A DNA stretch of 47,673 bases from a virus. Location of the stretch: positions 1 to 47,673 of IMG/VR virus record IMGVR_UViG_3300017917_000994; one strand, given 5' to 3'. How positions within the stretch are numbered: position 1 is the stretch's first letter; each line of letters starts with the position of its first letter. The position numbers and the translations under genes were made by a program. The notes under the pieces were generated by a model. The model searched no databases, was not told the DNA's origin, and saw only the letters and a program-made list of their open reading frames with translations. Below are positions 1 to 47,673 of the stretch, piece after piece.

Positions 1-153
1 ACAGGTACATTTATTAATACTTCTACAGGTGCAGTTACAATATGGACAACTGCTACAGGCAGTGGTGTAACTAGTATTACAGCAGGTACAGGTACATTTA
101 TCAATACTTCTACAGGTGCAGTTACAATATGGACAACTGCTACAAGCAGCGGA
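1..153 (+). repeat. Direct repeat, 87-bp period, inside the fibre-like gene
   Basis: Bases 1-66 and 88-153 are nearly identical (ACAGGTACATTTAT... through ...ACTGCTACA), differing at only a few positions, mostly third codon positions. The 87-bp period keeps the frame (29 codons). The array probably continues to the left of the window. Such in-frame repeats are usual in fibre shafts and can expand or shrink by recombination. Confidence 0.85.
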
Positions 154-525
154 TCTACACTTAAAGAGACATTTGGAAGTTTAACAACTGCAACAGGCGT
201 AGTTACACACGATTGTACAACTAATAGAATATTCTATCATCAAAATATCAGCGCAGACTTTACTGCTAACTTTACTAATTTAGGTCTATCCAGCGGAGAA
301 GCTACTAGTGTATCATTAATTCTAGTTCAAGGAGCCACAGCACGAATGGCCACCGGTGTTCGAATTGCTAACACAACTACTGGTATAAATTTAGTTTGGC
401 AGGGCTCTGTATCAGCTCCGGCAGGCAATGCTAACAGAACTGATGTAGTATCATTTAGTATAATATGTACAGCTACTAATGCGTACACAGTCATGGGCAT
501 GTTAACGTCATTTGGTGGTGTATAA
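1..525 (+). CDS. C-terminal fragment of a tail-fibre-like structural protein (5' partial)
   Basis: Frame 1 is open from the window's left edge to a TAA at 523-525, giving 174 residues of a protein whose start lies outside. The sequence is rich in Thr, Ser, Gly and Ala with almost no charged residues at first, typical of beta-rich phage fibres. A 22-residue unit (TGTFINTS...WTTAT) occurs twice, 29 residues apart, followed by a more varied C-terminal domain of about 115 residues. The stop overlaps the next ATG (TAATG), so the two genes are probably translated together. I do not recognise a specific family; a virion fibre or decoration protein is inferred from composition, repeats and neighbours. 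Confidence 0.6.
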   Translation, partial: TGTFINTSTGAVTIWTTATGSGVTSITAGTGTFINTSTGAVTIWTTATSSGSTLKETFGSLTTATGVVTHDCTTNRIFYHQNISADFTANFTNLGLSSGEATSVSLILVQGATARMATGVRIANTTTGINLVWQGSVSAPAGNANRTDVVSFSIICTATNAYTVMGMLTSFGGV

Positions 526-1193
526 TGTTTGGTGGGTTGTCTAAATCTTACGGTATGGGGCGTAGATCTATAAGTGCGCCTTATACAACTACACTACCAG
601 ACATTTCAACAACTACATCAGTAAATTGGGCCGATAATACATATTTTGATTTTTACAGTACATCAACGTCAACTACCACTGATATTCTAGCTGGGGTACA
701 AAATCGTTGTTTTCAGCTATGCTATGCCCATCAACAGGTAACCATACCTAACGATGCAGTGAACAGATTAGCTGTAGGCACATATTCTACACAGGTAGCT
801 AGTCCTAAGAGGTGGTGGATGGCTCAGGGAATTGCTGACAACATTCAAAGAGTTTCTCAAGGATATACCTTCATAACATCAGACGGAACTAGTAATTTTG
901 CATCTTCATCGGGGGCGTTTGTCGAGGTTCCTACTAATGTAAGTGTAACAATTCCTGCCAATCGCTGGTTTATTATAGGACACAGTATTATAGCGTTTCG
1001 TGCTGTAAGGGCACAGGCAAACCCTAGAACGGCGGTTATTACTGGCACAAACTATGTTACAGCATTTCCGACCATTTATGAGTTTTCTAGCCAAAGCGAA
1101 GCAAGAACTCCTGTACAATTAGGCGGATTTGGAAAGCCTATTAGGATTTGGCAAGGTTATACGCATGTTATGAGTATAAAATTTAAACTCTAA
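525..1193 (+). CDS. Hypothetical virion structural protein
   Basis: This 222-residue protein starts at an ATG overlapping the preceding stop (TAATG) behind a GGTGG-type ribosome site. The N-terminus is Gly/Ser/Arg-rich (FGGLSKSYGMGRRS), and the rest is Thr/Ser-rich and predicted by eye to be mostly beta strand, with no transmembrane segment or enzyme motif. I do not recognise a family. Its coupling to the fibre-like gene upstream suggests a tail-fibre, fibre-chaperone or capsid-decoration role. Its last codons form the left arm of a long hairpin whose loop contains its stop codon, so its translation is probably linked to that of the next gene. Confidence 0.55.
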   Translation: MFGGLSKSYGMGRRSISAPYTTTLPDISTTTSVNWADNTYFDFYSTSTSTTTDILAGVQNRCFQLCYAHQQVTIPNDAVNRLAVGTYSTQVASPKRWWMAQGIADNIQRVSQGYTFITSDGTSNFASSSGAFVEVPTNVSVTIPANRWFIIGHSIIAFRAVRAQANPRTAVITGTNYVTAFPTIYEFSSQSEARTPVQLGGFGKPIRIWQGYTHVMSIKFKL

Positions 1194-1211
1194 CCTAGGA
1201 GTTTAAATTTT
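1178..1211 (+). promoter_or_regulatory. 13-bp perfect hairpin over the start of the GT25 gene
   Basis: The left arm at 1178-1190 (AAAATTTAAACTC) and right arm at 1199-1211 (GAGTTTAAATTTT) are exact reverse complements around an 8-base loop (TAACCTAG). The loop holds the stop codon of the upstream gene. The Shine-Dalgarno AGGAG (1197-1201) is half inside the stem and the TTG start (1210-1212) lies at its base. The structure should block the ribosome site unless ribosomes finishing the upstream gene open it. The U-rich end could also act as a weak terminator. A late-promoter-like TATAAAAT (1175-1182) overlaps the left arm. Confidence 0.6.
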
Positions 1212-1959
1212 GAATGCCTATATAATAACATTACTCCAAAGTAACTTAGCCCTAGAAATTGCGGAAGAATCTTTATCCGCAGCAAAAAAATTCAACATTA
1301 ATGCAGAAATATACCCAGCAGTACTAGGCTATGATAGCCAGCCGTTATTTGATCGATACGGAATAACTCATTTTTTAAATTATACAATTTACAGTAAGCC
1401 AGGACACAGAGGATGCTTTTTAAGTCACTTTGAATTATGGTTGAAGTGCGTAGAATTAAATGAGCCAATTCTAATACTAGAACACGACGGAATCTTTATT
1501 AGACCATTACCAGATGACATTTTAGAAAACTTTGAAGATGTTCTAAGATTAGACGCATACGATCGCTGGAAGCCTAACTATAATCAATTAGTTTCTAACA
1601 GCCTATCGTCTACAGTTAGCTATAATAGAAGACCCACAGAATGCTATTATCATAGCAACGGGCATTATTATGTAGGGGCTTACGGATATATTATTAAGCC
1701 AAAGGCTGCAGAAAAGCTAATAAAATTTTCTAAAGAACGGGGCATAATCTGCACAGAAGCACAGATAGGAACTAAAATTGTTGACATTGTCAGTGTTACA
1801 GCTACTATAGTCAAGCTTCACGAGCACTATGTAGATAGGGGTGTAGAAGACAGCGCCACTGATGATTTGTCTAAAATAATAAAAGGTACCGACAAAGGCT
1901 GTAGCCTTAAATATATATCACCGAGTAATTATAAAAAAATATACGGTAATTTTGATTAA
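1210..1959 (+). CDS. GT25-type (LPS-like) glycosyltransferase
   Basis: The 249-residue product resembles glycosyltransferase family 25. It has an N-terminal YIITL strand, a GHRGCFLSHFELW segment near residue 67 matching the family's G-C-x-x-SH motif, ILILEHDG near 92 in place of the usual ILEDD, and GAYGYIIKPKAAEKL near 157 matching the family's second conserved block. GT25 enzymes move sugars onto lipopolysaccharide or proteins. A His in place of the second acid of the E-D-D motif is odd and may alter metal binding. The start is TTG, because the nearby ATG at 1214 is out of frame and AGGAG is well placed for TTG. The context of fibre genes suggests sugar modification of virion or host surface; the substrate is unknown. 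Confidence 0.65.
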   Translation: MNAYIITLLQSNLALEIAEESLSAAKKFNINAEIYPAVLGYDSQPLFDRYGITHFLNYTIYSKPGHRGCFLSHFELWLKCVELNEPILILEHDGIFIRPLPDDILENFEDVLRLDAYDRWKPNYNQLVSNSLSSTVSYNRRPTECYYHSNGHYYVGAYGYIIKPKAAEKLIKFSKERGIICTEAQIGTKIVDIVSVTATIVKLHEHYVDRGVEDSATDDLSKIIKGTDKGCSLKYISPSNYKKIYGNFD

Positions 1960-1983
1960 ATACAGTAAAGAGAGACTAAAACT

Positions 1984-2472
1984 ATGCGAATTTTAGATAT
2001 TTTAGCCGAAGATAACTTCGTCAGAACAGGCGATGTCTTTGCCATTGAGCTAGATAGCGGCCTACTTATAGAAAGCACTGTAGTTGGTTTTATGCCCGAT
2101 GGAGTGGTTATACAAGGTGACGACGTTATATTATCTTACTTAAAACACCAGCCTGTCAAAGAATCCATGACTAAATTTACAGAAATGCAAATAGCTATTA
2201 TGGAGAGCGGTGGAAGTTTAGATGATCTTAACGAGGCTGAATATCAAGGACGCAATGTTCCTCTAGGCAAACCTATGGCAGGCGATGTTAAAAAATCTAA
2301 GGTTTATGTAAAAGGCCCCAAAGGTAATGTAGTAAAAGTAAACTTCGGCGATAAAACGATGAAGATTAAAAAGAGTAATCCCAAGCGCCGTAAATCATTT
2401 AGAGCACGCCATAACTGCGACAATCCCGGTCCACGTTGGAAAGCACGTTATTGGTCATGCAGGGCTTGGTAA
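1984..2472 (+). CDS. Conserved phage protein with prohead-cleavage-like leader and Cys/Arg-rich C-terminus
   Basis: The 162 residues begin MRILDILAED, an amphipathic leader ending in LAE|D, close to the T4 prohead protease consensus (L/I)-x-E. Residues up to about 55 look like a small beta domain. The last 45 residues are very basic and end in a conserved-looking motif, KRRKSFRARHNCDNPG then ARYWSC, with two Cys and one His that could bind metal or nucleic acid. I recall this C-terminal motif in other marine T4-like phages but know no function. It heads the cluster of similarly led genes; an internal virion protein is inferred. The ribosome site is AAAGAGAG. Confidence 0.55.
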   Translation: MRILDILAEDNFVRTGDVFAIELDSGLLIESTVVGFMPDGVVIQGDDVILSYLKHQPVKESMTKFTEMQIAIMESGGSLDDLNEAEYQGRNVPLGKPMAGDVKKSKVYVKGPKGNVVKVNFGDKTMKIKKSNPKRRKSFRARHNCDNPGPRWKARYWSCRAW

Positions 2473-2477
2473 CTATT

Positions 2478-2873
2478 ATGAAACTTTTAGAATTTTTTAA
2501 TATCCCCGATGATAATCCCAGCAGAATTAATATGCAGGGCAAATCTCAAGAAGACAAAAACAAAATACAAGATGAGGTGTACTGGTACATCATAGACAAT
2601 GATGATCTGCACAAACAATATGTATTACCATTTGTCACTGATTTAAAATCTCACCTTTCTAGTCCAGATTTTAACCTCGATCGTTTTAAGAAAAATTGGG
2701 CCCCTATGGTCAACAAAGGGTGCAAGATGTATTATGACGAAAAGAAAATGAAGTCTAATCCAGATAGTTTGTTTACTAAAGAACTTAAGAAAAATCTCTT
2801 AGACAAAATTACTGACAAATACATTGAAGATGTGAAGAACGATAGCTATAATGTGGGAGAACATAAGATATGA
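2478..2873 (+). CDS. Hypothetical small protein of the internal-protein cluster
   Basis: This reading frame of 131 residues is set from the ATG at 2478, five bases after the preceding stop. An in-frame TTG at 2436 lies inside the upstream gene and is unlikely to be used. The N-terminus MKLLEFFNI resembles the amphipathic leaders of its neighbours but lacks an (L/I)-x-E cleavage site nearby. The body is highly charged and helical (many Lys, Asp, Asn) with no known motif. Its stop overlaps the next start (ATGA), so it belongs to the same transcript. Function unknown. Confidence 0.55.
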   Translation: MKLLEFFNIPDDNPSRINMQGKSQEDKNKIQDEVYWYIIDNDDLHKQYVLPFVTDLKSHLSSPDFNLDRFKKNWAPMVNKGCKMYYDEKKMKSNPDSLFTKELKKNLLDKITDKYIEDVKNDSYNVGEHKI

Positions 2874-3760
2874 TTCTACATGAAGGCGGAAATGAATTTA
2901 AATATGCCGATGGTGCTAACGCAACTAAGCAAAATGCTTCCACTGAAGAAGTAGATTCTGTTTTAGGTGCATTAAGCAAAGAACTAGGCATTGACTTATT
3001 AGCCAAAGATTTAGAAAATCAATGGAAGCATAAAACAGGTTCAACCATATACCACGGTGCTGAAACAGGTGATGCAGATACACTATTAGATCCTGTCGAC
3101 TTTATTAAAGTAGAACCAGGTACACCTGCCAAAGATGCTCAAAATCAATTTAGAAATTGGCTAGCACAAAAACTACAAACAGCTGGATACAAAGAATTAC
3201 CAAAAAAATCTGCTGTTCCCCAGTTAGGAAAATTTTATAAAATATCCGGAGACGGGCTTACTGCCTGTGTACAAATACCAGGTGGAGAAGAATGGCTACA
3301 AGTTGATTTAGATATAGCCGAACCAGGTGAAGGAAAGTTTTCTGTATGGAGCAAACGTGGAGAACCAAATGAACCCGGAACTCCTAAAGATGCTAGAGCC
3401 AAAGGAGCATATCGCCATATACTTTTATCGGCAATCGGTAGTATACTAGTAAGTCAAGAACATCCACAAGGACTTAGTTGGAGTTTTAAAAACGGTCTTA
3501 TTGATAGGGGTACTAAAGAGATTGTTACCAAAGACCCAAATGAAGTTGCTAAAATATTGTTTAATGGTAAGGCCAGTGATTTAGAAAACATCAATACAAT
3601 TTTAGCTAAACTTAAACAATCACATCCCGGTCAGTATAACGATATTGTACAAAAAGTTAATGCAGGTTTAGAAAATTATAAAACACAGTATAAACTAAAA
3701 GAACATCATACCATAGGAAGTAATCAATGGTTTAGAGGTTTAATGGATCGCCTATCATGA
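2870..3760 (+). CDS. Putative pol-beta-superfamily nucleotidyltransferase, virion-cluster
   Basis: The 296-residue product carries the nucleotidyltransferase signature in order: G57-S58, nine residues, then D68-A-D70, and a third acidic strand VDLD at 144-147. This is the hG[GS]x9-13Dh[DE] pattern of the pol-beta superfamily, whose members add nucleotides to RNA, proteins or antibiotics. The N-terminus is MILHE|GG, which fits the (L/I)-x-E|G prohead-protease consensus after only five residues. It overlaps its neighbours on both sides by ATGA. The target is unknown. The function rests on motifs seen by eye, so a non-catalytic relative is possible. Confidence 0.5.
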   Translation: MILHEGGNEFKYADGANATKQNASTEEVDSVLGALSKELGIDLLAKDLENQWKHKTGSTIYHGAETGDADTLLDPVDFIKVEPGTPAKDAQNQFRNWLAQKLQTAGYKELPKKSAVPQLGKFYKISGDGLTACVQIPGGEEWLQVDLDIAEPGEGKFSVWSKRGEPNEPGTPKDARAKGAYRHILLSAIGSILVSQEHPQGLSWSFKNGLIDRGTKEIVTKDPNEVAKILFNGKASDLENINTILAKLKQSHPGQYNDIVQKVNAGLENYKTQYKLKEHHTIGSNQWFRGLMDRLS

Positions 3761-4896
3761 AAATAAAAGAACTTTTATCAGAAGCCGCAGGTGCAATAGG
3801 TCGAAAGTATCAGCATATTGAAGACTTAGTGTTTACCAACGGCAGTCATGGTGGATTACATGCCGTAGAAAGACTTAGAGACATGGAAAGTTCTGGCGGA
3901 TCTATTGAGTTAAAGTGGGACGGTAGTCCAGTAGTCTATTGGGGCAAAGACGAGCAAGGCAGGTTTAGTCTGATACCTAAAAATGCTTGGGAATATCTTA
4001 AGAGAGGAAAAAGTGAAGTTTCTCCGGGTGTTCCTACTGCTATGTATAATCCCGAAGATATTAAAAAATTTATTTTAGGTACTGGAAAACCTTCTACTCA
4101 AGAAGAACAACATCAAAGACAGGCCTATGCTCAGTCTATGTCAGAGCTATGGGGTTATTTTGAACGTATTAGTCCTCCCAAAGGTTACATAGAAGGAGGA
4201 ATATTATTCAGCCCAGAAAAACCTGCTCAACTTAATCCAAAGACCAACGAATACGAATTCCAACCAAATATTACACAATTTCATATTCCTGCTACCAGTA
4301 AGCTAGGTAAAAGAATTGGCAAAGCAAAAGTTATGGTTGCGGCCACGGGTTATTATGAAACCATAGGCAGTTCAGAAGAGTCAAGATTTCCAGGTGCAGA
4401 AAATTTAAGTACGCCAGATATTATAGTACAAGGCACTACCTATGTAGAACAGGCACCAGGTGCTAATACCAAAGACCTCAATAATATAGAAAAATTTATA
4501 CAAAAAAATTCTAACCTAATAGATAATTTCCTTGCTCCTAAGCCAGGGCTGAGTAAGCCTGGAGATATTCTTTACAAATTCTATAATCAGAATCTTAGAA
4601 TAGAAGGTGTTAAAGCTAAGTTTAAAGATTGGGCTGAGAAAAATCTCAGCCAAGGTCAGGCAGCAAAGGTTGTTAATGATCCCGGACTAGAAGTAGTATT
4701 AGATGCTGTAGAAATGCTGACCAAAGAAAAACAACAGATTATTGCCGCGTTGAGCAGTAGTCAGCACGGAGATATTAGACAAACTAAACCAGAGGGATAT
4801 GTTCAAGCACACCCCGGTAAACAATTTAAACGAGATTTACCAGGACAGTTTGTAAAAGCTATTGATCAAGCAACATGGGCTCCAAGGAAAGACTAA
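3757..4896 (+). CDS. Conserved marine-phage protein with a KxDG (nucleotidyl ligase-like) motif
   Basis: The 379-residue protein starts MKIKELLSEA, a leader with an LSE|A cleavage-like site. At residues 50-56 it has IELKWDG, matching motif I (K-x-D-G) of the covalent nucleotidyltransferase superfamily of DNA/RNA ligases and capping enzymes. YIEGGILF (144-151) and a Lys-rich GKRIGKAKV (184-192) lie where later motifs could fall. I recall this N-terminal region as a conserved hypothetical of marine T4-like phages. Ligase activity is inference: the remaining ligase motifs are not clear. It follows a pol-beta-like gene and precedes a HIGH-type one, so three different nucleotidyl-transfer folds may be side by side. 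Confidence 0.5.
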   Translation: MKIKELLSEAAGAIGRKYQHIEDLVFTNGSHGGLHAVERLRDMESSGGSIELKWDGSPVVYWGKDEQGRFSLIPKNAWEYLKRGKSEVSPGVPTAMYNPEDIKKFILGTGKPSTQEEQHQRQAYAQSMSELWGYFERISPPKGYIEGGILFSPEKPAQLNPKTNEYEFQPNITQFHIPATSKLGKRIGKAKVMVAATGYYETIGSSEESRFPGAENLSTPDIIVQGTTYVEQAPGANTKDLNNIEKFIQKNSNLIDNFLAPKPGLSKPGDILYKFYNQNLRIEGVKAKFKDWAEKNLSQGQAAKVVNDPGLEVVLDAVEMLTKEKQQIIAALSSSQHGDIRQTKPEGYVQAHPGKQFKRDLPGQFVKAIDQATWAPRKD

Positions 4897-4897
4897 T

Positions 4898-7663
4898 ATG
4901 CTATTAAGAAATTTATTTGAAGCAATATCAAAACCAGTACCAATCAAAACTGCTGTATTAGGTTGGGGCAGAGGAATGGGGCATAAGGGCCATATGTTGT
5001 TAGCTAAAGCTGTATTACACCACGCCCGAGAAAATTCAGCTAAACCTTATTTCGTTGTTTCAAGAACAAGTATTGTTGATCCGAGCACAGGTCAACCTTG
5101 GACAGATAAACCTACATTTACTAAAACTAAAGACGATCCTTTAACTCCAGAAGAAAAATTACGTACATACAGAAAAGTGTTTCCCCAACACGCGGAAGTG
5201 TTTACTGTTCCAGAAGCTAATGCCACTAAATTAGAACAGGTAATAGCAAAGATTGCCAAAGACGGATTTAAAAAAGTTATTTTAGTAGTCGGACAAGATC
5301 AAAAAGATTCTATGGGTTACTTAATTAGGCCCGATAAGTCTGGTATACCTCCTTATCAACAGGCCGGATTACAAAACTTAGAAATAATTTCTAGGCAAGA
5401 CACAAAAGAACCTAGTAGCATGAGAGGTAGTCCCGAATATCAAGAAGGCCCTCGAGCTACACCTATGCGTCAGATTCTCTTAGATCCTTCGAAGAGTGAA
5501 GATGAACAATTTGCAGTTTGGCGAAGAGATATGCCGGATGATCTCAGCGATGAAGAAGTATTAGATCTCATGCGTAAAGCCAAACAGCGCATGAGCATGG
5601 TCCCGGCTTCAAAAAAATCACAGGCAATTAAAGAATCTTTACAAGACAAAATAAAAGCTATTGCAGCTTTAAATAATATTGCAGACGTTAATAAAATTAA
5701 CGCAGGACAAGTTTTAAAATTGCCAGGCGGTGGCACATATAAAGTTGTATACGGTGACACACTGTCTCAGATTGCATCTAAGTTAAACTTTCCAACAACT
5801 CCATCTAGGCCGGCGACTGCGCCAAGTTTAGGTGCGCCAACAGCGGTTCAAGCCCCGGGTACACGCCCGCCGAGCAATCCCGGCCCCGGTAGAAGTGCTG
5901 GAGTAGGAGGAGCTACTGCAAAAGAATTAGATGATTATGAAAAATCAAAAAATGCATCCGGAGTAAGGCCAGGACCTAATCCTAATATTGACCAAGCAAC
6001 TAGAGACCGAGCTTTAGCTTCTGTTAAACCTAGTTCAACAGTTACTCAGCAACCAAACAATCAACCACAATCTCAGACAGGTCAGAATCAACCATCGCAG
6101 AGTGCTCAGGCTACTGCACAACAAAATATTCCAGCAAATGCTGTAAGAACTGGTTCAGGCGGAGTCTTAACGACATCCGACGGAACACCTGTTACTAGCG
6201 GAGATTTGCCAGATTTTAAAGCTATAGAGGCAGCTAAAGAAAAGTTGACTCCAAGTCAATTAAGATGGTTAGGAGACTCCGATCCTACCGATCCTGCAAT
6301 TATGGCAAGAATGCCGAAACCAGAACCCGGTGAAAAGCCCGTTGGTGGTACAAAACCTAGCACTGCTGATCCAAGAGATAATACAAATCCAACAGATGCA
6401 AGATTAGCAACTGGAAAACAAACTGCACCAGCTGACGCAAAAACAAGCAGTAAATCAAACTTAGATAGAATACTACAATTTACATCTAACACAGGCAGTC
6501 GTCAGAATTTTGATAAACTTCAAGATACATTCCAAGAAAAAGTAGAGGCGGCGGCAGCTGAATACTTTGAAAAGACAGGAAAAAAATTACAAATTAATAG
6601 TGCTGTCAGAGATGCCGCAGACCAACAAAGATTATGGGATATATCTGTTGCCAACGGAACACCTGGAAAAATGCCTAATGGATTCCCTGTAGCTAAACCT
6701 AAACCAGGAGGTGGCGGTAGCGACCATGAAAGAGGGGTAGCAATAGACATTCAACAGGGAATAAACGACCCTGTTGCTATACAGATACTTAAGAAATATG
6801 GATTATTTCAAACAGTAGCCGGAGATCCTGTACACTTTACTGAACCAAAAGGCGGCAATACAGCTCCTCCTCCAAATGTTGTAAGATCTTCAGACGGATC
6901 TCCTGTTAGATCAGGGTCTGGCGGATACGTGACCTCCGGAGAAACAAAGCCAGGAACAGACAAACCGATACAATCAATACGCGGTAGTGGCCCGGGCTTT
7001 ATCGAAATAATAACTCCCGATGGAGAAGTACAAAGAAGAGAAGGTAGAGCAAATTGGAGAATGAACAATCCTGGAAATATTAGAGTGAGTGATTGGACAA
7101 AACGTCAGCCAGGATTTATAGGAGTCGGCGATGCAGGATCTAGCGGAAAATTTGCAGTATTCTCTACACTTGCCGACGGTATCAGAGCTAAAAAGAATCT
7201 ATTGTTTGGCCCTGGATCAAGTTATATTAATCTTTCAATTAAAAAAGCCATAGAAAGATATGCACCAGAAAGCGATGGCAATAAAACATCATCATATATT
7301 GACCGAGTAGTACAAGCAACTAAAGCTAGTCCAGACACTTTGTTGAGTCAACTGTCGGCTTCACAAAGAGAAGCTATGTTTGACACAATTAATAAGGTTG
7401 AAGGTTTTCAAGTAGGAAAAATACAAACTGTTCAAACAGCAGTAGGCGAAGGAAACACCAAGGAAAAACCTAAAAAAACTTGGTCTGATTACGGCATGCC
7501 AGATAAAAAAGAAGTTTCTAAAGACAAACACTATCATAGCTGGCAAGAATACGAAGAAGAAAAAAAGAAAAAAGAACAGAAAAAACAAGTTGCCGTTGGA
7601 GAAGATATACAAGTAAAAATCAGCAATCTTATAAGCATATTAGAAACCAAACACAGAAAATAA
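4898..7663 (+). CDS. Multidomain protein: HIGH nucleotidyltransferase, LysM, M15 peptidase, transglycosylase-like
   Basis: The start is the ATG at 4898, eight bases after AAGGAA; a TTG at 4862 lies inside the previous gene. The 921 residues (numbered here from 4898) begin MLLRNLFEA, another LFE|A leader. Residues 20-240 resemble a cytidylyltransferase (GRGMGHKGH for the GxxxPxxxGH loop, then SSMRGS). Residues 255-300 hold LysM sequence. A Pro/Gln/Thr-rich linker follows. Residues 525-650 match peptidase M15 (SDHERGVAID and DPVHF zinc motifs). Residues 720-845 match phage transglycosylase-like domains (MNNPGNI, FAVFSTLADGIRA, YAPESD). The tail is Lys/Glu-rich. It probably binds and cuts peptidoglycan, perhaps on entry; the role of the first domain is unknown. 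Confidence 0.7.
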   Translation: MLLRNLFEAISKPVPIKTAVLGWGRGMGHKGHMLLAKAVLHHARENSAKPYFVVSRTSIVDPSTGQPWTDKPTFTKTKDDPLTPEEKLRTYRKVFPQHAEVFTVPEANATKLEQVIAKIAKDGFKKVILVVGQDQKDSMGYLIRPDKSGIPPYQQAGLQNLEIISRQDTKEPSSMRGSPEYQEGPRATPMRQILLDPSKSEDEQFAVWRRDMPDDLSDEEVLDLMRKAKQRMSMVPASKKSQAIKESLQDKIKAIAALNNIADVNKINAGQVLKLPGGGTYKVVYGDTLSQIASKLNFPTTPSRPATAPSLGAPTAVQAPGTRPPSNPGPGRSAGVGGATAKELDDYEKSKNASGVRPGPNPNIDQATRDRALASVKPSSTVTQQPNNQPQSQTGQNQPSQSAQATAQQNIPANAVRTGSGGVLTTSDGTPVTSGDLPDFKAIEAAKEKLTPSQLRWLGDSDPTDPAIMARMPKPEPGEKPVGGTKPSTADPRDNTNPTDARLATGKQTAPADAKTSSKSNLDRILQFTSNTGSRQNFDKLQDTFQEKVEAAAAEYFEKTGKKLQINSAVRDAADQQRLWDISVANGTPGKMPNGFPVAKPKPGGGGSDHERGVAIDIQQGINDPVAIQILKKYGLFQTVAGDPVHFTEPKGGNTAPPPNVVRSSDGSPVRSGSGGYVTSGETKPGTDKPIQSIRGSGPGFIEIITPDGEVQRREGRANWRMNNPGNIRVSDWTKRQPGFIGVGDAGSSGKFAVFSTLADGIRAKKNLLFGPGSSYINLSIKKAIERYAPESDGNKTSSYIDRVVQATKASPDTLLSQLSASQREAMFDTINKVEGFQVGKIQTVQTAVGEGNTKEKPKKTWSDYGMPDKKEVSKDKHYHSWQEYEEEKKKKEQKKQVAVGEDIQVKISNLISILETKHRK

Positions 7664-7666
7664 ATA
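7659..7666 (+). promoter_or_regulatory. Candidate T4-type late promoter (AATAAATA)
   Basis: Seven of eight bases match the T4 late consensus TATAAATA, 23 bases before the Dps start and overlapping the previous stop codon. A transcript from about 7672 would begin at or within AAGGA, leaving little leader. In AT-rich DNA a 7/8 match is weak evidence on its own. Confidence 0.25.
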
Positions 7667-7688
7667 TAGAATCAAGGATTGAAAGAAT

Positions 7689-8126
7689 ATGGAAGAGCTA
7701 CAAAAAGCAGCTAAAATAGGGTTTGCTAGTTCCTTTAGTTTTTATCTAAAGGCGCATAATTTCCACTGGAATGTAGAAGGCAGCGATTTTTTAGAATATC
7801 ACGATTTATTTGGTAAAATCTATGAAGAAGTATATGGTAGCATAGACGACTATGCTGAAAAAATACGTGCCCTAGGTACCTATGTTCCAGCAAGTTTTCA
7901 AAGATTTACAATGTTGTCTCAAATAGAAGACGAAACAAAAATACTAGATAAAGATTCAATGGTTTTAGAATTATTATCAGACAATGAAAAACTAATTAAA
8001 ATTCTAAAATTAGTTTATGATCGTGCAGAAGCAGAAGGTGAACACGGGTTCAGTAACTTTTTAGCAGAAAGAATGGACGCACATCGAAAGCACGGCTGGA
8101 TGCTAAAAGCTAGCACAAAGGGTTGA
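7689..8126 (+). CDS. dps: Dps-family ferritin-like protein
   Basis: This protein of 145 residues is a clear Dps/ferritin-like protein: KAHNFHWNVEG, then EYHDLFGKIYEEVYGSID, then DYAEKIRALG give the conserved His, His, Asp and Glu of the intersubunit ferroxidase centre. The C-terminal AERMDAHRKHGWML also fits the family. Dps dodecamers oxidise and store iron, remove peroxide and often bind DNA. The N-terminal extension is short and not basic, so DNA binding through a tail is not obvious. Unlike its neighbours it lacks a cleavable leader. Lying among likely virion internal proteins, it could protect phage DNA during infection or be carried in the particle; both are inference. Confidence 0.85.
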   Translation: MEELQKAAKIGFASSFSFYLKAHNFHWNVEGSDFLEYHDLFGKIYEEVYGSIDDYAEKIRALGTYVPASFQRFTMLSQIEDETKILDKDSMVLELLSDNEKLIKILKLVYDRAEAEGEHGFSNFLAERMDAHRKHGWMLKASTKG

Positions 8127-8128
8127 CC

Positions 8129-8500
8129 ATGAGAGCAAGCGAATTTATCAACGAAGCTAAAAAGGGAAAAATTCCTCATCGAACTCAGCAACCTAGTAAA
8201 GGTCTGCACAAGTTTACTGATGGTAGCAAATGGAACAGCGATTACACACAGCATCGTTTAGGCATGGCGTTAGCTAAAACAGACGGTTCATTTGTTCCCG
8301 ACATTGAAGAAGAAAGCTGGGTTGGTAGATGGAAAACTGCACATCCTTACACCGAAGTCGAAGCAGACATGTTAAAAATGGCTTATAAAGCTGTAAATGC
8401 AAATTACGTAGACATGAACCACAATGATTTAGACAGCGAAGAATTAAAAAGCACTAATACAGTTAGCCCTATCCCAGATAGAGCAAAATTAAAAAAATGA
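8129..8500 (+). CDS. Conserved small protein with INE|A leader
   Basis: The ATG at 8129 is preferred over a TTG at 8123 because AAAGGG lies six bases before it and the product then begins MRASEFINEA, nearly matching the T4 capsid-targeting peptide (MKTYQEFIAEA). The 123 residues include a central SWVGRWKTAHPYTEVEADML segment, which I associate with many marine phage relatives of unknown role. It is soluble, mixed charge and has no catalytic motif I know. The end overlaps the next gene by ATGA. An internal capsid protein cleaved after INE is inferred. Confidence 0.6.
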   Translation: MRASEFINEAKKGKIPHRTQQPSKGLHKFTDGSKWNSDYTQHRLGMALAKTDGSFVPDIEEESWVGRWKTAHPYTEVEADMLKMAYKAVNANYVDMNHNDLDSEELKSTNTVSPIPDRAKLKK

Positions 8501-8736
8501 AAATACTAGACCTACTATCAGAAGCTGGCGGAGTTAGTTCAACTACATCAGGAAATATTTCTGCTGTTGTTAATCCTGGCATGACTAATGTAGGAAAAAA
8601 TTCAGCTGCCGGCAAGCCAGGTAAGATGGCTAAAAAAGGTCCTAAGCAATTTATGCCAAAGGCTCAGGGACCCGGAACTAATGCTTTAGATATGAATGTA
8701 GGTCTTATGACTGGTGCCGTTATTAAGAGAAAATAA
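8497..8736 (+). CDS. Small basic protein with LSE|A leader
   Basis: This 79-residue protein starts MKILDLLSEAGG, a leader ending in a prohead-protease-like LSE|A site. The mature part would be about 70 residues, rich in Gly, Lys, Ala and Pro, with no acidic cluster (GKPGKMAKKGPK in the middle), suited to binding DNA. Small basic proteins with such a leader are how T4 internal proteins IPI-III look. ATGA overlap with the gene before. No family recognised. Confidence 0.5.
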   Translation: MKILDLLSEAGGVSSTTSGNISAVVNPGMTNVGKNSAAGKPGKMAKKGPKQFMPKAQGPGTNALDMNVGLMTGAVIKRK

Positions 8737-8739
8737 ATT

Positions 8740-9642
8740 ATGATTAACGAACATAAAAAAGGCGTTAAAGCCATGAAGTATACAACAAAACCAAAAACAG
8801 CTAATCCTGTGGCTAAAAATGCAGGTTCTACAACTATTAGTTCTGCAGGTTCTCACTATCAAGGTAAAGATCAAAAAAAGAAAGCTAAACACGGTGAAGT
8901 TAAACACAAAAAGCAAATGGACATGGCCGAAGGATTTGATAATCCCGAATATGATGATGAAGCCGGTATGGCCGATAACAATTTAGAAACTCTTAAGAGA
9001 GCGGTACAAGGACTTGACGATCTTATTCAGTCAGGCGACAATTTACCCGAGTGGTGCCAAGAAAAAATTGCTGTAGCAAAAAGCACATTAGTAAATGTAT
9101 GGGACTACATGAGATCAGAACAAGATTCTCAAGGACAGATAAACGAATATGAAACTCATACTTACAAAGACAGTCAAGGTAATGTATGGCGTGTTAACGA
9201 CGAAGGTGATCGCGAATTAATCCAAGCCGCGCCCGGTAGTAGTTATGGTAGAAGTAGATATCCTAGAAGACCTTCGGTGTCCAAACCTAGCGGAATGTAT
9301 TTTTACAATGTCAAACCTGGACAAGAAAGCGATGCCATGTCCGCTGGTTTAAAACAAACTAAATCAGGAAAATGGTATTCAAGCTATCAAAATCCTTCTG
9401 CAGAAAAGACATTTGGACCTGGTAAGTTTTGGCAACCTAAAAGTGAAGGTGTAGCAGAAGATAATTTACCAGAAGGTAAAATAAAAGGGGTTGATGGCAA
9501 AGCCTGCTGGAAGGGTAAACGCTATGCCGGTAAGGTTAAAAAAGCAGACGGCACATACAAAGACAAGTGTGTGCCAATGGAGTCAAATGATTGGTATTCA
9601 TTTAGATTAGAACTTTTATTGAACGAACAAATTAAAAAATGA
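8740..9642 (+). CDS. Conserved multi-segment internal-cluster protein
   Basis: The 300-residue product starts MINEH, giving INE after only four residues. An alternative start at Met12 would lose it. The first 60 residues are Lys-rich. Residues about 80-125 contain LPEWCQEKIAVAKSTLVNVWDYM, a segment I know from many marine T4-like phage proteins. Near the end IKGVDGKACWKGKRYAGK and CVPM form a small Cys/Trp-rich motif also common in such phages. The C-terminus is hydrophobic then basic (RLELLLNEQIKK) with another LNE. The body looks mosaic, built of reusable phage segments. Function unknown; a virion internal or scaffold role is inferred from context. Confidence 0.5.
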   Translation: MINEHKKGVKAMKYTTKPKTANPVAKNAGSTTISSAGSHYQGKDQKKKAKHGEVKHKKQMDMAEGFDNPEYDDEAGMADNNLETLKRAVQGLDDLIQSGDNLPEWCQEKIAVAKSTLVNVWDYMRSEQDSQGQINEYETHTYKDSQGNVWRVNDEGDRELIQAAPGSSYGRSRYPRRPSVSKPSGMYFYNVKPGQESDAMSAGLKQTKSGKWYSSYQNPSAEKTFGPGKFWQPKSEGVAEDNLPEGKIKGVDGKACWKGKRYAGKVKKADGTYKDKCVPMESNDWYSFRLELLLNEQIKK

Positions 9643-9926
9643 ACGATTGGCGTCAGGTTAAAATTACATCTAATAATTTATTTCAGCCAGCCGACGACGA
9701 CTGTATATTGCCCCCAAACGATCCGGCCTATGAATTAGCTAAGATGCAATATCTAGCAGGGCTAGGATATACTCCGTCAATTAAAGAAACTGTGGATAAA
9801 AATATTACTCACACAGCGGCTGAAAATGCCCGTATTATGAAAGAAAAAAATATTAAACCAGGAAAACCTGAATGGTTTAAACTATGGTTTAGTTTGCCGT
9901 ACCTTACTGGCGAAAAGAAAGCATAA
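9639..9926 (+). CDS. Hypothetical protein closing the internal-protein cluster
   Basis: This 95-residue protein overlaps the gene before by ATGA. It has an acidic N-terminal part (PADDDCILPPNDPAYELAKM) and a C-terminal KPEWFKLWFSLPYLTG motif that I associate with marine phage proteins. No leader, membrane segment or catalytic motif is evident. It is the last gene before the largest gap in the window. Confidence 0.5.
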   Translation: MNDWRQVKITSNNLFQPADDDCILPPNDPAYELAKMQYLAGLGYTPSIKETVDKNITHTAAENARIMKEKNIKPGKPEWFKLWFSLPYLTGEKKA

Positions 9927-9927
9927 G

Positions 9928-10037
9928 TGTACGGCCACAGGTAGCCCGCTCGTCTGCCAATTCGTTGGTGCCTCAAGAAGAAAAGTGGAAAACTCTCGAA
10001 TCCAGGATCCCTGTGACGCCACTTTAACAACCGTACA
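9928..10037 (+). ncRNA. Possible structured (pseudoknotted) RNA
   Basis: Three exact complementary pairs are visible. TGTACGG (9928-9934) pairs with CCGTACA (10031-10037), enclosing everything else. CACAGG (9936-9941) pairs with CCTGTG (10010-10015). AAAGTGG (9982-9988) pairs with CCACTTT (10019-10025). The last two cross, which is the topology of a pseudoknot. GGTAG (9941-9945) could also form a local stem with CTGCC (9954-9958), one pair being G-U and G9941 being shared. The stretch is more GC-rich than its surroundings and has no reading frame of note. I cannot assign it to a known riboswitch, ribozyme or tRNA. Because a promoter lies downstream, it may be a 3' element of the preceding mRNA. 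Confidence 0.35.
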
Positions 10038-10057
10038 AAATATTTAAACCAAACCTC

Positions 10058-10086
10058 TTGACTATTAAGTATGTATAGCATAAAAT
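10058..10086 (+). promoter_or_regulatory. Sigma70-type promoter before the dsbA-like gene
   Basis: TTGACT (10058-10063), a 17-base spacer, then TAAAAT (10081-10086). Transcription would start near 10093, just before CCTAGGAG and the ATG at 10107. This is an early/host-polymerase type promoter and would drive the dsbA-membrane-polymerase genes. Confidence 0.7.
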
Positions 10087-10106
10087 ATTAACCTAGGAGA
10101 TAAAAT

Positions 10107-10376
10107 ATGAGCAAATCATTCGGAGCGCCCGAACAGGCTAAAATTAAACAGATTGTTGCCGAAGGCTGCACAGTCATGCAAGAAATTCAGGATCTTACAG
10201 AAGGACTCAACGAAACAATTAAAGCAGTCGCAGAAGAATTAGACGTTAAACCTAGCGTTATTCGAAAAGCAATTCGTATTGCATTAAAAGACCAGTGGGA
10301 TCAAGTATTCCGTGAGTTTGATGATTTGGAGACTATTGTAGACATCAGTGGACACGCAAACCGTCGTGAGGATTAA
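10107..10376 (+). CDS. dsbA: DsbA-like late-transcription DNA-binding protein
   Basis: The product of 89 residues has exactly the length of T4 DsbA, a double-stranded DNA-binding protein that helps late transcription, and a similar layout: an N-terminal helix (AKIKQIVAEGCTVMQEI), a linker, and a helix-turn-helix-like ELDVKPSVIRKAIRIAL segment at about 48-64. Sequence identity to T4 is low by eye, so the name rests on length, pattern and the location among replication and transcription genes of marine T4-like phages. It has its own promoter and a strong AGGAG site, and its stop overlaps the next start (TAATG). Confidence 0.55.
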   Translation: MSKSFGAPEQAKIKQIVAEGCTVMQEIQDLTEGLNETIKAVAEELDVKPSVIRKAIRIALKDQWDQVFREFDDLETIVDISGHANRRED

Positions 10377-10672
10377 TGATTGTAGATTTACTAAGGCCAA
10401 CCTTCGAATGGATCAAAGATGATTGGCTATCTAATAAGTTTCGATTCTGTGTTGAATTCTTAGCTTGGGCTATTAGTATCGGTTGTAGTATTACTATGGC
10501 TGTTACTGTACCTGATCCTCCGTTACTTGTCCTATATCCGTTATGGATCAGTGGTTGCGCTATGTATGCTTGGGCTAGCTTTACACGTAAAAGCTTTGGC
10601 ATGTTAGCCAACTATCTGTTGCTAACAACAATAGATAGCATAGGCCTAGTAAGGATGCTAAATATTTTATGA
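10376..10672 (+). CDS. Small membrane protein, conserved in marine T4-like phages
   Basis: The 98-residue protein has two or three hydrophobic helices: about residues 26-47 (CVEFLAWAISIGCSITMAV), 50-68 (LLVLYPLWISGCAMYAWA) and a weaker one at 74-90. An acidic/aromatic N-terminal segment (EWIKDDWL) precedes them. It is translated by TAATG coupling to the dsbA-like gene. I recall this family as a conserved hypothetical placed near DNA polymerase in marine phages. Its role is unknown; membrane anchoring of replication or holin-like activity are possible but unsupported. Confidence 0.6.
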   Translation: MIVDLLRPTFEWIKDDWLSNKFRFCVEFLAWAISIGCSITMAVTVPDPPLLVLYPLWISGCAMYAWASFTRKSFGMLANYLLLTTIDSIGLVRMLNIL

Positions 10673-10681
10673 ATAAGGTTC

Positions 10682-10727
10682 GGCGAGCCATAAATCGCTA
10701 TGTGAAGGTCAGTGGGCCATAAACCAC
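10682..10727 (+). promoter_or_regulatory. Tandem operator hairpins before DNA polymerase
   Basis: Two hairpins share an identical 8-base loop, GCCATAAA. Hairpin 1 has stem GGCGA/TCGCT (10682-10686 with 10695-10699, the outer pair G-U) and loop 10687-10694. Hairpin 2 has stem GTGG/CCAC (10712-10715 with 10724-10727) and loop 10716-10723, ending next to the Shine-Dalgarno GAGGAG (10728-10733). T4 gp43 represses its own mRNA by binding a 5-bp, 8-base-loop hairpin at this same place. The loop sequence differs from T4's, as expected for a diverged polymerase. Confidence 0.7.
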
Positions 10728-10741
10728 GAGGAGAAAAATTA

Positions 10742-13411
10742 ATGAGTTATGTTGACGGTATTTGGGACCGTGACAATGATATTGTCAAAATTGTTGAGAG
10801 AGATCCTAAAAAAGGTCGTCTGTATCAAGAGTATCCCGCAAAGCACATCTTTTACTACCCCGATCAAAGAGGCAAGTATAAATCTATATACGGCGAAAAT
10901 CTTTCTAAGGTAGTATGCAAAAACTTTAAAGACTTCCAAAAAGAACTAAGAATACACAGCAATCATAAACTATATGAAAGCGATATAAACGTTGTATTCC
11001 GCACGTTAGAAGAAAACTATCTCGGAAAAGAAGCTCCTAAACTTAATGTAGCTTTTTTCGATATTGAGGTAGACTTTGACCCCGAAAGAGGCTATGCTTC
11101 GCCCGATGACGCATTTATGCCTATAACTGCTATTGCAGTTCACCTTCAATGGTTAGATACACTTGTTTGTCTAGCAGTTCCTCCTAAAACACTAAGCATA
11201 GAGCAGGCCAAAGAACAGGTCAAAGATTTCCCTAACACTATACTTTTTGATTCAGAGGCAGAAATGTTAGACACATTTTTAAATCTAATCGAAGATGCTG
11301 ATGTGTTAAGTGGTTGGAATTCAGAAGGCTTTGATATTCCTTATACTGTAAACCGAGTCACTAAAGTTTTAAGCAAAGAAGATACCAGACGTTTTTGTCT
11401 ATGGGATCAATTTCCTAAAAAGAGAGAGTACGAAAAATATGGGAAGCAGGCCGTTACTTATGACCTTATTGGTCGTGTTCACCTTGATAGCCTTGAGCTG
11501 TACAGAAAATATACCTATGAAGAACGTCATACCTACAGGCTCGATGCCATTGGAGAAATGGAAATAGGTGAGTCTAAGACTGTCTACGAAGGAACACTGG
11601 ATCAACTTTATAATAATGATTTTCGTAAGTTCATAGAATATAATAGACAGGACTGCGCCCTTCTTAATAAATTAGATAGAAAATTAAAATTTATTGACTT
11701 AGCCAATACCATTGCACATGAAAATACTGTGCTGTTACAGACCACTATGGGTGCCGTAGCCGTTACTGAACAGGCTATTGTAAACGAGGCGCATCATAGA
11801 GGACTTATTGTACCTAGCAGGCCACGACGCGATGACAGTGTTGATACACAGGCTGCTGGTGCTTATGTAGCTTATCCTAAGAAAGGTATCCATGACTGGA
11901 TTGGTTCAATGGATATTAACAGTCTGTATCCGTCAGTAATTAGAGCACTGAATATGGGTCCAGAAACTATTATCGGTCAGTTACGCCCAGTTTATACTAA
12001 AAATTATATCGAAGGGGAAATGGCCAAGGGTAAAAGTTTTGCGGCAGCGTGGGAAGGTAAATTTGGCAGTTTAGAATATGACTTTGTCATGTCACAAAAC
12101 AGAGCCACAGAAATTACTGTAGATTGGGAAAATGGTGAACAGACCATAATGAGTGCCGCCGAAATCTATGAATTGATTTTTAACAGTAGCAAGCCGTGGA
12201 TGCTCAGTGCCAACGGTACAATCTTTACCTATGAGTTTGAAGGAATCATTCCTGGACTATTAGCAAGATGGTATAAAGAACGTAAAGAGATGCAGGCCAA
12301 ATTAAAAGAAGCAATTAAAGCGGAGAATAAAATTGAAGAAGAATATTGGGATAAACGTCAGTTGGTTAAAAAGATTAACCTTAATAGCTTATATGGTGCT
12401 ATTCTTAATGCTGGTTGTAGGTTTTTCGATAATCGTATCGGACAGTCTACCACACTTACAGGACGCCAAATTGCCAAACACATGGCTAGTAAAATCAATG
12501 AGGTCGTAACGGGCGAATACAATCACATAGGTAAATCAATTATATATGGTGATACAGACTCGGCATATTTCTCAGCATATTCTACTCTTAAAACAGATAT
12601 CAGCAAAGGACTAGTTCCCTGGGACAAAGATACTGTTATACAGCTATACGATACTATTGCCGGGGAAGTAAATTCTACATTCAGTCATTTTATGTTAGAA
12701 GCTTTCCATTGTCCTAAGAGTCGCGGGGAAGTTATTAAGGCTGGTCGAGAAATTGTTGCCAGCAAAGGATTATTCATTACCAAGAAACGTTATGCTGTTC
12801 TGTATTACGACAAGGAAGGTAAGAGAACCGACTTAGACGGAAAGAGTGGTAAAATTAAAGCTATGGGTCTTGATCTTAAACGTTCAGATACGCCAGAATT
12901 TATGCAGAAGTTTTTAGAAGAAATTCTGACTATGGTTCTTAATGGTTCTGAAGAAAAAGAAGTACTAGAACGCATCAGTGAATTCCGTACAGAATTTAAA
13001 GCTCGTCCAGGATGGGAGAAGGGTAGTCCCAAACGTGCTAATAACATTACTGACTATCAAGAAAAAGAACGCAAGGCAGGCAAAGCAAATATGCCGGGAC
13101 ATGTTCGCGCCAGCATTAACTGGAATACATTAAAGAGATTGAATTCGGACAAGTACTCAATGGGTATTGTTGACGGTATGAAAGTTATTGTTTGTAAGCT
13201 AAAAGATAATCCGTTAGGGTATACGTCTGTAGCTTACCCCACCGACGAACTTCGATTACCTAAATGGTTTCAAGAATTACCATTTGATCATAGTGAAATG
13301 GAAGCTACTATTATCAATAATAAATTAGACAACCTCATAGGGGTATTAGAGTGGGACTTAGAATCCACTACTCAAGAGAACACATTCAATTCATTATTCA
13401 GCTTTGAATGA
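10742..13411 (+). CDS. 43: Family B replicative DNA polymerase (T4 gp43 type)
   Basis: The start is ATG 10742 after GAGGAG, giving 889 residues (T4 gp43 has 898). Exonuclease motifs are FDIEVD (about 106-111), SGWNSEGFDIPY (about 190-201) and YNRQD (about 300). Polymerase motifs are DINSLYPS (about 391), KKINLNSLYG (about 543) and YGDTDS (about 602). The C-terminus ends FNSLFSFE, like the clamp-binding tail of gp43. All catalytic acids are present, so proofreading and synthesis should be intact. No intein or homing gene interrupts it. Two hairpins just upstream probably allow self-repression. The clamp gene follows with its own promoter. Confidence 0.97.
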   Translation: MSYVDGIWDRDNDIVKIVERDPKKGRLYQEYPAKHIFYYPDQRGKYKSIYGENLSKVVCKNFKDFQKELRIHSNHKLYESDINVVFRTLEENYLGKEAPKLNVAFFDIEVDFDPERGYASPDDAFMPITAIAVHLQWLDTLVCLAVPPKTLSIEQAKEQVKDFPNTILFDSEAEMLDTFLNLIEDADVLSGWNSEGFDIPYTVNRVTKVLSKEDTRRFCLWDQFPKKREYEKYGKQAVTYDLIGRVHLDSLELYRKYTYEERHTYRLDAIGEMEIGESKTVYEGTLDQLYNNDFRKFIEYNRQDCALLNKLDRKLKFIDLANTIAHENTVLLQTTMGAVAVTEQAIVNEAHHRGLIVPSRPRRDDSVDTQAAGAYVAYPKKGIHDWIGSMDINSLYPSVIRALNMGPETIIGQLRPVYTKNYIEGEMAKGKSFAAAWEGKFGSLEYDFVMSQNRATEITVDWENGEQTIMSAAEIYELIFNSSKPWMLSANGTIFTYEFEGIIPGLLARWYKERKEMQAKLKEAIKAENKIEEEYWDKRQLVKKINLNSLYGAILNAGCRFFDNRIGQSTTLTGRQIAKHMASKINEVVTGEYNHIGKSIIYGDTDSAYFSAYSTLKTDISKGLVPWDKDTVIQLYDTIAGEVNSTFSHFMLEAFHCPKSRGEVIKAGREIVASKGLFITKKRYAVLYYDKEGKRTDLDGKSGKIKAMGLDLKRSDTPEFMQKFLEEILTMVLNGSEEKEVLERISEFRTEFKARPGWEKGSPKRANNITDYQEKERKAGKANMPGHVRASINWNTLKRLNSDKYSMGIVDGMKVIVCKLKDNPLGYTSVAYPTDELRLPKWFQELPFDHSEMEATIINNKLDNLIGVLEWDLESTTQENTFNSLFSFE

Positions 13412-13419
13412 AAAATTGT

Positions 13420-13448
13420 TTGACATTAATCATTTTTCTAAATAAACT
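13420..13448 (+). promoter_or_regulatory. Sigma70-type promoter before the sliding clamp
   Basis: TTGACA (13420-13425), 17-base spacer, TAAACT (13443-13448). Transcription would begin near 13455, leaving a leader of about a dozen bases that contains AAGGAA before the ATG at 13467. Confidence 0.65.
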
Positions 13449-13466
13449 AAACAAAAGGAACAAATC

Positions 13467-14201
13467 ATGAAAGATATTTTACAAGACATCGTTAGCCATA
13501 CACATAATCTTGGCTTTTTAAATATTGTTAAAGTTACTGGTACTGATACAAAAACCAGTATAGATTCAATGGCAGATGACAGGTCTGTTATTATGACAGC
13601 AGAAACTGCAAATCCGTATCCGGAAATGGTTGGTGTTTTTGGCATGCCACAATTAAACAAATTAAAATATCTTCTCGACGGAGGAGAATATAAAGAAAAC
13701 GCCAAAATTGATATTGTCACGTCAACTAGGAATGGTGATGTAATACCAGTTGGTATTCATTTTGAAAACAAAGATGGTGACTTTAAAAATGATTATAAGT
13801 TCATGAACACTGAGATCATTAATGAAAAATTAAAGGCATATAAGTTCAAAGGTGTTAAATGGGACGTTGAAGTTAGTCCTAGCTTGCAATCCGTTCAACG
13901 ATTTAGCTTTCAAGCAGGTGCAAATTCTGAGCATACAACTTTTATTGCTAAGACAGATAACGGTAGTTTAAAGTTTACGTTCGGAGATGCTAGTTCACAC
14001 GGGGGTGAATTTGTTTTTGCAACTAATATCACAGGCAACCTAAATAAAGCGTGGGCATGGCCAGTTGCAAGTGTTCTCAGCATTTTAAAATCTTCAGATG
14101 CAAATAATACCAAAGTAAGTTTTAGTAATGAAGGTGCAATGATGATTACCTTAGATAGTGGCCTAGCAGTTTACAAATATATTATTCCGGCACAAGCATG
14201 A
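13467..14201 (+). CDS. 45: Sliding clamp, DNA polymerase accessory protein (T4 gp45 type)
   Basis: The 244 residues match the clamp of marine T4-like phages rather than T4 closely: VGVFGMPQLNKLKYLL near 55, IPVGIHFENKDGDFKNDYKFMN near 92, WDVEVSPS near 133 and ITLDSGLAVYKYIIPAQ at the end, the last typical of clamp C-termini. The trimeric ring tethers polymerase to DNA and in T4 also activates late transcription with gp33 and gp55. T4 gp45 is 228 residues. It follows the polymerase directly; the loader genes (44, 62) are not in this window. ATGA overlaps the next gene. Confidence 0.8.
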   Translation: MKDILQDIVSHTHNLGFLNIVKVTGTDTKTSIDSMADDRSVIMTAETANPYPEMVGVFGMPQLNKLKYLLDGGEYKENAKIDIVTSTRNGDVIPVGIHFENKDGDFKNDYKFMNTEIINEKLKAYKFKGVKWDVEVSPSLQSVQRFSFQAGANSEHTTFIAKTDNGSLKFTFGDASSHGGEFVFATNITGNLNKAWAWPVASVLSILKSSDANNTKVSFSNEGAMMITLDSGLAVYKYIIPAQA

Positions 14202-14581
14202 TAAAAGGGTTAATGGGATCTAATGGTATTGAAGTATCAGGAGGGAATACATCCCTTCAATATGTTAACCAGAATACCAATAACCCCATGCAAGGGATGA
14301 TTCGTATTTGGGGAACAGATATGCAGGTATTCGATGGAACTAGCTGGCAAAATATAGCAACTAGTTATGCCACCGTTCAACTCGATAACAATAGTCGCCT
14401 GTTACTAGAGTGGGTTAAGAACAAGAAACTTGAAGAAGAATCTTTAGCAACTTTACCAACAGATCATCCTTCTGTTAAAGCCGCTAAAGAAAACCTAAAT
14501 AAAGCCAAGCTAGAAGTAAAAAGACTAGAAGAACAATTAAAAATAACAGAGATATTAATTCATGAAGAAACCACCAATTAA
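14198..14581 (+). CDS. Conserved hypothetical protein, two-part (beta head, coiled coil)
   Basis: This 127-residue protein is coupled to the clamp gene by ATGA. Residues 1-60 look like a small beta module (GMIRIWGTDMQVFDGTSWQNI) of a type also seen in phage structural proteins. Residues 65-120 are strongly helical with Lys/Glu heptads (AAKENLNKAKLEVKRLEEQL), a likely coiled coil. I recall relatives in many marine T4-like phages at this locus; no function is known to me. It overlaps dpdA by 20 bases. Confidence 0.6.
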   Translation: MIKGLMGSNGIEVSGGNTSLQYVNQNTNNPMQGMIRIWGTDMQVFDGTSWQNIATSYATVQLDNNSRLLLEWVKNKKLEEESLATLPTDHPSVKAAKENLNKAKLEVKRLEEQLKITEILIHEETTN

Positions 14582-16118
14582 CCTAACACCTTTACAAAAA
14601 GACTATGCTGTCTATTTGCCAGCTATTAGTAGTTTTTATAGCACTTATGTTGCTAAACAGCGACTAGAAGAATTTGTACCTAAAGATCGTATTCCTCAAG
14701 AATTTGATCGAGGAATTGAAGGTATGAACTTTTTAAATCCAGAAGAAGGATATTTCACATACAAGTACGGTCTATACTCTGCAGGTCACGCACAGTTAGA
14801 CTTGAATAAGAGTCTAACACAAGAATCAATGATTCAACAACGTGACCGCAACAATACAATGATCTTAGGTGACTCCGGCGGATACCAGATTGGTAAAGGC
14901 GTTCTTAAGTTTGACTGGTTAAACTTCGAAGGTGCAGAAGCTAACAAGACTCGTCAAAAGATTTTAGAATGGCTTGAACTAACTGCTGACTGGTCAATGA
15001 TGTTAGACGTTCCTACTTGGGCCTGTGATCATATTCATAGTCCTAAAACAGGTTTGAAAACATTCGAAGATTGCTTAGATAAAACACGTTTCAATAACGA
15101 TTATTTCTTAAAGAATCGATTAGGTCAAACCAAGTGGCTCAATGTACTACAAGGCAGTGATTGGGATACTGCCGAACAGTGGTATCAGGGTGTTAAAGAG
15201 TTTAGTGATCCTAAAGGTCCTTATGCCGGCCAAGAAGCAGAAGGTTGGGCCTTTGGTGGTGCTAATATGTGTAAAATGGATATTACACTCAAGCGTCTAA
15301 TGACCTTGCGTGAAGATGGTTTGCTGAAAGGCAAAAATTGGATCCACTTCCTGGGTACTGCTCAGTTAGATTGGTCGTGCTACTTAACTTTAATTCAACG
15401 GGAAATTAGGAAACATATCAATGAAGAAATTACCATATCTTTTGACTGCGCCTCGCCATTTATCGCAACAGCCCACGGACTTGTCTACACCAATGCAGTC
15501 CACACTCCCAAAAGGTGGAGCGTTATTATGGACAAGGCACCAGATAACAAAGCACTTGCAAAGTCCGACATCCCGTTTCCCTTCGAAAGCGAAATCGGCC
15601 GCAGATTAACCTTAGGTGATATTTGTCATTATGCTCCAGGTATGTTAAACAAGATTGGTAAAGAAGGTAAAACTTCATGGGATAGTTTTGCCTATGCTCT
15701 AATGATGGGTCATAATGTTTATTGCCACATTGTTGCTGTACAACGTGCTCAGCAGTTAATGGATATTGAGATTGCTAAAACTAAAGGCAAACTCGATTGG
15801 CGTGCTTGGAAAAAAGTTAAATCTCAAGACATGAGCGACGAATATTCCGATTGGGTCCCACGTAATATTTTATATTTTGCCAACTTTATTGAAGACTTAT
15901 TCAATACTAAAACAAAAGCAGAAGCATTTGATATGATTGAAAAGGCCTTACCATTCTTACGTAGTTTAGAAGGTGCTCGACTACAAGGAGGTCCTGCTCA
16001 AAATAAATTTACATCATTGTTTGAAATTGAAGAAGTCACTCATCAAGATGAGATTGATTTAGCCAATCCAGACGACGATGAGCTCAGAAATCTTGAAGAA
16101 AGCTTGACATTAACATAA
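14562..16118 (+). CDS. dpdA: DpdA-like DNA/tRNA guanine transglycosylase
   Basis: The product of 518 residues has the tRNA-guanine transglycosylase fold motifs in order: DSGGYQ at 104-109 (substrate pocket, general acid/base Asp104), SMMLDVPTW at 145-153, WLNVLQG at 192-198, GWAFGGAN at 228-235, SFDCASP at 293-299 with Asp295 aligned to the TGT nucleophile, and HNVYCH later where a metal ligand is expected. The canonical CxCxxC zinc cluster is not evident. Phage TGT relatives (DpdA) exchange guanine in DNA for a 7-deazaguanine, shielding DNA from restriction. FolE, QueE and a QueD-like gene within 10 kb support that reading. A tRNA substrate cannot be excluded. Confidence 0.75.
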   Translation: MKKPPINLTPLQKDYAVYLPAISSFYSTYVAKQRLEEFVPKDRIPQEFDRGIEGMNFLNPEEGYFTYKYGLYSAGHAQLDLNKSLTQESMIQQRDRNNTMILGDSGGYQIGKGVLKFDWLNFEGAEANKTRQKILEWLELTADWSMMLDVPTWACDHIHSPKTGLKTFEDCLDKTRFNNDYFLKNRLGQTKWLNVLQGSDWDTAEQWYQGVKEFSDPKGPYAGQEAEGWAFGGANMCKMDITLKRLMTLREDGLLKGKNWIHFLGTAQLDWSCYLTLIQREIRKHINEEITISFDCASPFIATAHGLVYTNAVHTPKRWSVIMDKAPDNKALAKSDIPFPFESEIGRRLTLGDICHYAPGMLNKIGKEGKTSWDSFAYALMMGHNVYCHIVAVQRAQQLMDIEIAKTKGKLDWRAWKKVKSQDMSDEYSDWVPRNILYFANFIEDLFNTKTKAEAFDMIEKALPFLRSLEGARLQGGPAQNKFTSLFEIEEVTHQDEIDLANPDDDELRNLEESLTLT

Positions 16119-16132
16119 TTTTATTATAAAAT
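16104..16132 (+). promoter_or_regulatory. Sigma70-type promoter, possibly giving a leaderless mRNA
   Basis: TTGACA (16104-16109), 17-base spacer, TAAAAT (16127-16132), lying in the last codons of dpdA and just past its stop. The expected start of transcription, about seven bases on, falls on the ATG at 16139. No Shine-Dalgarno is present. An AT-only inverted repeat (TATTAT-AAA-ATAATA, 16122-16136) covers the -10 box. Confidence 0.6.
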
Positions 16133-16138
16133 AATATC

Positions 16139-16681
16139 ATGAAACGAGATTATTCATCAGGAACATCGGACAGTATTAACTTCTTTATTGGTAACGAAGT
16201 TGAACATACTCCCGCATTTGGAATGCGTACATTATTTGTAACCGGTGTTCAAAATGAACAGGTTATTGAACATATTCTAACCGAAGAAAACTCGTATGTT
16301 GATACGTCAAAGCATATTAAACATATTTTCTTTGGCGCTAATCACAGTTTTAATCCTCAGTCATATGAAGAACATAAAGCCTGGGAAGATATGATATTTC
16401 ATTTCCTAGACAAGAGCTATCTATGTAGCCTAGATATTCCTATGAATCAAGTAGAAGAATTTCACGAAAGCGGGTACTGCGAGTACGATAATTTTATTCC
16501 GCAAATTCGTGTGCCGATTCCTTACATTCGTTTATGGAATTATAATACAATGCTTAAAATCGATGACCGAGATTTTAAGGCAACCAATCCCGGTGTGTGG
16601 TCCCACAGTCTACACACACTAATGGATCGTAGTAAGTTCACAGACTGGAATCAATACAAAAACGATGAGATTGTAAAATGA
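16139..16681 (+). CDS. Conserved hypothetical protein next to dpdA
   Basis: The product is 180 residues with no known catalytic motif. Visible conserved-looking blocks are SINFFIGNEVEHTPAFGMRTLFVTG near the N-terminus, IKHIFFGANHSF near 60, CSLDIP near 97, and FIPQIRVPIPYIRLWNYNTMLKIDD near 119. The pattern of short strands and helices suggests a small alpha/beta domain. I recall relatives in uncultured marine phages, often near queuosine-type genes. Its place between dpdA and the QueD-like gene makes a helper role in DNA modification a reasonable guess only. There is no ribosome site before the ATG. Confidence 0.55.
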   Translation: MKRDYSSGTSDSINFFIGNEVEHTPAFGMRTLFVTGVQNEQVIEHILTEENSYVDTSKHIKHIFFGANHSFNPQSYEEHKAWEDMIFHFLDKSYLCSLDIPMNQVEEFHESGYCEYDNFIPQIRVPIPYIRLWNYNTMLKIDDRDFKATNPGVWSHSLHTLMDRSKFTDWNQYKNDEIVK

Positions 16682-16881
16682 AAGAAATAACCATTAAAGA
16701 TTCTCCAGGTTTTCAACTTCGTGTTAAAAAATGGGAATGTTTAAAACCTAACGGGTTATATGCAATTCAATTCATACAATGTACTAAAGACAAAGATGGT
16801 AACATTGATGGTCAATCGACCTATGAATTTTTTATGGACAATAAAGAAATGGCGCAACTGGCAGGAGCATTAGTCGAATGA
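16678..16881 (+). CDS. Small conserved hypothetical protein
   Basis: These 67 residues are linked by ATGA overlaps to the gene on each side. The chain is mixed beta/alpha with no Cys pair typical of metal sites (two Cys, residues 20 and 35) and ends in a helix (NKEMAQLAGALVE). No family recognised. Its coupling to the QueD-like gene suggests a shared task. Confidence 0.5.
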   Translation: MKEITIKDSPGFQLRVKKWECLKPNGLYAIQFIQCTKDKDGNIDGQSTYEFFMDNKEMAQLAGALVE

Positions 16882-17267
16882 TTATTAAACAAGATGTTCG
16901 TCCAAACAAAATGATCTGGGTTACTTTTCGTAAAGAAGGCATCCATAAGTATCCCGCGGCACTAACCGATTCTAATCTAGCAACTGGAGATGAGTATGAT
17001 GTTTCGTTTCTTGGTTATCCTCACCGCCACATCTTTCATTTCAGGGTGTGGATTAATGTTGTACACAATGATCGCGACATCGAATTCATCCAGTTCAAAC
17101 GATGGCTCGAAAACCTCTACGCAAGTGGAACAATCCAGCTCGACTACAAAAGTTGCGAAATGATGAGTGACGAACTCCACACTCATATTTCACAAAAGTA
17201 TCCCGACCGCGAGGTTTGGATTGAGATCTCCGAAGACGGAGAAAATGGTAGTTTTATCAAGTATTAA
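16878..17267 (+). CDS. QueD-like (6-carboxytetrahydropterin synthase/T-fold) protein
   Basis: The 129 residues follow the layout of QueD: a first His (H23) after a beta strand, then PHRHIFHFRVWINV with H49 and H51 matching the zinc-binding HxH, DIEFIQFKRWLE matching the G-x-x-xDF-x-x-LK block, CEMMSDEL matching PT(A/S)E, and WIEISEDGENGSFIKY matching the E-T...Y end. QueD makes carboxytetrahydropterin from the FolE product. The catalytic Cys before HxH and the Asp-His pair are not seen, so chemistry may differ or be lost. Its closeness to dpdA, folE and queE supports a deazaguanine pathway role. Confidence 0.5.
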   Translation: MIIKQDVRPNKMIWVTFRKEGIHKYPAALTDSNLATGDEYDVSFLGYPHRHIFHFRVWINVVHNDRDIEFIQFKRWLENLYASGTIQLDYKSCEMMSDELHTHISQKYPDREVWIEISEDGENGSFIKY

Positions 17268-17296
17268 TCTTTTATAATTAAAGGACAGTTTATATA

Positions 17297-17524
17297 ATGG
17301 CAATTCCTGCTCATATTCAAAAGACCCTTCGTATGAAGCCAGAAGTAAGTAATATTTTTGACGACCTCGAAGCTTGGTTAGATTATTGCAGATTTAATCT
17401 TATTAATTTCGATCCCAAAGATCTTTACAAATCTCAAGAATACAAAGCTTGGCGCAGAGATCGAGATTATAAAGATCGTCGGTATAAGAAAGATTATAAA
17501 AAGCAAAAGGATTACAATGGTTAA
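17297..17524 (+). CDS. Small basic hypothetical protein
   Basis: This 75-residue protein starts after AAAGGA. The N-terminal 50 residues (IQKTLRMKPEVSNIFDDLEAWLDYCRFNLI) look helical and recur in marine phages as far as I recall. The last 25 residues are an Arg/Lys/Asp/Tyr-rich tail (RDRDYKDRRYKKDYKK), probably disordered and nucleic-acid binding. It overlaps the glycosyltransferase gene by eight bases. Function unknown. Confidence 0.55.
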   Translation: MAIPAHIQKTLRMKPEVSNIFDDLEAWLDYCRFNLINFDPKDLYKSQEYKAWRRDRDYKDRRYKKDYKKQKDYNG

Positions 17525-18620
17525 AAATGTTTTTCTAATTGATTTAGAATCAGTAGAAACACGTTATACTAGCCAATGGAAGAAGCATGTACCCGAACTT
17601 CTTAAAAGGGCAGGACATCAAGTTCAAGTTATCTCTGGTCCTGAAGATATTCCTAGTGCCACTACTCCTGGTGCCTTTCTCAATTTTGGTGGGACTAATA
17701 TCTATAAGTCTCGCCAAGTTGAAGAACTTGGTCGTCTATTTACATCCGGAGCAGTTAAGTCTGGCGATCATTTTTTGTTTACTGATGCTTGGCACCCGGG
17801 CATTATAAACTTAAAATATATGAGTGAGTTACTGGGCATCCCAGTAACTACACACGGACTATGGCATGCCGGTAGTTATGATCCCCAAGATTTTTTAGGA
17901 CGTCTTGTTGGTAATAAACCTTGGGTTAGGCACGCCGAGAAGAGTTTCTTCCATGCGTTTGATCATAACTACTTTGCCACAGATTTTCATATTGGTATGT
18001 TCTATACCAATTTGTTAAATGATTATCCTACAGAAAATCCATGGCTGGGAGAACATCTTGAAGAAATCTTAAATGGAGAAGATACAAGATTTGTTCGAAC
18101 AGGCTGGCCTATGGAATATATGGAAGATACCTTAACTCCATATAAGAACATGCCAAAGCGCGATCTTATATTGTTTCCCCATCGCATTGCTCCAGAAAAA
18201 CAAGTTGAGATTTTCCGTGACTTAAAAGAACAGTTACCTCAATATGAATTTGTTGTTTGTCAGGATCAACAACTAACAAAGAACGAATATCATAATTTGT
18301 TAGGAGAATCAAAAATAGTTTTTAGCTGTAGTCTGCAAGAAACTTTAGGAATTGGCTGTTACGAAGGATCATTAGTAGATGCTATCCCTATGGTTCCAGA
18401 TCGTTTATCGTACAGCGAAATGTACTATGAAGGATTTAAGTATCCTAGTGATTGGACAAAAGATTGGAATAGTTATTTGACACATAGACAAGAACTTTGT
18501 CATCATATCATTGTAACTATGACGCACTATGAGAAAAGACTTCCGCAGTTAAAAAAACAGGCAAACGATTTGACTACACACTTTTTTAGTGCCAATAATA
18601 TTTTAAGGAATATAAAATAA
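17517..18620 (+). CDS. GT-B glycosyltransferase (GT4-like)
   Basis: The product is 367 residues. The C-terminal half has features of GT-B enzymes: a strand with ILFPHRIAPEKQVEIF near 221 (start of the nucleotide-sugar domain), YEFVVCQD near 243, and SCSLQETLGIGCYEGSLVDAIPMVPD near 271-296, matching the E-x-x-G-x-x-x-x-E motif that holds the donor sugar. The N-terminal half should bind the acceptor. Phages use such enzymes on modified DNA bases, LPS or virion proteins. Here it is followed immediately by UDP-glucose dehydrogenase, so UDP-glucuronate as donor is an appealing guess. No signal peptide or membrane helix. Confidence 0.75.
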   Translation: MVKNVFLIDLESVETRYTSQWKKHVPELLKRAGHQVQVISGPEDIPSATTPGAFLNFGGTNIYKSRQVEELGRLFTSGAVKSGDHFLFTDAWHPGIINLKYMSELLGIPVTTHGLWHAGSYDPQDFLGRLVGNKPWVRHAEKSFFHAFDHNYFATDFHIGMFYTNLLNDYPTENPWLGEHLEEILNGEDTRFVRTGWPMEYMEDTLTPYKNMPKRDLILFPHRIAPEKQVEIFRDLKEQLPQYEFVVCQDQQLTKNEYHNLLGESKIVFSCSLQETLGIGCYEGSLVDAIPMVPDRLSYSEMYYEGFKYPSDWTKDWNSYLTHRQELCHHIIVTMTHYEKRLPQLKKQANDLTTHFFSANNILRNIK

Positions 18621-19420
18621 TGGAATCAGGCTCTATTGGCATAATTGGATTAGGCTATGTAGGAAATGCAATTAATCAAAGCATAGATACACATTTGCCG
18701 TTTTTTGAAAAAAAAATATTAGACCCTGCAAAGGGTTATAGATTATATTACAGCGATCTTAAAGACTGCATTGGTATTTTTGTCTGTGTGCCTAGTCCTG
18801 CCAAAGAAGATGGTTCCTGTGATACAAGCATCTTAGAATCAGTATTAGAAAATTTACATAATGTTTCTTATACAGGTGTAATTATAAGCAAGGTCACGGC
18901 TCCTCCCGGAGTATACAAAGAACTTCAAAAAAAATATAAAAATCTAGTTCATGCTCCGGAATTTTTAACAGCGGCCAATGCAGAAAGAGATTACTTTAAT
19001 GCTAAGTTTGCAATTATTGGGGGAGAAGTTATTGCGTATGTTAGAGAAGCAGAAAGGCTAATAAGATTTACTCAAAGTTCTGTTGAAGAAGTAGTACATT
19101 GTTCTATCGAAGAAGCTGCTCTTTCTAAATATATAATTAATTCGTTCTTGGCAACTAAAGTTGTCTTTATGAATGAAATGGAAAATCTTTCCACTAAAAT
19201 GGGATGTAACTGGTCTAATATAATAGAAGCAGTAACATTAGATAAAAGAATTGGCAATAGCCATATGAAGGTTCCCGGAAGTGACGGAACTTACGGATTT
19301 GGTGGAATGTGTTTCCCTAAAGATACTCAAGCTCTTGCAAATCACGCAAAAGAGTATAATATTACTTTAGAAGTTTTAGAAACTGCTATAAAGAAAAATT
19401 TGTTATTAAGGTTAAAATAA
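18620..19420 (+). CDS. ugd: UDP-glucose 6-dehydrogenase, short form
   Basis: Motifs of the UDP-glucose/GDP-mannose dehydrogenase family appear in order: GIIGLGYVG (NAD site) at 7-15, VCVPSP near 54, HAPEFLTAANAERDYFN near 111, KYIINSFLATKVVFMNE near 169 with the active-site Lys, and GFGGMCFPKD near 226 with the catalytic Cys. At 266 residues it lacks most of the C-terminal sugar-nucleotide domain found in the usual 390-450 residue enzymes, so it may rely on a dimer partner or have altered specificity. The start and stop share single-base overlaps with both neighbours. It should make UDP-glucuronate. Confidence 0.88.
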   Translation: MESGSIGIIGLGYVGNAINQSIDTHLPFFEKKILDPAKGYRLYYSDLKDCIGIFVCVPSPAKEDGSCDTSILESVLENLHNVSYTGVIISKVTAPPGVYKELQKKYKNLVHAPEFLTAANAERDYFNAKFAIIGGEVIAYVREAERLIRFTQSSVEEVVHCSIEEAALSKYIINSFLATKVVFMNEMENLSTKMGCNWSNIIEAVTLDKRIGNSHMKVPGSDGTYGFGGMCFPKDTQALANHAKEYNITLEVLETAIKKNLLLRLK

Positions 19421-20205
19421 TGGATAGAAAAGCATTAATCAATAAATCACCCCATGAAATGTCAGTAGTAAATTTATCAGCAGGCTCAAGTATGATGGAA
19501 GATAAAGGCTATGAAGAAGCATATCTAGCAGATGTTATTCGCTTTAAAATGAAACGTGACAATAAACGTTTTTGGGCAGGCGATAATATCAGTGATTATG
19601 TTTCTGAAGAAGATAAAAATAAATTAATTGACGAAGCAACAGAAGCATTTGAAACAGTGCTAGACAGATTACTCATTGATCGAGAAAACGATCCTAACAG
19701 CAAAGGCACTGCACGTCGCCTTGCTAAAATGTACTTTAATGAAATAATGGCAGGTAGATATGAACCAAGACCAGATGCAACCGCATTTCCAAATGACTCA
19801 AAGGATCGTTACGAAGGTATGTTGGTTGTTCGTAGCGAGCTTCGCAGTATGTGTAGCCATCATCACCAACCCGTTACTGGCGTTGCTTATATTGGTGTTA
19901 TTGCGGCTGAGAAACTCATCGGACTTAGTAAGTATACAAGGATCGCTCAGTGGTGTGCCCGTCGAGGTACTCTCCAGGAGGAACTTGCTAATGACATTGC
20001 TAGGGAAATCCAAAAAGCTACAGGAGCCACAGACCTAGGTGTTTATATTCAAGCAACGCATGGGTGCTGTGAGAATCGAGGCATCATGGCACATTCTAGT
20101 TTAACGCAAACTACAGTTCTTAAAGGGTCGTTTCACTATGATCCAGGAACTAAAAAAGAGTTCATGGATAATATTAAACTTCAACAAGAATTTGCCCCGA
20201 GGTAA
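19420..20205 (+). CDS. folE: GTP cyclohydrolase I
   Basis: The 261 residues contain the whole FolE active site: SMCSHHHQPVTG with zinc Cys and His, LIGLSKYTRIAQWCARRGTLQEEL, and ATHGCCENRG with the second zinc Cys. FolE opens GTP to dihydroneopterin triphosphate, the first step of both folate and 7-deazaguanine (queuosine) synthesis. With DpdA, QueE and a QueD-like protein nearby, the latter pathway is the likely use, while DHFR and thymidylate synthase 10 kb on keep folate supply relevant. The N-terminal 60 residues are an extra helical region beyond the core. Confidence 0.95.
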   Translation: MDRKALINKSPHEMSVVNLSAGSSMMEDKGYEEAYLADVIRFKMKRDNKRFWAGDNISDYVSEEDKNKLIDEATEAFETVLDRLLIDRENDPNSKGTARRLAKMYFNEIMAGRYEPRPDATAFPNDSKDRYEGMLVVRSELRSMCSHHHQPVTGVAYIGVIAAEKLIGLSKYTRIAQWCARRGTLQEELANDIAREIQKATGATDLGVYIQATHGCCENRGIMAHSSLTQTTVLKGSFHYDPGTKKEFMDNIKLQQEFAPR

Positions 20206-20207
20206 TT

Positions 20208-20516
20208 ATGATCACACTATCCGAAGCATATAGTATTATTCAAGATATTAATGAAAATTCTCACAGTCAAGCTTGGGATATTTGGGTACAAGCCGACGAG
20301 CTAATGGAATCAGACGACGAGGCTGATTGGGACATTGCCGAAGAAATTCGTGATCAAGCATCTCAAAATCAAGCGGAGTATTTTCGAGAAGAGTTTGATT
20401 CTCTTGACAAAGAAACTAAAGATGCTATTCTAAATTACGTAGAAACAGACGAGTCTTTCAAAGATGAATTTATTACGTACTACGGAGAAAATGATTTCGA
20501 AAATAATTTTAATTAA
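20208..20516 (+). CDS. Acidic hypothetical protein
   Basis: The product is 102 residues, very acidic (for example DELMESDDEADWDIAEEI at 30-47) and all helical by appearance. It begins two bases after folE. No family recognised. Together with the next, also acidic, gene it forms a pair of candidate DNA-mimic or protein-binding phage factors, but this is only suggested by charge. Confidence 0.5.
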   Translation: MITLSEAYSIIQDINENSHSQAWDIWVQADELMESDDEADWDIAEEIRDQASQNQAEYFREEFDSLDKETKDAILNYVETDESFKDEFITYYGENDFENNFN

Positions 20517-20528
20517 GGAACAACCATT

Positions 20529-20942
20529 ATGGCAATTTGGAAAATTACTAATGCAACTAAAAAGAATGCAGTAGAACGACAATTTTGGACCAAGGACGGT
20601 GTAACTGTTATCAAAGACGAAGGCTTCCGCTGGGGGACATGGACCTGCGAAAGTGATGAACGACCAGATATTGATCTTGATAATCCCGACGGTTACGAAT
20701 TATTTTCTACAGACTATGACTGGGAAATGGAAGATATGAATGACGGCTGTTGGGTCGAATGGACATTTCCAGAGGATATGCCCGAAGAAGAACGCGAACG
20801 TATACAAGCTCTTTGGGAAGAAGATTGGTATGAAGGCATGGAAGGTGACGGTTGGTACAATGATGACACCGAACATTGGATCTACGGTCCTATTCAAATT
20901 ACCAACGAAGAAACTGGCGAAGAATACACAGGACAAGATTAA
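20529..20942 (+). CDS. Strongly acidic, Trp-rich conserved phage protein
   Basis: This protein of 137 residues has about 39 Asp/Glu against about ten Lys/Arg and at least ten Trp. Blocks include FRWGTWTCESDERPDIDLDNP, WEMEDMNDGCWVEW and DDTEHWIYGPI. I recall relatives in marine T4-like phages, all of unknown function. The charge pattern resembles DNA mimics that block restriction or nucleoid proteins, but no specific family match is claimed. AAGGAAC precedes the ATG. Confidence 0.55.
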   Translation: MAIWKITNATKKNAVERQFWTKDGVTVIKDEGFRWGTWTCESDERPDIDLDNPDGYELFSTDYDWEMEDMNDGCWVEWTFPEDMPEEERERIQALWEEDWYEGMEGDGWYNDDTEHWIYGPIQITNEETGEEYTGQD

Positions 20943-20957
20943 ATTAAGGAATCTAAA

Positions 20958-21416
20958 ATGAATCTCTTTTTATCGTTGTTAGAAAAGATTGATAGAAAAC
21001 GTATTATACTTGATAGAGTCAGTGAAGAACCATATCTTGAAAGATACTATCTATTTTTAAAAGATAGAAAGAAATTTCCATTTAATATATTCTTACATAA
21101 ATTTTTAAAAAGTGACCCCGATGATGTGCATGATCATCCATGGCCTTACGCTACACTTATTTTGAAAGGTGGATACTATGAATGGGTTCCGGAATTTGAT
21201 TCAGCAGGACGAAAAATCGGAGAGATTAGGCATTGGAGAAGGCCTGGTCATTTTAGGACTTGTAGTGCTACTAGCTATCATCGTATAGAATTAGATCCTA
21301 ATATAACTTGTTGGACACTTTTTATGCCAGGACCTCAAAAACGTGATTGGGGATTTTTAGTGAAAAACAAATGGATTAAACACGATCAATATCTTGCAGA
21401 AAAGGCTGCTAAATGA
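20958..21416 (+). CDS. Cupin-like metal-binding protein
   Basis: The 152-residue product has a single beta-barrel pattern with VHDHPWPYATLILKGGYYE near 56-74, fitting the first cupin motif (HxH...E), and SYHRIELD near 111-118 giving the third His. Cupins of this kind bind Fe, Zn or Mn and include cysteine dioxygenase-like and sugar-isomerase-like enzymes. No substrate can be assigned. It sits directly before a phosphoribosyltransferase (ATGA overlap) and the purine genes. The ribosome site is AAGGAAT. Confidence 0.6.
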   Translation: MNLFLSLLEKIDRKRIILDRVSEEPYLERYYLFLKDRKKFPFNIFLHKFLKSDPDDVHDHPWPYATLILKGGYYEWVPEFDSAGRKIGEIRHWRRPGHFRTCSATSYHRIELDPNITCWTLFMPGPQKRDWGFLVKNKWIKHDQYLAEKAAK

Positions 21417-21997
21417 AAAAACTTATTATCAAGGATCAACTGTTTAAAGGACTGGTACAAGATCTTTGTCGACAGATTTCAAACTCTAATTGGCGACCAG
21501 ATTACGTTGTAGGAATTACAAGAGGTGGACTAATTCCTGCTGTTATGATTAGTCATTATTTTAAAATTCCTATGAAATCATTAGACGTAAGTCTTAGAGA
21601 TGGGGGAGATCTAGAAAGCAATTGCGGTATGGCCGAAGATGCCTTAGGTTATCCAAAAAATGAAATTCATGTAGAAGATGAAAATAATATCGGTAGTGTG
21701 TTAGATGCAGCCAGTAGTTTATTAGAAGAAGGTGAAAATTTTAAAAACATTCTTTTAGTAGACGACATTAACGATTCGGGTGCAACATTTAACTGGATTA
21801 TGAATGACTGGAAAACAAGTTGCTTACCTAATGATCCTGATTGGGAACATGTTTGGAATAATAATGTTAGGTTTGCAGTAGTAGTTGATAACCTGGGCAG
21901 TAAATGTAATGTAAAGATGGACTTTGTAGGATTAGAAATTAATAAATCCGAAGAAGATGTTTGGGTAGATTTCCCTTACGAAACATGGTGGAAATAA
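21413..21997 (+). CDS. Type I phosphoribosyltransferase (purine salvage-like)
   Basis: This product of 194 residues carries YVVGITRGGLIPAVMISHYF near 31-50 (the substrate/PPi loop of hypoxanthine-guanine and xanthine enzymes) and ILLVDDINDSGATF near 113-126, the PRPP-binding loop. An insertion of about 40 residues lies between them. Such enzymes join PRPP to guanine, hypoxanthine or xanthine. The next gene begins immediately at its stop and encodes GMP reductase, so a purine task is likely. Base specificity cannot be read from the sequence. Confidence 0.75.
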   Translation: MKKLIIKDQLFKGLVQDLCRQISNSNWRPDYVVGITRGGLIPAVMISHYFKIPMKSLDVSLRDGGDLESNCGMAEDALGYPKNEIHVEDENNIGSVLDAASSLLEEGENFKNILLVDDINDSGATFNWIMNDWKTSCLPNDPDWEHVWNNNVRFAVVVDNLGSKCNVKMDFVGLEINKSEEDVWVDFPYETWWK

Positions 21998-23029
21998 ATG
22001 AGAATCGAAGACGAAATCAAATTAGATTTTAAGGATGTATTAATTCGCCCCAAGCGTAGTACATTATCAAGTCGCAAAGAAGTTGACCTTGTAAGATTTT
22101 TTAAATTTAAACATAGCAAATATGAATACGAAGGTATTCCTATCATGGCCGCTAATATGGACGGTGTTGGTACTATAAACATGGCCATCGAACTAAAGAA
22201 ACATAGGCTATTCACTTGCTTGATAAAATCATACAATACAGATATAGAAAACTTTACAGATCTTAGGGTTGGTAGAGACAATTATGCCATCAGCACAGGA
22301 ACCAGTGAAAAAGAATTTCAAAACTTAAAGGCTGCAATAACAGGATTAGGTGCTCAGTTTATCTGTATTGATGTAGCCAATGGATATAGCGAACATTTTG
22401 GTGATTTTGTTGAGCGTGTTAGAGAACATTTTCCGGACAAGACTATCATTGCAGGTAATGTTGTTACCGGAGACATGACACAGGAGTTAATCTTACGTGG
22501 AGCAGATATTATTAAAGTTGGAATTGGTCCTGGAAGTGTTTGCACGACTCGTATTCAAACTGGCGTTGGCTATCCTCAGCTTAGTGCTATTATTGAGTGC
22601 GCTGATGCTGCTCACGGTCTTGGTGGACATATTATTGCCGATGGAGGATGCACCTGTCCCGGAGACATTGCTAAAGCATTTGGCGCTGGCGCAGACTTTG
22701 TAATGCTAGGTGGTATGTTTGCCGGGCACGACGAAGGTGGTGGTACAGTTGTCGAAGAGCCTGGGCAGAATCCTAAAGTTATATTTTATGGAATGAGCTC
22801 CGATACTGCTATGACAAAACATCACGGGGGTGTAGCAGAATATCGTAGTAGCGAAGGACGAACAGTAGAAGTTCCTTATAGAGGTCCTGTACGAAATACT
22901 GTATTAGATATCCTAGGTGGATTACGCAGTACCTGCACTTATGTTGGTGCCCAAGAACTAAAACACCTTAGTAAGTGTACTACTTTTGTCAAGGTTAATA
23001 GACAAATAAATGAGGTATTTTTAAAATGA
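21998..23029 (+). CDS. guaC: GMP reductase
   Basis: The 343 residues align end to end with E. coli GuaC (347 residues): [20 protein letters not shown] at the start, [38 protein letters not shown] with the catalytic Cys, [14 protein letters not shown] and [10 protein letters not shown]. It lacks the CBS domains of IMP dehydrogenase, and the CTTR context is that of the reductase. GuaC deaminates GMP to IMP using NADPH, shifting guanine nucleotides toward adenine, useful for an AT-rich phage. Its strong likeness to the proteobacterial enzyme suggests acquisition from a bacterial host. Confidence 0.93.
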
Positions 23030-23298
23030 ATTCATCAAACGTTCAAGAAATATTAGACATACTCCAAGAAGAATGTGGAGAACTTATTGTCTCTGCAAGC
23101 AAGGTTCGTAGATTTGGATTAGATAATAGTTATAAAAATGGCGGAACACAGCGTGAACACTTGACTCAAGAAGCAGGAGATGTTATGCTTATGATAGATC
23201 TATTAGTAGAAAATGGTGTATTCACTAGAGAATCATTAGAATCTGCTAAAGTAAAAAAATCAGACAAATTAAAAATATGGTCAAAAATTTATGAGTAA
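23026..23298 (+). CDS. MazG-like nucleotide pyrophosphohydrolase
   Basis: The product is 90 residues with the compact MazG layout: [12 protein letters not shown] near 15-26 and [12 protein letters not shown] near 49-60 supply the ExxE and ExxD metal ligands, with a GGTQREHL segment between them typical of phage versions. MazG enzymes hydrolyse (d)NTPs, or possibly ppGpp, to monophosphates. ATGA overlaps guaC, and its end overlaps queE by eight bases, so it is in the same transcript as the purine and deazaguanine genes. Confidence 0.75.
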
Positions 23299-24148
23299 AC
23301 TAAAAGTCAGTGAACTATTTTATAGTGTGCAAGGTGAAGGAAGATATATGGGTGTTCCTTCAATCTTTCTACGAACCTTTGGATGTAATTTTACCTGCGA
23401 TGGTTTCGGAATGCCAAGAGGAGAAAAATCAAATGAACGACACATTGTTGCAAGCAGTATTGAAAAATATAAACAATATAGAGATCTACCTCTTGTTCAT
23501 ACCGGTTGCGATTCTTATGCTAGTTGGGATCCTAGGTTCAAAGACCTTTCACCGCTACTTACAACAGACAGCGTTGCGGAGGCAATCGTTGAACTCCTCC
23601 CATATAAGAAATGGACACGAGAACATTTAGTAATTACTGGTGGAGAACCGTTACTTGGATGGCAAAAAGCCTACCCTGCGTTACTCGATCATCCTAAGAT
23701 GGATACACTCAAAGAAATTACTTTTGAAACAAATGGTACAATGCGCCTAACAAAAGATTTTAAAAAGTATCTAGAGGAATGGAAATGGAGACATGAAGGA
23801 TTTATTGATAGAGAAATTACTTTCAGCGTTAGTGCAAAACTTCCAGTCAGCGGTGAACCGTGGGAAGATGCAATTAAACCTAATGTTGTCTGTGATTACC
23901 AAAACGTCGGCTGGACTTATCTAAAATTTGTTGTTGCATCAGAGCAAGATATCGAAGATGCTCTTCGAGCAGTTGACGAATATCGTAGTGCTGGATTTGA
24001 AGGCGAAGTCTATATGATGCCCGTGGGAGGTGTCGAAAGTGTCTACAGCCTAAATAATAAGAATGTAGCATTGGCCTGTATGAAATACGGTCTAAGATAT
24101 AGTGATAGACTTCAAGTTCCTTTGTTTAAAAATGAATGGGGAACCTAA
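23291..24148 (+). CDS. queE: QueE-like radical SAM enzyme (7-carboxy-7-deazaguanine synthase)
   Basis: The product is 285 residues. SELFYSVQGEG at 7-17, FLRTFGCNFTC at 26-36, VITGGEPLL near 114 and FETNGT near 145 are QueE signatures. The three FeS-cluster cysteines appear to be C32, C36 and C73 (TGCDSYASWD), so about 36 residues separate the second and third instead of the usual two. The inserted segment carries charged, polar sequence; similar spacing is familiar to me in marine phage relatives. QueE rearranges carboxytetrahydropterin to the 7-deazaguanine ring, downstream of FolE and QueD. It supports a base-modification pathway ending in DpdA. Confidence 0.85.
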   Translation: MSKLKVSELFYSVQGEGRYMGVPSIFLRTFGCNFTCDGFGMPRGEKSNERHIVASSIEKYKQYRDLPLVHTGCDSYASWDPRFKDLSPLLTTDSVAEAIVELLPYKKWTREHLVITGGEPLLGWQKAYPALLDHPKMDTLKEITFETNGTMRLTKDFKKYLEEWKWRHEGFIDREITFSVSAKLPVSGEPWEDAIKPNVVCDYQNVGWTYLKFVVASEQDIEDALRAVDEYRSAGFEGEVYMMPVGGVESVYSLNNKNVALACMKYGLRYSDRLQVPLFKNEWGT

Positions 24149-24149
24149 T

Positions 24150-24590
24150 ATGAAAAATTTAATAAAGAAACTATTTGGTATAGATGAGATGGAAAAAACT
24201 CTAGCCGAAACTCAAAAAAAGTTTGAGGAGGTAGAGCATGCCAAAAAAGAAGTTGAAGGCAAATTAGAAAAAATTAATACAACAGCCTCGTCGCCTTTAT
24301 CCAAAGAAGAAGCTACAAAAAATCAAGAACCTTGGGTAGCTGTATTAGATACTAAAATAAACAAAGATAATGTCAGGAATGGCTTCTTTGAGCTTGACTG
24401 GAATGAGTATTTTATTGTACAATTAAAGTTAGCAGGATATTCTGGTTCATCTGAAGAACAAATTGTCGATCAATGGTTCCAAGATTTATGCCGTAATATT
24501 GGTGCAGAACAAGGGGTTGATATGGAAAGACGAGGATCTGGATATATCAATGTTAATAATATCGGTAACGGAAAATCAGAGATAAGTTAA
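24150..24590 (+). CDS. Conserved hypothetical protein with coiled coil
   Basis: The start is set at ATG 24150, just after the queE stop; an upstream in-frame start at 24102 would lie inside queE. The 146 residues begin MKNLIKKLFGI, a short basic amphipathic helix, then a Glu/Lys coiled coil to about 45. The C-terminal domain has NGFFELDWNEYFIVQLKLAG, VDQWFQDLCRNI and ending SGYINVNNIGNGKSEIS, which I recall as widely conserved in marine T4-like phages, function unknown. TAATG coupling to the nuclease gene. Confidence 0.6.
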   Translation: MKNLIKKLFGIDEMEKTLAETQKKFEEVEHAKKEVEGKLEKINTTASSPLSKEEATKNQEPWVAVLDTKINKDNVRNGFFELDWNEYFIVQLKLAGYSGSSEEQIVDQWFQDLCRNIGAEQGVDMERRGSGYINVNNIGNGKSEIS

Positions 24591-25576
24591 TGACTTATAT
24601 TTTAGTAGATACGGCTAATACTTTCTTTAGAGCTAGGCATGTTATCAGAGGTAACGCTGAAGAAAAAGTAGGCATGGCCATGCATATAACACTTAACTCA
24701 ATTAAAAAAGCATGGAAAGATTTTAACGGCAGTCATGTTATCTTCGCCTTAGAAGGTCGAAGCTGGCGAAAAGATCATTATGCACCATATAAACGTAACC
24801 GGTCCGAAGCTCGTGCGGCACTAAGCCCAAGAGAACAAGAAGAAGATAAACTTTTTTGGGAAACCTTTGATCAATTCAAAGAATTTGTTAGTACCAAAAC
24901 TAATTGCACTGTTCTTCATAATCCTGTATTAGAAGCAGACGATTTAATTGCCGGCTGGATTGCTAAACATCCCAACGACAATCATGTGATCATTTCCACA
25001 GACGGCGACTTTGCCCAGCTTATTGCGCCCAATGTTAAACAATACAATGGTGTTTCTGGTATCACTACTACCCACGAAGGCTATTTTGATGAAAAGGGCA
25101 AGGCTGTTTTAGATCAAAAGACTAAAGAAGTTAAACCGGCTCCTAATCCAGAATGGTTGTTATTTGAAAAATGTATGCGAGGCGACACCTCCGATAATAT
25201 CTTTAGTGCATATCCAGGTGTAAGAACTAAAGGTACTAAGAATAAAGTAGGCCTACAGGAAGCATTTGATGATAGAAACAACAAAGGCTGGGCTTGGAAT
25301 AATCTCATGTTACAAAGATGGGTAGACCACGAAGGTCAAGAGCACAGAGTAAAAGAATGTTATGAAAGAAACAAACTTCTCTGTGACCTTACTCTACAAC
25401 CAGAAAATATTAAATTAGAAATTAATAGAACAATCGACGAAGCTATTTCTTCTGCTAAGAATATTAGCCAGGTCGGAATTCGTCTATTAAAATTTTGCTC
25501 AGAATATGATTTAGTTAAGATCAGTGACAATGTGCAAAATTATGCAGAACCATTAAATGCGAGGTATATTCTATGA
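24590..25576 (+). CDS. rnh: FEN-type 5' nuclease (T4 RNase H type)
   Basis: This 328-residue protein carries FEN/5'-exonuclease signatures: ILVDTANTFFRARH at the start, GRSWRKDHYAPYKRNRSE near 56, LEADDLIAGWI near 115 and IISTDGDFAQLIAPNV near 134 with metal-binding acids, and MRGDTSDNIFSAYPGV near 199, the second metal site and helix-hairpin region. T4 RNase H removes RNA primers and flaps on the lagging strand. Length is similar to T4 Rnh (305). Placement with replication genes elsewhere in the window fits. It overlaps the next gene by ATGA. Confidence 0.88.
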   Translation: MTYILVDTANTFFRARHVIRGNAEEKVGMAMHITLNSIKKAWKDFNGSHVIFALEGRSWRKDHYAPYKRNRSEARAALSPREQEEDKLFWETFDQFKEFVSTKTNCTVLHNPVLEADDLIAGWIAKHPNDNHVIISTDGDFAQLIAPNVKQYNGVSGITTTHEGYFDEKGKAVLDQKTKEVKPAPNPEWLLFEKCMRGDTSDNIFSAYPGVRTKGTKNKVGLQEAFDDRNNKGWAWNNLMLQRWVDHEGQEHRVKECYERNKLLCDLTLQPENIKLEINRTIDEAISSAKNISQVGIRLLKFCSEYDLVKISDNVQNYAEPLNARYIL

Positions 25577-26049
25577 GTGCTATAGCAAAAATTTTAGTAC
25601 CAAACAAAACATGGCTTGTAGAAGATGGGGGCAAGAAGGTGGGAACTTTAAACAAAGAAAAGAAAGGATATACTTTTCTTGTCAGAGGTCAAAAGATAGA
25701 AATTAAAAAATCTGATATAAGCCAAACACTAGGTATAACTTTACCAGAATCTTCAATCATTAAAACGGCCAAAGAAGCATCTTTAGATCATAACGTTTAT
25801 GATTTCCCTTGTTCAAGCCGGCCACATAACCCTGTTTACAATATTAAAAAGAAATTACCTATCTATTCCAAGAGTTTAAAGAGTAAAAGCCTTTACTGTG
25901 CAGGTTATTACATTATTAAATTTAGAAAAGGATGGGTTAAAAGCTATTGTCCTAAGTTAATTACCTTAGAAAGGTATCCTTATCAAGGACCTTTTAAAAC
26001 AGAAGAACAAATGAAGAATGCTCTAAATAACACGAGTAAAGAAAAATGA
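25573..26049 (+). CDS. Conserved hypothetical protein
   Basis: The product is 158 residues and basic. The first 55 residues form a small beta-rich domain (KTWLVEDGGKKVGTLNKEKKGYTFL); the second part holds LPIYSKSLKSKSLYCAGYYIIKF and YQGPFKTEEQM, blocks I recall from marine T4-like phages. No catalytic motif or metal site is obvious. It is coupled by ATGA to the 5' nuclease gene and to the next small gene, which hints at a replication or repair link. Confidence 0.55.
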   Translation: MSAIAKILVPNKTWLVEDGGKKVGTLNKEKKGYTFLVRGQKIEIKKSDISQTLGITLPESSIIKTAKEASLDHNVYDFPCSSRPHNPVYNIKKKLPIYSKSLKSKSLYCAGYYIIKFRKGWVKSYCPKLITLERYPYQGPFKTEEQMKNALNNTSKEK

Positions 26050-26270
26050 ACAATATTAACACAGGACCAATAGAAAACTTTCTAGAAAAGGCAAGAATTG
26101 CCAGTAAAAACGGTTCTAAAACGTTGATTCTTGACGTAAAAGAAGCGCAAATACTTTCAGAATGCCTAAGTGTTGTAATGACTAGATTAGTAAGCAAATT
26201 ATCAACGGAAATAGAAAACAAACCAGATAACGTTCAGATTACTGTAAAAATGGATGGCGGAAATCTATAA
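26046..26270 (+). CDS. Small hypothetical helical protein
   Basis: These 74 residues overlap the previous gene by ATGA. A long amphipathic helical region (IENFLEKARIASKNGSKTLILDVKEA) leads into a second helix and a short strand at the end (NVQITVKMDGGNL). No family recognised and no Cys or catalytic motif. Confidence 0.5.
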   Translation: MNNINTGPIENFLEKARIASKNGSKTLILDVKEAQILSECLSVVMTRLVSKLSTEIENKPDNVQITVKMDGGNL

Positions 26271-26276
26271 AATACT

Positions 26277-26312
26277 AATAAATATGTACGTAGAGAATTG
26301 GAGCGTACATAT
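26277..26312 (+). promoter_or_regulatory. Late-promoter-like box overlapping an RBS hairpin
   Basis: ATATGTACG (26282-26290) and CGTACATAT (26304-26312) are perfect 9-bp inverted repeats around a 13-base loop. The loop carries the Shine-Dalgarno GGAG (26300-26303), and the ATG begins at 26313, the first base after the stem. AATAAATA (26277-26284, 7 of 8 bases of the T4 late consensus) overlaps the left arm. A late transcript would start near 26290 and lack that arm. T4 genes e, soc, 49 and I-TevI are regulated by this kind of arrangement. Confidence 0.5.
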
Positions 26313-26624
26313 ATGTCAAGGCCTAAACCAAAAGTTCTTCTAGAACTTACAAATAAGAAAACATACAAAACCGAACAGGTTCTAGAAGCCGAAGCCATTT
26401 GGGCTGTATTTTATAAGAACAAACCGGTTAATCTTAAGACTACCAGTATAGTGGCTCAACAAATTGGCCCTAAATACAAAAAGGTTAGTTTCTCAAACAG
26501 TGGACATGCCTTTAATTTGGCAGAAAAACTTAATAAAATTTTTGGATGTGAGGATTTTTCCGTAGTAAAACTTACCAGCGGGGAAGCTGTTAAAGACGAT
26601 GGATCAAAAAATTCAGCTAACTAA
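26313..26624 (+). CDS. Conserved hypothetical protein, hairpin-controlled start
   Basis: The ATG at 26313 is chosen over an in-frame TTG at 26298 that lies inside the hairpin loop and would overlap the GGAG. The 103 residues are basic with KPKVLLELTNKKTYKTEQVLEAEAIWAVFYKNKPVNL in the first half, a pattern of strand and helix that I recall from marine phage hypotheticals. No catalytic motif. It overlaps the next gene by 26 bases. Late or otherwise conditional expression is inferred from the upstream hairpin. Confidence 0.5.
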   Translation: MSRPKPKVLLELTNKKTYKTEQVLEAEAIWAVFYKNKPVNLKTTSIVAQQIGPKYKKVSFSNSGHAFNLAEKLNKIFGCEDFSVVKLTSGEAVKDDGSKNSAN

Positions 26625-26988
26625 GACCTTTTTAGATCAATTAGGCATAGAAACAACAACTAAAAATATATCAGATTGGCATCACCTTTGGTGGCAAAAT
26701 CCTAGAAAAAATAAAAACTACGGTTTCCGTTTAACAAAAAGAGGTTTAGAAGATTTTGAATCCAAAATTGGACTAAAGTCTTATAAAATAACCTTTCCAC
26801 AGCCCTTAGCAACAATATCTAGCCAATTTATACTTAGGTTAGACAAATTCATAGACAGCCCATTTTACCTAGATAATAGGTATATCAAAGTATTCAAAGA
26901 AAGAGTAGCCATAGAGCTAATACTTTTTGGAGGAGATCTTCCAAAATATCTAGAATCTAAGCATCTGTCGCTAAAAAACAACAAATAA
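26599..26988 (+). CDS. Conserved hypothetical protein (Trp-rich N-terminus)
   Basis: The product is 129 residues. The segment SDWHHLWWQNPRKNKNYGFRLTKRGLEDF near 25-53, followed by SYKITFPQPL and YIKVFKERVAIELILFGGDL, belongs to a small family I recall from many marine phages with no function assigned. It looks like a compact alpha/beta protein. It ends the long gene run before the MoxR promoter. Confidence 0.55.
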   Translation: MDQKIQLTKTFLDQLGIETTTKNISDWHHLWWQNPRKNKNYGFRLTKRGLEDFESKIGLKSYKITFPQPLATISSQFILRLDKFIDSPFYLDNRYIKVFKERVAIELILFGGDLPKYLESKHLSLKNNK

Positions 26989-26992
26989 ATCA

Positions 26993-27021
26993 TTGACTTT
27001 GCCTGCAAGTGACCGTATAAT
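26993..27021 (+). promoter_or_regulatory. Strong sigma70-type promoter before the MoxR ATPase
   Basis: TTGACT (26993-26998), 17-base spacer, perfect TATAAT (27016-27021). Transcription should start near 27028, leaving a 25-base leader with AAGAGG before the ATG at 27054. It is among the best promoter matches in the window and predicts high early expression. Confidence 0.85.
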
Positions 27022-27053
27022 AATAGAACACTAACACTTTTTAAGAGGCAAAG

Positions 27054-28136
27054 ATGGCAGAAAAAATTAGTTCAAACCGCACTGTTAGCCCTAACGAAGC
27101 TAAGGCTGCTCTGCGTAAATGTATCAAAATTAAGCGACCCGTTTTTATGTGGGGTCCTCCGGGTATTGGCAAGAGTGATATTGTAAAACAGATCGGTGAC
27201 GAGCAAGAACGCGAAGTCATTGACGTGCGTTTGAGTCTTTGGGAACCCACTGACATCAAAGGTATTCCTTATTACAATAGCCAAGCTAATACTATGAGCT
27301 GGGCGCCTCCGGCAGAATTGCCCACTGATCCAGATAGCACCGCTATTTTGTTCTTGGATGAATTGAATTCTGCGGCTCCTGCAACCCAGGCAGCGGCATA
27401 TCAATTGGTATTGAACCGCCGTGTTGGTACTTATGTACTTCCAAAAGGTGTTAGCATTGTTGCCGCAGGTAACCGTGAAACTGACAAAGGTGTTACTTAT
27501 CGTATGCCTGCTCCGTTGGCTAACCGTTTCTTGCATTTGGAACTCCGCACTGACTTTGAGGATTGGTTGCAATGGGCTACCAATAACAAAGTTCACGAGC
27601 AGGTTGTTGGTTATGTTGGCTTTGCCAAGCAAGACCTATATGACTTTGATCCAAAGTCTGCTAGCCGCTCGTTTGCCACTCCCCGTTCTTGGAGTTTCGT
27701 TAGTGAACTTCTCCAAGATGAAGACTTGCCAGAAAACACTTTAACTGATTTGGTTGCAGGTGCTGTTGGTGAAGGTCTTGCTGTTAAGTTTATGGCTCAC
27801 CGTAAGGTTGCCAAGCAGATGCCCAACCCTACTGAGATCCTTTCGGGTAAGGTTGATAAATGTAATATTAAAGAAATCTCTGCTATGTACTCTCTAACTA
27901 TTAGCCTTTGCTATGAGCTTCAAGAGGCAGATAAGAAGAAAGTTAAAGGTTGGGACGACATGGCTGATAACTTCTTTAAGTTTATGATGGATAATTTCCC
28001 AACTGAGTTGGTAGTTATGGGTGCCAAAGTGGCTCTTACTAATTACAATCTTCCGTTTGATGCTAGCAAGCTCAAACACTTTGATAAGTTCCATGACAAG
28101 TATGGAAAATACATTATCCAAGCAATGGAGGGATAA
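27054..28136 (+). CDS. MoxR-family AAA+ ATPase
   Basis: This product of 360 residues has Walker A GPPGIGKS at 34-41, Walker B ILFLDELN at 98-105, sensor 1 at AAGNRETD near 136 and an arginine-finger region at LANRFLHLEL near 155. The order and spacing fit MoxR AAA+ ATPases, which act with VWA-domain partners to remodel or load metal into protein complexes. The next gene is such a partner. The region uses more GC-rich codons and runs of Gly/Thr codons unlike its neighbours, consistent with high expression or separate origin. A terminator follows. Confidence 0.88.
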   Translation: MAEKISSNRTVSPNEAKAALRKCIKIKRPVFMWGPPGIGKSDIVKQIGDEQEREVIDVRLSLWEPTDIKGIPYYNSQANTMSWAPPAELPTDPDSTAILFLDELNSAAPATQAAAYQLVLNRRVGTYVLPKGVSIVAAGNRETDKGVTYRMPAPLANRFLHLELRTDFEDWLQWATNNKVHEQVVGYVGFAKQDLYDFDPKSASRSFATPRSWSFVSELLQDEDLPENTLTDLVAGAVGEGLAVKFMAHRKVAKQMPNPTEILSGKVDKCNIKEISAMYSLTISLCYELQEADKKKVKGWDDMADNFFKFMMDNFPTELVVMGAKVALTNYNLPFDASKLKHFDKFHDKYGKYIIQAMEG

Positions 28137-28140
28137 AATT

Positions 28141-28162
28141 GGGCCCATTAGGGCCCTTTTTT
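28141..28162 (+). terminator. Rho-independent terminator after the MoxR gene
   Basis: GGGCCC (28141-28146), ATTA loop, GGGCCC (28151-28156), then six T (28157-28162). The stem is self-complementary GC, so it is stable. It begins four bases after the MoxR stop and precedes the next promoter directly. Confidence 0.9.
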
Positions 28163-28164
28163 AC

Positions 28165-28193
28165 TTGCAAAAATACAATTTTGAGTATATAAT
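28165..28193 (+). promoter_or_regulatory. Sigma70-type promoter before the VWA/metallopeptidase gene
   Basis: TTGCAA (28165-28170), 17-base spacer, perfect TATAAT (28188-28193), three bases past the terminator's T-run. Transcription would start near 28200; AAAGGAT precedes the ATG at 28218. MoxR and its partner therefore have separate promoters despite being adjacent. Confidence 0.75.
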
Positions 28194-28217
28194 TATACAA
28201 TAATTGAAAGGATAGAT

Positions 28218-29477
28218 ATGACTTCCGTAATGAAAACCGAAAAAATTCGTAAGCCTACTAAGACTAAGAACTTTAGCGAAAATGAAAAGAACAAAATCCT
28301 TGATAAATTGATTACTGCCCGAGTCGGTTTGTTGTTGCGTCATCCTTTCTTTGGCAACCTTGCTACTCGTATGAAGCTGGTAGAAGCCAGTGACTGGTGT
28401 GCTACTTTGGCTACCGATGGTCGTAATTTTTATTACAATCTAGAATTTGTAGATAAGCTCAAACCCAAAGAAGCAGAATTTGGATTTGCACATGAAGTTC
28501 TTCATAATGTATTTGATCACCTAGGTCGACGTGATGGACGAGATCCTCAAATTTCTAACATTGCCGCAGACTTTGCTGTCAACCAAATTCTAAAAGATGA
28601 AAAAATTGGAGAAGTGCCTACCTGGATTAAAATTTTCCAAGATAACAAATATCGTGGTTGGAGTTATGAGCAAATCTATCAGGACCTATATGATAAGTGT
28701 GAAAAAATTGATATCTCTAAACTAGGAGAGCTCCTAGACGAGCACCTTGATGACGAAGATGGCAACGGTGACGACGGCGACGGAGAGGAAATAGATGGCA
28801 GCGGTAAGGGCCGGCCTCGTATCAGCCCAGAGGAGCGTAAAAAGATCCGTGACGAGATCAAAGAGGCTATGATTGCCGCGGCACAGAGTGCCGGTGCAGG
28901 CAAGGTTCCAGCAGGTGTAGCCCGAATGATTCAAAATCTTACTGAGCCTAAGATGGATTGGCGTCAACTGTTACGCATGAATATTCAAAGTATTCTTAAA
29001 AGTAACTTTAGCTTTACCCGTCCTAATCGTAAAAGTCAACATTGCGGTGCTGTACTTCCAGGTATGCTCAACGACGAAACCATCGATGTTAGCGTTGCAA
29101 TTGACATGAGTGGTAGTATTTCGGATGCTCAGGCCAACGATTTTATCAGCGAAGTTAAAGGCATCATGGATGAGTATGTTGACTTTAAGCTAGATATCTG
29201 GTGCTTTGATACCAATGTATACAATTATGCTCAATTTACTGGCGATAATGCCGACGAAATCCTTGAATATAAAGTAGCAGGAGGTGGCGGTACCGACTTT
29301 GAAGCTAATTGGACGTTTATGAAAGATCAAGGCATTGAGCCCAAAAAGTTTATTATGTTTACTGATGGCTACCCTTGCGGTAGCTGGGGAGATGAAGAAT
29401 ACTGTGATACACTATTTGTAATTCACGGAAATGACAGTATCATTTCTCCATTCGGTCAAACTGCATATTATAAATAA
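28218..29477 (+). CDS. VWA-like protein with metallopeptidase (HExxH) N-terminal domain, MoxR partner
   Basis: The 419-residue product has AHEVLHNVFDH at 91-101 (HExxH...H zinc motif) in an N-terminal domain of the DUF2201 type, an acidic linker at about 177-200 (DDEDGNGDDGDGEE), a helical part, and a C-terminal VWA-like domain with VAIDMSGSIS at 293-302 (MIDAS DxSxS) and a GGGTDFE segment near 355. This architecture is that of predicted metallopeptidases paired with MoxR ATPases in bacteria. In a phage it may process or remodel a host or virion complex; the target is unknown. It has its own promoter. Confidence 0.85.
   Translation: MTSVMKTEKIRKPTKTKNFSENEKNKILDKLITARVGLLLRHPFFGNLATRMKLVEASDWCATLATDGRNFYYNLEFVDKLKPKEAEFGFAHEVLHNVFDHLGRRDGRDPQISNIAADFAVNQILKDEKIGEVPTWIKIFQDNKYRGWSYEQIYQDLYDKCEKIDISKLGELLDEHLDDEDGNGDDGDGEEIDGSGKGRPRISPEERKKIRDEIKEAMIAAAQSAGAGKVPAGVARMIQNLTEPKMDWRQLLRMNIQSILKSNFSFTRPNRKSQHCGAVLPGMLNDETIDVSVAIDMSGSISDAQANDFISEVKGIMDEYVDFKLDIWCFDTNVYNYAQFTGDNADEILEYKVAGGGGTDFEANWTFMKDQGIEPKKFIMFTDGYPCGSWGDEEYCDTLFVIHGNDSIISPFGQTAYYK
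29469..29476 (+). promoter_or_regulatory. Exact T4 late-promoter consensus TATAAATA
   Basis: The octamer lies in the last codons and stop of the VWA gene (Tyr-Tyr-Lys-stop). A start near 29482 would leave a leader of about eight bases before the ATG at 29490, which has only a weak AGG. The exact match supports late expression of the small genes 29490-30625, but chance occurrence in AT-rich DNA is possible. Confidence 0.4.
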
Positions 29478-29489
29478 TATAGGTATATA

Positions 29490-29771
29490 ATGGCATTAAG
29501 CAGAGGTAGTATCAATCCACTTAACTTACTAGGAGTAAGAAAATTAGGATTTACTCCTCCGCATTTTGCCAAAACTTATATTGACAACATCGGTGAAATG
29601 ACAAATATAGATAATTGGATTTATCAAAATTTAAATAGCCGATATTGTCTAAAGAAAACTTATATTGTAAGCTCTAACAACAAAATGATAGAAGCCTGCG
29701 AGATAGGCATCGAAGATCCTAAAGAGCTAACGATGCTAAGTTTAGGATGTCCATTTATACATAAGAAATAG
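29490..29771 (+). CDS. Conserved small hypothetical protein
   Basis: The product is 93 residues. The N-terminus is polar then basic (SRGSINPLNLLGVRKLGFTPPHF), with an INNW-like WIYQNLNSRYCLKKTYIV middle and a CEIG...CPFIHKK end holding two of the three Cys. It is read from an ATG after a weak ribosome site, downstream of an exact late-promoter motif. I recall similar small proteins in marine T4-like phages; function unknown. Confidence 0.55.
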   Translation: MALSRGSINPLNLLGVRKLGFTPPHFAKTYIDNIGEMTNIDNWIYQNLNSRYCLKKTYIVSSNNKMIEACEIGIEDPKELTMLSLGCPFIHKK

Positions 29772-29782
29772 GAGAATTATAA

Positions 29783-30013
29783 ATGTCAAACGAAGAAGTA
29801 CAAGGTATTCAAGGCGAACAGGCAGCACCTTCGCCCGAATTAACTGTCACTGACTTGCAAAATATTAGAGCTATCATCGACGCGGCTTCAAGACGAGGAG
29901 CGTTCGGTGCTAGCGAAATGGCCGCAGTTGGCACTGTCTATAATAAATTAGATTCCTTTCTAAATGCCGTTGTACCGCAACAGACAGCTGAACAACAATC
30001 AAACGGCGTTTAA
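29783..30013 (+). CDS. Conserved small hypothetical protein (RGAFGASEM family)
   Basis: This product of 76 residues starts after AGGAG. Disordered ends flank a core, ELTVTDLQNIRAIIDAASRRGAFGASEMAAVGTVYNKLDSFL, that I recall from cyanophages and other marine T4-like phages in the same neighbourhood. The core is two helices around an RGAFG turn. Function unknown. Confidence 0.65.
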   Translation: MSNEEVQGIQGEQAAPSPELTVTDLQNIRAIIDAASRRGAFGASEMAAVGTVYNKLDSFLNAVVPQQTAEQQSNGV

Positions 30014-30025
30014 AAGGAGAATGGT

Positions 30026-30625
30026 ATGAAACACGTTGGTAAAATGAAAAATAACTCGGCTAGAGTCGCTATTGTTTATAGAACTCTACCTGGTGATCCT
30101 TATAGCTCATTGGTTATAGGAACAAACGGTCTAGTGGATAGTTATCATGACTCTCTCATGGCTGTTATCGAAAGCGATATGGGGCAGCAAACAAACGAAC
30201 TTGCAGACATTCTTTCTGTGAGGCGTTTCCCGGATGGTTCCAATATGTTGGGTTATCTTCATACCAACGGTCATCTAGTTAAAGTTCCAACTAATATGGT
30301 TCTTGTTACTCCAGATAACAAAACATCTATACCGTTGAATGAATTGAACGAACTTATTGCTAAACAGAAGAATGTATCCTTAGAAGAACTAGCAGTCACA
30401 GACGGGTCTCAAAAGAAAGCTCCGGCCAAGGAAGTAGTAACCGAAGCTGTTCCGGAAGTTGATACAAGTCCTAAAATCAATGACGGCGGATTTGAATTAA
30501 GTGCTTCCGAAATGCGATCAAGAGCTGATGCATTATTCAAACAAGCTCAACAACTTCGTAAGCAAGCAGACGAAATTGATCCTCCAAAAAAGAAAACTAC
30601 AAAGGCTAAAGAAGCAGTTGAATGA
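30026..30625 (+). CDS. Conserved hypothetical protein before the DHFR gene
   Basis: The product is 199 residues behind a strong AAGGAG. The N-terminal domain (MKHVGKMKNNSARVAIVYRTLPGDPYSSLV) and FPDGSNMLGYLHTNG segment recur in marine T4-like phages as I recall. The middle is a helical IPLNELNELIAKQKN block; the tail is a flexible Pro/Lys-rich linker and coiled coil (SRADALFKQAQQLRKQADEIDPPKKK). A binding or scaffolding role is suggested by the tail only. ATGA joins it to the DHFR gene, so the three downstream genes are one unit. Confidence 0.6.
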   Translation: MKHVGKMKNNSARVAIVYRTLPGDPYSSLVIGTNGLVDSYHDSLMAVIESDMGQQTNELADILSVRRFPDGSNMLGYLHTNGHLVKVPTNMVLVTPDNKTSIPLNELNELIAKQKNVSLEELAVTDGSQKKAPAKEVVTEAVPEVDTSPKINDGGFELSASEMRSRADALFKQAQQLRKQADEIDPPKKKTTKAKEAVE

Positions 30626-31104
30626 TTAACTGTATCGTAGCAGTAGATCGTAACCAGGGCATAGGGTTTAAAGGTTCTATGCCCTGGCCTCGCCTCTCAG
30701 GTGACCTTAAGTGGTTCAAAGAAAAAACCACAGATCAAATTGTAATTATGGGGCGCAAGACTTGGGATAGTATAGGATCAAAGCCGTTACCTAATCGCAT
30801 TAATTTAGTGTTAAGTAGAAATAAAATTGAAGGATGCAATTCTTCTTCAGATGACACAGATTGGCTTTTAGGATATTGCAAAATGTTCTATCCATATAAA
30901 GAAATTTATATCATAGGTGGTGGTGTAGTTTATCAACATTATTTAGATATTGTAGATAGATTTTATGTTACCGAAATTGATGCTGACTATAATTGCGATT
31001 CATTTTTTGACTATAATTATGTCAAAGAAAACTTTACAAAAGTTATAGAACATGCTAAATTTAATGATCCCATACCTTATACAATAAAAGAATATAACCC
31101 ATGA
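30622..31104 (+). CDS. frd: Dihydrofolate reductase
   Basis: The 160 residues show the DHFR fold: MINCIVAVDRNQGIGFKGSMPWPRLSGDLKWFK at the start with the substrate-binding acidic Asp, IVIMGRKTWDSIG (NADPH site), INLVLSR, and EIYIIGGGVVYQHYL. It reduces dihydrofolate made by thymidylate synthase. As in T4 the frd and td genes are adjacent and overlapping (ATGA). Length is typical of bacterial DHFR. Confidence 0.93.
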   Translation: MINCIVAVDRNQGIGFKGSMPWPRLSGDLKWFKEKTTDQIVIMGRKTWDSIGSKPLPNRINLVLSRNKIEGCNSSSDDTDWLLGYCKMFYPYKEIYIIGGGVVYQHYLDIVDRFYVTEIDADYNCDSFFDYNYVKENFTKVIEHAKFNDPIPYTIKEYNP

Positions 31105-31988
31105 GCAATTCAGAAAAACAATACCTCAGTTTGTTAAAAGATATTTTAGATACCGGAGAAGTTAAAACAAATAGAACAGGTATCTATACTCTAAGCAAAT
31201 TTGCCGCACAGATGAGATTTGATTTATCTCAAGGCTTTCCGGCCATTACTACTAAAAAGTTAGCTTGGAAGAGCGTAGTTAGCGAACTATTATGGTTTAT
31301 CGAAGGCAGCGGTGACGAACGTAGATTAAAAGAAATATTACACGGCGACGCCAATACAGACAAAAAAACTATTTGGACAGATAATGCCCAATCAAAATAT
31401 TGGATAGACACTAAACTAAAAAAACATCACGCCGATTTAGGTCGTATATACGGAGTCCAATGGAGACAATGGCGTGCTCCTGTATTCGGTGTCAATAAGA
31501 TGGGTGTAAGACACATCGATCAATTGCAGATTTTAATAAATGGTTTAAAAGAAGATCCTAATGGTCGCCGACACATTATAACTGCATGGAATCCTGGAGA
31601 ATTGCATTTAATGGCACTTCCGCCTTGCCACATGATGGCTCAGTTTTATGTTAGCAAAAATAAAAAATTACACTGCCATATGTATCAAAGAAGCGCCGAT
31701 ATGTTTTTAGGTGTTCCATTCAACATTGCTTCATATGCATTGTTTACTCATATGATTGCACAGGTCTGCGATTTAGAACCAGGTGAACTAGTGATTAGTT
31801 TTGGAGACGTTCATATCTATGAAAATCATATTGAACAAGTAAAAGCTCAATTAACTAGAGAGCCCTACGCTTTACCTAAATTAAATTTAAACAGCAATAT
31901 TAAAGATATTACAAAATTTACCATGAAGGACATTGAACTTACAGATTATCAATGTCACGAAGCGATTAAAGCCGACATGGCTGTTTAA
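31101..31988 (+). CDS. td: Thymidylate synthase (ThyA type)
   Basis: The 295 residues carry RTGIYTLSKFAAQMRFDL near 25, FPAITTKKLAWKSVVSELLWFIEG, the catalytic ALPPCHMMAQFY with its Cys near 173, and RSADMFLGVPFNIASYALFTHMIAQ. It makes dTMP from dUMP using methylene-folate. Unlike T4 td, no intron interrupts it. The stop overlaps the convergent fibre gene's stop by three bases (31985-31988), with no obvious terminator between, so opposing transcription may meet here. Confidence 0.96.
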   Translation: MSNSEKQYLSLLKDILDTGEVKTNRTGIYTLSKFAAQMRFDLSQGFPAITTKKLAWKSVVSELLWFIEGSGDERRLKEILHGDANTDKKTIWTDNAQSKYWIDTKLKKHHADLGRIYGVQWRQWRAPVFGVNKMGVRHIDQLQILINGLKEDPNGRRHIITAWNPGELHLMALPPCHMMAQFYVSKNKKLHCHMYQRSADMFLGVPFNIASYALFTHMIAQVCDLEPGELVISFGDVHIYENHIEQVKAQLTREPYALPKLNLNSNIKDITKFTMKDIELTDYQCHEAIKADMAV

Positions 31989-33202
31989 ACTTTTACTTCG
32001 ATAAGACCGTCTACGCCTTCAAAATCTTCTAAAGCGATACCAATGATTGCTCTAGCATCATCTCCTGCTTTAAAGGATTCGGCATAACCTGCTCTTTCGC
32101 TTGATACCAGGTGATCACCTTTGGAAATTTTTCCAGTTACTTTGCAGGGAACCCGACCTTTTAGAGCAATGTAAGGGTGTGTCCAATCATCTCCTGCACT
32201 ACTATTCATTTTAAATGCAGGATTCTTACTTACTATACCAGCCACTTTTACATCTGCTCTATTTTTAGTTATTGTAACTTCTTTAGAGCCCCCGACAACT
32301 AATACGGTTCCGAAGTCATACAATGAATCACTTTCGTATCTTTCTGCTAAGTCAGCAAAAGTTGCCTGTAGAGTTGATCCTGCAATAAGTGACCAAGCAC
32401 CTTCGATAGTACCCGGAGTCGAAGGAGAACCTGTGCTTATCTTATTTAGGTTTAATAACTGAGTAATATTACCTGCAACAAAGTTAACCTGGCTGCTTAA
32501 TAGATAATCAGTAGACGGACGTCCGTTTAGTCTAACGCTATCTGCGGCTGTTCCCCAGAAATAGCTTTGCGTGGATGTAGAAACTCCTGTTATAGGATCA
32601 GCGCCTTTTAATGTAATACCGTACTTTATTTGACTAAATTCAGTATACAAAGGATCAGTAATATCAACGTTAAAAGCATTAGGAGATATTACACCGATTG
32701 TAGCTTCTCCGATTGATAGTTTGATTATGTCATAAGGAACGTTGGTACTAGAAAGTACATTACTAGTAGCCGCGCCCCCAGTAGTAGATCCTCCAGAACT
32801 ACCCGAAGTTCCACTACCTCCCCCTGGACCAATTAATATTAATTCATTTAAATTTTTTATGTAAAGTTTTTGTCCTGCGGCATCAAACCATAAATCTCCA
32901 TTATTAAGATCTGACGGTTGAGTAGTAGATACTGTTGTAGTTAATAATGTTTTAAACTGAATTCCGTCATACAATTTTAATTTTTTTGCTGACGTGTCAT
33001 ACCATAACTGTCCTGCAAGTGGTTTAGACGGAGCAGAATTATTAGCAAAATTTTCTAAAAGCTTCACTAAATTATCATTAACCACCTGCCCGTATCCTGC
33101 ATAATTTCTTCCCACTAAAGAAAGATCAGTGGTCAAATTTAGCGTACCATCATCTACGGTAGTTAATTTTAATCCATTTGTTTTATATAATGTATAAGGC
33201 AT
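31985..33202 (-). CDS. Tail-fibre protein A: shared N-terminal module plus fibre-tip domain
   Basis: The 405-residue product starts with the fibre N-module (MPYTLYKTNG...SLVGRNYAGYG...LLENFA...PLAGQLWYDT) shared with three genes upstream in the same operon. A Gly/Ser-rich linker (GGGSGTSGSSGG near 127) follows. The C-terminal 130 residues (ATFADLAERYESD, KVAGIVSKNPAF, GRVPCKVTGKISKGDHLVS, IIGIALEDF) match a domain common at the ends of marine phage fibres. It is the last gene of the fibre block. CGGAG lies before the start. Confidence 0.75.
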   Translation of the reverse strand: MPYTLYKTNGLKLTTVDDGTLNLTTDLSLVGRNYAGYGQVVNDNLVKLLENFANNSAPSKPLAGQLWYDTSAKKLKLYDGIQFKTLLTTTVSTTQPSDLNNGDLWFDAAGQKLYIKNLNELILIGPGGGSGTSGSSGGSTTGGAATSNVLSSTNVPYDIIKLSIGEATIGVISPNAFNVDITDPLYTEFSQIKYGITLKGADPITGVSTSTQSYFWGTAADSVRLNGRPSTDYLLSSQVNFVAGNITQLLNLNKISTGSPSTPGTIEGAWSLIAGSTLQATFADLAERYESDSLYDFGTVLVVGGSKEVTITKNRADVKVAGIVSKNPAFKMNSSAGDDWTHPYIALKGRVPCKVTGKISKGDHLVSSERAGYAESFKAGDDARAIIGIALEDFEGVDGLIEVKV

Positions 33203-33231
33203 TCATCGGCTCCGTTTATAATATTTACCGG

Positions 33232-34137
33232 TTAAATTATTTTCATAATGAACGCCAAAGCATAGTAAGGATTCAATATATCAACAGAAGCATTGCCTGT
33301 AGCACTAGTTGTTCCGCCAAAGCTATGTGTGTGACTACCGGATTGTCCGCCAGTAGTAAACGTATGATTATGATTTCCTGCTGTAGTAGTGTCCCAAACT
33401 TGTCCTGCTCCGCCACCTACAGATCGTGCATCGTAATTAAATGCACCTCTAGAATTACTAGTCCATCCGGCAACACCGTTAGCAAAGGCCAATTGATCGT
33501 CGCCTGGCATACCGTGGTTATGATTACCGGCACTAGCTGTTACTCCGCTATGAGAGTGGTCTGCGCTTTCAACAGAACTATTTCCACTAAATCCATGCGT
33601 ATGAGCTACTACAGTAGTTATAGATCTAGCCCCCCCAGTGTTTCCAGGTGCAAAATCATTGCCGGCGCCAACTATAAATCTATCTCTCAAATCAGGAGTA
33701 ACTACACCGTTAACTGTTTGACCGTTACATAAAGCCCATCCAGAAGGAATGTTAGCAATGACTCCATACCACATTAAAATACTTCCCAAAGGTATAACAC
33801 TATGAACAAAAGCTGTGGTAGCTGTAGCCGTAGAATTATTATCAACCGATTGGGTAGTTGTAGATGTAAAAGGACCCATGGATCTAAAACCACTGGCGGT
33901 CCTTACATACATCTGTTCATTTGATTTGTTAAACCAAAGTTGTCCCTGAAGTGGATTAACTGGCTCAACTGTTCCGTTAAAATTTTCTAATAATCTAACA
34001 AAATTTTCATTTTGAGATTTGCCAAAAGCACTAACATTTTTTCCTATCAACGTCAAGCTAGTCTTCGATACATCTGTTGTACCGTCAGCGAGATCAATTA
34101 ATAATGTTCCGTCTGATTTTCTTATACTATATGTCAT
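33232..34137 (-). CDS. Tail-fibre protein B with tail-collar and His-rich tip
   Basis: This 301-residue product has the shared N-module, then a tail-collar domain (GSILMWYGVIANIPSGWALCNGQ and PDLRDRFIVGAG near 121-160). The tip carries five HxH-type pairs (HTHGF, HSHSG, NHNHG, NHNHT, HTHSF), likely metal sites, as in the T4 gp37 tip where HxH repeats bind iron. It ends ILNPYYALAFIMKII, typical of receptor-binding fibre ends. The pattern says host-recognition tip. Gene order is consistent with a single transcript from the minus strand. Confidence 0.8.
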   Translation of the reverse strand: MTYSIRKSDGTLLIDLADGTTDVSKTSLTLIGKNVSAFGKSQNENFVRLLENFNGTVEPVNPLQGQLWFNKSNEQMYVRTASGFRSMGPFTSTTTQSVDNNSTATATTAFVHSVIPLGSILMWYGVIANIPSGWALCNGQTVNGVVTPDLRDRFIVGAGNDFAPGNTGGARSITTVVAHTHGFSGNSSVESADHSHSGVTASAGNHNHGMPGDDQLAFANGVAGWTSNSRGAFNYDARSVGGGAGQVWDTTTAGNHNHTFTTGGQSGSHTHSFGGTTSATGNASVDILNPYYALAFIMKII

Positions 34138-34149
34138 ATTATTGTCTCA

Positions 34150-36357
34150 TCAAATATCTCTGTAGAATCTCCAAACTAACGGAGGATCATTAACTACCCT
34201 AAATTCTTTAACTGAATATTGAATTGTTGCCGTAGTAGTAACAAACGTACCTGTGGCCGCTACTGCTGTAACTGCTCCACCTGGGGCACTAGTTGGATAC
34301 AATTGGAATAGAGACGACGTTGTTGCAATATTAATCTGCTGAGGAGGTACAACAATACCGTGACGTTGGCAAAGAACTCTAGCCCTATATCCAACTGGTA
34401 AATCGTATTGACTTTCAAAAGGATACAGTGGAGGAATCTGGTTAACTGGCGGAGCTAGTACCATTAGTATATTTGCAATATCAGTATCTGGCAATGCCAT
34501 GTTTGTAATATCTATGCTTAATACAAATCCCTTTAATTGAGTAACAGCGGCATAATCTTGCAGGTACTGAACAGTTGCAGCGTCTGTAGATTTTGCCGGA
34601 TAACCTACATTTATTAATCTCTTATTTGTAGCATCTATATTGCCATTAATAGAAGAGTTTAATAATAAGTCAGGGAATGTAGCTGTTGGGTTTGCCCCTA
34701 ATACTGGAGTAGTTGAAGCTAAGATACCATTAGATAATAAAGTAAACTGATTGTTACTAGAAGTAGTAACTGATCTAACATTATAGTCTCCGTTGTATCC
34801 TGCATCAACAACACCTGCTAGTGTAACACTTGTTCCTGTAAATATTAAAGGTGCTGGATTTAATAAAGTAACGGTTATTACTGTACCAGTTGTTGTAGAT
34901 ACTGCTGTTACCTGTGATATCCTTATGCTTTGAGCATTAGTGGTAATTCCAGTGCCTTTAATTACCACGTTACTTGCTGTTAATTCAGCTAGCACACCTA
35001 CTCTTGTTATATTTGTAGTTGTTACCAAGGCGCCAAGATAGGTCATACCTAGTGTAGGATATCCGGCAATATTATATGTGCTTGAATTACTTAGAAGATC
35101 TACATTAATGTTAGATCTCCATGATGAACCTGTATTGGCATACAACCAAGTTTTATCTGTGGTACCTTTTAATATTATGCCGCCGCCGTCTACCTGAGAA
35201 TCAGTAAATGATGTGGCACTGGATGCAAGTTCAATTGCCTTATCTGTAATTTGAACAATATTAGAATTAACAATAGTAGTTGTGCCAAGAAACTCAACTC
35301 GTCCTGTAACCTGCAGATTACCTGTTATTCTTGTATCTCCTGCTACATCTAAATTGAAAACAGGATTTACTAAATTAATACCAATTTTATTTCCTACTAG
35401 ACATAGAAGATCGTTATCGCCAATGCCACGAACTTGTCTAAACACTAGTTTTTGATCTACGTTAACACTTTTAATAAATGAAGTTCTAGAACCGCCCGAA
35501 CCAGAAGCAAAAATTTGAAGATCGGGGGATCCTCCTGGTTGTCCAGGGTTGCTACCTATGAATAACCCGCCTTCGTCAACTGCGGTTGCTGTGGGCCAAG
35601 AATAAGCACTGCCACTCTTGACTCCTTTTCTTGTATCGTTTTTAATCCAAATTGCACTGTCTGTAACTTCATCAAAGTTATTAACCAGATAATTTGTAGC
35701 ACTGAACCCTAGGTAATTAGTTGAATCGGTAGCCGTTCCTTCAAATTTAACATTAGGAATAGCAGATTTATTAAGAGTAATACCAGGACTTATATTAAAC
35801 AACCCCTGTGTATTTTGTGTAGCTGTATTAGCAAAGGTAAATGTAGCTGTACTAATCACAGCAACTAAAATTCCATTGGAATATAAAGCTGTAACTTGCC
35901 TTTCTCTTAAAGCATCGTCTTTCCAATTTTCAATAACAAATCCAGATTTACCATAAGGTGATTTATATATTGGTCCAGCTAAAACTGTAGTAGTACCGTC
36001 TTTGGTAAAATTTAATTGATCATTAGTAGTATCTATCCATAAATCGCCTTGACGTAGTATAGAAGGCTTAGTTGCACTAAGCACAGAAGATGAAATTTCT
36101 CCAAAGACTCCCTCCGGTGTGTAAACTTTTAATCTGCCGTCTGCTGTACTGTACCAAAGCTGCCCTGTCTGAGGGGATAACGGTTGAGTAACGCCTGCGA
36201 AATTTTCTAATAGTCTTACAAAATTGGTGTTTAGAGCAGTTCCGTATTCATCAACGTTTTTTCCTATCAGCGTTAAGCTGGTAGATTTGCTATCTAGCGT
36301 ACCGTCTACTAGATTAACTAAAACTGTTCCGTCTGATTTCTTTATTGTATAGGCCAT
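34150..36357 (-). CDS. Tail-fibre protein C, large
   Basis: The 735 residues begin with the shared N-module (MAYTIKKSDGTVLVNLVDGT, LTLIGKNVDEYG, NFVRLLENFA, GQLWYST). The rest is a long beta-rich shaft with Thr/Ser/Asn-rich strands and a GKIGINLVNPVFNLDVAGDTRI segment like those in repeating phage fibre shafts; a second such block VRSVTTSSNNQFTLLSNG occurs later. The C-terminal 100 residues have PLYPFESQYDLPVGYRARVLCQRHG. No catalytic motif seen. It probably forms the trimeric fibre body. Confidence 0.7.
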   Translation of the reverse strand: MAYTIKKSDGTVLVNLVDGTLDSKSTSLTLIGKNVDEYGTALNTNFVRLLENFAGVTQPLSPQTGQLWYSTADGRLKVYTPEGVFGEISSSVLSATKPSILRQGDLWIDTTNDQLNFTKDGTTTVLAGPIYKSPYGKSGFVIENWKDDALRERQVTALYSNGILVAVISTATFTFANTATQNTQGLFNISPGITLNKSAIPNVKFEGTATDSTNYLGFSATNYLVNNFDEVTDSAIWIKNDTRKGVKSGSAYSWPTATAVDEGGLFIGSNPGQPGGSPDLQIFASGSGGSRTSFIKSVNVDQKLVFRQVRGIGDNDLLCLVGNKIGINLVNPVFNLDVAGDTRITGNLQVTGRVEFLGTTTIVNSNIVQITDKAIELASSATSFTDSQVDGGGIILKGTTDKTWLYANTGSSWRSNINVDLLSNSSTYNIAGYPTLGMTYLGALVTTTNITRVGVLAELTASNVVIKGTGITTNAQSIRISQVTAVSTTTGTVITVTLLNPAPLIFTGTSVTLAGVVDAGYNGDYNVRSVTTSSNNQFTLLSNGILASTTPVLGANPTATFPDLLLNSSINGNIDATNKRLINVGYPAKSTDAATVQYLQDYAAVTQLKGFVLSIDITNMALPDTDIANILMVLAPPVNQIPPLYPFESQYDLPVGYRARVLCQRHGIVVPPQQINIATTSSLFQLYPTSAPGGAVTAVAATGTFVTTTATIQYSVKEFRVVNDPPLVWRFYRDI

Positions 36358-36361
36358 GGCA

Positions 36362-37855
36362 TTAATACTTTATAATATATTTTACTGTCGGTAATGGATT
36401 AGGCGGAGTTGCCGGGCTTTGCGGATTAACCACTGTTACACCGGTCAAATTAGGTAGAACAAACCATGTTGCCGACGAAGCAGTTCCATAAGTGGTCCCA
36501 ATTAAATTATATAATTGTTGGAATCCTCCTGCTATAGGAACAGAACTACCATCGCATATAGCCCAACCATCTGGTATTCCTGCCCCCGAATACAAGGTAA
36601 TCATACCAGTTTGCACCATAGAAAATGCTGTAGATGTAGTAGCAAAATTTCTAGCATAGACTGTTCTAAAAGGATTTGATACACTACCTATGTCATAGGT
36701 GCCTGTAGTTGCAGGAACAATACCTGTACCTCCACTACCTAAATATCCTACTACAATTTGTCTACTAAAGGTTCCTGTATTAGAAACATTAATATTACCT
36801 TGTACAGCTAAATTAGTACCAAACGTTCCTCCCCCGGCTACATATACAGCATTAGATGCCGCAGATGCTACTGTTAGTGTTCCGCTAAACCTTGCGCTAC
36901 CGGTAACATCTAATGCCTGAGCAGGACTATCATTATTAATACCAACTCGTTGTAAATTTCCATCTAAGGTTAAGATCTCATTGTCAACATCATTTTTTCT
37001 AACTCTAAATCTTATCCTTGCACTATCGGCTCTGTTAATTAACACGCCGTCATTGATTTGTTTTTCGATTAAGAAAGTTTGAGATATGTTTCCTATCTTT
37101 ATACCGCCATCTGAATTTATTCTTAAAAATCCATTAATGGTACCCGCCGTATCTGATCTCAAAAAGTTATCTGCAGGAACAGGCGCTGGTTGACTAGAAA
37201 CTTGTAAATTTAAGGCAGTATTAGCAAGTCCGCTAACTTTTGCTGACACTCCAGCAAATGCCTGTGTGCTAACATTTAGGCCAGGAGTTAGTTGGCTAAA
37301 TCCAGTAATACTAGGATTAGGAACAAATGTTTCTTTGGCGGTTATTGTTATAATACTACTATTAACATAAGTTACTACTACCTCATGAGGAACTCCAACT
37401 GCATCATTAATGGTATCTACATAGGTTCCTGTACGTCTTACATTATCTAATTCTGGTCCTATAACTTTCCACGATCCGGCAACACGCATCTTCAATCTAA
37501 AAGTTGCACTATCTGCCCATAGATCTCCATTTTTAACTACATAAGGACCGTCAACCGGGTCACTAGTTCCGCTGTATAAGCCTCCTGAAGGAGTCCAAGT
37601 AGATCCGTCATAGACCTTTAATATTTTATTATTTGGTATTGTTGTATCATACCAAAGTTGCCCCTCAATAGGAGCAGTAGGAGGGTTTGTATAAGAAAAA
37701 TTTTCTAGTAAGTGGACAAAGTTTTCTGCTATTGCTTGCCCGTAGCCGGAAGAATTTCTACCTACCAAATTTAAACTTGTACTTTGATCAACACTAGAAT
37801 CAAGTATAGTAATTGGAGTTTTGCTAGGATTTGATAGGTATACTGTATATGTCAT
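36362..37855 (-). CDS. Tail-fibre protein D with collar domain
   Basis: The product is 497 residues: the shared N-module (MTYTVYLSNPSKTPITIL, SLNLVGRNSSGYG, NFVHLLENFS, IEGQLWYDT), a middle of fibre-shaft sequence (VGINNDSPAQALDVTGSARFSGTL), and a C-terminal tail-collar domain (GMITLYSGAGIPDGWAICDGS, then LYNLIGTTYGT and PNLTGV) near 410-480. It is a paralogue of genes at 31985, 33232 and 34150 and lies five bases from the last of these in the same operon. Probable long tail-fibre or baseplate-attached fibre. Confidence 0.75.
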   Translation of the reverse strand: MTYTVYLSNPSKTPITILDSSVDQSTSLNLVGRNSSGYGQAIAENFVHLLENFSYTNPPTAPIEGQLWYDTTIPNNKILKVYDGSTWTPSGGLYSGTSDPVDGPYVVKNGDLWADSATFRLKMRVAGSWKVIGPELDNVRRTGTYVDTINDAVGVPHEVVVTYVNSSIITITAKETFVPNPSITGFSQLTPGLNVSTQAFAGVSAKVSGLANTALNLQVSSQPAPVPADNFLRSDTAGTINGFLRINSDGGIKIGNISQTFLIEKQINDGVLINRADSARIRFRVRKNDVDNEILTLDGNLQRVGINNDSPAQALDVTGSARFSGTLTVASAASNAVYVAGGGTFGTNLAVQGNINVSNTGTFSRQIVVGYLGSGGTGIVPATTGTYDIGSVSNPFRTVYARNFATTSTAFSMVQTGMITLYSGAGIPDGWAICDGSSVPIAGGFQQLYNLIGTTYGTASSATWFVLPNLTGVTVVNPQSPATPPNPLPTVKYIIKY

Positions 37856-37857
37856 TT

Positions 37858-38526
37858 TTAAATTCCGCTACTCAAACTTTGTACCCTAATGGTGTAATCT
37901 ATTTGTATCAATCTGTTTAAAGATTTTTGTACTGGATGGAAAATAACATGAGTTAGGAGTAGACCTGTATTTGGTCCTGCTGTATTATAACTTTTCAATC
38001 CTAACTCATCGAAAACAAACGCACTATCTAATGCTGTTTCATTATCAAATGCTGCCTGGCCGGCGGGTTCGCCAAAATCTAATAAACAACTTACAAGAAT
38101 ATCACTATAGGCTGTACCTGTAATATGTCTAACTTCCATGTAATTTCTACTAGGATCTAAACTATTCGGATTACGACCGTCTACAGTTTTATAATAAGTT
38201 TGGTCATATAAAGCAGCAGCACTACCTGTTGTGTTTGGAGTTAAATAGGTTATGATACCTGTGGGATCAATCCTACTACCTCCTCTACCAAAAACCATTT
38301 CAGCAATAACTCCGGATTCCTGGTTGCTGACACCGCTAGCCAATGCTATACTAAAATTTTCATAGTGGATAGCATTTCTTTTATCTACAAATATTTCTTT
38401 AGATTCGGGATCATATATTTTAATATGGCCGGTTAATCTAATATTTCCTTGTTCGTCAGGCTTTTGCACTTTATTTTCTTCCATAACTTTTTTGGTGTTC
38501 TCTTTATCTTGTGTTGAGTGATCCAT
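37858..38526 (-). CDS. Conserved fibre-cluster protein
   Basis: The 222-residue product begins with a polar charged stretch, then ISL-type sheets: IRLTGHIKIYDPESKEIFVDKRNAIHYENFS near 30-60 and DILVSCLLDFGEPAGQAAFDNET and LTHVIFHPVQKSLNRLIQIDYTIRVQ near the end. I recall this as a conserved protein in fibre clusters of marine T4-like phages; possibly a baseplate hub or fibre connector. The end at 37858 is only two bases from gene D. No ribosome site stands out; a late-promoter-like motif lies upstream. Confidence 0.65.
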   Translation of the reverse strand: MDHSTQDKENTKKVMEENKVQKPDEQGNIRLTGHIKIYDPESKEIFVDKRNAIHYENFSIALASGVSNQESGVIAEMVFGRGGSRIDPTGIITYLTPNTTGSAAALYDQTYYKTVDGRNPNSLDPSRNYMEVRHITGTAYSDILVSCLLDFGEPAGQAAFDNETALDSAFVFDELGLKSYNTAGPNTGLLLTHVIFHPVQKSLNRLIQIDYTIRVQSLSSGI

Positions 38527-38531
38527 AGTGA

Positions 38532-38539
38532 TATTTATC
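38532..38539 (-). promoter_or_regulatory. Candidate late promoter (GATAAATA on the minus strand)
   Basis: The minus-strand octamer GATAAATA matches seven of eight bases of the T4 late consensus and lies only five bases before the ATG of the 37858-38526 gene. The transcription start it predicts would fall on the start codon. It is uncertain because the AT-rich sequence favours chance matches. Confidence 0.25.
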
Positions 38540-38557
38540 CATAAGTTTTAATGTGTT

Positions 38558-41536
38558 TTACAGAGTTGCAGGTGTACTGTAATAATTATTTCCTAAAATA
38601 TAGGGGTATACAGGTCCTCCATCCGAGTCTAATGTGCAAAAATAAGCATAAGTTCCGCTAGGAAAATCAGGTGTTACACAGTATCTACCATTGAATCTAT
38701 CTAACGTACTAACAACAGCACTCTCAACTATAATTTGTCCAGTATAATTTATATTATTACCGCTTACATAATAATAAGTTCCTGGAGAAACATTTAAAGT
38801 ATGCCATCTAACCTGTCCAGAAGTGGCGCCTTGACCTGTTACTACTCCGGATGTAACCAAACTGCCAGTTCCGGTAGTTGCCGAAGTTTTAATATAAAAA
38901 GGCTGTCCGGGAGCGGTTACATTAAAATATAAAATAGCACCCGCCTGTACTGTAATCGTTGGATCATTTCCTAGAGAATTATTTTGTATAAAGCCTCCCA
39001 CTGACACTGCTTCTGTAATAGTGTATGAGTTTGTTACGGTGCTAACTGTGTATTTTTTAACAGGACTTTCGTAACCAACAAAAGTATAATCTTGACAAAA
39101 AGTTCCAAAGGGATATGTAGAAGTTGGTGGAGGATTAGCCCCAGTTCTTACTGTTATTTCTCCGTATCCTGAAGTCATTCTTCTAATTCCGCTAGTACTA
39201 TTAGTCGGATTAATGTATCCAAAAGGACCATAAACTGGGTAACCGTCGGCACTAATTCCTAAAATTTTACTATGCCCGTCAGGGTGTGTTAAAGATCCCG
39301 AAAGATAAGGAATAACATTTATTTCTGCTAGTCCTGTAGTTCCGTATGCGGCACCTGTGTTTCCAGATCCTGTTACCCATGCATCGTCAAAACTAAAATC
39401 ATGATAATGATATTGATTAGGAGGAGCGGCATGACCGCCAGCGCCATCTTCACCAAAATTGTAGCCTAAGTCGTCGCCGGACTCAGAAGAAGCATTGTAC
39501 TGCCAGGTAGGAGCATAGGTGTTAGGGCCGCTTGGCCCTCCGCTTTGAGCAGAAGGATTAAACATAGAAACCCCGTTTAACCAAATTCCTATAAGCCCTG
39601 CACCGGTAGCAACCTGTGTGCCTGTGGTATTTTGTCCACCACGATAAGTCCAGGTTTTATTAAAATTTTGTGCGCCAGGAGTGTTCACAGTAGCAACATC
39701 TCCATAACTATGATATGGTAAACCCGTACCTACAAATGTTACTGAATTTGATGAAATTGTCCAGTTAGACGATACTGTAGTCCTCGTACCTCCTAGTTGT
39801 GCCGCAGTTCTTGATGCTGTTAAATTAGCAGTATTAAATGCTGTAAAAGAATAAGAAGGTGTGTTTTGTGGACCAAAACTGTAGATTCTGTTTCGAGGAT
39901 ATACCTGTCCGACTGATGGACGTTGATTTACATTAAGTTTAGGAAACACATTACCGGCAGTTACAGATTCTTTATTATAGTACAAATATCTATTTGGCCC
40001 GCTTTGTAAACTAGTTGTATCTGTATAACTACCATTAGAATCAAACATCTGATTTAATTTAGCATAGTTCAACAAATATGTTCTTGCACTAGTTTGGTTT
40101 AAATTTGGATATATTTCCAAGGCACAGGCTAAAGCTCCTGTAACCTGAGGACCTGCCATGCTAGTACCATTATACTTTATAAGATATTTAGAACTATTTC
40201 TTGAATCAAATGTTGGATTCCTTGTATTACTGTTTACGGTACTAATAATATTTTCACCAGGGGCATATATATCGACCCTAGGTCCGCAATTACTAAAGGT
40301 TGATTTAGATTCATTTTTTAACGCACTGACAGAACCAACACAGATAACTTGAGAAGGGCTTGTTCCAGAGGCTGCAGGAGTAGATCCCCTATGATAATAA
40401 TAATTAAAGGTACCATCATATAGATAATTGTTATAATCTACTCCGCCCGGAACATCAATTTTAGCACCGTCGTTACCTGCACTGCCTACAACAATTATAC
40501 CATCCGAAATACAATCAGCAATATCTGCATCTACTGCGGTATACCTATAGTTTATAATACAATTAGTCCCGGATATTCTTATACCAAATGCCTGAAGAGC
40601 AGAACTTGTAAATGGTCCAGGAGTAGTAGTACCTTGATATGTCACAGACTGAACACTTGAAATTGCCACCGAAGTTCTGTATTGCCAGCTATTATTAAGA
40701 ATAGTTGGGTTCTTTCTACCGGTAGTAGAATTTATTGATTTACTATTATGGAAAGCTCTAATGTAATCAAATAGCCTTGTGCCATCTATGTAATTAGGAT
40801 TAGTACTATAAGGACTAATATTATATATGTTGGCACCCCTGGCCCATCCCTGCGTATTACCCATTATAGTTCCAGCAACGTGAGCACCATGATCGTTATC
40901 TGACGTTCTATCTGAAATTCCATCACTGTTATTATCTGGATAGGTTGCATCTACATAAGGAGAATAGACATAGGTACTAGACGAAGCCCCGGTTACTGTA
41001 GGATTTAATTGAAACCAATTATATTGAATTATGTTTGTACCACCTGTGCCGTCAATGTTTTTTGCATACTCAGGATGTGTTGGATCAAAGTGTCCATCAA
41101 CTACTATAACATCGACATTTTTTCCGTCGCTAGTTACTTCAATAAAATTACTTTGACTAACTGTTCCGTCGCTGCCCCAATTTGAAGGATTAATTGGTAA
41201 TGTTGCTCTAAGCAATCCCCAATTCCTATGAGCGTTATTATTGCTAGAATTTTTATTCCAATTAATAGATGATTGAGTATAACAAGGTGCAATTATTAAT
41301 CCCAATTCTTTAGGAGTTAATTCAACATCTAAAACTCTAGGATCGTCACGCAAACTCTGAGCTTCTTCTGAAGTTAAAAAATAATGTGTATTACGACTAA
41401 TAGGTCTGCGATCCGCTAATTCTACTGCTCGGTGAGGAATATATAAATTTCCTCCGGGAGTTTCCATATCTTGATAAAATTGTTCAAGATCGTCTGCATT
41501 TTTTAGTGTAACAATATATTCTTTAAATTCAGACAT
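38558..41536 (-). CDS. Subtilisin-like serine protease fused to YHYH and other fibre domains
   Basis: This product of 992 residues starts with an I9-like propeptide (YIVTLKNADDLEQF, DDPRVLDVE). The subtilase triad is VVDGHFDPTHPEY (Asp147), DHGAHVAGT (His216) and NGTSMAGP (Ser459), with the oxyanion Asn in GSAGNDG (355). After residue 560 come beta-rich parts: a YHYH domain (QYHYHDFSFDD near 705, HSKILGISADGYPVYGPFGY near 750), and a cupredoxin-like region near 850-950. Subtilases with I9 proregions are usually secreted and self-processing; here the gene sits in the fibre operon, so a virion-borne enzyme that cuts surface protein or matures fibres is inferred. Confidence 0.85.
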   Translation of the reverse strand: MSEFKEYIVTLKNADDLEQFYQDMETPGGNLYIPHRAVELADRRPISRNTHYFLTSEEAQSLRDDPRVLDVELTPKELGLIIAPCYTQSSINWNKNSSNNNAHRNWGLLRATLPINPSNWGSDGTVSQSNFIEVTSDGKNVDVIVVDGHFDPTHPEYAKNIDGTGGTNIIQYNWFQLNPTVTGASSSTYVYSPYVDATYPDNNSDGISDRTSDNDHGAHVAGTIMGNTQGWARGANIYNISPYSTNPNYIDGTRLFDYIRAFHNSKSINSTTGRKNPTILNNSWQYRTSVAISSVQSVTYQGTTTPGPFTSSALQAFGIRISGTNCIINYRYTAVDADIADCISDGIIVVGSAGNDGAKIDVPGGVDYNNYLYDGTFNYYYHRGSTPAASGTSPSQVICVGSVSALKNESKSTFSNCGPRVDIYAPGENIISTVNSNTRNPTFDSRNSSKYLIKYNGTSMAGPQVTGALACALEIYPNLNQTSARTYLLNYAKLNQMFDSNGSYTDTTSLQSGPNRYLYYNKESVTAGNVFPKLNVNQRPSVGQVYPRNRIYSFGPQNTPSYSFTAFNTANLTASRTAAQLGGTRTTVSSNWTISSNSVTFVGTGLPYHSYGDVATVNTPGAQNFNKTWTYRGGQNTTGTQVATGAGLIGIWLNGVSMFNPSAQSGGPSGPNTYAPTWQYNASSESGDDLGYNFGEDGAGGHAAPPNQYHYHDFSFDDAWVTGSGNTGAAYGTTGLAEINVIPYLSGSLTHPDGHSKILGISADGYPVYGPFGYINPTNSTSGIRRMTSGYGEITVRTGANPPPTSTYPFGTFCQDYTFVGYESPVKKYTVSTVTNSYTITEAVSVGGFIQNNSLGNDPTITVQAGAILYFNVTAPGQPFYIKTSATTGTGSLVTSGVVTGQGATSGQVRWHTLNVSPGTYYYVSGNNINYTGQIIVESAVVSTLDRFNGRYCVTPDFPSGTYAYFCTLDSDGGPVYPYILGNNYYSTPATL

Positions 41537-41537
41537 A

Positions 41538-42578
41538 TTAGCTCTCTAGTTGATTAATAGTTAAAGTAACTGTGATAGGAGTTGTTACTCCGCTAAGATT
41601 TGTAACAGTTATAAAGACTGTAGTGGATACGGGTAAACTATCATTAAATCCAATAACTCCGGGACTAATTAACTGTGTTGTTGATCCCGAAGTAATAACT
41701 TCAGCTATAACTCCGCTACCTGGTGCAGGATCTGTTCCCTGTGTTCTAGAAGCATCTGAACTTTGAGCGGATGCACTGGTATAAATTCTTACCCAGGCTG
41801 CGGCACTGGTTTGTACCTTGTACAAAATATATGATTTAAATCCAGTTAAAGAAGTTTGGGCTGACGCATTATTAGCCAAAGAAGTTGTAGTTACTGCCGC
41901 AGTTGATCTAGCACTTAAACCAACTCCTCCTCCGCCGCTGCCGCCGCTACCAGTAAATCCTACAATAGCACTACCAGTAAATCCGTTAATTCCCGAACTA
42001 CCAGTAAACCCAGGACTAGAGCTACCTGTAAATCCAGGAGCAGAACTACCCGTAAAACCTGTAGCACCGCTTCCAGTATAACCTCCCGGACTACCGGCAG
42101 GGCCTTGGCTTCCCGCAAATCCAAAACTTCCTGTAAATCCACCTGCAGGGCCTTGGGGACCTTGACTGCCTATAAATCCTACATCGCCTCGACTGCCAAC
42201 AAATCCGGCTGTAGCCGATCCAGTGAATCCATTAGTCCCTGCACTACCAGTAAACCCAAGACTTCCTATAAATCCTCTACTTCCCATAAATCCAGGCGTT
42301 GCCGATCCCGAAAAACCAAAACCTTGGCTTCCTGTATATCCGCCAGGTATACCCGGAGTTCCTTGAGGTCCTTGGCTTCCTGAAAATCCAATACCCCTGC
42401 TTCCAGTGTAACCCGGACTCCCTTGCAGGCCTCGGCCGCCAATCGAACCCGTGTAACCTACGGTTTCGGTTCTTAAAAATCCAAAAGTAACCGCTTTGGC
42501 TACACCGTTTTCTAGTACGACAAATAAGCTTTCGTCGTTAACACCAGTTACTCTCGGCAGTTGAGAAATCCTTGTCAT
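41538..42578 (-). CDS. Collagen-like fibre protein
   Basis: The 346-residue product has a short N-terminal domain (MTRISQLPRVTGVNDESLFVVLENG, like phage fibre attachment domains), then about 175 residues of Gly-x-y repeats, many of the form GFTGS, GSQGPQGP or GFVGSRG (bases 41936-42458), then a Gly-rich hinge and a C-terminal beta domain of about 130 residues (FKSYILYKVQTSAAAWVRIYT). Collagen-like segments form triple helices and are common in phage fibres; here Pro is mostly replaced by Thr/Ser/Phe. The gene is read after AAGGAAG and lies two bases from the subtilase gene. Confidence 0.85.
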   Translation of the reverse strand: MTRISQLPRVTGVNDESLFVVLENGVAKAVTFGFLRTETVGYTGSIGGRGLQGSPGYTGSRGIGFSGSQGPQGTPGIPGGYTGSQGFGFSGSATPGFMGSRGFIGSLGFTGSAGTNGFTGSATAGFVGSRGDVGFIGSQGPQGPAGGFTGSFGFAGSQGPAGSPGGYTGSGATGFTGSSAPGFTGSSSPGFTGSSGINGFTGSAIVGFTGSGGSGGGGVGLSARSTAAVTTTSLANNASAQTSLTGFKSYILYKVQTSAAAWVRIYTSASAQSSDASRTQGTDPAPGSGVIAEVITSGSTTQLISPGVIGFNDSLPVSTTVFITVTNLSGVTTPITVTLTINQLES

Positions 42579-42581
42579 TTT

Positions 42582-45500
42582 TTAGCTTCCTTTTAATGGT
42601 CTATCATCTTCTGTAGTTAACGGCAATCCATCATCAAATCGTAACACAGTATCTCCACCGTAGTAATAAACGTCCGGTGTAAATGACGGTCTTTCTTGAA
42701 TAAATCTTGCCTGTATTGTTTGAGCAGTTAAGAGAGAAACATTTGTAGCACTGGTTATATCATACCAAACACTCGATGTTCTCTTAACTAACACTATTGG
42801 TTCATTTCCTTGAATAGGAATATTATCTGTTAATATAATTGAAGTAATTATTGTAGCACTAACTGTGGCTGTAGTAATACTAAAATCTGGATTGATAATT
42901 GATCTTCCTATATCTGTTCCGCTATCATATGCCTGTGTTTTATCATGAGCATATCTTACATTACCAAACTTAGTAGGCTTTTCTAACTTCCTTCCTTTGA
43001 AATAAACTTCAACTTGGTCATGTCTTTCTGCATTACTTAAGAAAGGCATTGTTAAAGTATTAATTGGATACCCAACTGTTTTAAATGTAATCGGAGTGGT
43101 TGTTACTTCGTTGATAGCAACTTTTAATGATGTAAACCAAATTCTAGTTGGACTTAATTGTAGAACTTGGAATGTCCCGTCATTAAATCTCGACCCGGAT
43201 ACTTTTACGCTCTGTCCCGAAACAAAACCGTCAGTGGCGTAAAGATTTGTAACATTATAGGTAACACCTGTTGGAGTTCCTACAGAAGTTGTTATAGCTG
43301 AACCGGCCAAAGTCACTAAAGTAAAACCGTTAGACCCATTAGTGTTACTAATTTTATAAGTAGTAGGGCTAGAATAACCTGTAATGCTACCTGTACCACC
43401 TAAAGTACCAGTAATAGTTACATAGTAACCAACTTTTAATGTTGTAGAAGCACAGCTAAACTCGCCTGCCGATCCTGTTATATTAACATTGCTCAATAAT
43501 ATAGTAGGTTGGTCAACATAATTTCCAGCATTATTAAATGAATGTCCCAAAGTATAATTTATAACAGGATTGGTTAATATTTGTTGTTCGACTACAGATT
43601 CATTAAATGGTACTGTTTGAGAAATCCCTTGATCAGCTACCCAAGTTCCTATAGCATAGTAATCTTTGGCTCCGGTGCCAAATGTAGCTCGTCTTAAATT
43701 AGTCAGTTGGTTGCCATTTTTTACATCATACTCAATCCTCTCACCTGCAATAAAAATTATACCAGGAATATTTTTTACTGGATCAGGTAAAGGTAAAACA
43801 CCACCGTTTTCAACAAATATAGAAGTATCGCCTAGTTGTAAAGGTTGTATTAAGTAAGTAGTATCTGCCTGGCTTAATCTCTTATAATGATTTCTGCCAA
43901 ATATATCTTTAAAGACTTTATAACCAACAGTTCTTCCAGACTGTTTTTCTCCTATAGTCATAATAGTAATACGTTGACCTTCTTGGTAAGGAATGTCTGG
44001 GTCTAATTGTATAGTAACTCCGTCCTGAAGAACAAAAAAGTCATAACCGCTAACTAAAACTCTGTCCCCTATGCTTACCCAGACATAGTTGTCATTAAAC
44101 ACAGGCCTACTAATTTTATAAAGACCTGCAGAATTAACATTAAAGACTTCTGTTCTTATCAGACTAGCATCGTGATTAGAGAATGTTAGTATCCTTAATT
44201 GATTAGGAGGTGTTACTTCTATCTTATCCATTAATTGAATTTGATCACCAACTATGACATAATCATGGTCAAGCAAAACAGTAATAGCTAAAACATCGCC
44301 AACGTTAAACTGAGCAGGATTTACTCTTAAAATATTATTGTTTTGATCAATGAAGAAATCAGTTCCTGGCAATCTTTGACCATTCTTATAAACTTCAATA
44401 TTAGTATAACCAATTGATCCCGGTTCATAAATCATAGACTGGCTAATTGCATATGAACCTGTACTAACACTTGTTACTTCGTAATAAGTTGTATTAGGAG
44501 GAGATAGTCTTCTTCTGTTAAGTTCTACAATTGAATTAGACGATTGAGGACCAATATTTGCAGGAGGTTGTAGCAAAGTAAATTGTCTTTGTACTGTATT
44601 ATAAATTACCTGTTCTCTAACTTCACTAAATCCTTTAAATGCAGAACTAAAGAAAGCCGCAGTAATAGTATTTTCGCCCATAGTTGATAAACCATAAACG
44701 GTAATTTTAGCTCTAGCATCTACCCCAGGCTCGGCAACTGAAATTATGTATCCTGTACCCGATAGCTGAGTGTACGGGGGAGTTCTTATTCCGTTAACAC
44801 TGACGTAGACACTGTTTACTTCAGAGAATGCACAGGAACCTACTACAGCACCTACACTATCACCTTCTACCGTTTGACTGTCAATGCTTAAGAATCCTGT
44901 ACCGCCAACATCCATATATGTAACTACTATAGCACCCGAAGAATTAGATGTATTCGTAAAGGTAAGTTCGTCTGTTTCAAAATTAATTGTATACTCTCCA
45001 TAATTTAATATTCTATTGTTTAGGGTAACAATTACTGACTCTCTGTTAGGAGGTTTAATAGTTAATTTAATTATAGTAGGCTGGCCCGGTGTCACAGCAC
45101 CAGAAGCAGTATAAATCATTGGACTACCACTAACTTCTCTGGTATAAACATTTACTGCTAGACTTTCGTTAACTTCTCCTCGAATTAATTCTTCGGGAGC
45201 ATGAGATCTCCATGGACTTAAGAATTGATCACCATCTAATATTATATCTTCAGGTCTAATACCCGAAGCAGATACAAATACTCCATTAGTTGCCGTCAAA
45301 CCTCCTCCAGAAATAATAACGTCAAGGTCGTCAGTTTGATTTGAAATTCTATTCCAGGTAACTGATTCAAAAGGTAACACATCCCAGTCTGCTATTTCAC
45401 CGGAATCTTGAGTAATTAATTCTTGAGTTACAATTTTTGTACCTGGATATTCTACACCTTTCATTAGTTGTTCTGGATCTTTGCCCGGCATTCCCGATTG

Positions 45501-47673
45501 AGGGTAATAATAATCTTCAATTCGATCAATGGCTGTATAAATCTTTAAACTCTTAGGATAAGTGATTTTTAATACACTATTTTTGTCGGGCTGGAAATTT
45601 AATACAAGTTTAGTATAAGATTTATTATAACCATTATATTCTTGTTTATAATCTTCAAAGGTATAATTTGCTCCTAAAACAATTACATTGTCTAAAGTAA
45701 TAGAAATCTCTTCCTTATTCAAGTATGCAGGCCAGCTTAATACAAATTCTTGTTGGATACCATCTGCTACAAAAGTATCAGTAACTGTTTTAGATCCTAT
45801 TTCTCTAGAAACAGAAATTCTATCAAACCTCATATTAACAGTATTAGTTCTTACCTTACCGTTGGTCATTATAGCACTAGCTTTAGCTAATATTCCGTTT
45901 GTTAAACTCTTTCCGCCTACAACCAATACTGTAGGAGTTTTTGTATAACCGTCGCCCTGATCTGTTACAATTATCTGTGATAATTTACCTCCAGATATAT
46001 ATGCTTCTGCTGTAGCAGCTCGAATAGGAGTATCTCCGGATGCTGGAACTATTCTTATTTCAGGAACTGCTGTATATTCAGTACCACCATCGGTAACTAT
46101 TATAGAATCTACAAATAACTTATAATTATCTGCCCATCCTTTGTATGGATATTCTTGAACTCTAGGATTAGTCGGATCTAGAATAACATATTTGCCTAAT
46201 GTACTGTCAAATACACTTGGTAAATCAAAGTCTGTGGTAAATGTTTGACTAGGCTCAATATTATTATAAGTTAGTTCATAATTCCTAATTTGAGTATGGT
46301 ATGGTTTAATTTCTTTTAGATAATCTTCATACCATTGAGAATCTTGAAACTTATAAACCGGTCTTTGATCTAAAGATCCTGCTTGATTTTGAACATTGAT
46401 AAACGAAGTTTTAAATGCCCAGTCTAAAGATTTCTGTTCTGTGAGTGCATACCTTACAGATGCAAAGAACAATTTATTCCAGTAAACTTTTAAATTACCT
46501 ATGAAAATATCTTCTTTTAAAGCTTGTAAAATATTTTCAAGTTCTACATCGGGTGTTTGATCATAGAAAGTTTCATCATAAGGAGAAATTTGGTCGAATC
46601 CTAAATATGATTGACGTAGATCCCAAACACTTTCTTTGATTTTTAACGTTCCCTTTTCACTGTACATTACATCAAATAATTCATTAAATGTGCCTTGAAC
46701 GCCCTCTTCAGCTTTACGCAATATCAGGTAACGATCAGCGCCGCCGTCGTTAACCTTAACATAATCATTAGGTCTAAGGGTAAGCTCCTGTGTTTGATAA
46801 AGTTTGTCAACTGTAGAAGCTATAGTTTGATATGGATTGTATTCTGGACTAACCCAATCTACAAAATCCCAATACCTAGTTGTATCAAATTTTTGAGTTT
46901 GCACCTTAGACCAGGTTTTATTAATAACAGAATATTTTGCCCATTTACCTTTTGAATCTTGATCAGTTTGTACTATTACAGAAAACGGCCTTACATTTAT
47001 CACGGGCTGTGAATAATAATTAGCACCTGCATCTGTTAATATTAACTCTGTTACTTCACCGAAGTTATTAATTAAAGATTCTATAATTGCACCGTTGGTA
47101 TCATTATCTATAGAAACTTTAGGTCCTCTCCATTTGATTGGATTACCATTAGTATCATATTCATAAACTTCAAGTTTTCCATACCCATATCCAGAATCAA
47201 CAATAGTTAACGAATCTATTTTTCCATTAAGTACCGTGCAAGAAATTTTAGCCTGTCTTACATCTTTAATTTCTACTAAATCTCTTTGACCAAGATCTTC
47301 TACAATTAAATCATATTCTCTAGATGAAACATCTGGGATTTCATCTTTAGATTTCATAGTATTGAGATTGTAAAAATCTGTAATTAAGTTTTTCTCGAAA
47401 ACGTCATTAACAAAATCTACAGTATTTCTTAGAGCACCAATCCTATCTTTAAACATCGACTGTCTTGGTCTAATTTGAATACCGTATTTTTGTCTATCAG
47501 GCAAGGAACTATCAGGTACAAGGTTTCCTAACTTATCTCTACCTAATAAACTGTCGACAAATTTCTTTTCAAGTAATGTACTAATAGTCGACTTTGCAGA
47601 ACCTTCTGCAATTAATTCCCATTCGCTATGTTTATTGTTTGCATTGTCAATGTCATCAATTTGAATATTCAAA
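42582..47673 (-). CDS. Giant virion structural protein (partial at window edge)
   Basis: The frame is open from the right edge to a stop at 42582, giving at least 1,696 residues. The TTG near 47672 may be internal, so the true start may be outside. The sequence is a long chain of beta-rich, Ig-like or fibre modules, for example repeated strands with RTEVFNVNSAGLYKISRPVF and YEVTSVSTGSYAISQSM type turns, and an end with YFKGRKLEKPTKFGNVRYAHD and TEDDRPLKGS. I recall very large proteins of this kind at this place in marine T4-like phages; exact role (baseplate, tail or fibre) is unknown. Confidence 0.65.
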   Translation of the reverse strand, partial: LNIQIDDIDNANNKHSEWELIAEGSAKSTISTLLEKKFVDSLLGRDKLGNLVPDSSLPDRQKYGIQIRPRQSMFKDRIGALRNTVDFVNDVFEKNLITDFYNLNTMKSKDEIPDVSSREYDLIVEDLGQRDLVEIKDVRQAKISCTVLNGKIDSLTIVDSGYGYGKLEVYEYDTNGNPIKWRGPKVSIDNDTNGAIIESLINNFGEVTELILTDAGANYYSQPVINVRPFSVIVQTDQDSKGKWAKYSVINKTWSKVQTQKFDTTRYWDFVDWVSPEYNPYQTIASTVDKLYQTQELTLRPNDYVKVNDGGADRYLILRKAEEGVQGTFNELFDVMYSEKGTLKIKESVWDLRQSYLGFDQISPYDETFYDQTPDVELENILQALKEDIFIGNLKVYWNKLFFASVRYALTEQKSLDWAFKTSFINVQNQAGSLDQRPVYKFQDSQWYEDYLKEIKPYHTQIRNYELTYNNIEPSQTFTTDFDLPSVFDSTLGKYVILDPTNPRVQEYPYKGWADNYKLFVDSIIVTDGGTEYTAVPEIRIVPASGDTPIRAATAEAYISGGKLSQIIVTDQGDGYTKTPTVLVVGGKSLTNGILAKASAIMTNGKVRTNTVNMRFDRISVSREIGSKTVTDTFVADGIQQEFVLSWPAYLNKEEISITLDNVIVLGANYTFEDYKQEYNGYNKSYTKLVLNFQPDKNSVLKITYPKSLKIYTAIDRIEDYYYPQSGMPGKDPEQLMKGVEYPGTKIVTQELITQDSGEIADWDVLPFESVTWNRISNQTDDLDVIISGGGLTATNGVFVSASGIRPEDIILDGDQFLSPWRSHAPEELIRGEVNESLAVNVYTREVSGSPMIYTASGAVTPGQPTIIKLTIKPPNRESVIVTLNNRILNYGEYTINFETDELTFTNTSNSSGAIVVTYMDVGGTGFLSIDSQTVEGDSVGAVVGSCAFSEVNSVYVSVNGIRTPPYTQLSGTGYIISVAEPGVDARAKITVYGLSTMGENTITAAFFSSAFKGFSEVREQVIYNTVQRQFTLLQPPANIGPQSSNSIVELNRRRLSPPNTTYYEVTSVSTGSYAISQSMIYEPGSIGYTNIEVYKNGQRLPGTDFFIDQNNNILRVNPAQFNVGDVLAITVLLDHDYVIVGDQIQLMDKIEVTPPNQLRILTFSNHDASLIRTEVFNVNSAGLYKISRPVFNDNYVWVSIGDRVLVSGYDFFVLQDGVTIQLDPDIPYQEGQRITIMTIGEKQSGRTVGYKVFKDIFGRNHYKRLSQADTTYLIQPLQLGDTSIFVENGGVLPLPDPVKNIPGIIFIAGERIEYDVKNGNQLTNLRRATFGTGAKDYYAIGTWVADQGISQTVPFNESVVEQQILTNPVINYTLGHSFNNAGNYVDQPTILLSNVNITGSAGEFSCASTTLKVGYYVTITGTLGGTGSITGYSSPTTYKISNTNGSNGFTLVTLAGSAITTSVGTPTGVTYNVTNLYATDGFVSGQSVKVSGSRFNDGTFQVLQLSPTRIWFTSLKVAINEVTTTPITFKTVGYPINTLTMPFLSNAERHDQVEVYFKGRKLEKPTKFGNVRYAHDKTQAYDSGTDIGRSIINPDFSITTATVSATIITSIILTDNIPIQGNEPIVLVKRTSSVWYDITSATNVSLLTAQTIQARFIQERPSFTPDVYYYGGDTVLRFDDGLPLTTEDDRPLKGS

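Follow-up and report, generated by a model that had tools for sequence, protein, structure and literature searches.

A gene cluster with short N-terminal leaders

T4-like phages rank among the most abundant aquatic viruses. To our knowledge, the enzymes in their virions have so far been catalogued without a loading mechanism. A gene cluster in a freshwater T4-like myovirus raises the question of whether such enzymes carry the signal for their own loading. The window analysed here is a 47.7 kb IMG/VR fragment (IMGVR_UViG_3300017917_000994, 47,673 nucleotides), recognized as T4-like by reading of its genes for DNA polymerase, clamp, baseplate and fibres. Seven N-termini, at 1984, 2870, 3757, 4898, 8129, 8497 and 8740, had been predicted to be leaders ending in (L/I)-x-E like those of T4 internal proteins, and all seven were exact in the sequence (Table 1). 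Overlaps of 4 nt with the upstream gene, of the ATGA start/stop type, were present at 2870, 3757, 8497 and 9639, which makes the starts of C, D and H credible. The DNA polymerase gene adjoins the cluster. A nucleotide megablast against public phages gave no match, nor did protein searches of named phages with gene C and the front domain of gene E, and PADLOC reported no convincing defence family.

Table 1. Genes of the cluster, with leaders and predicted cut sites (arrows)
Gene	Position	Strand	Length (aa)	Leader (position)	Protein
A	1984..2472	+	162	MRILDILAE↓D (1984-2010)	C-terminal FRARHNC...YWSC domain, PHROG 7595 (unknown function)
B	2478..2873	+	131	MKLLEFF (2478-2498), leader-like, without clear cut site	
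C	2870..3760	+	296	MILHE↓GGN (2870-2884)	pol-beta/X-superfamily nucleotidyltransferase (GS...DxD...VDxD)
D	3757..4896	+	379	MKIKELLSE↓A (3757-3783)	DUF6267; KWDG (K53); predicted ligase-type covalent nucleotidyltransferase
E	4898..7663	+	921	MLLRNLFE↓A (4898-4921)	HKGH-type cytidylyltransferase, LysM, VanY-type and endolysin-like domains
F	7689..8126	+	145	none	ferritin/Dps-like (Pfam Ferritin, E 1e-17)
G	8129..8500	+	123	MRASEFINE↓A (8129-8155)	unknown function
H	8497..8736	+	79	MKILDLLSE↓A (8497-8523)	basic
I	8740..9642	+	300	MINE↓H (8740-8751), minimal	basic
J	9639..9926	+	95	none	conserved neighbour; 49 homologues

A leader had been assigned to all seven proteins, and T4-type leaders run to about 10-20 residues. 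The leader was clear, 8-9 residues long and ending in (L/I)-x-E, in five of them (A, D, E, G and H), but the far shorter starts of C and I were less convincing, and MINE of gene I is the least certain of the seven. Gene B supplied an eighth leader-like start in the cluster, scoring 13 bits with the leader matrix described below, and the genes at 7689 and 9639 had no leader. The pattern is an imperfect match for the leaders of B, C and I and for those of some E homologues.

A bare (L/I)-x-E in the N-terminal ~14 residues was found in 24% of the window N-termini and 15.6% of those of a related contig, G001, and the motif also occurred in ~10% of internal window stretches. As a genome-wide leader detector, bare LxE was rejected as too promiscuous. 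The genome-wide excess of a loose pattern was weak or absent in G001, G003, W02 and S-CREM2. A tight pattern (a hydrophobic pair, an optional residue, then E), fixed only after the sequences had been seen, matched 6/9 cluster genes compared to 2/46 other window genes (Fisher p = 7e-5); when A, S, G, T or D was also called for after the E, this equally post hoc pattern matched 5/9 and 0/46, respectively (p = 3.6e-5). Because the tight patterns were chosen in this way, we place more weight on independent evidence from relatives, the protease and capsid protein, a test on T4 and virion data.

Conservation of the leaders in related loci

An IMG/VR scan with D yielded 80 related loci (64-76% identity), in which the leader type was kept despite variable letters. 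One leader style, M[KRLF][LI]x[ED][LF][LFI], recurred in the homologues of genes C, D, E, G and H. The D bodies are ~73% identical and their leaders diverge (MKIKELLSE, MRIIELITE, MRLRELFE, MLLNELFSNLKE), with [LIVF]xE standing before A or S in 44/44 distinct D relatives and 18/18 unfused D starts. For gene G, leader and xE were kept in 16/16 distinct relatives. In one locus (L075), a C-terminal domain 81% identical to that of gene A sits behind a different leader, MPTFKELFE↓N, and an A homologue was also seen in a pelagiphage, within the same kind of cluster. Among 29 distinct E homologues, 20 had an LxE with its E at residue 8 or later and nine had only an LRE at residues 3-5. Relatives of gene B start with MLLNEFF or MKLLEFF, with a good cut site in none of them, and relatives of gene F also start without a leader.

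The very short leader of C gained support from this comparison, since the 15-18-residue leaders of its relatives end at the same E↓GGN as the five residues of MILHE. In the alignment of C (A2), E5 is nearly invariant and GGN invariant; fused relatives read MLLRELF...E↓GGN, so that E and GGN are kept at any leader length. No relatives with longer leaders back MINE, and the homologue of gene I in L021 also starts with MINEHKKG.

C and D form a single chain in 39 of the 74 called D genes. In these fusions D has lost its own leader and the joint [LIV]-x-E↓[AS] is kept in 26/26 distinct chains, as INE, LLE, LKE, LAE, LNE, LME or VNE followed by A or S. The chance rate of such a site in a random 12-residue stretch is 2.0%, a figure given without a product of probabilities because the C-D chains are related to each other. 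Compared with the protein bodies, as the original prediction had proposed, the leaders keep their type and the E while their sequences vary, and this extends to the joints of fused proteins.

Could short hydrophobic N-termini with an LxE simply have been picked by eye? The bare motif is common and its genome-wide excess small, as such a chance reading would expect, but the clustering (p < 1e-4), the persistence of the leaders across 80 loci and that of the site at 26 fusion joints count against it. The conservation largely refutes the chance reading, which we regard as extremely improbable.

Prohead protease and the capsid protein cut site

Neither an S77 (gp21-type) protease nor a capsid gene was found within the 47.7 kb fragment. 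The contigs of relatives G001 (345 kb), G003 and G005 carry the cluster and a gp21-type S77 protease together, and the His and Ser motifs of this protease, GE[LV]xHP and GVSSRG, are conserved with T4 gp21. In these three relatives and in W02, the cut motif of the leaders recurs in the major capsid protein, at the place where T4 has it. The junction in this protein, KYL[MA]E↓S[PA]TAGATSAGNVAT, lines up with T4 FLTE↓AEIGG and takes the form KYLME↓SPTAGATSAGNVAT or KYLAE↓SATAGATSAGNVAT. Among all fetched proteins, the string GATSAG stood behind LxE in 13/14 matches, most of them cluster proteins, which ties the leaders directly to the capsid protein cut site. Capsid-like junctions were seen in a small cluster protein of L013 (MKIKELLE↓TATAGATSAGMGAT) and in gene H homologues (LQE↓EATAGSTSAGSIAT); for H and I of the window, a test for similarity to the capsid junction gave no significant result.

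These junctions bear on a second explanation, in which the leaders are docking tags that target the prohead core and mostly stay uncut, with a nearby LxE that is partly incidental. LxE alone is common, and gene B and 9/29 E homologues keep an MLLREF-type front without a distal LxE, as expected of such tags. However, the E↓A or E↓S site survives the loss of the leader front (26/26 C-D fusions), E↓GGN persists across leader lengths and the capsid protein junction is shared with small cluster proteins. Uncut docking tags are unlikely in our view.

Leaders in T4 and in published virions

A leader matrix was trained on 32 D and E leaders, with one or two inserted residues allowed, and applied to 279 T4 ORFs. 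The protein ranked first was gp24 (MAKINELLRE↓S), and Alt (MELITELFDE↓D) took joint rank 4. Both have N-terminal propeptides that are removed by gp21 (PMC5694885). Another T4 protein, gp61.1, annotated as hypothetical, gave a gap-free alignment to gp23 across the gp23 cut site (p about 2e-4). The matrix found no match in DSL-LC02, whose leaders are of the internal protein (IP) type.

Presence in virions has been shown by others for counterparts in relatives. Mass spectrometry of S-CREM2 identified 52 virion proteins (PMC10665884). With an IP-type pattern, five leader proteins were found in the S-CREM2 genome, and 5/5 are in the virion list (hypergeometric p = 6e-4): a SAM hydrolase (MKDFDSFLEE), gp13 (MKDLHSFLTE), a kinase (VKRFDAFLTE), a cytidylyltransferase (MKNFSSFLTE) and the pol-beta-like gp156 (MKKLISE). 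A virion protein of S-CREM2 annotated as Cas9 has FASFMAE↓A further in, and the S-CREM2 DUF6267 protein, the called ORF of which lacks a leader, is absent from the list. The authors caution that carry-over or contamination of virions is possible (PMC10665884). The sole leader protein among 233 in S-SM1 is a cytidylyltransferase (MKKFSAFLNE↓A), and it was detected in virions by mass spectrometry as T4-GC190 (PMC3037559). The virion-detected leader proteins include counterparts of C and E, and the leader offers a sequence rule to predict head-carried proteins of T4-like phages that agrees with virion proteomics in two independent data sets (6/6). The leader is not mentioned in the consulted passages of either virion paper. 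Our literature search found no paper naming DUF6267 and none tying capsid targeting sequences to Synechococcus phages; it returned only a paper on a giant Salmonella phage.

The virion data also weigh on a third explanation, that the leaders are a docking or assembly motif of a cytoplasmic end-repair enzyme complex unrelated to the head. The functional coherence of C, D and E, the fusion of D with cytidylyltransferase domains in some phages and the position of the cluster next to the DNA polymerase gene would all suit such a complex. Against it, the same leader is found on unrelated small basic proteins and on a small gene next to the portal gene of G001 (92877, MILRELF), it matches T4 gp24 and Alt, and leader-bearing counterparts are in virions. 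We consider a cytoplasmic complex very unlikely. The comparison with T4 targeting peptides, by contrast, is backed by the S77 protease of the relatives, the shared capsid cut motif, the conservation of the leaders and the virion counterparts.

Predicted cargo enzymes

C is a pol-beta/X-fold nucleotidyltransferase. That it is pol-beta-like had been read from its letters, and this is supported by GS...DxD with a third Asp (G57, S58, D68, D70 and D146 are invariant in alignment A2) and by a palm fold, its AlphaFold model matching DNA polymerase mu (E 1e-4, probability 1.00). D is likely a ligase-type enzyme. It belongs to DUF6267 (PF19782; E 4e-19, 69.6 bits compared to a curated cut-off of 27), a family for which Pfam gives no function and with which it has KxDG and the fold in common. 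The KxDG reading of the original prediction gained from KWDG, which is invariant in 26 sequences in which EGG and PEGY are also conserved, and from ligase fold matches; these were weak (E 7.5e-3, TM 0.2) and led by tRNA, RNA and DNA ligases, with viral RNA ligases at E 5e-3. In the AlphaFold model of D, leader residues 1-16 have pLDDT < 50 and most of the body is above 85. A full-length sequence search of the PDB with C and D gave no convincing match. Cyanophage members of DUF6267 are often without a leader, and its absence in several cyanophages suggests that packaging is not essential to the role of DUF6267 there. E is a cytidylyltransferase joined to murein-active domains (LysM, VanY-type and endolysin-like). 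For C, D and E as cargo, we infer a repair or end-processing role.

A model for loading and delivery

The leaders, their conservation, the protease in relatives, the shared cut motif and the enzyme classes are read from sequence and, with the T4 ranking and the virion counterparts, they largely support the packaged toolkit that had been proposed. The cluster proteins are probably loaded together with the viral DNA and passed into the host bacterium on infection. We think it quite likely that the leaders are T4-type capsid targeting sequences (reviewed in PMC9026906) on nucleic-acid end-processing cargo, cut by a gp21-type protease and ejected with the DNA; cleavage, ejection and substrates in this virus are what we infer. 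The hydrophobic leader would draw late-made proteins into the prohead core, and the gp21-type prohead protease would cut after (L/I)-x-E, as it would in maturing the major capsid protein, which has this motif too. Once freed, the proteins would stay inside the head until they entered the cell along with the DNA. This cargo, a putative pol-beta/X-type nucleotidyltransferase, a ligase-type DUF6267 protein and a cytidylyltransferase with murein-active domains, could work immediately on the incoming genome or host nucleic acids, ahead of any phage gene expression. Infection may thus begin with injected nucleic-acid repair enzymes, and the leaders could serve as natural cargo tags for putting proteins into phage heads.

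The mechanism is the known capsid targeting of T4; the new features are the cargo set, the clade's leader style, fusions predicted to be cleavable and the agreement with cyanophage virion enzymes already published. IPI-IPIII and Alt of T4 likewise have a short N-terminal leader ending in (L/I)-x-E, with a protease (here in relatives) and a capsid protein cut at the same motif, but their mature cargo is unrelated. The wording of the cluster leaders, M[KRL][LI]xE[LF][LF]..E, resembles that of gp24 and Alt more than that of the IPs, and the cargo differs from T4 internal proteins in being nucleotidyltransferase, ligase-type and murein-active enzymes encoded in one cluster and sometimes fused with internal sites. 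The virion enzymes of S-CREM2 (SAM hydrolase, kinase, cytidylyltransferase) and S-SM1 (T4-GC190) follow the same leader logic and include the same cytidylyltransferase class and a pol-beta-type enzyme, but their leaders are IP-type (MKxFxxFLxE), unlike those of the window. The ejection proteins of phiKZ and SPN3US likewise sit in the head, are cut behind a short motif that ends in E and are then ejected; they differ in the motif, S/A-x-E in phiKZ, in propeptides that often exceed 100 residues and in the cargo. Polyvalent proteins (PMC5512222, 2017) likewise combine several domains in chains believed to enter the cell with the DNA, pol-beta NTases and a lysozyme fusion among them; however, their processing was ascribed to internal metallopeptidase (MPTase) domains rather than to capsid-targeting leaders and sites for a prohead protease.

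The fused chains suggest a further possibility. In L077, C, D, E and G form a single 984-residue chain with the joints PINE↓AAAP, NLQE↓NINR and MRAKEFVAE↓S, although this is one locus in which an assembly error is possible. E-G fusions retain the G leader inside the chain, as in MRAKEFVAE↓S. We tentatively suggest, at somewhat short of even chances, a cargo polyprotein in the head: one capsid targeting leader on a chain of end-repair enzymes (nucleotidyltransferase-ligase and, at one locus, nucleotidyltransferase-ligase-cytidylyltransferase-G) would be cut within the capsid by the prohead protease, at its conserved (L/I)-x-E joints, and the products would be injected as a ready-to-use kit for the repair of genome ends or RNA, with small companions reusing the capsid protein cut junction. 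Separately, D and cytidylyltransferase domains were seen fused to each other in some phages.

Related observations in other phages

Since T4 gp61.1 (54 aa, annotated as hypothetical) begins with MKTFKEFIKE/D, a leader in the style of the T4 internal proteins (the slash marks the expected prohead protease cut), and aligns with gp23 residues 56-93, which span the cut site, it is probably an unrecognised T4 head protein. Small proteins that echo the N-terminal stretch of their own phage's mature capsid protein were found immediately upstream of the gp61 primase gene; one of these, gp160, is present in S-CREM2 virions.

A second group of leader-bearing genes was found close to the start of the S-CREM2 genome. 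Its five members, a SAM hydrolase, a Cas9-annotated nuclease, gp13, a kinase and gp15, were all detected in virions, and together they appear to form a packaged kit for anti-defence or for taking over the host.

The annotated start of the phage C48C1 cytidylyltransferase appears too late. The in-frame sequence 5' of it reads KNFSQYLLEEE, which is likely the enzyme's leader. The adjoining DUF6267 gene carries MMLDFKNFITE/Q.

In relatives, a conserved gene of 79-82 aa adjoins the portal gene. Its leader is MILRELF or MFLREFI and its product is a candidate prohead core protein.

Other features of the window

The ferritin/Dps-like gene within the cluster lacks a leader and is kept in relatives. 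The Rfam match to Atu_At1, a Rhizobiales sRNA, lies in the gap preceding the polymerase genes and scored 60.7, barely above the gathering score of 60. Three genes picked out by reading, one tRNA-guanine transglycosylase-like, one folE-like and one queE-like, could possibly provide 7-deazaguanine DNA modification. A large protein with subtilisin-like (S8) motifs is encoded amid the tail and fibre genes.

Coordinates of the features described
Feature	Sequence	Positions
gp61.1	T4, NC_000866 (L139)	18966-19130
gp160, capsid-echoing	S-CREM2 (L138)	16343-17236
SSM1_197, capsid-echoing	S-SM1 (L162)	2805-3353
Small protein, capsid-echoing	L002	13503-13721
Second leader group	S-CREM2, OR473000 (L153)	3837-13331
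Cytidylyltransferase	C48C1 (L158)	4001-5407
Portal-adjacent gene	G001, 345 kb relative contig (L093)	92877-93116
Ferritin/Dps-like	Window	7689-8126
Atu_At1 match	Window	9931-10038, minus strand
tRNA-guanine transglycosylase-like	Window	14562-16118
folE-like	Window	19420-20205
queE-like	Window	23291-24148
S8-motif protein	Window	38558-41536

Follow-up and report, generated by a model that had tools for sequence, protein, structure and literature searches.

In the stretch of DNA from a lake phage analyzed here (the window, all 47,673 nucleotides of IMG/VR record IMGVR_UViG_3300017917_000994), three genes stand side by side on the plus strand. P1 (2870..3760) encodes a 296 aa protein identified by its predicted fold and invariant active site as a Pol-beta/Pol X-fold nucleotidyltransferase. 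P2 (3757..4896), of 379 aa, belongs to the Pfam family DUF6267 and has the predicted fold of ATP-ligase-type nucleotidyltransferases. P3 (4898..7663), of 921 aa from its ATG, joins a HIGH-type nucleotidyltransferase to LysM, VanY-like and lysozyme-like modules. P1 and P2 overlap in an ATGA and the P2 stop lies one base before the P3 ATG, as a preliminary description of the locus had noted, with the correction that the third reading frame extends to 7663 rather than ending at 5600. The adjoining genes are also on the plus strand. Upstream is a gene (1984..2472) with the leader MRILDILAE↓D (the arrow marks the cut). Downstream lie a Dps/ferritin-like gene (7689..8126; Pfam Ferritin, E 1e-17), which adjoins P3 in several relatives too, and two genes with the leaders MRASEFINE↓A (8129..8500) and MKILDLLSE↓A (8497..8736). 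In the contigs L157 and L098 the trio is fused to a relative of the former.

The active-site motif GS-x9-DAD of P1 occupies positions 3038..3079. Among 44 homologues, with identity as low as 23%, no substitution was found at G57, S58, D68, D70 or D146, and the same residues are again invariant in three jumbo-phage homologues. P1 thus has the Pol-beta superfamily signature, GS-x(8-9)-DxD plus a third carboxylate, and its predicted model (AF2, pLDDT 82.6) has the palm-type fold of that superfamily. The best 50 structural matches of the model all belong to the Pol X family (Z 8.7–9.3), including Pol lambda (Z 9.3) and the Pol X of ASFV (Z 9.2, 159/178 residues aligned). P1 may thus resemble DNA polymerase family X in its predicted fold, and template-directed DNA gap filling would be a putative activity. 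We rejected membership of P1 in Pfam RlaP, as profile PF10127 had zero matches in the window or in 14 related records while all 3 controls were positive. A FecR_C assignment (E 0.01, below the cut-off) was rejected as well. Sequence search of the PDB gave only a weak match to Tailor uridylyltransferase (E 0.02). No annotated phage was matched by the P1 sequence itself, and matches to the family appeared once a divergent pelagic member served as query.

P2 matches Pfam PF19782 (DUF6267) with E 4e-19 and 69.6 bits, the cut-off being 27. Its KWDG (3913..3924; K53-W54-D55-G56) is invariant in 47 homologues, while E346 and G347 of motif IV (EG) and K367 of motif V are conserved in at least 90%, so that motifs I (KxDG), IV and V of the ATP-dependent nucleic-acid ligases are all present. 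The best 50 structural matches listed for its AF2 model (pLDDT 85.1) are without exception RNA or DNA ligases and include the DNA ligases of T4 and human, but the similarity is modest (best Z 6.7, below 8; Foldseek E 0.05). RNA ligases top this list with DNA ligases within about 1 Z, which does not separate the two classes. A PDB sequence search with P2 found nothing credible. Neither Pfam nor PHROGs assigns DUF6267 a fold or a function, and we found no mention of it in the literature searched.

The nucleotidyltransferase domain of P3 (4946..5593) corresponds to the cytidyltransferases of phrog_3041/395. In 42 homologues G31, H32 and R191 are invariant and H29 is conserved in at least 90%, which gives the HxGH and the C-terminal Ser/Thr-x-x-Arg of HIGH-type NMN adenylyltransferases (HKGH at 4982–4993, TPMR at 5459–5470). 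Some relatives match TIGR00482, NMN adenylyltransferase, at 4.5e-07; the domain of the window itself matched no Pfam or NCBIfam model, and a PDB sequence search with P3 found nothing. Judged by the family profiles of its relatives, the N-terminal domain of P3 is of the NMNAT type. The variable tail (5651..7456) contains LysM (5651–5725), VanY-like (6560–6772) and lysozyme-like (7058–7456) modules, and the tails of relatives differ widely. A candidate cut site separates the tail in 30/66 cases against 9.6 by shuffling, a tendency only.

The proposal that three different nucleotidyl-transfer folds are encoded here is therefore upheld, by predicted structures for P1 and P2 and by the profiles of relatives for P3, the structural match of P2 being modest. 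GS-x9-DAD, VDLD, KWDG and GRGMGHKGH are all present and are conserved beyond chance, with key residues invariant or at least 90% conserved; the acidic residues of P1 and the lysine of P2, whose loss had been named as a possible refutation, are retained throughout. Of the two P3 motifs described, the HIGH-type loop stands, but SxxMR (EPSSMR) is not conserved, and the conserved arginine is R191 in GPRATPMR.

How constant is this gene order? Among 100 distinct P2 homologues or domains, 94 could be tested for P1 and 96 for P3. P1 is adjacent (54) or fused (31) to P2 in 85 of the 94 and absent in 9; P3 lies beside P2 in 86 of the 96 (adjacent 83, fused 3), one copy is 386 bases off, and 9 are absent. 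Natural fusions include P1-P2, P2-P3 and, in L157 and L098, the triple P1-P2-P3 of 991 and 1002 aa. One phage family, phrog_455, covers both DUF6267 and cytidyltransferase. In the three jumbo phages the P1 homologue adjoins a KxDG reading frame in reversed order, and one of these partners resembles Pfam RNA_ligase (E 0.002, below the cut-off). The three-gene order, a search for which had been suggested as a check, is conserved. By its conserved order and fusions the trio is a functional unit, and the suggestion that its members act in sequence is strengthened.

Each of the three proteins begins with a candidate leader recognized by site conservation: MILHE in P1 (2870..2884, predicted cut E↓GG), MKIKELLSE in P2 (3757..3783, predicted cut before AAG) and MLLRNLFE in P3 (4898..4921). 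The candidate leaders end in (L/I)xE↓A/G, as T4 capsid-targeting sequences do, and T4 prohead protease gp21 cleaves after L/I-x-E (PMC9026906). P1 and P2 have the L/I-x-E leader of T4-type internal head proteins and P3 is a near match; for comparison, IPII and IPIII of T4 start MKTYQEFIAE↓A, and the start of gp24, MAKINELLRE, is like the P2 leader. With a strict pattern the window has 4 N-terminal leaders where 0.06 are expected, T4 has 5 where 0.07 are expected, and lambda has none. Family-based tests were adopted because most leaders of the Methylophilales phage Melnitz and of L003, the nearest long relative, escaped this pattern. By these tests the site is present on 68/69 distinct P1 N-termini (shuffle mean 11.5), on 43/48 of P2 (7.6) and on about half of P3 (30/58; 6.6), and it is kept at 26/27 P1-P2 junctions within fusions (1.2), but the shuffle tests overstate independence because homologues are related. 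Residues 1–6 of P1 are disordered in the AF2 model, residues 1–17 of P2 have pLDDT below 50, and the jumbo-phage homologues of P1 begin M-GG/SG exactly at the predicted cut. Among cyanophages, the virion cytidylyltransferase of S-SZBM1 has the leader MRFRQFIIE↓A, the DUF6267 gene of S-SZBM1 has no in-frame start that would give one, and the P-HM1 cytidyltransferase is without a leader.

Virion data come from homologues in other phages, and packaging and cleavage of P1–P3 in this phage are predicted from them and from the leaders. In PA5oct a distant homologue of P1, EST35_0231, bears the annotation "structural protein, ESI-MS/MS", which records its detection in the virion by mass spectrometry. 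Cytidylyltransferases homologous to P3 were detected by mass spectrometry in virions of S-SZBM1, S-SM1 and S-CREM2, with the caution of the S-CREM2 authors that virion detection may be carry-over; DUF6267 was absent among the 30 virion proteins of S-SZBM1. Peptidase_S77, the predicted gp21, is present in 6/6 records of relatives that hold gp23. In the window and in L003 (138 kb) gp21, gp23 and gp20 had no match, probably because both are fragments.

Our favored explanation, which we hold to be evenly balanced between right and wrong, is that the trio belongs to the internal head proteins of T4 type and serves, once injected, as a kit for repairing nucleic-acid ends. The short leader would target each protein, or the fused polyprotein of some relatives, into the prohead, where a gp21-type protease would cleave after (L/I)xE and free P1, P2 and P3. 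They would be ejected together with the phage DNA before any viral gene is expressed; action in a freshly infected cell, as first suggested, gains support from the T4-like leaders. In the cell P1 would restore the missing nucleotide(s) and P2 would then reseal the strand. The product of P3 is probably NAD or a dinucleotide like it, and the cell-wall hydrolase modules that P3 has in this phage may be additional cargo. As substrate we favor tRNA, or another RNA, that host defenses of the anticodon-nuclease type have cut, since repair enzymes cannot be synthesized on a blocked ribosome and a preloaded supply would sidestep the block. Such tRNA repair, resembling RlaP–RNA ligase, is preferred to DNA gap repair, its main rival, though P1 lacks an RlaP match, which we count against it together with a predicted fold closest to DNA polymerases X.

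If the substrate were DNA, a gap-filling Pol X (P1) and a DNA ligase (P2) would mend the incoming genome while the Dps-like neighbor guards it. The similarity of P1 to Pol lambda, mu and beta and to ASFV Pol X, the DNA ligases of T4 and human among the P2 matches, the Dps-like gene adjoining the trio and the virion of ASFV, which carries Pol X, ligase and AP endonuclease (PMC12172490), all speak for this. We nevertheless consider it unlikely, if worth serious attention: RNA ligases head the P2 matches, albeit by about 1 Z, a jumbo-phage partner resembles RNA_ligase, and the ORF lists examined show neither an AP endonuclease nor a glycosylase beside the trio.

The genes could also form an unpackaged cytoplasmic operon for repair and NAD, their leader-like N-termini being a coincidence of shared starts or another localization signal. 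Two cyanophage DUF6267 proteins without a leader and the missing S-SZBM1 protein agree with this, but the site is retained within fusions, at places that require no start codon, P1 and P3 homologues occur in virions, and the leaders match T4 internal proteins, which makes the operon quite improbable. Least probable, and very doubtful, is that P1 and P3, once injected, attach nucleotides to proteins of the host, a role proposed for the Pol-beta nucleotidyltransferases of polyvalent proteins, with P2 as a capping or adenylating partner. Injected polyvalent proteins do contain Pol-beta nucleotidyltransferases and peptidoglycan-attacking domains (PMC5512222), and P3 itself is multidomain; yet a ligase-fold enzyme recurs as partner, which points to nucleic-acid ends, and the fold of P1 matches nucleic-acid polymerases.

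Several known systems resemble the trio in part. The RlaP operons of jumbo phages likewise pair a Pol-beta-fold nucleotidyltransferase with a KxDG ligase and are proposed to replace lost nucleotides ahead of the sealing step (PMC7824862); the trio differs in P1 without a PF10127 match, a third nucleotidyltransferase, packaging-type leaders and fusions. T4 IPI–III and Alt share the short leader ending L/I-x-E↓A/G, a gp21-type protease (found in the relatives of the trio) and varied injected cargo, whereas here the cargo would be nucleotidyltransferases, sites occur also inside fused polyproteins, and packaging is deduced from sequence. Cyanophages have P2 and P3 homologues in the same order, as DUF6267 (T4-GC71, phrog_455) and a cytidyltransferase (T4-GC190) that is a virion protein, but P1 was not found in the three isolates tested. 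Polyvalent proteins are also injected multidomain proteins combining Pol-beta nucleotidyltransferases with wall-attacking domains; none of their hub domains was found by Pfam in the proteins scanned, and, unlike them, relatives of the trio fuse a Pol-beta nucleotidyltransferase, a ligase and a HIGH nucleotidyltransferase. The packaged base-excision repair set of ASFV, an unrelated virus, has a virion-carried Pol X and ligase, as the proposed kit would. The earlier remark that no pathway with this set is described was thus too strong, RlaP operons and phrog_455 being known, but the literature searched yielded no description of three such enzymes with packaging leaders.

Tentatively, and with considerable doubt, we suggest that these phages package in the capsid a three-enzyme repair polyprotein, from which the prohead protease frees an enzyme that adds nucleotides, a ligase and a transferase of NAD type, and that the injected enzymes repair defense-cut tRNAs despite blocked translation. 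The proposed reason for preloading is that proteins still to be made are no answer to defenses that shut down translation. DUF6267, which occurs in many T4-like cyanophages, gains a partner as well as a predicted fold, and the leader with its L/I-x-E site provides a simple sequence rule for picking out possible injected proteins in abundant aquatic phages.

Three consecutive genes lie on the plus strand with minimal gaps between them: P1 (2870-3760), P2 (3757-4896) and P3 (4898-7663). The 47.7 kb record is of T4-like aquatic phage type, judging by reading of a family B polymerase and by homologous modules in Kyanoviridae. P1 had no significant family match in Pfam or PHROGs, P2 matched Pfam DUF6267 (E 4e-19), and P3 is a cytidyltransferase by PHROGs, with a Pfam LysM match and a sub-threshold one to VanY. 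The AlphaFold2 models reached a mean pLDDT of 82.6 for P1 and 85.1 for P2. The best 50 structural matches of P1 were all Pol X enzymes (Z 8.7-9.3), the minimal ASFV Pol X being aligned almost wholly (159 of 178 residues, 3.4 A), and in BFVD the nearest entries were uncharacterised phage proteins, followed by giant-virus Pol X. All 50 listed matches of P2 were RNA or DNA ligases with modest scores, headed by a Naegleria RNA ligase (Z 6.7) and with no clear margin between the two ligase types. Relatives of P3 matched the CTP_transf_like and NMN adenylyltransferase models.

Homologues for active-site alignments were gathered from viral contigs. Residues G57, S58, D68, D70 and D146 of P1 were invariant in 44 aligned sequences, with identity down to 23%; KWDG of P2 was invariant and its EG and final K motifs nearly so; in P3, HxGH and one arginine were conserved. 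Loss of catalytic residues, which the preliminary description had named as evidence against its three adjacent nucleotidyl-transfer folds, was therefore not seen. However, the SxxMR motif which it had assigned to P3 (SSMR) is not conserved, and the conserved arginine is that of ATPMR.

Gene order was compared around 100 distinct P2 domains. P1 was directly upstream in 54, fused in 31 and absent in 9 (six were not counted as testable), while P3 was directly downstream in 83, fused in 3, 386 bases off in one and absent in 9, the P3-less cases being pelagic-type contigs that keep P1-P2 only. In two contigs (L157 and L098) P1, P2, P3 and the gene that follows form one continuous ORF, another (L130) has a P2-P3 fusion, and PHROG family 455 spans both DUF6267 and cytidyltransferase. 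A KxDG ORF adjoins the P1 homologue in reversed order in three jumbo phages, PA5oct, Phosso and Atu_ph07; the KxDG ORF of Atu_ph07 shows a resemblance to Pfam RNA_ligase that falls short of the curated cut-off (E 0.002). Since the pairing recurs in differing orders, it argues for a shared function of P1 and its ligase-type partner. Only one P1 homologue among the records searched lies far from P2 (record G004, 3698-4516). In the P1-less phages L174 (10643-11980), L175 (10523-11980) and Melnitz (10920-12005) the gene upstream of DUF6267 seems different in each (phrog_1462 in the case of P-HM1); this slot may hold alternative partner enzymes.

The N-termini suggest packaging signals. In T4 the internal proteins begin MKTYQEFIAE/A and gp24 MAKINELLRE/S (slash, cut site); gp21 cleaves after L/I-x-E, and the first ten residues of IPIII are enough for targeting into the head (PMC9026906). 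Cuts are predicted likewise in P2 (MKIKELLSE/A), P3 (MLLRNLFE/A), P1 (MILHE/GG) and neighbours of the trio (MRASEFINE/A and MKILDLLSE/A). Strict leaders number four in the window (0.06 expected), five in T4 (0.07 expected) and none in lambda. Among relatives, whose homologues are not independent, the site was present in 68/69 P1, 43/48 P2 and 30/58 P3 N-termini (shuffle means 11.5, 7.6 and 6.6). The same holds for 26/27 P1-P2 junctions within fused proteins (shuffle mean 1.2; homologues again not independent), where no start codon is required. The site stays constant across relatives as the flanking letters change. Jumbo-phage P1 homologues start M-GG or M-SG precisely at the predicted cut position, which fits with the P1 leader being a removable extension. 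A gp21-type protease was present in 6/6 records holding gp23; head genes were not found in the nearest long relative of the window phage. In Atu_ph07 a run of similar-sized genes (9588-16360) adjoining the P1 homologue has leader-like starts (MRWHQLIE/N, MKWHQLTE/A, MRWDQLTE/A), and some share a 'PLYRG' motif of ADP-ribosyltransferase-like look, with no such Pfam match in the genes scanned.

Virion data come from homologues in other phages, the close relatives of the window phage being metagenomic contigs. The annotation of PA5oct lists its P1 homologue, EST35_0231, as a structural protein on the basis of ESI-MS/MS. P3-homologous cytidyltransferases are virion proteins in S-SM1 (PMC3037559), S-SZBM1 (PMC9146016) and S-CREM2, for which the authors already speculated on injection and also cautioned about carry-over (PMC10665884). 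In S-SZBM1, a single case, the detected cytidyltransferase has a leader, and DUF6267, with no in-frame start for one, was undetected among virion proteins.

The tail of P3 is variable, carrying LysM and cell-wall hydrolase modules in the window, and looks like exchangeable cargo. The phrog_7595 C-terminal module (RKSFRARHNC...YWSC) ends both the window ORF 1984-2472 and Melnitz P3 (at 15290-15526) and may be mobile within this protein class. Elsewhere in the window, genes resembling by reading DpdA/TGT (14562-16118), FolE (19420-20205) and QueE (23291-24148) suggest 7-deazaguanine DNA modification, and a 992-aa ORF next to tail-fibre-like genes (38558-41536, minus strand) reads as subtilisin-type (S8) protease-like.

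The main rival to repair of the tRNA type is DNA gap repair, supported by the Pol X fold of P1, the Dps-like gene adjoining the trio and the ASFV analogy. In tRNA-type repair, P1 would add nucleotides and P2 would ligate, following the logic of RlaP-RNA ligase systems, in which the lost bases of cut tRNAs are put back before sealing (PMC7824862). The likeness lies in the combination of a nucleotide-adding enzyme with a ligase; P1 was not recognised as RlaP by profile, and therefore we claim only that it may work like RlaP, not that it is one. Preloading of such repair enzymes would be sensible against nucleases that halt translation.
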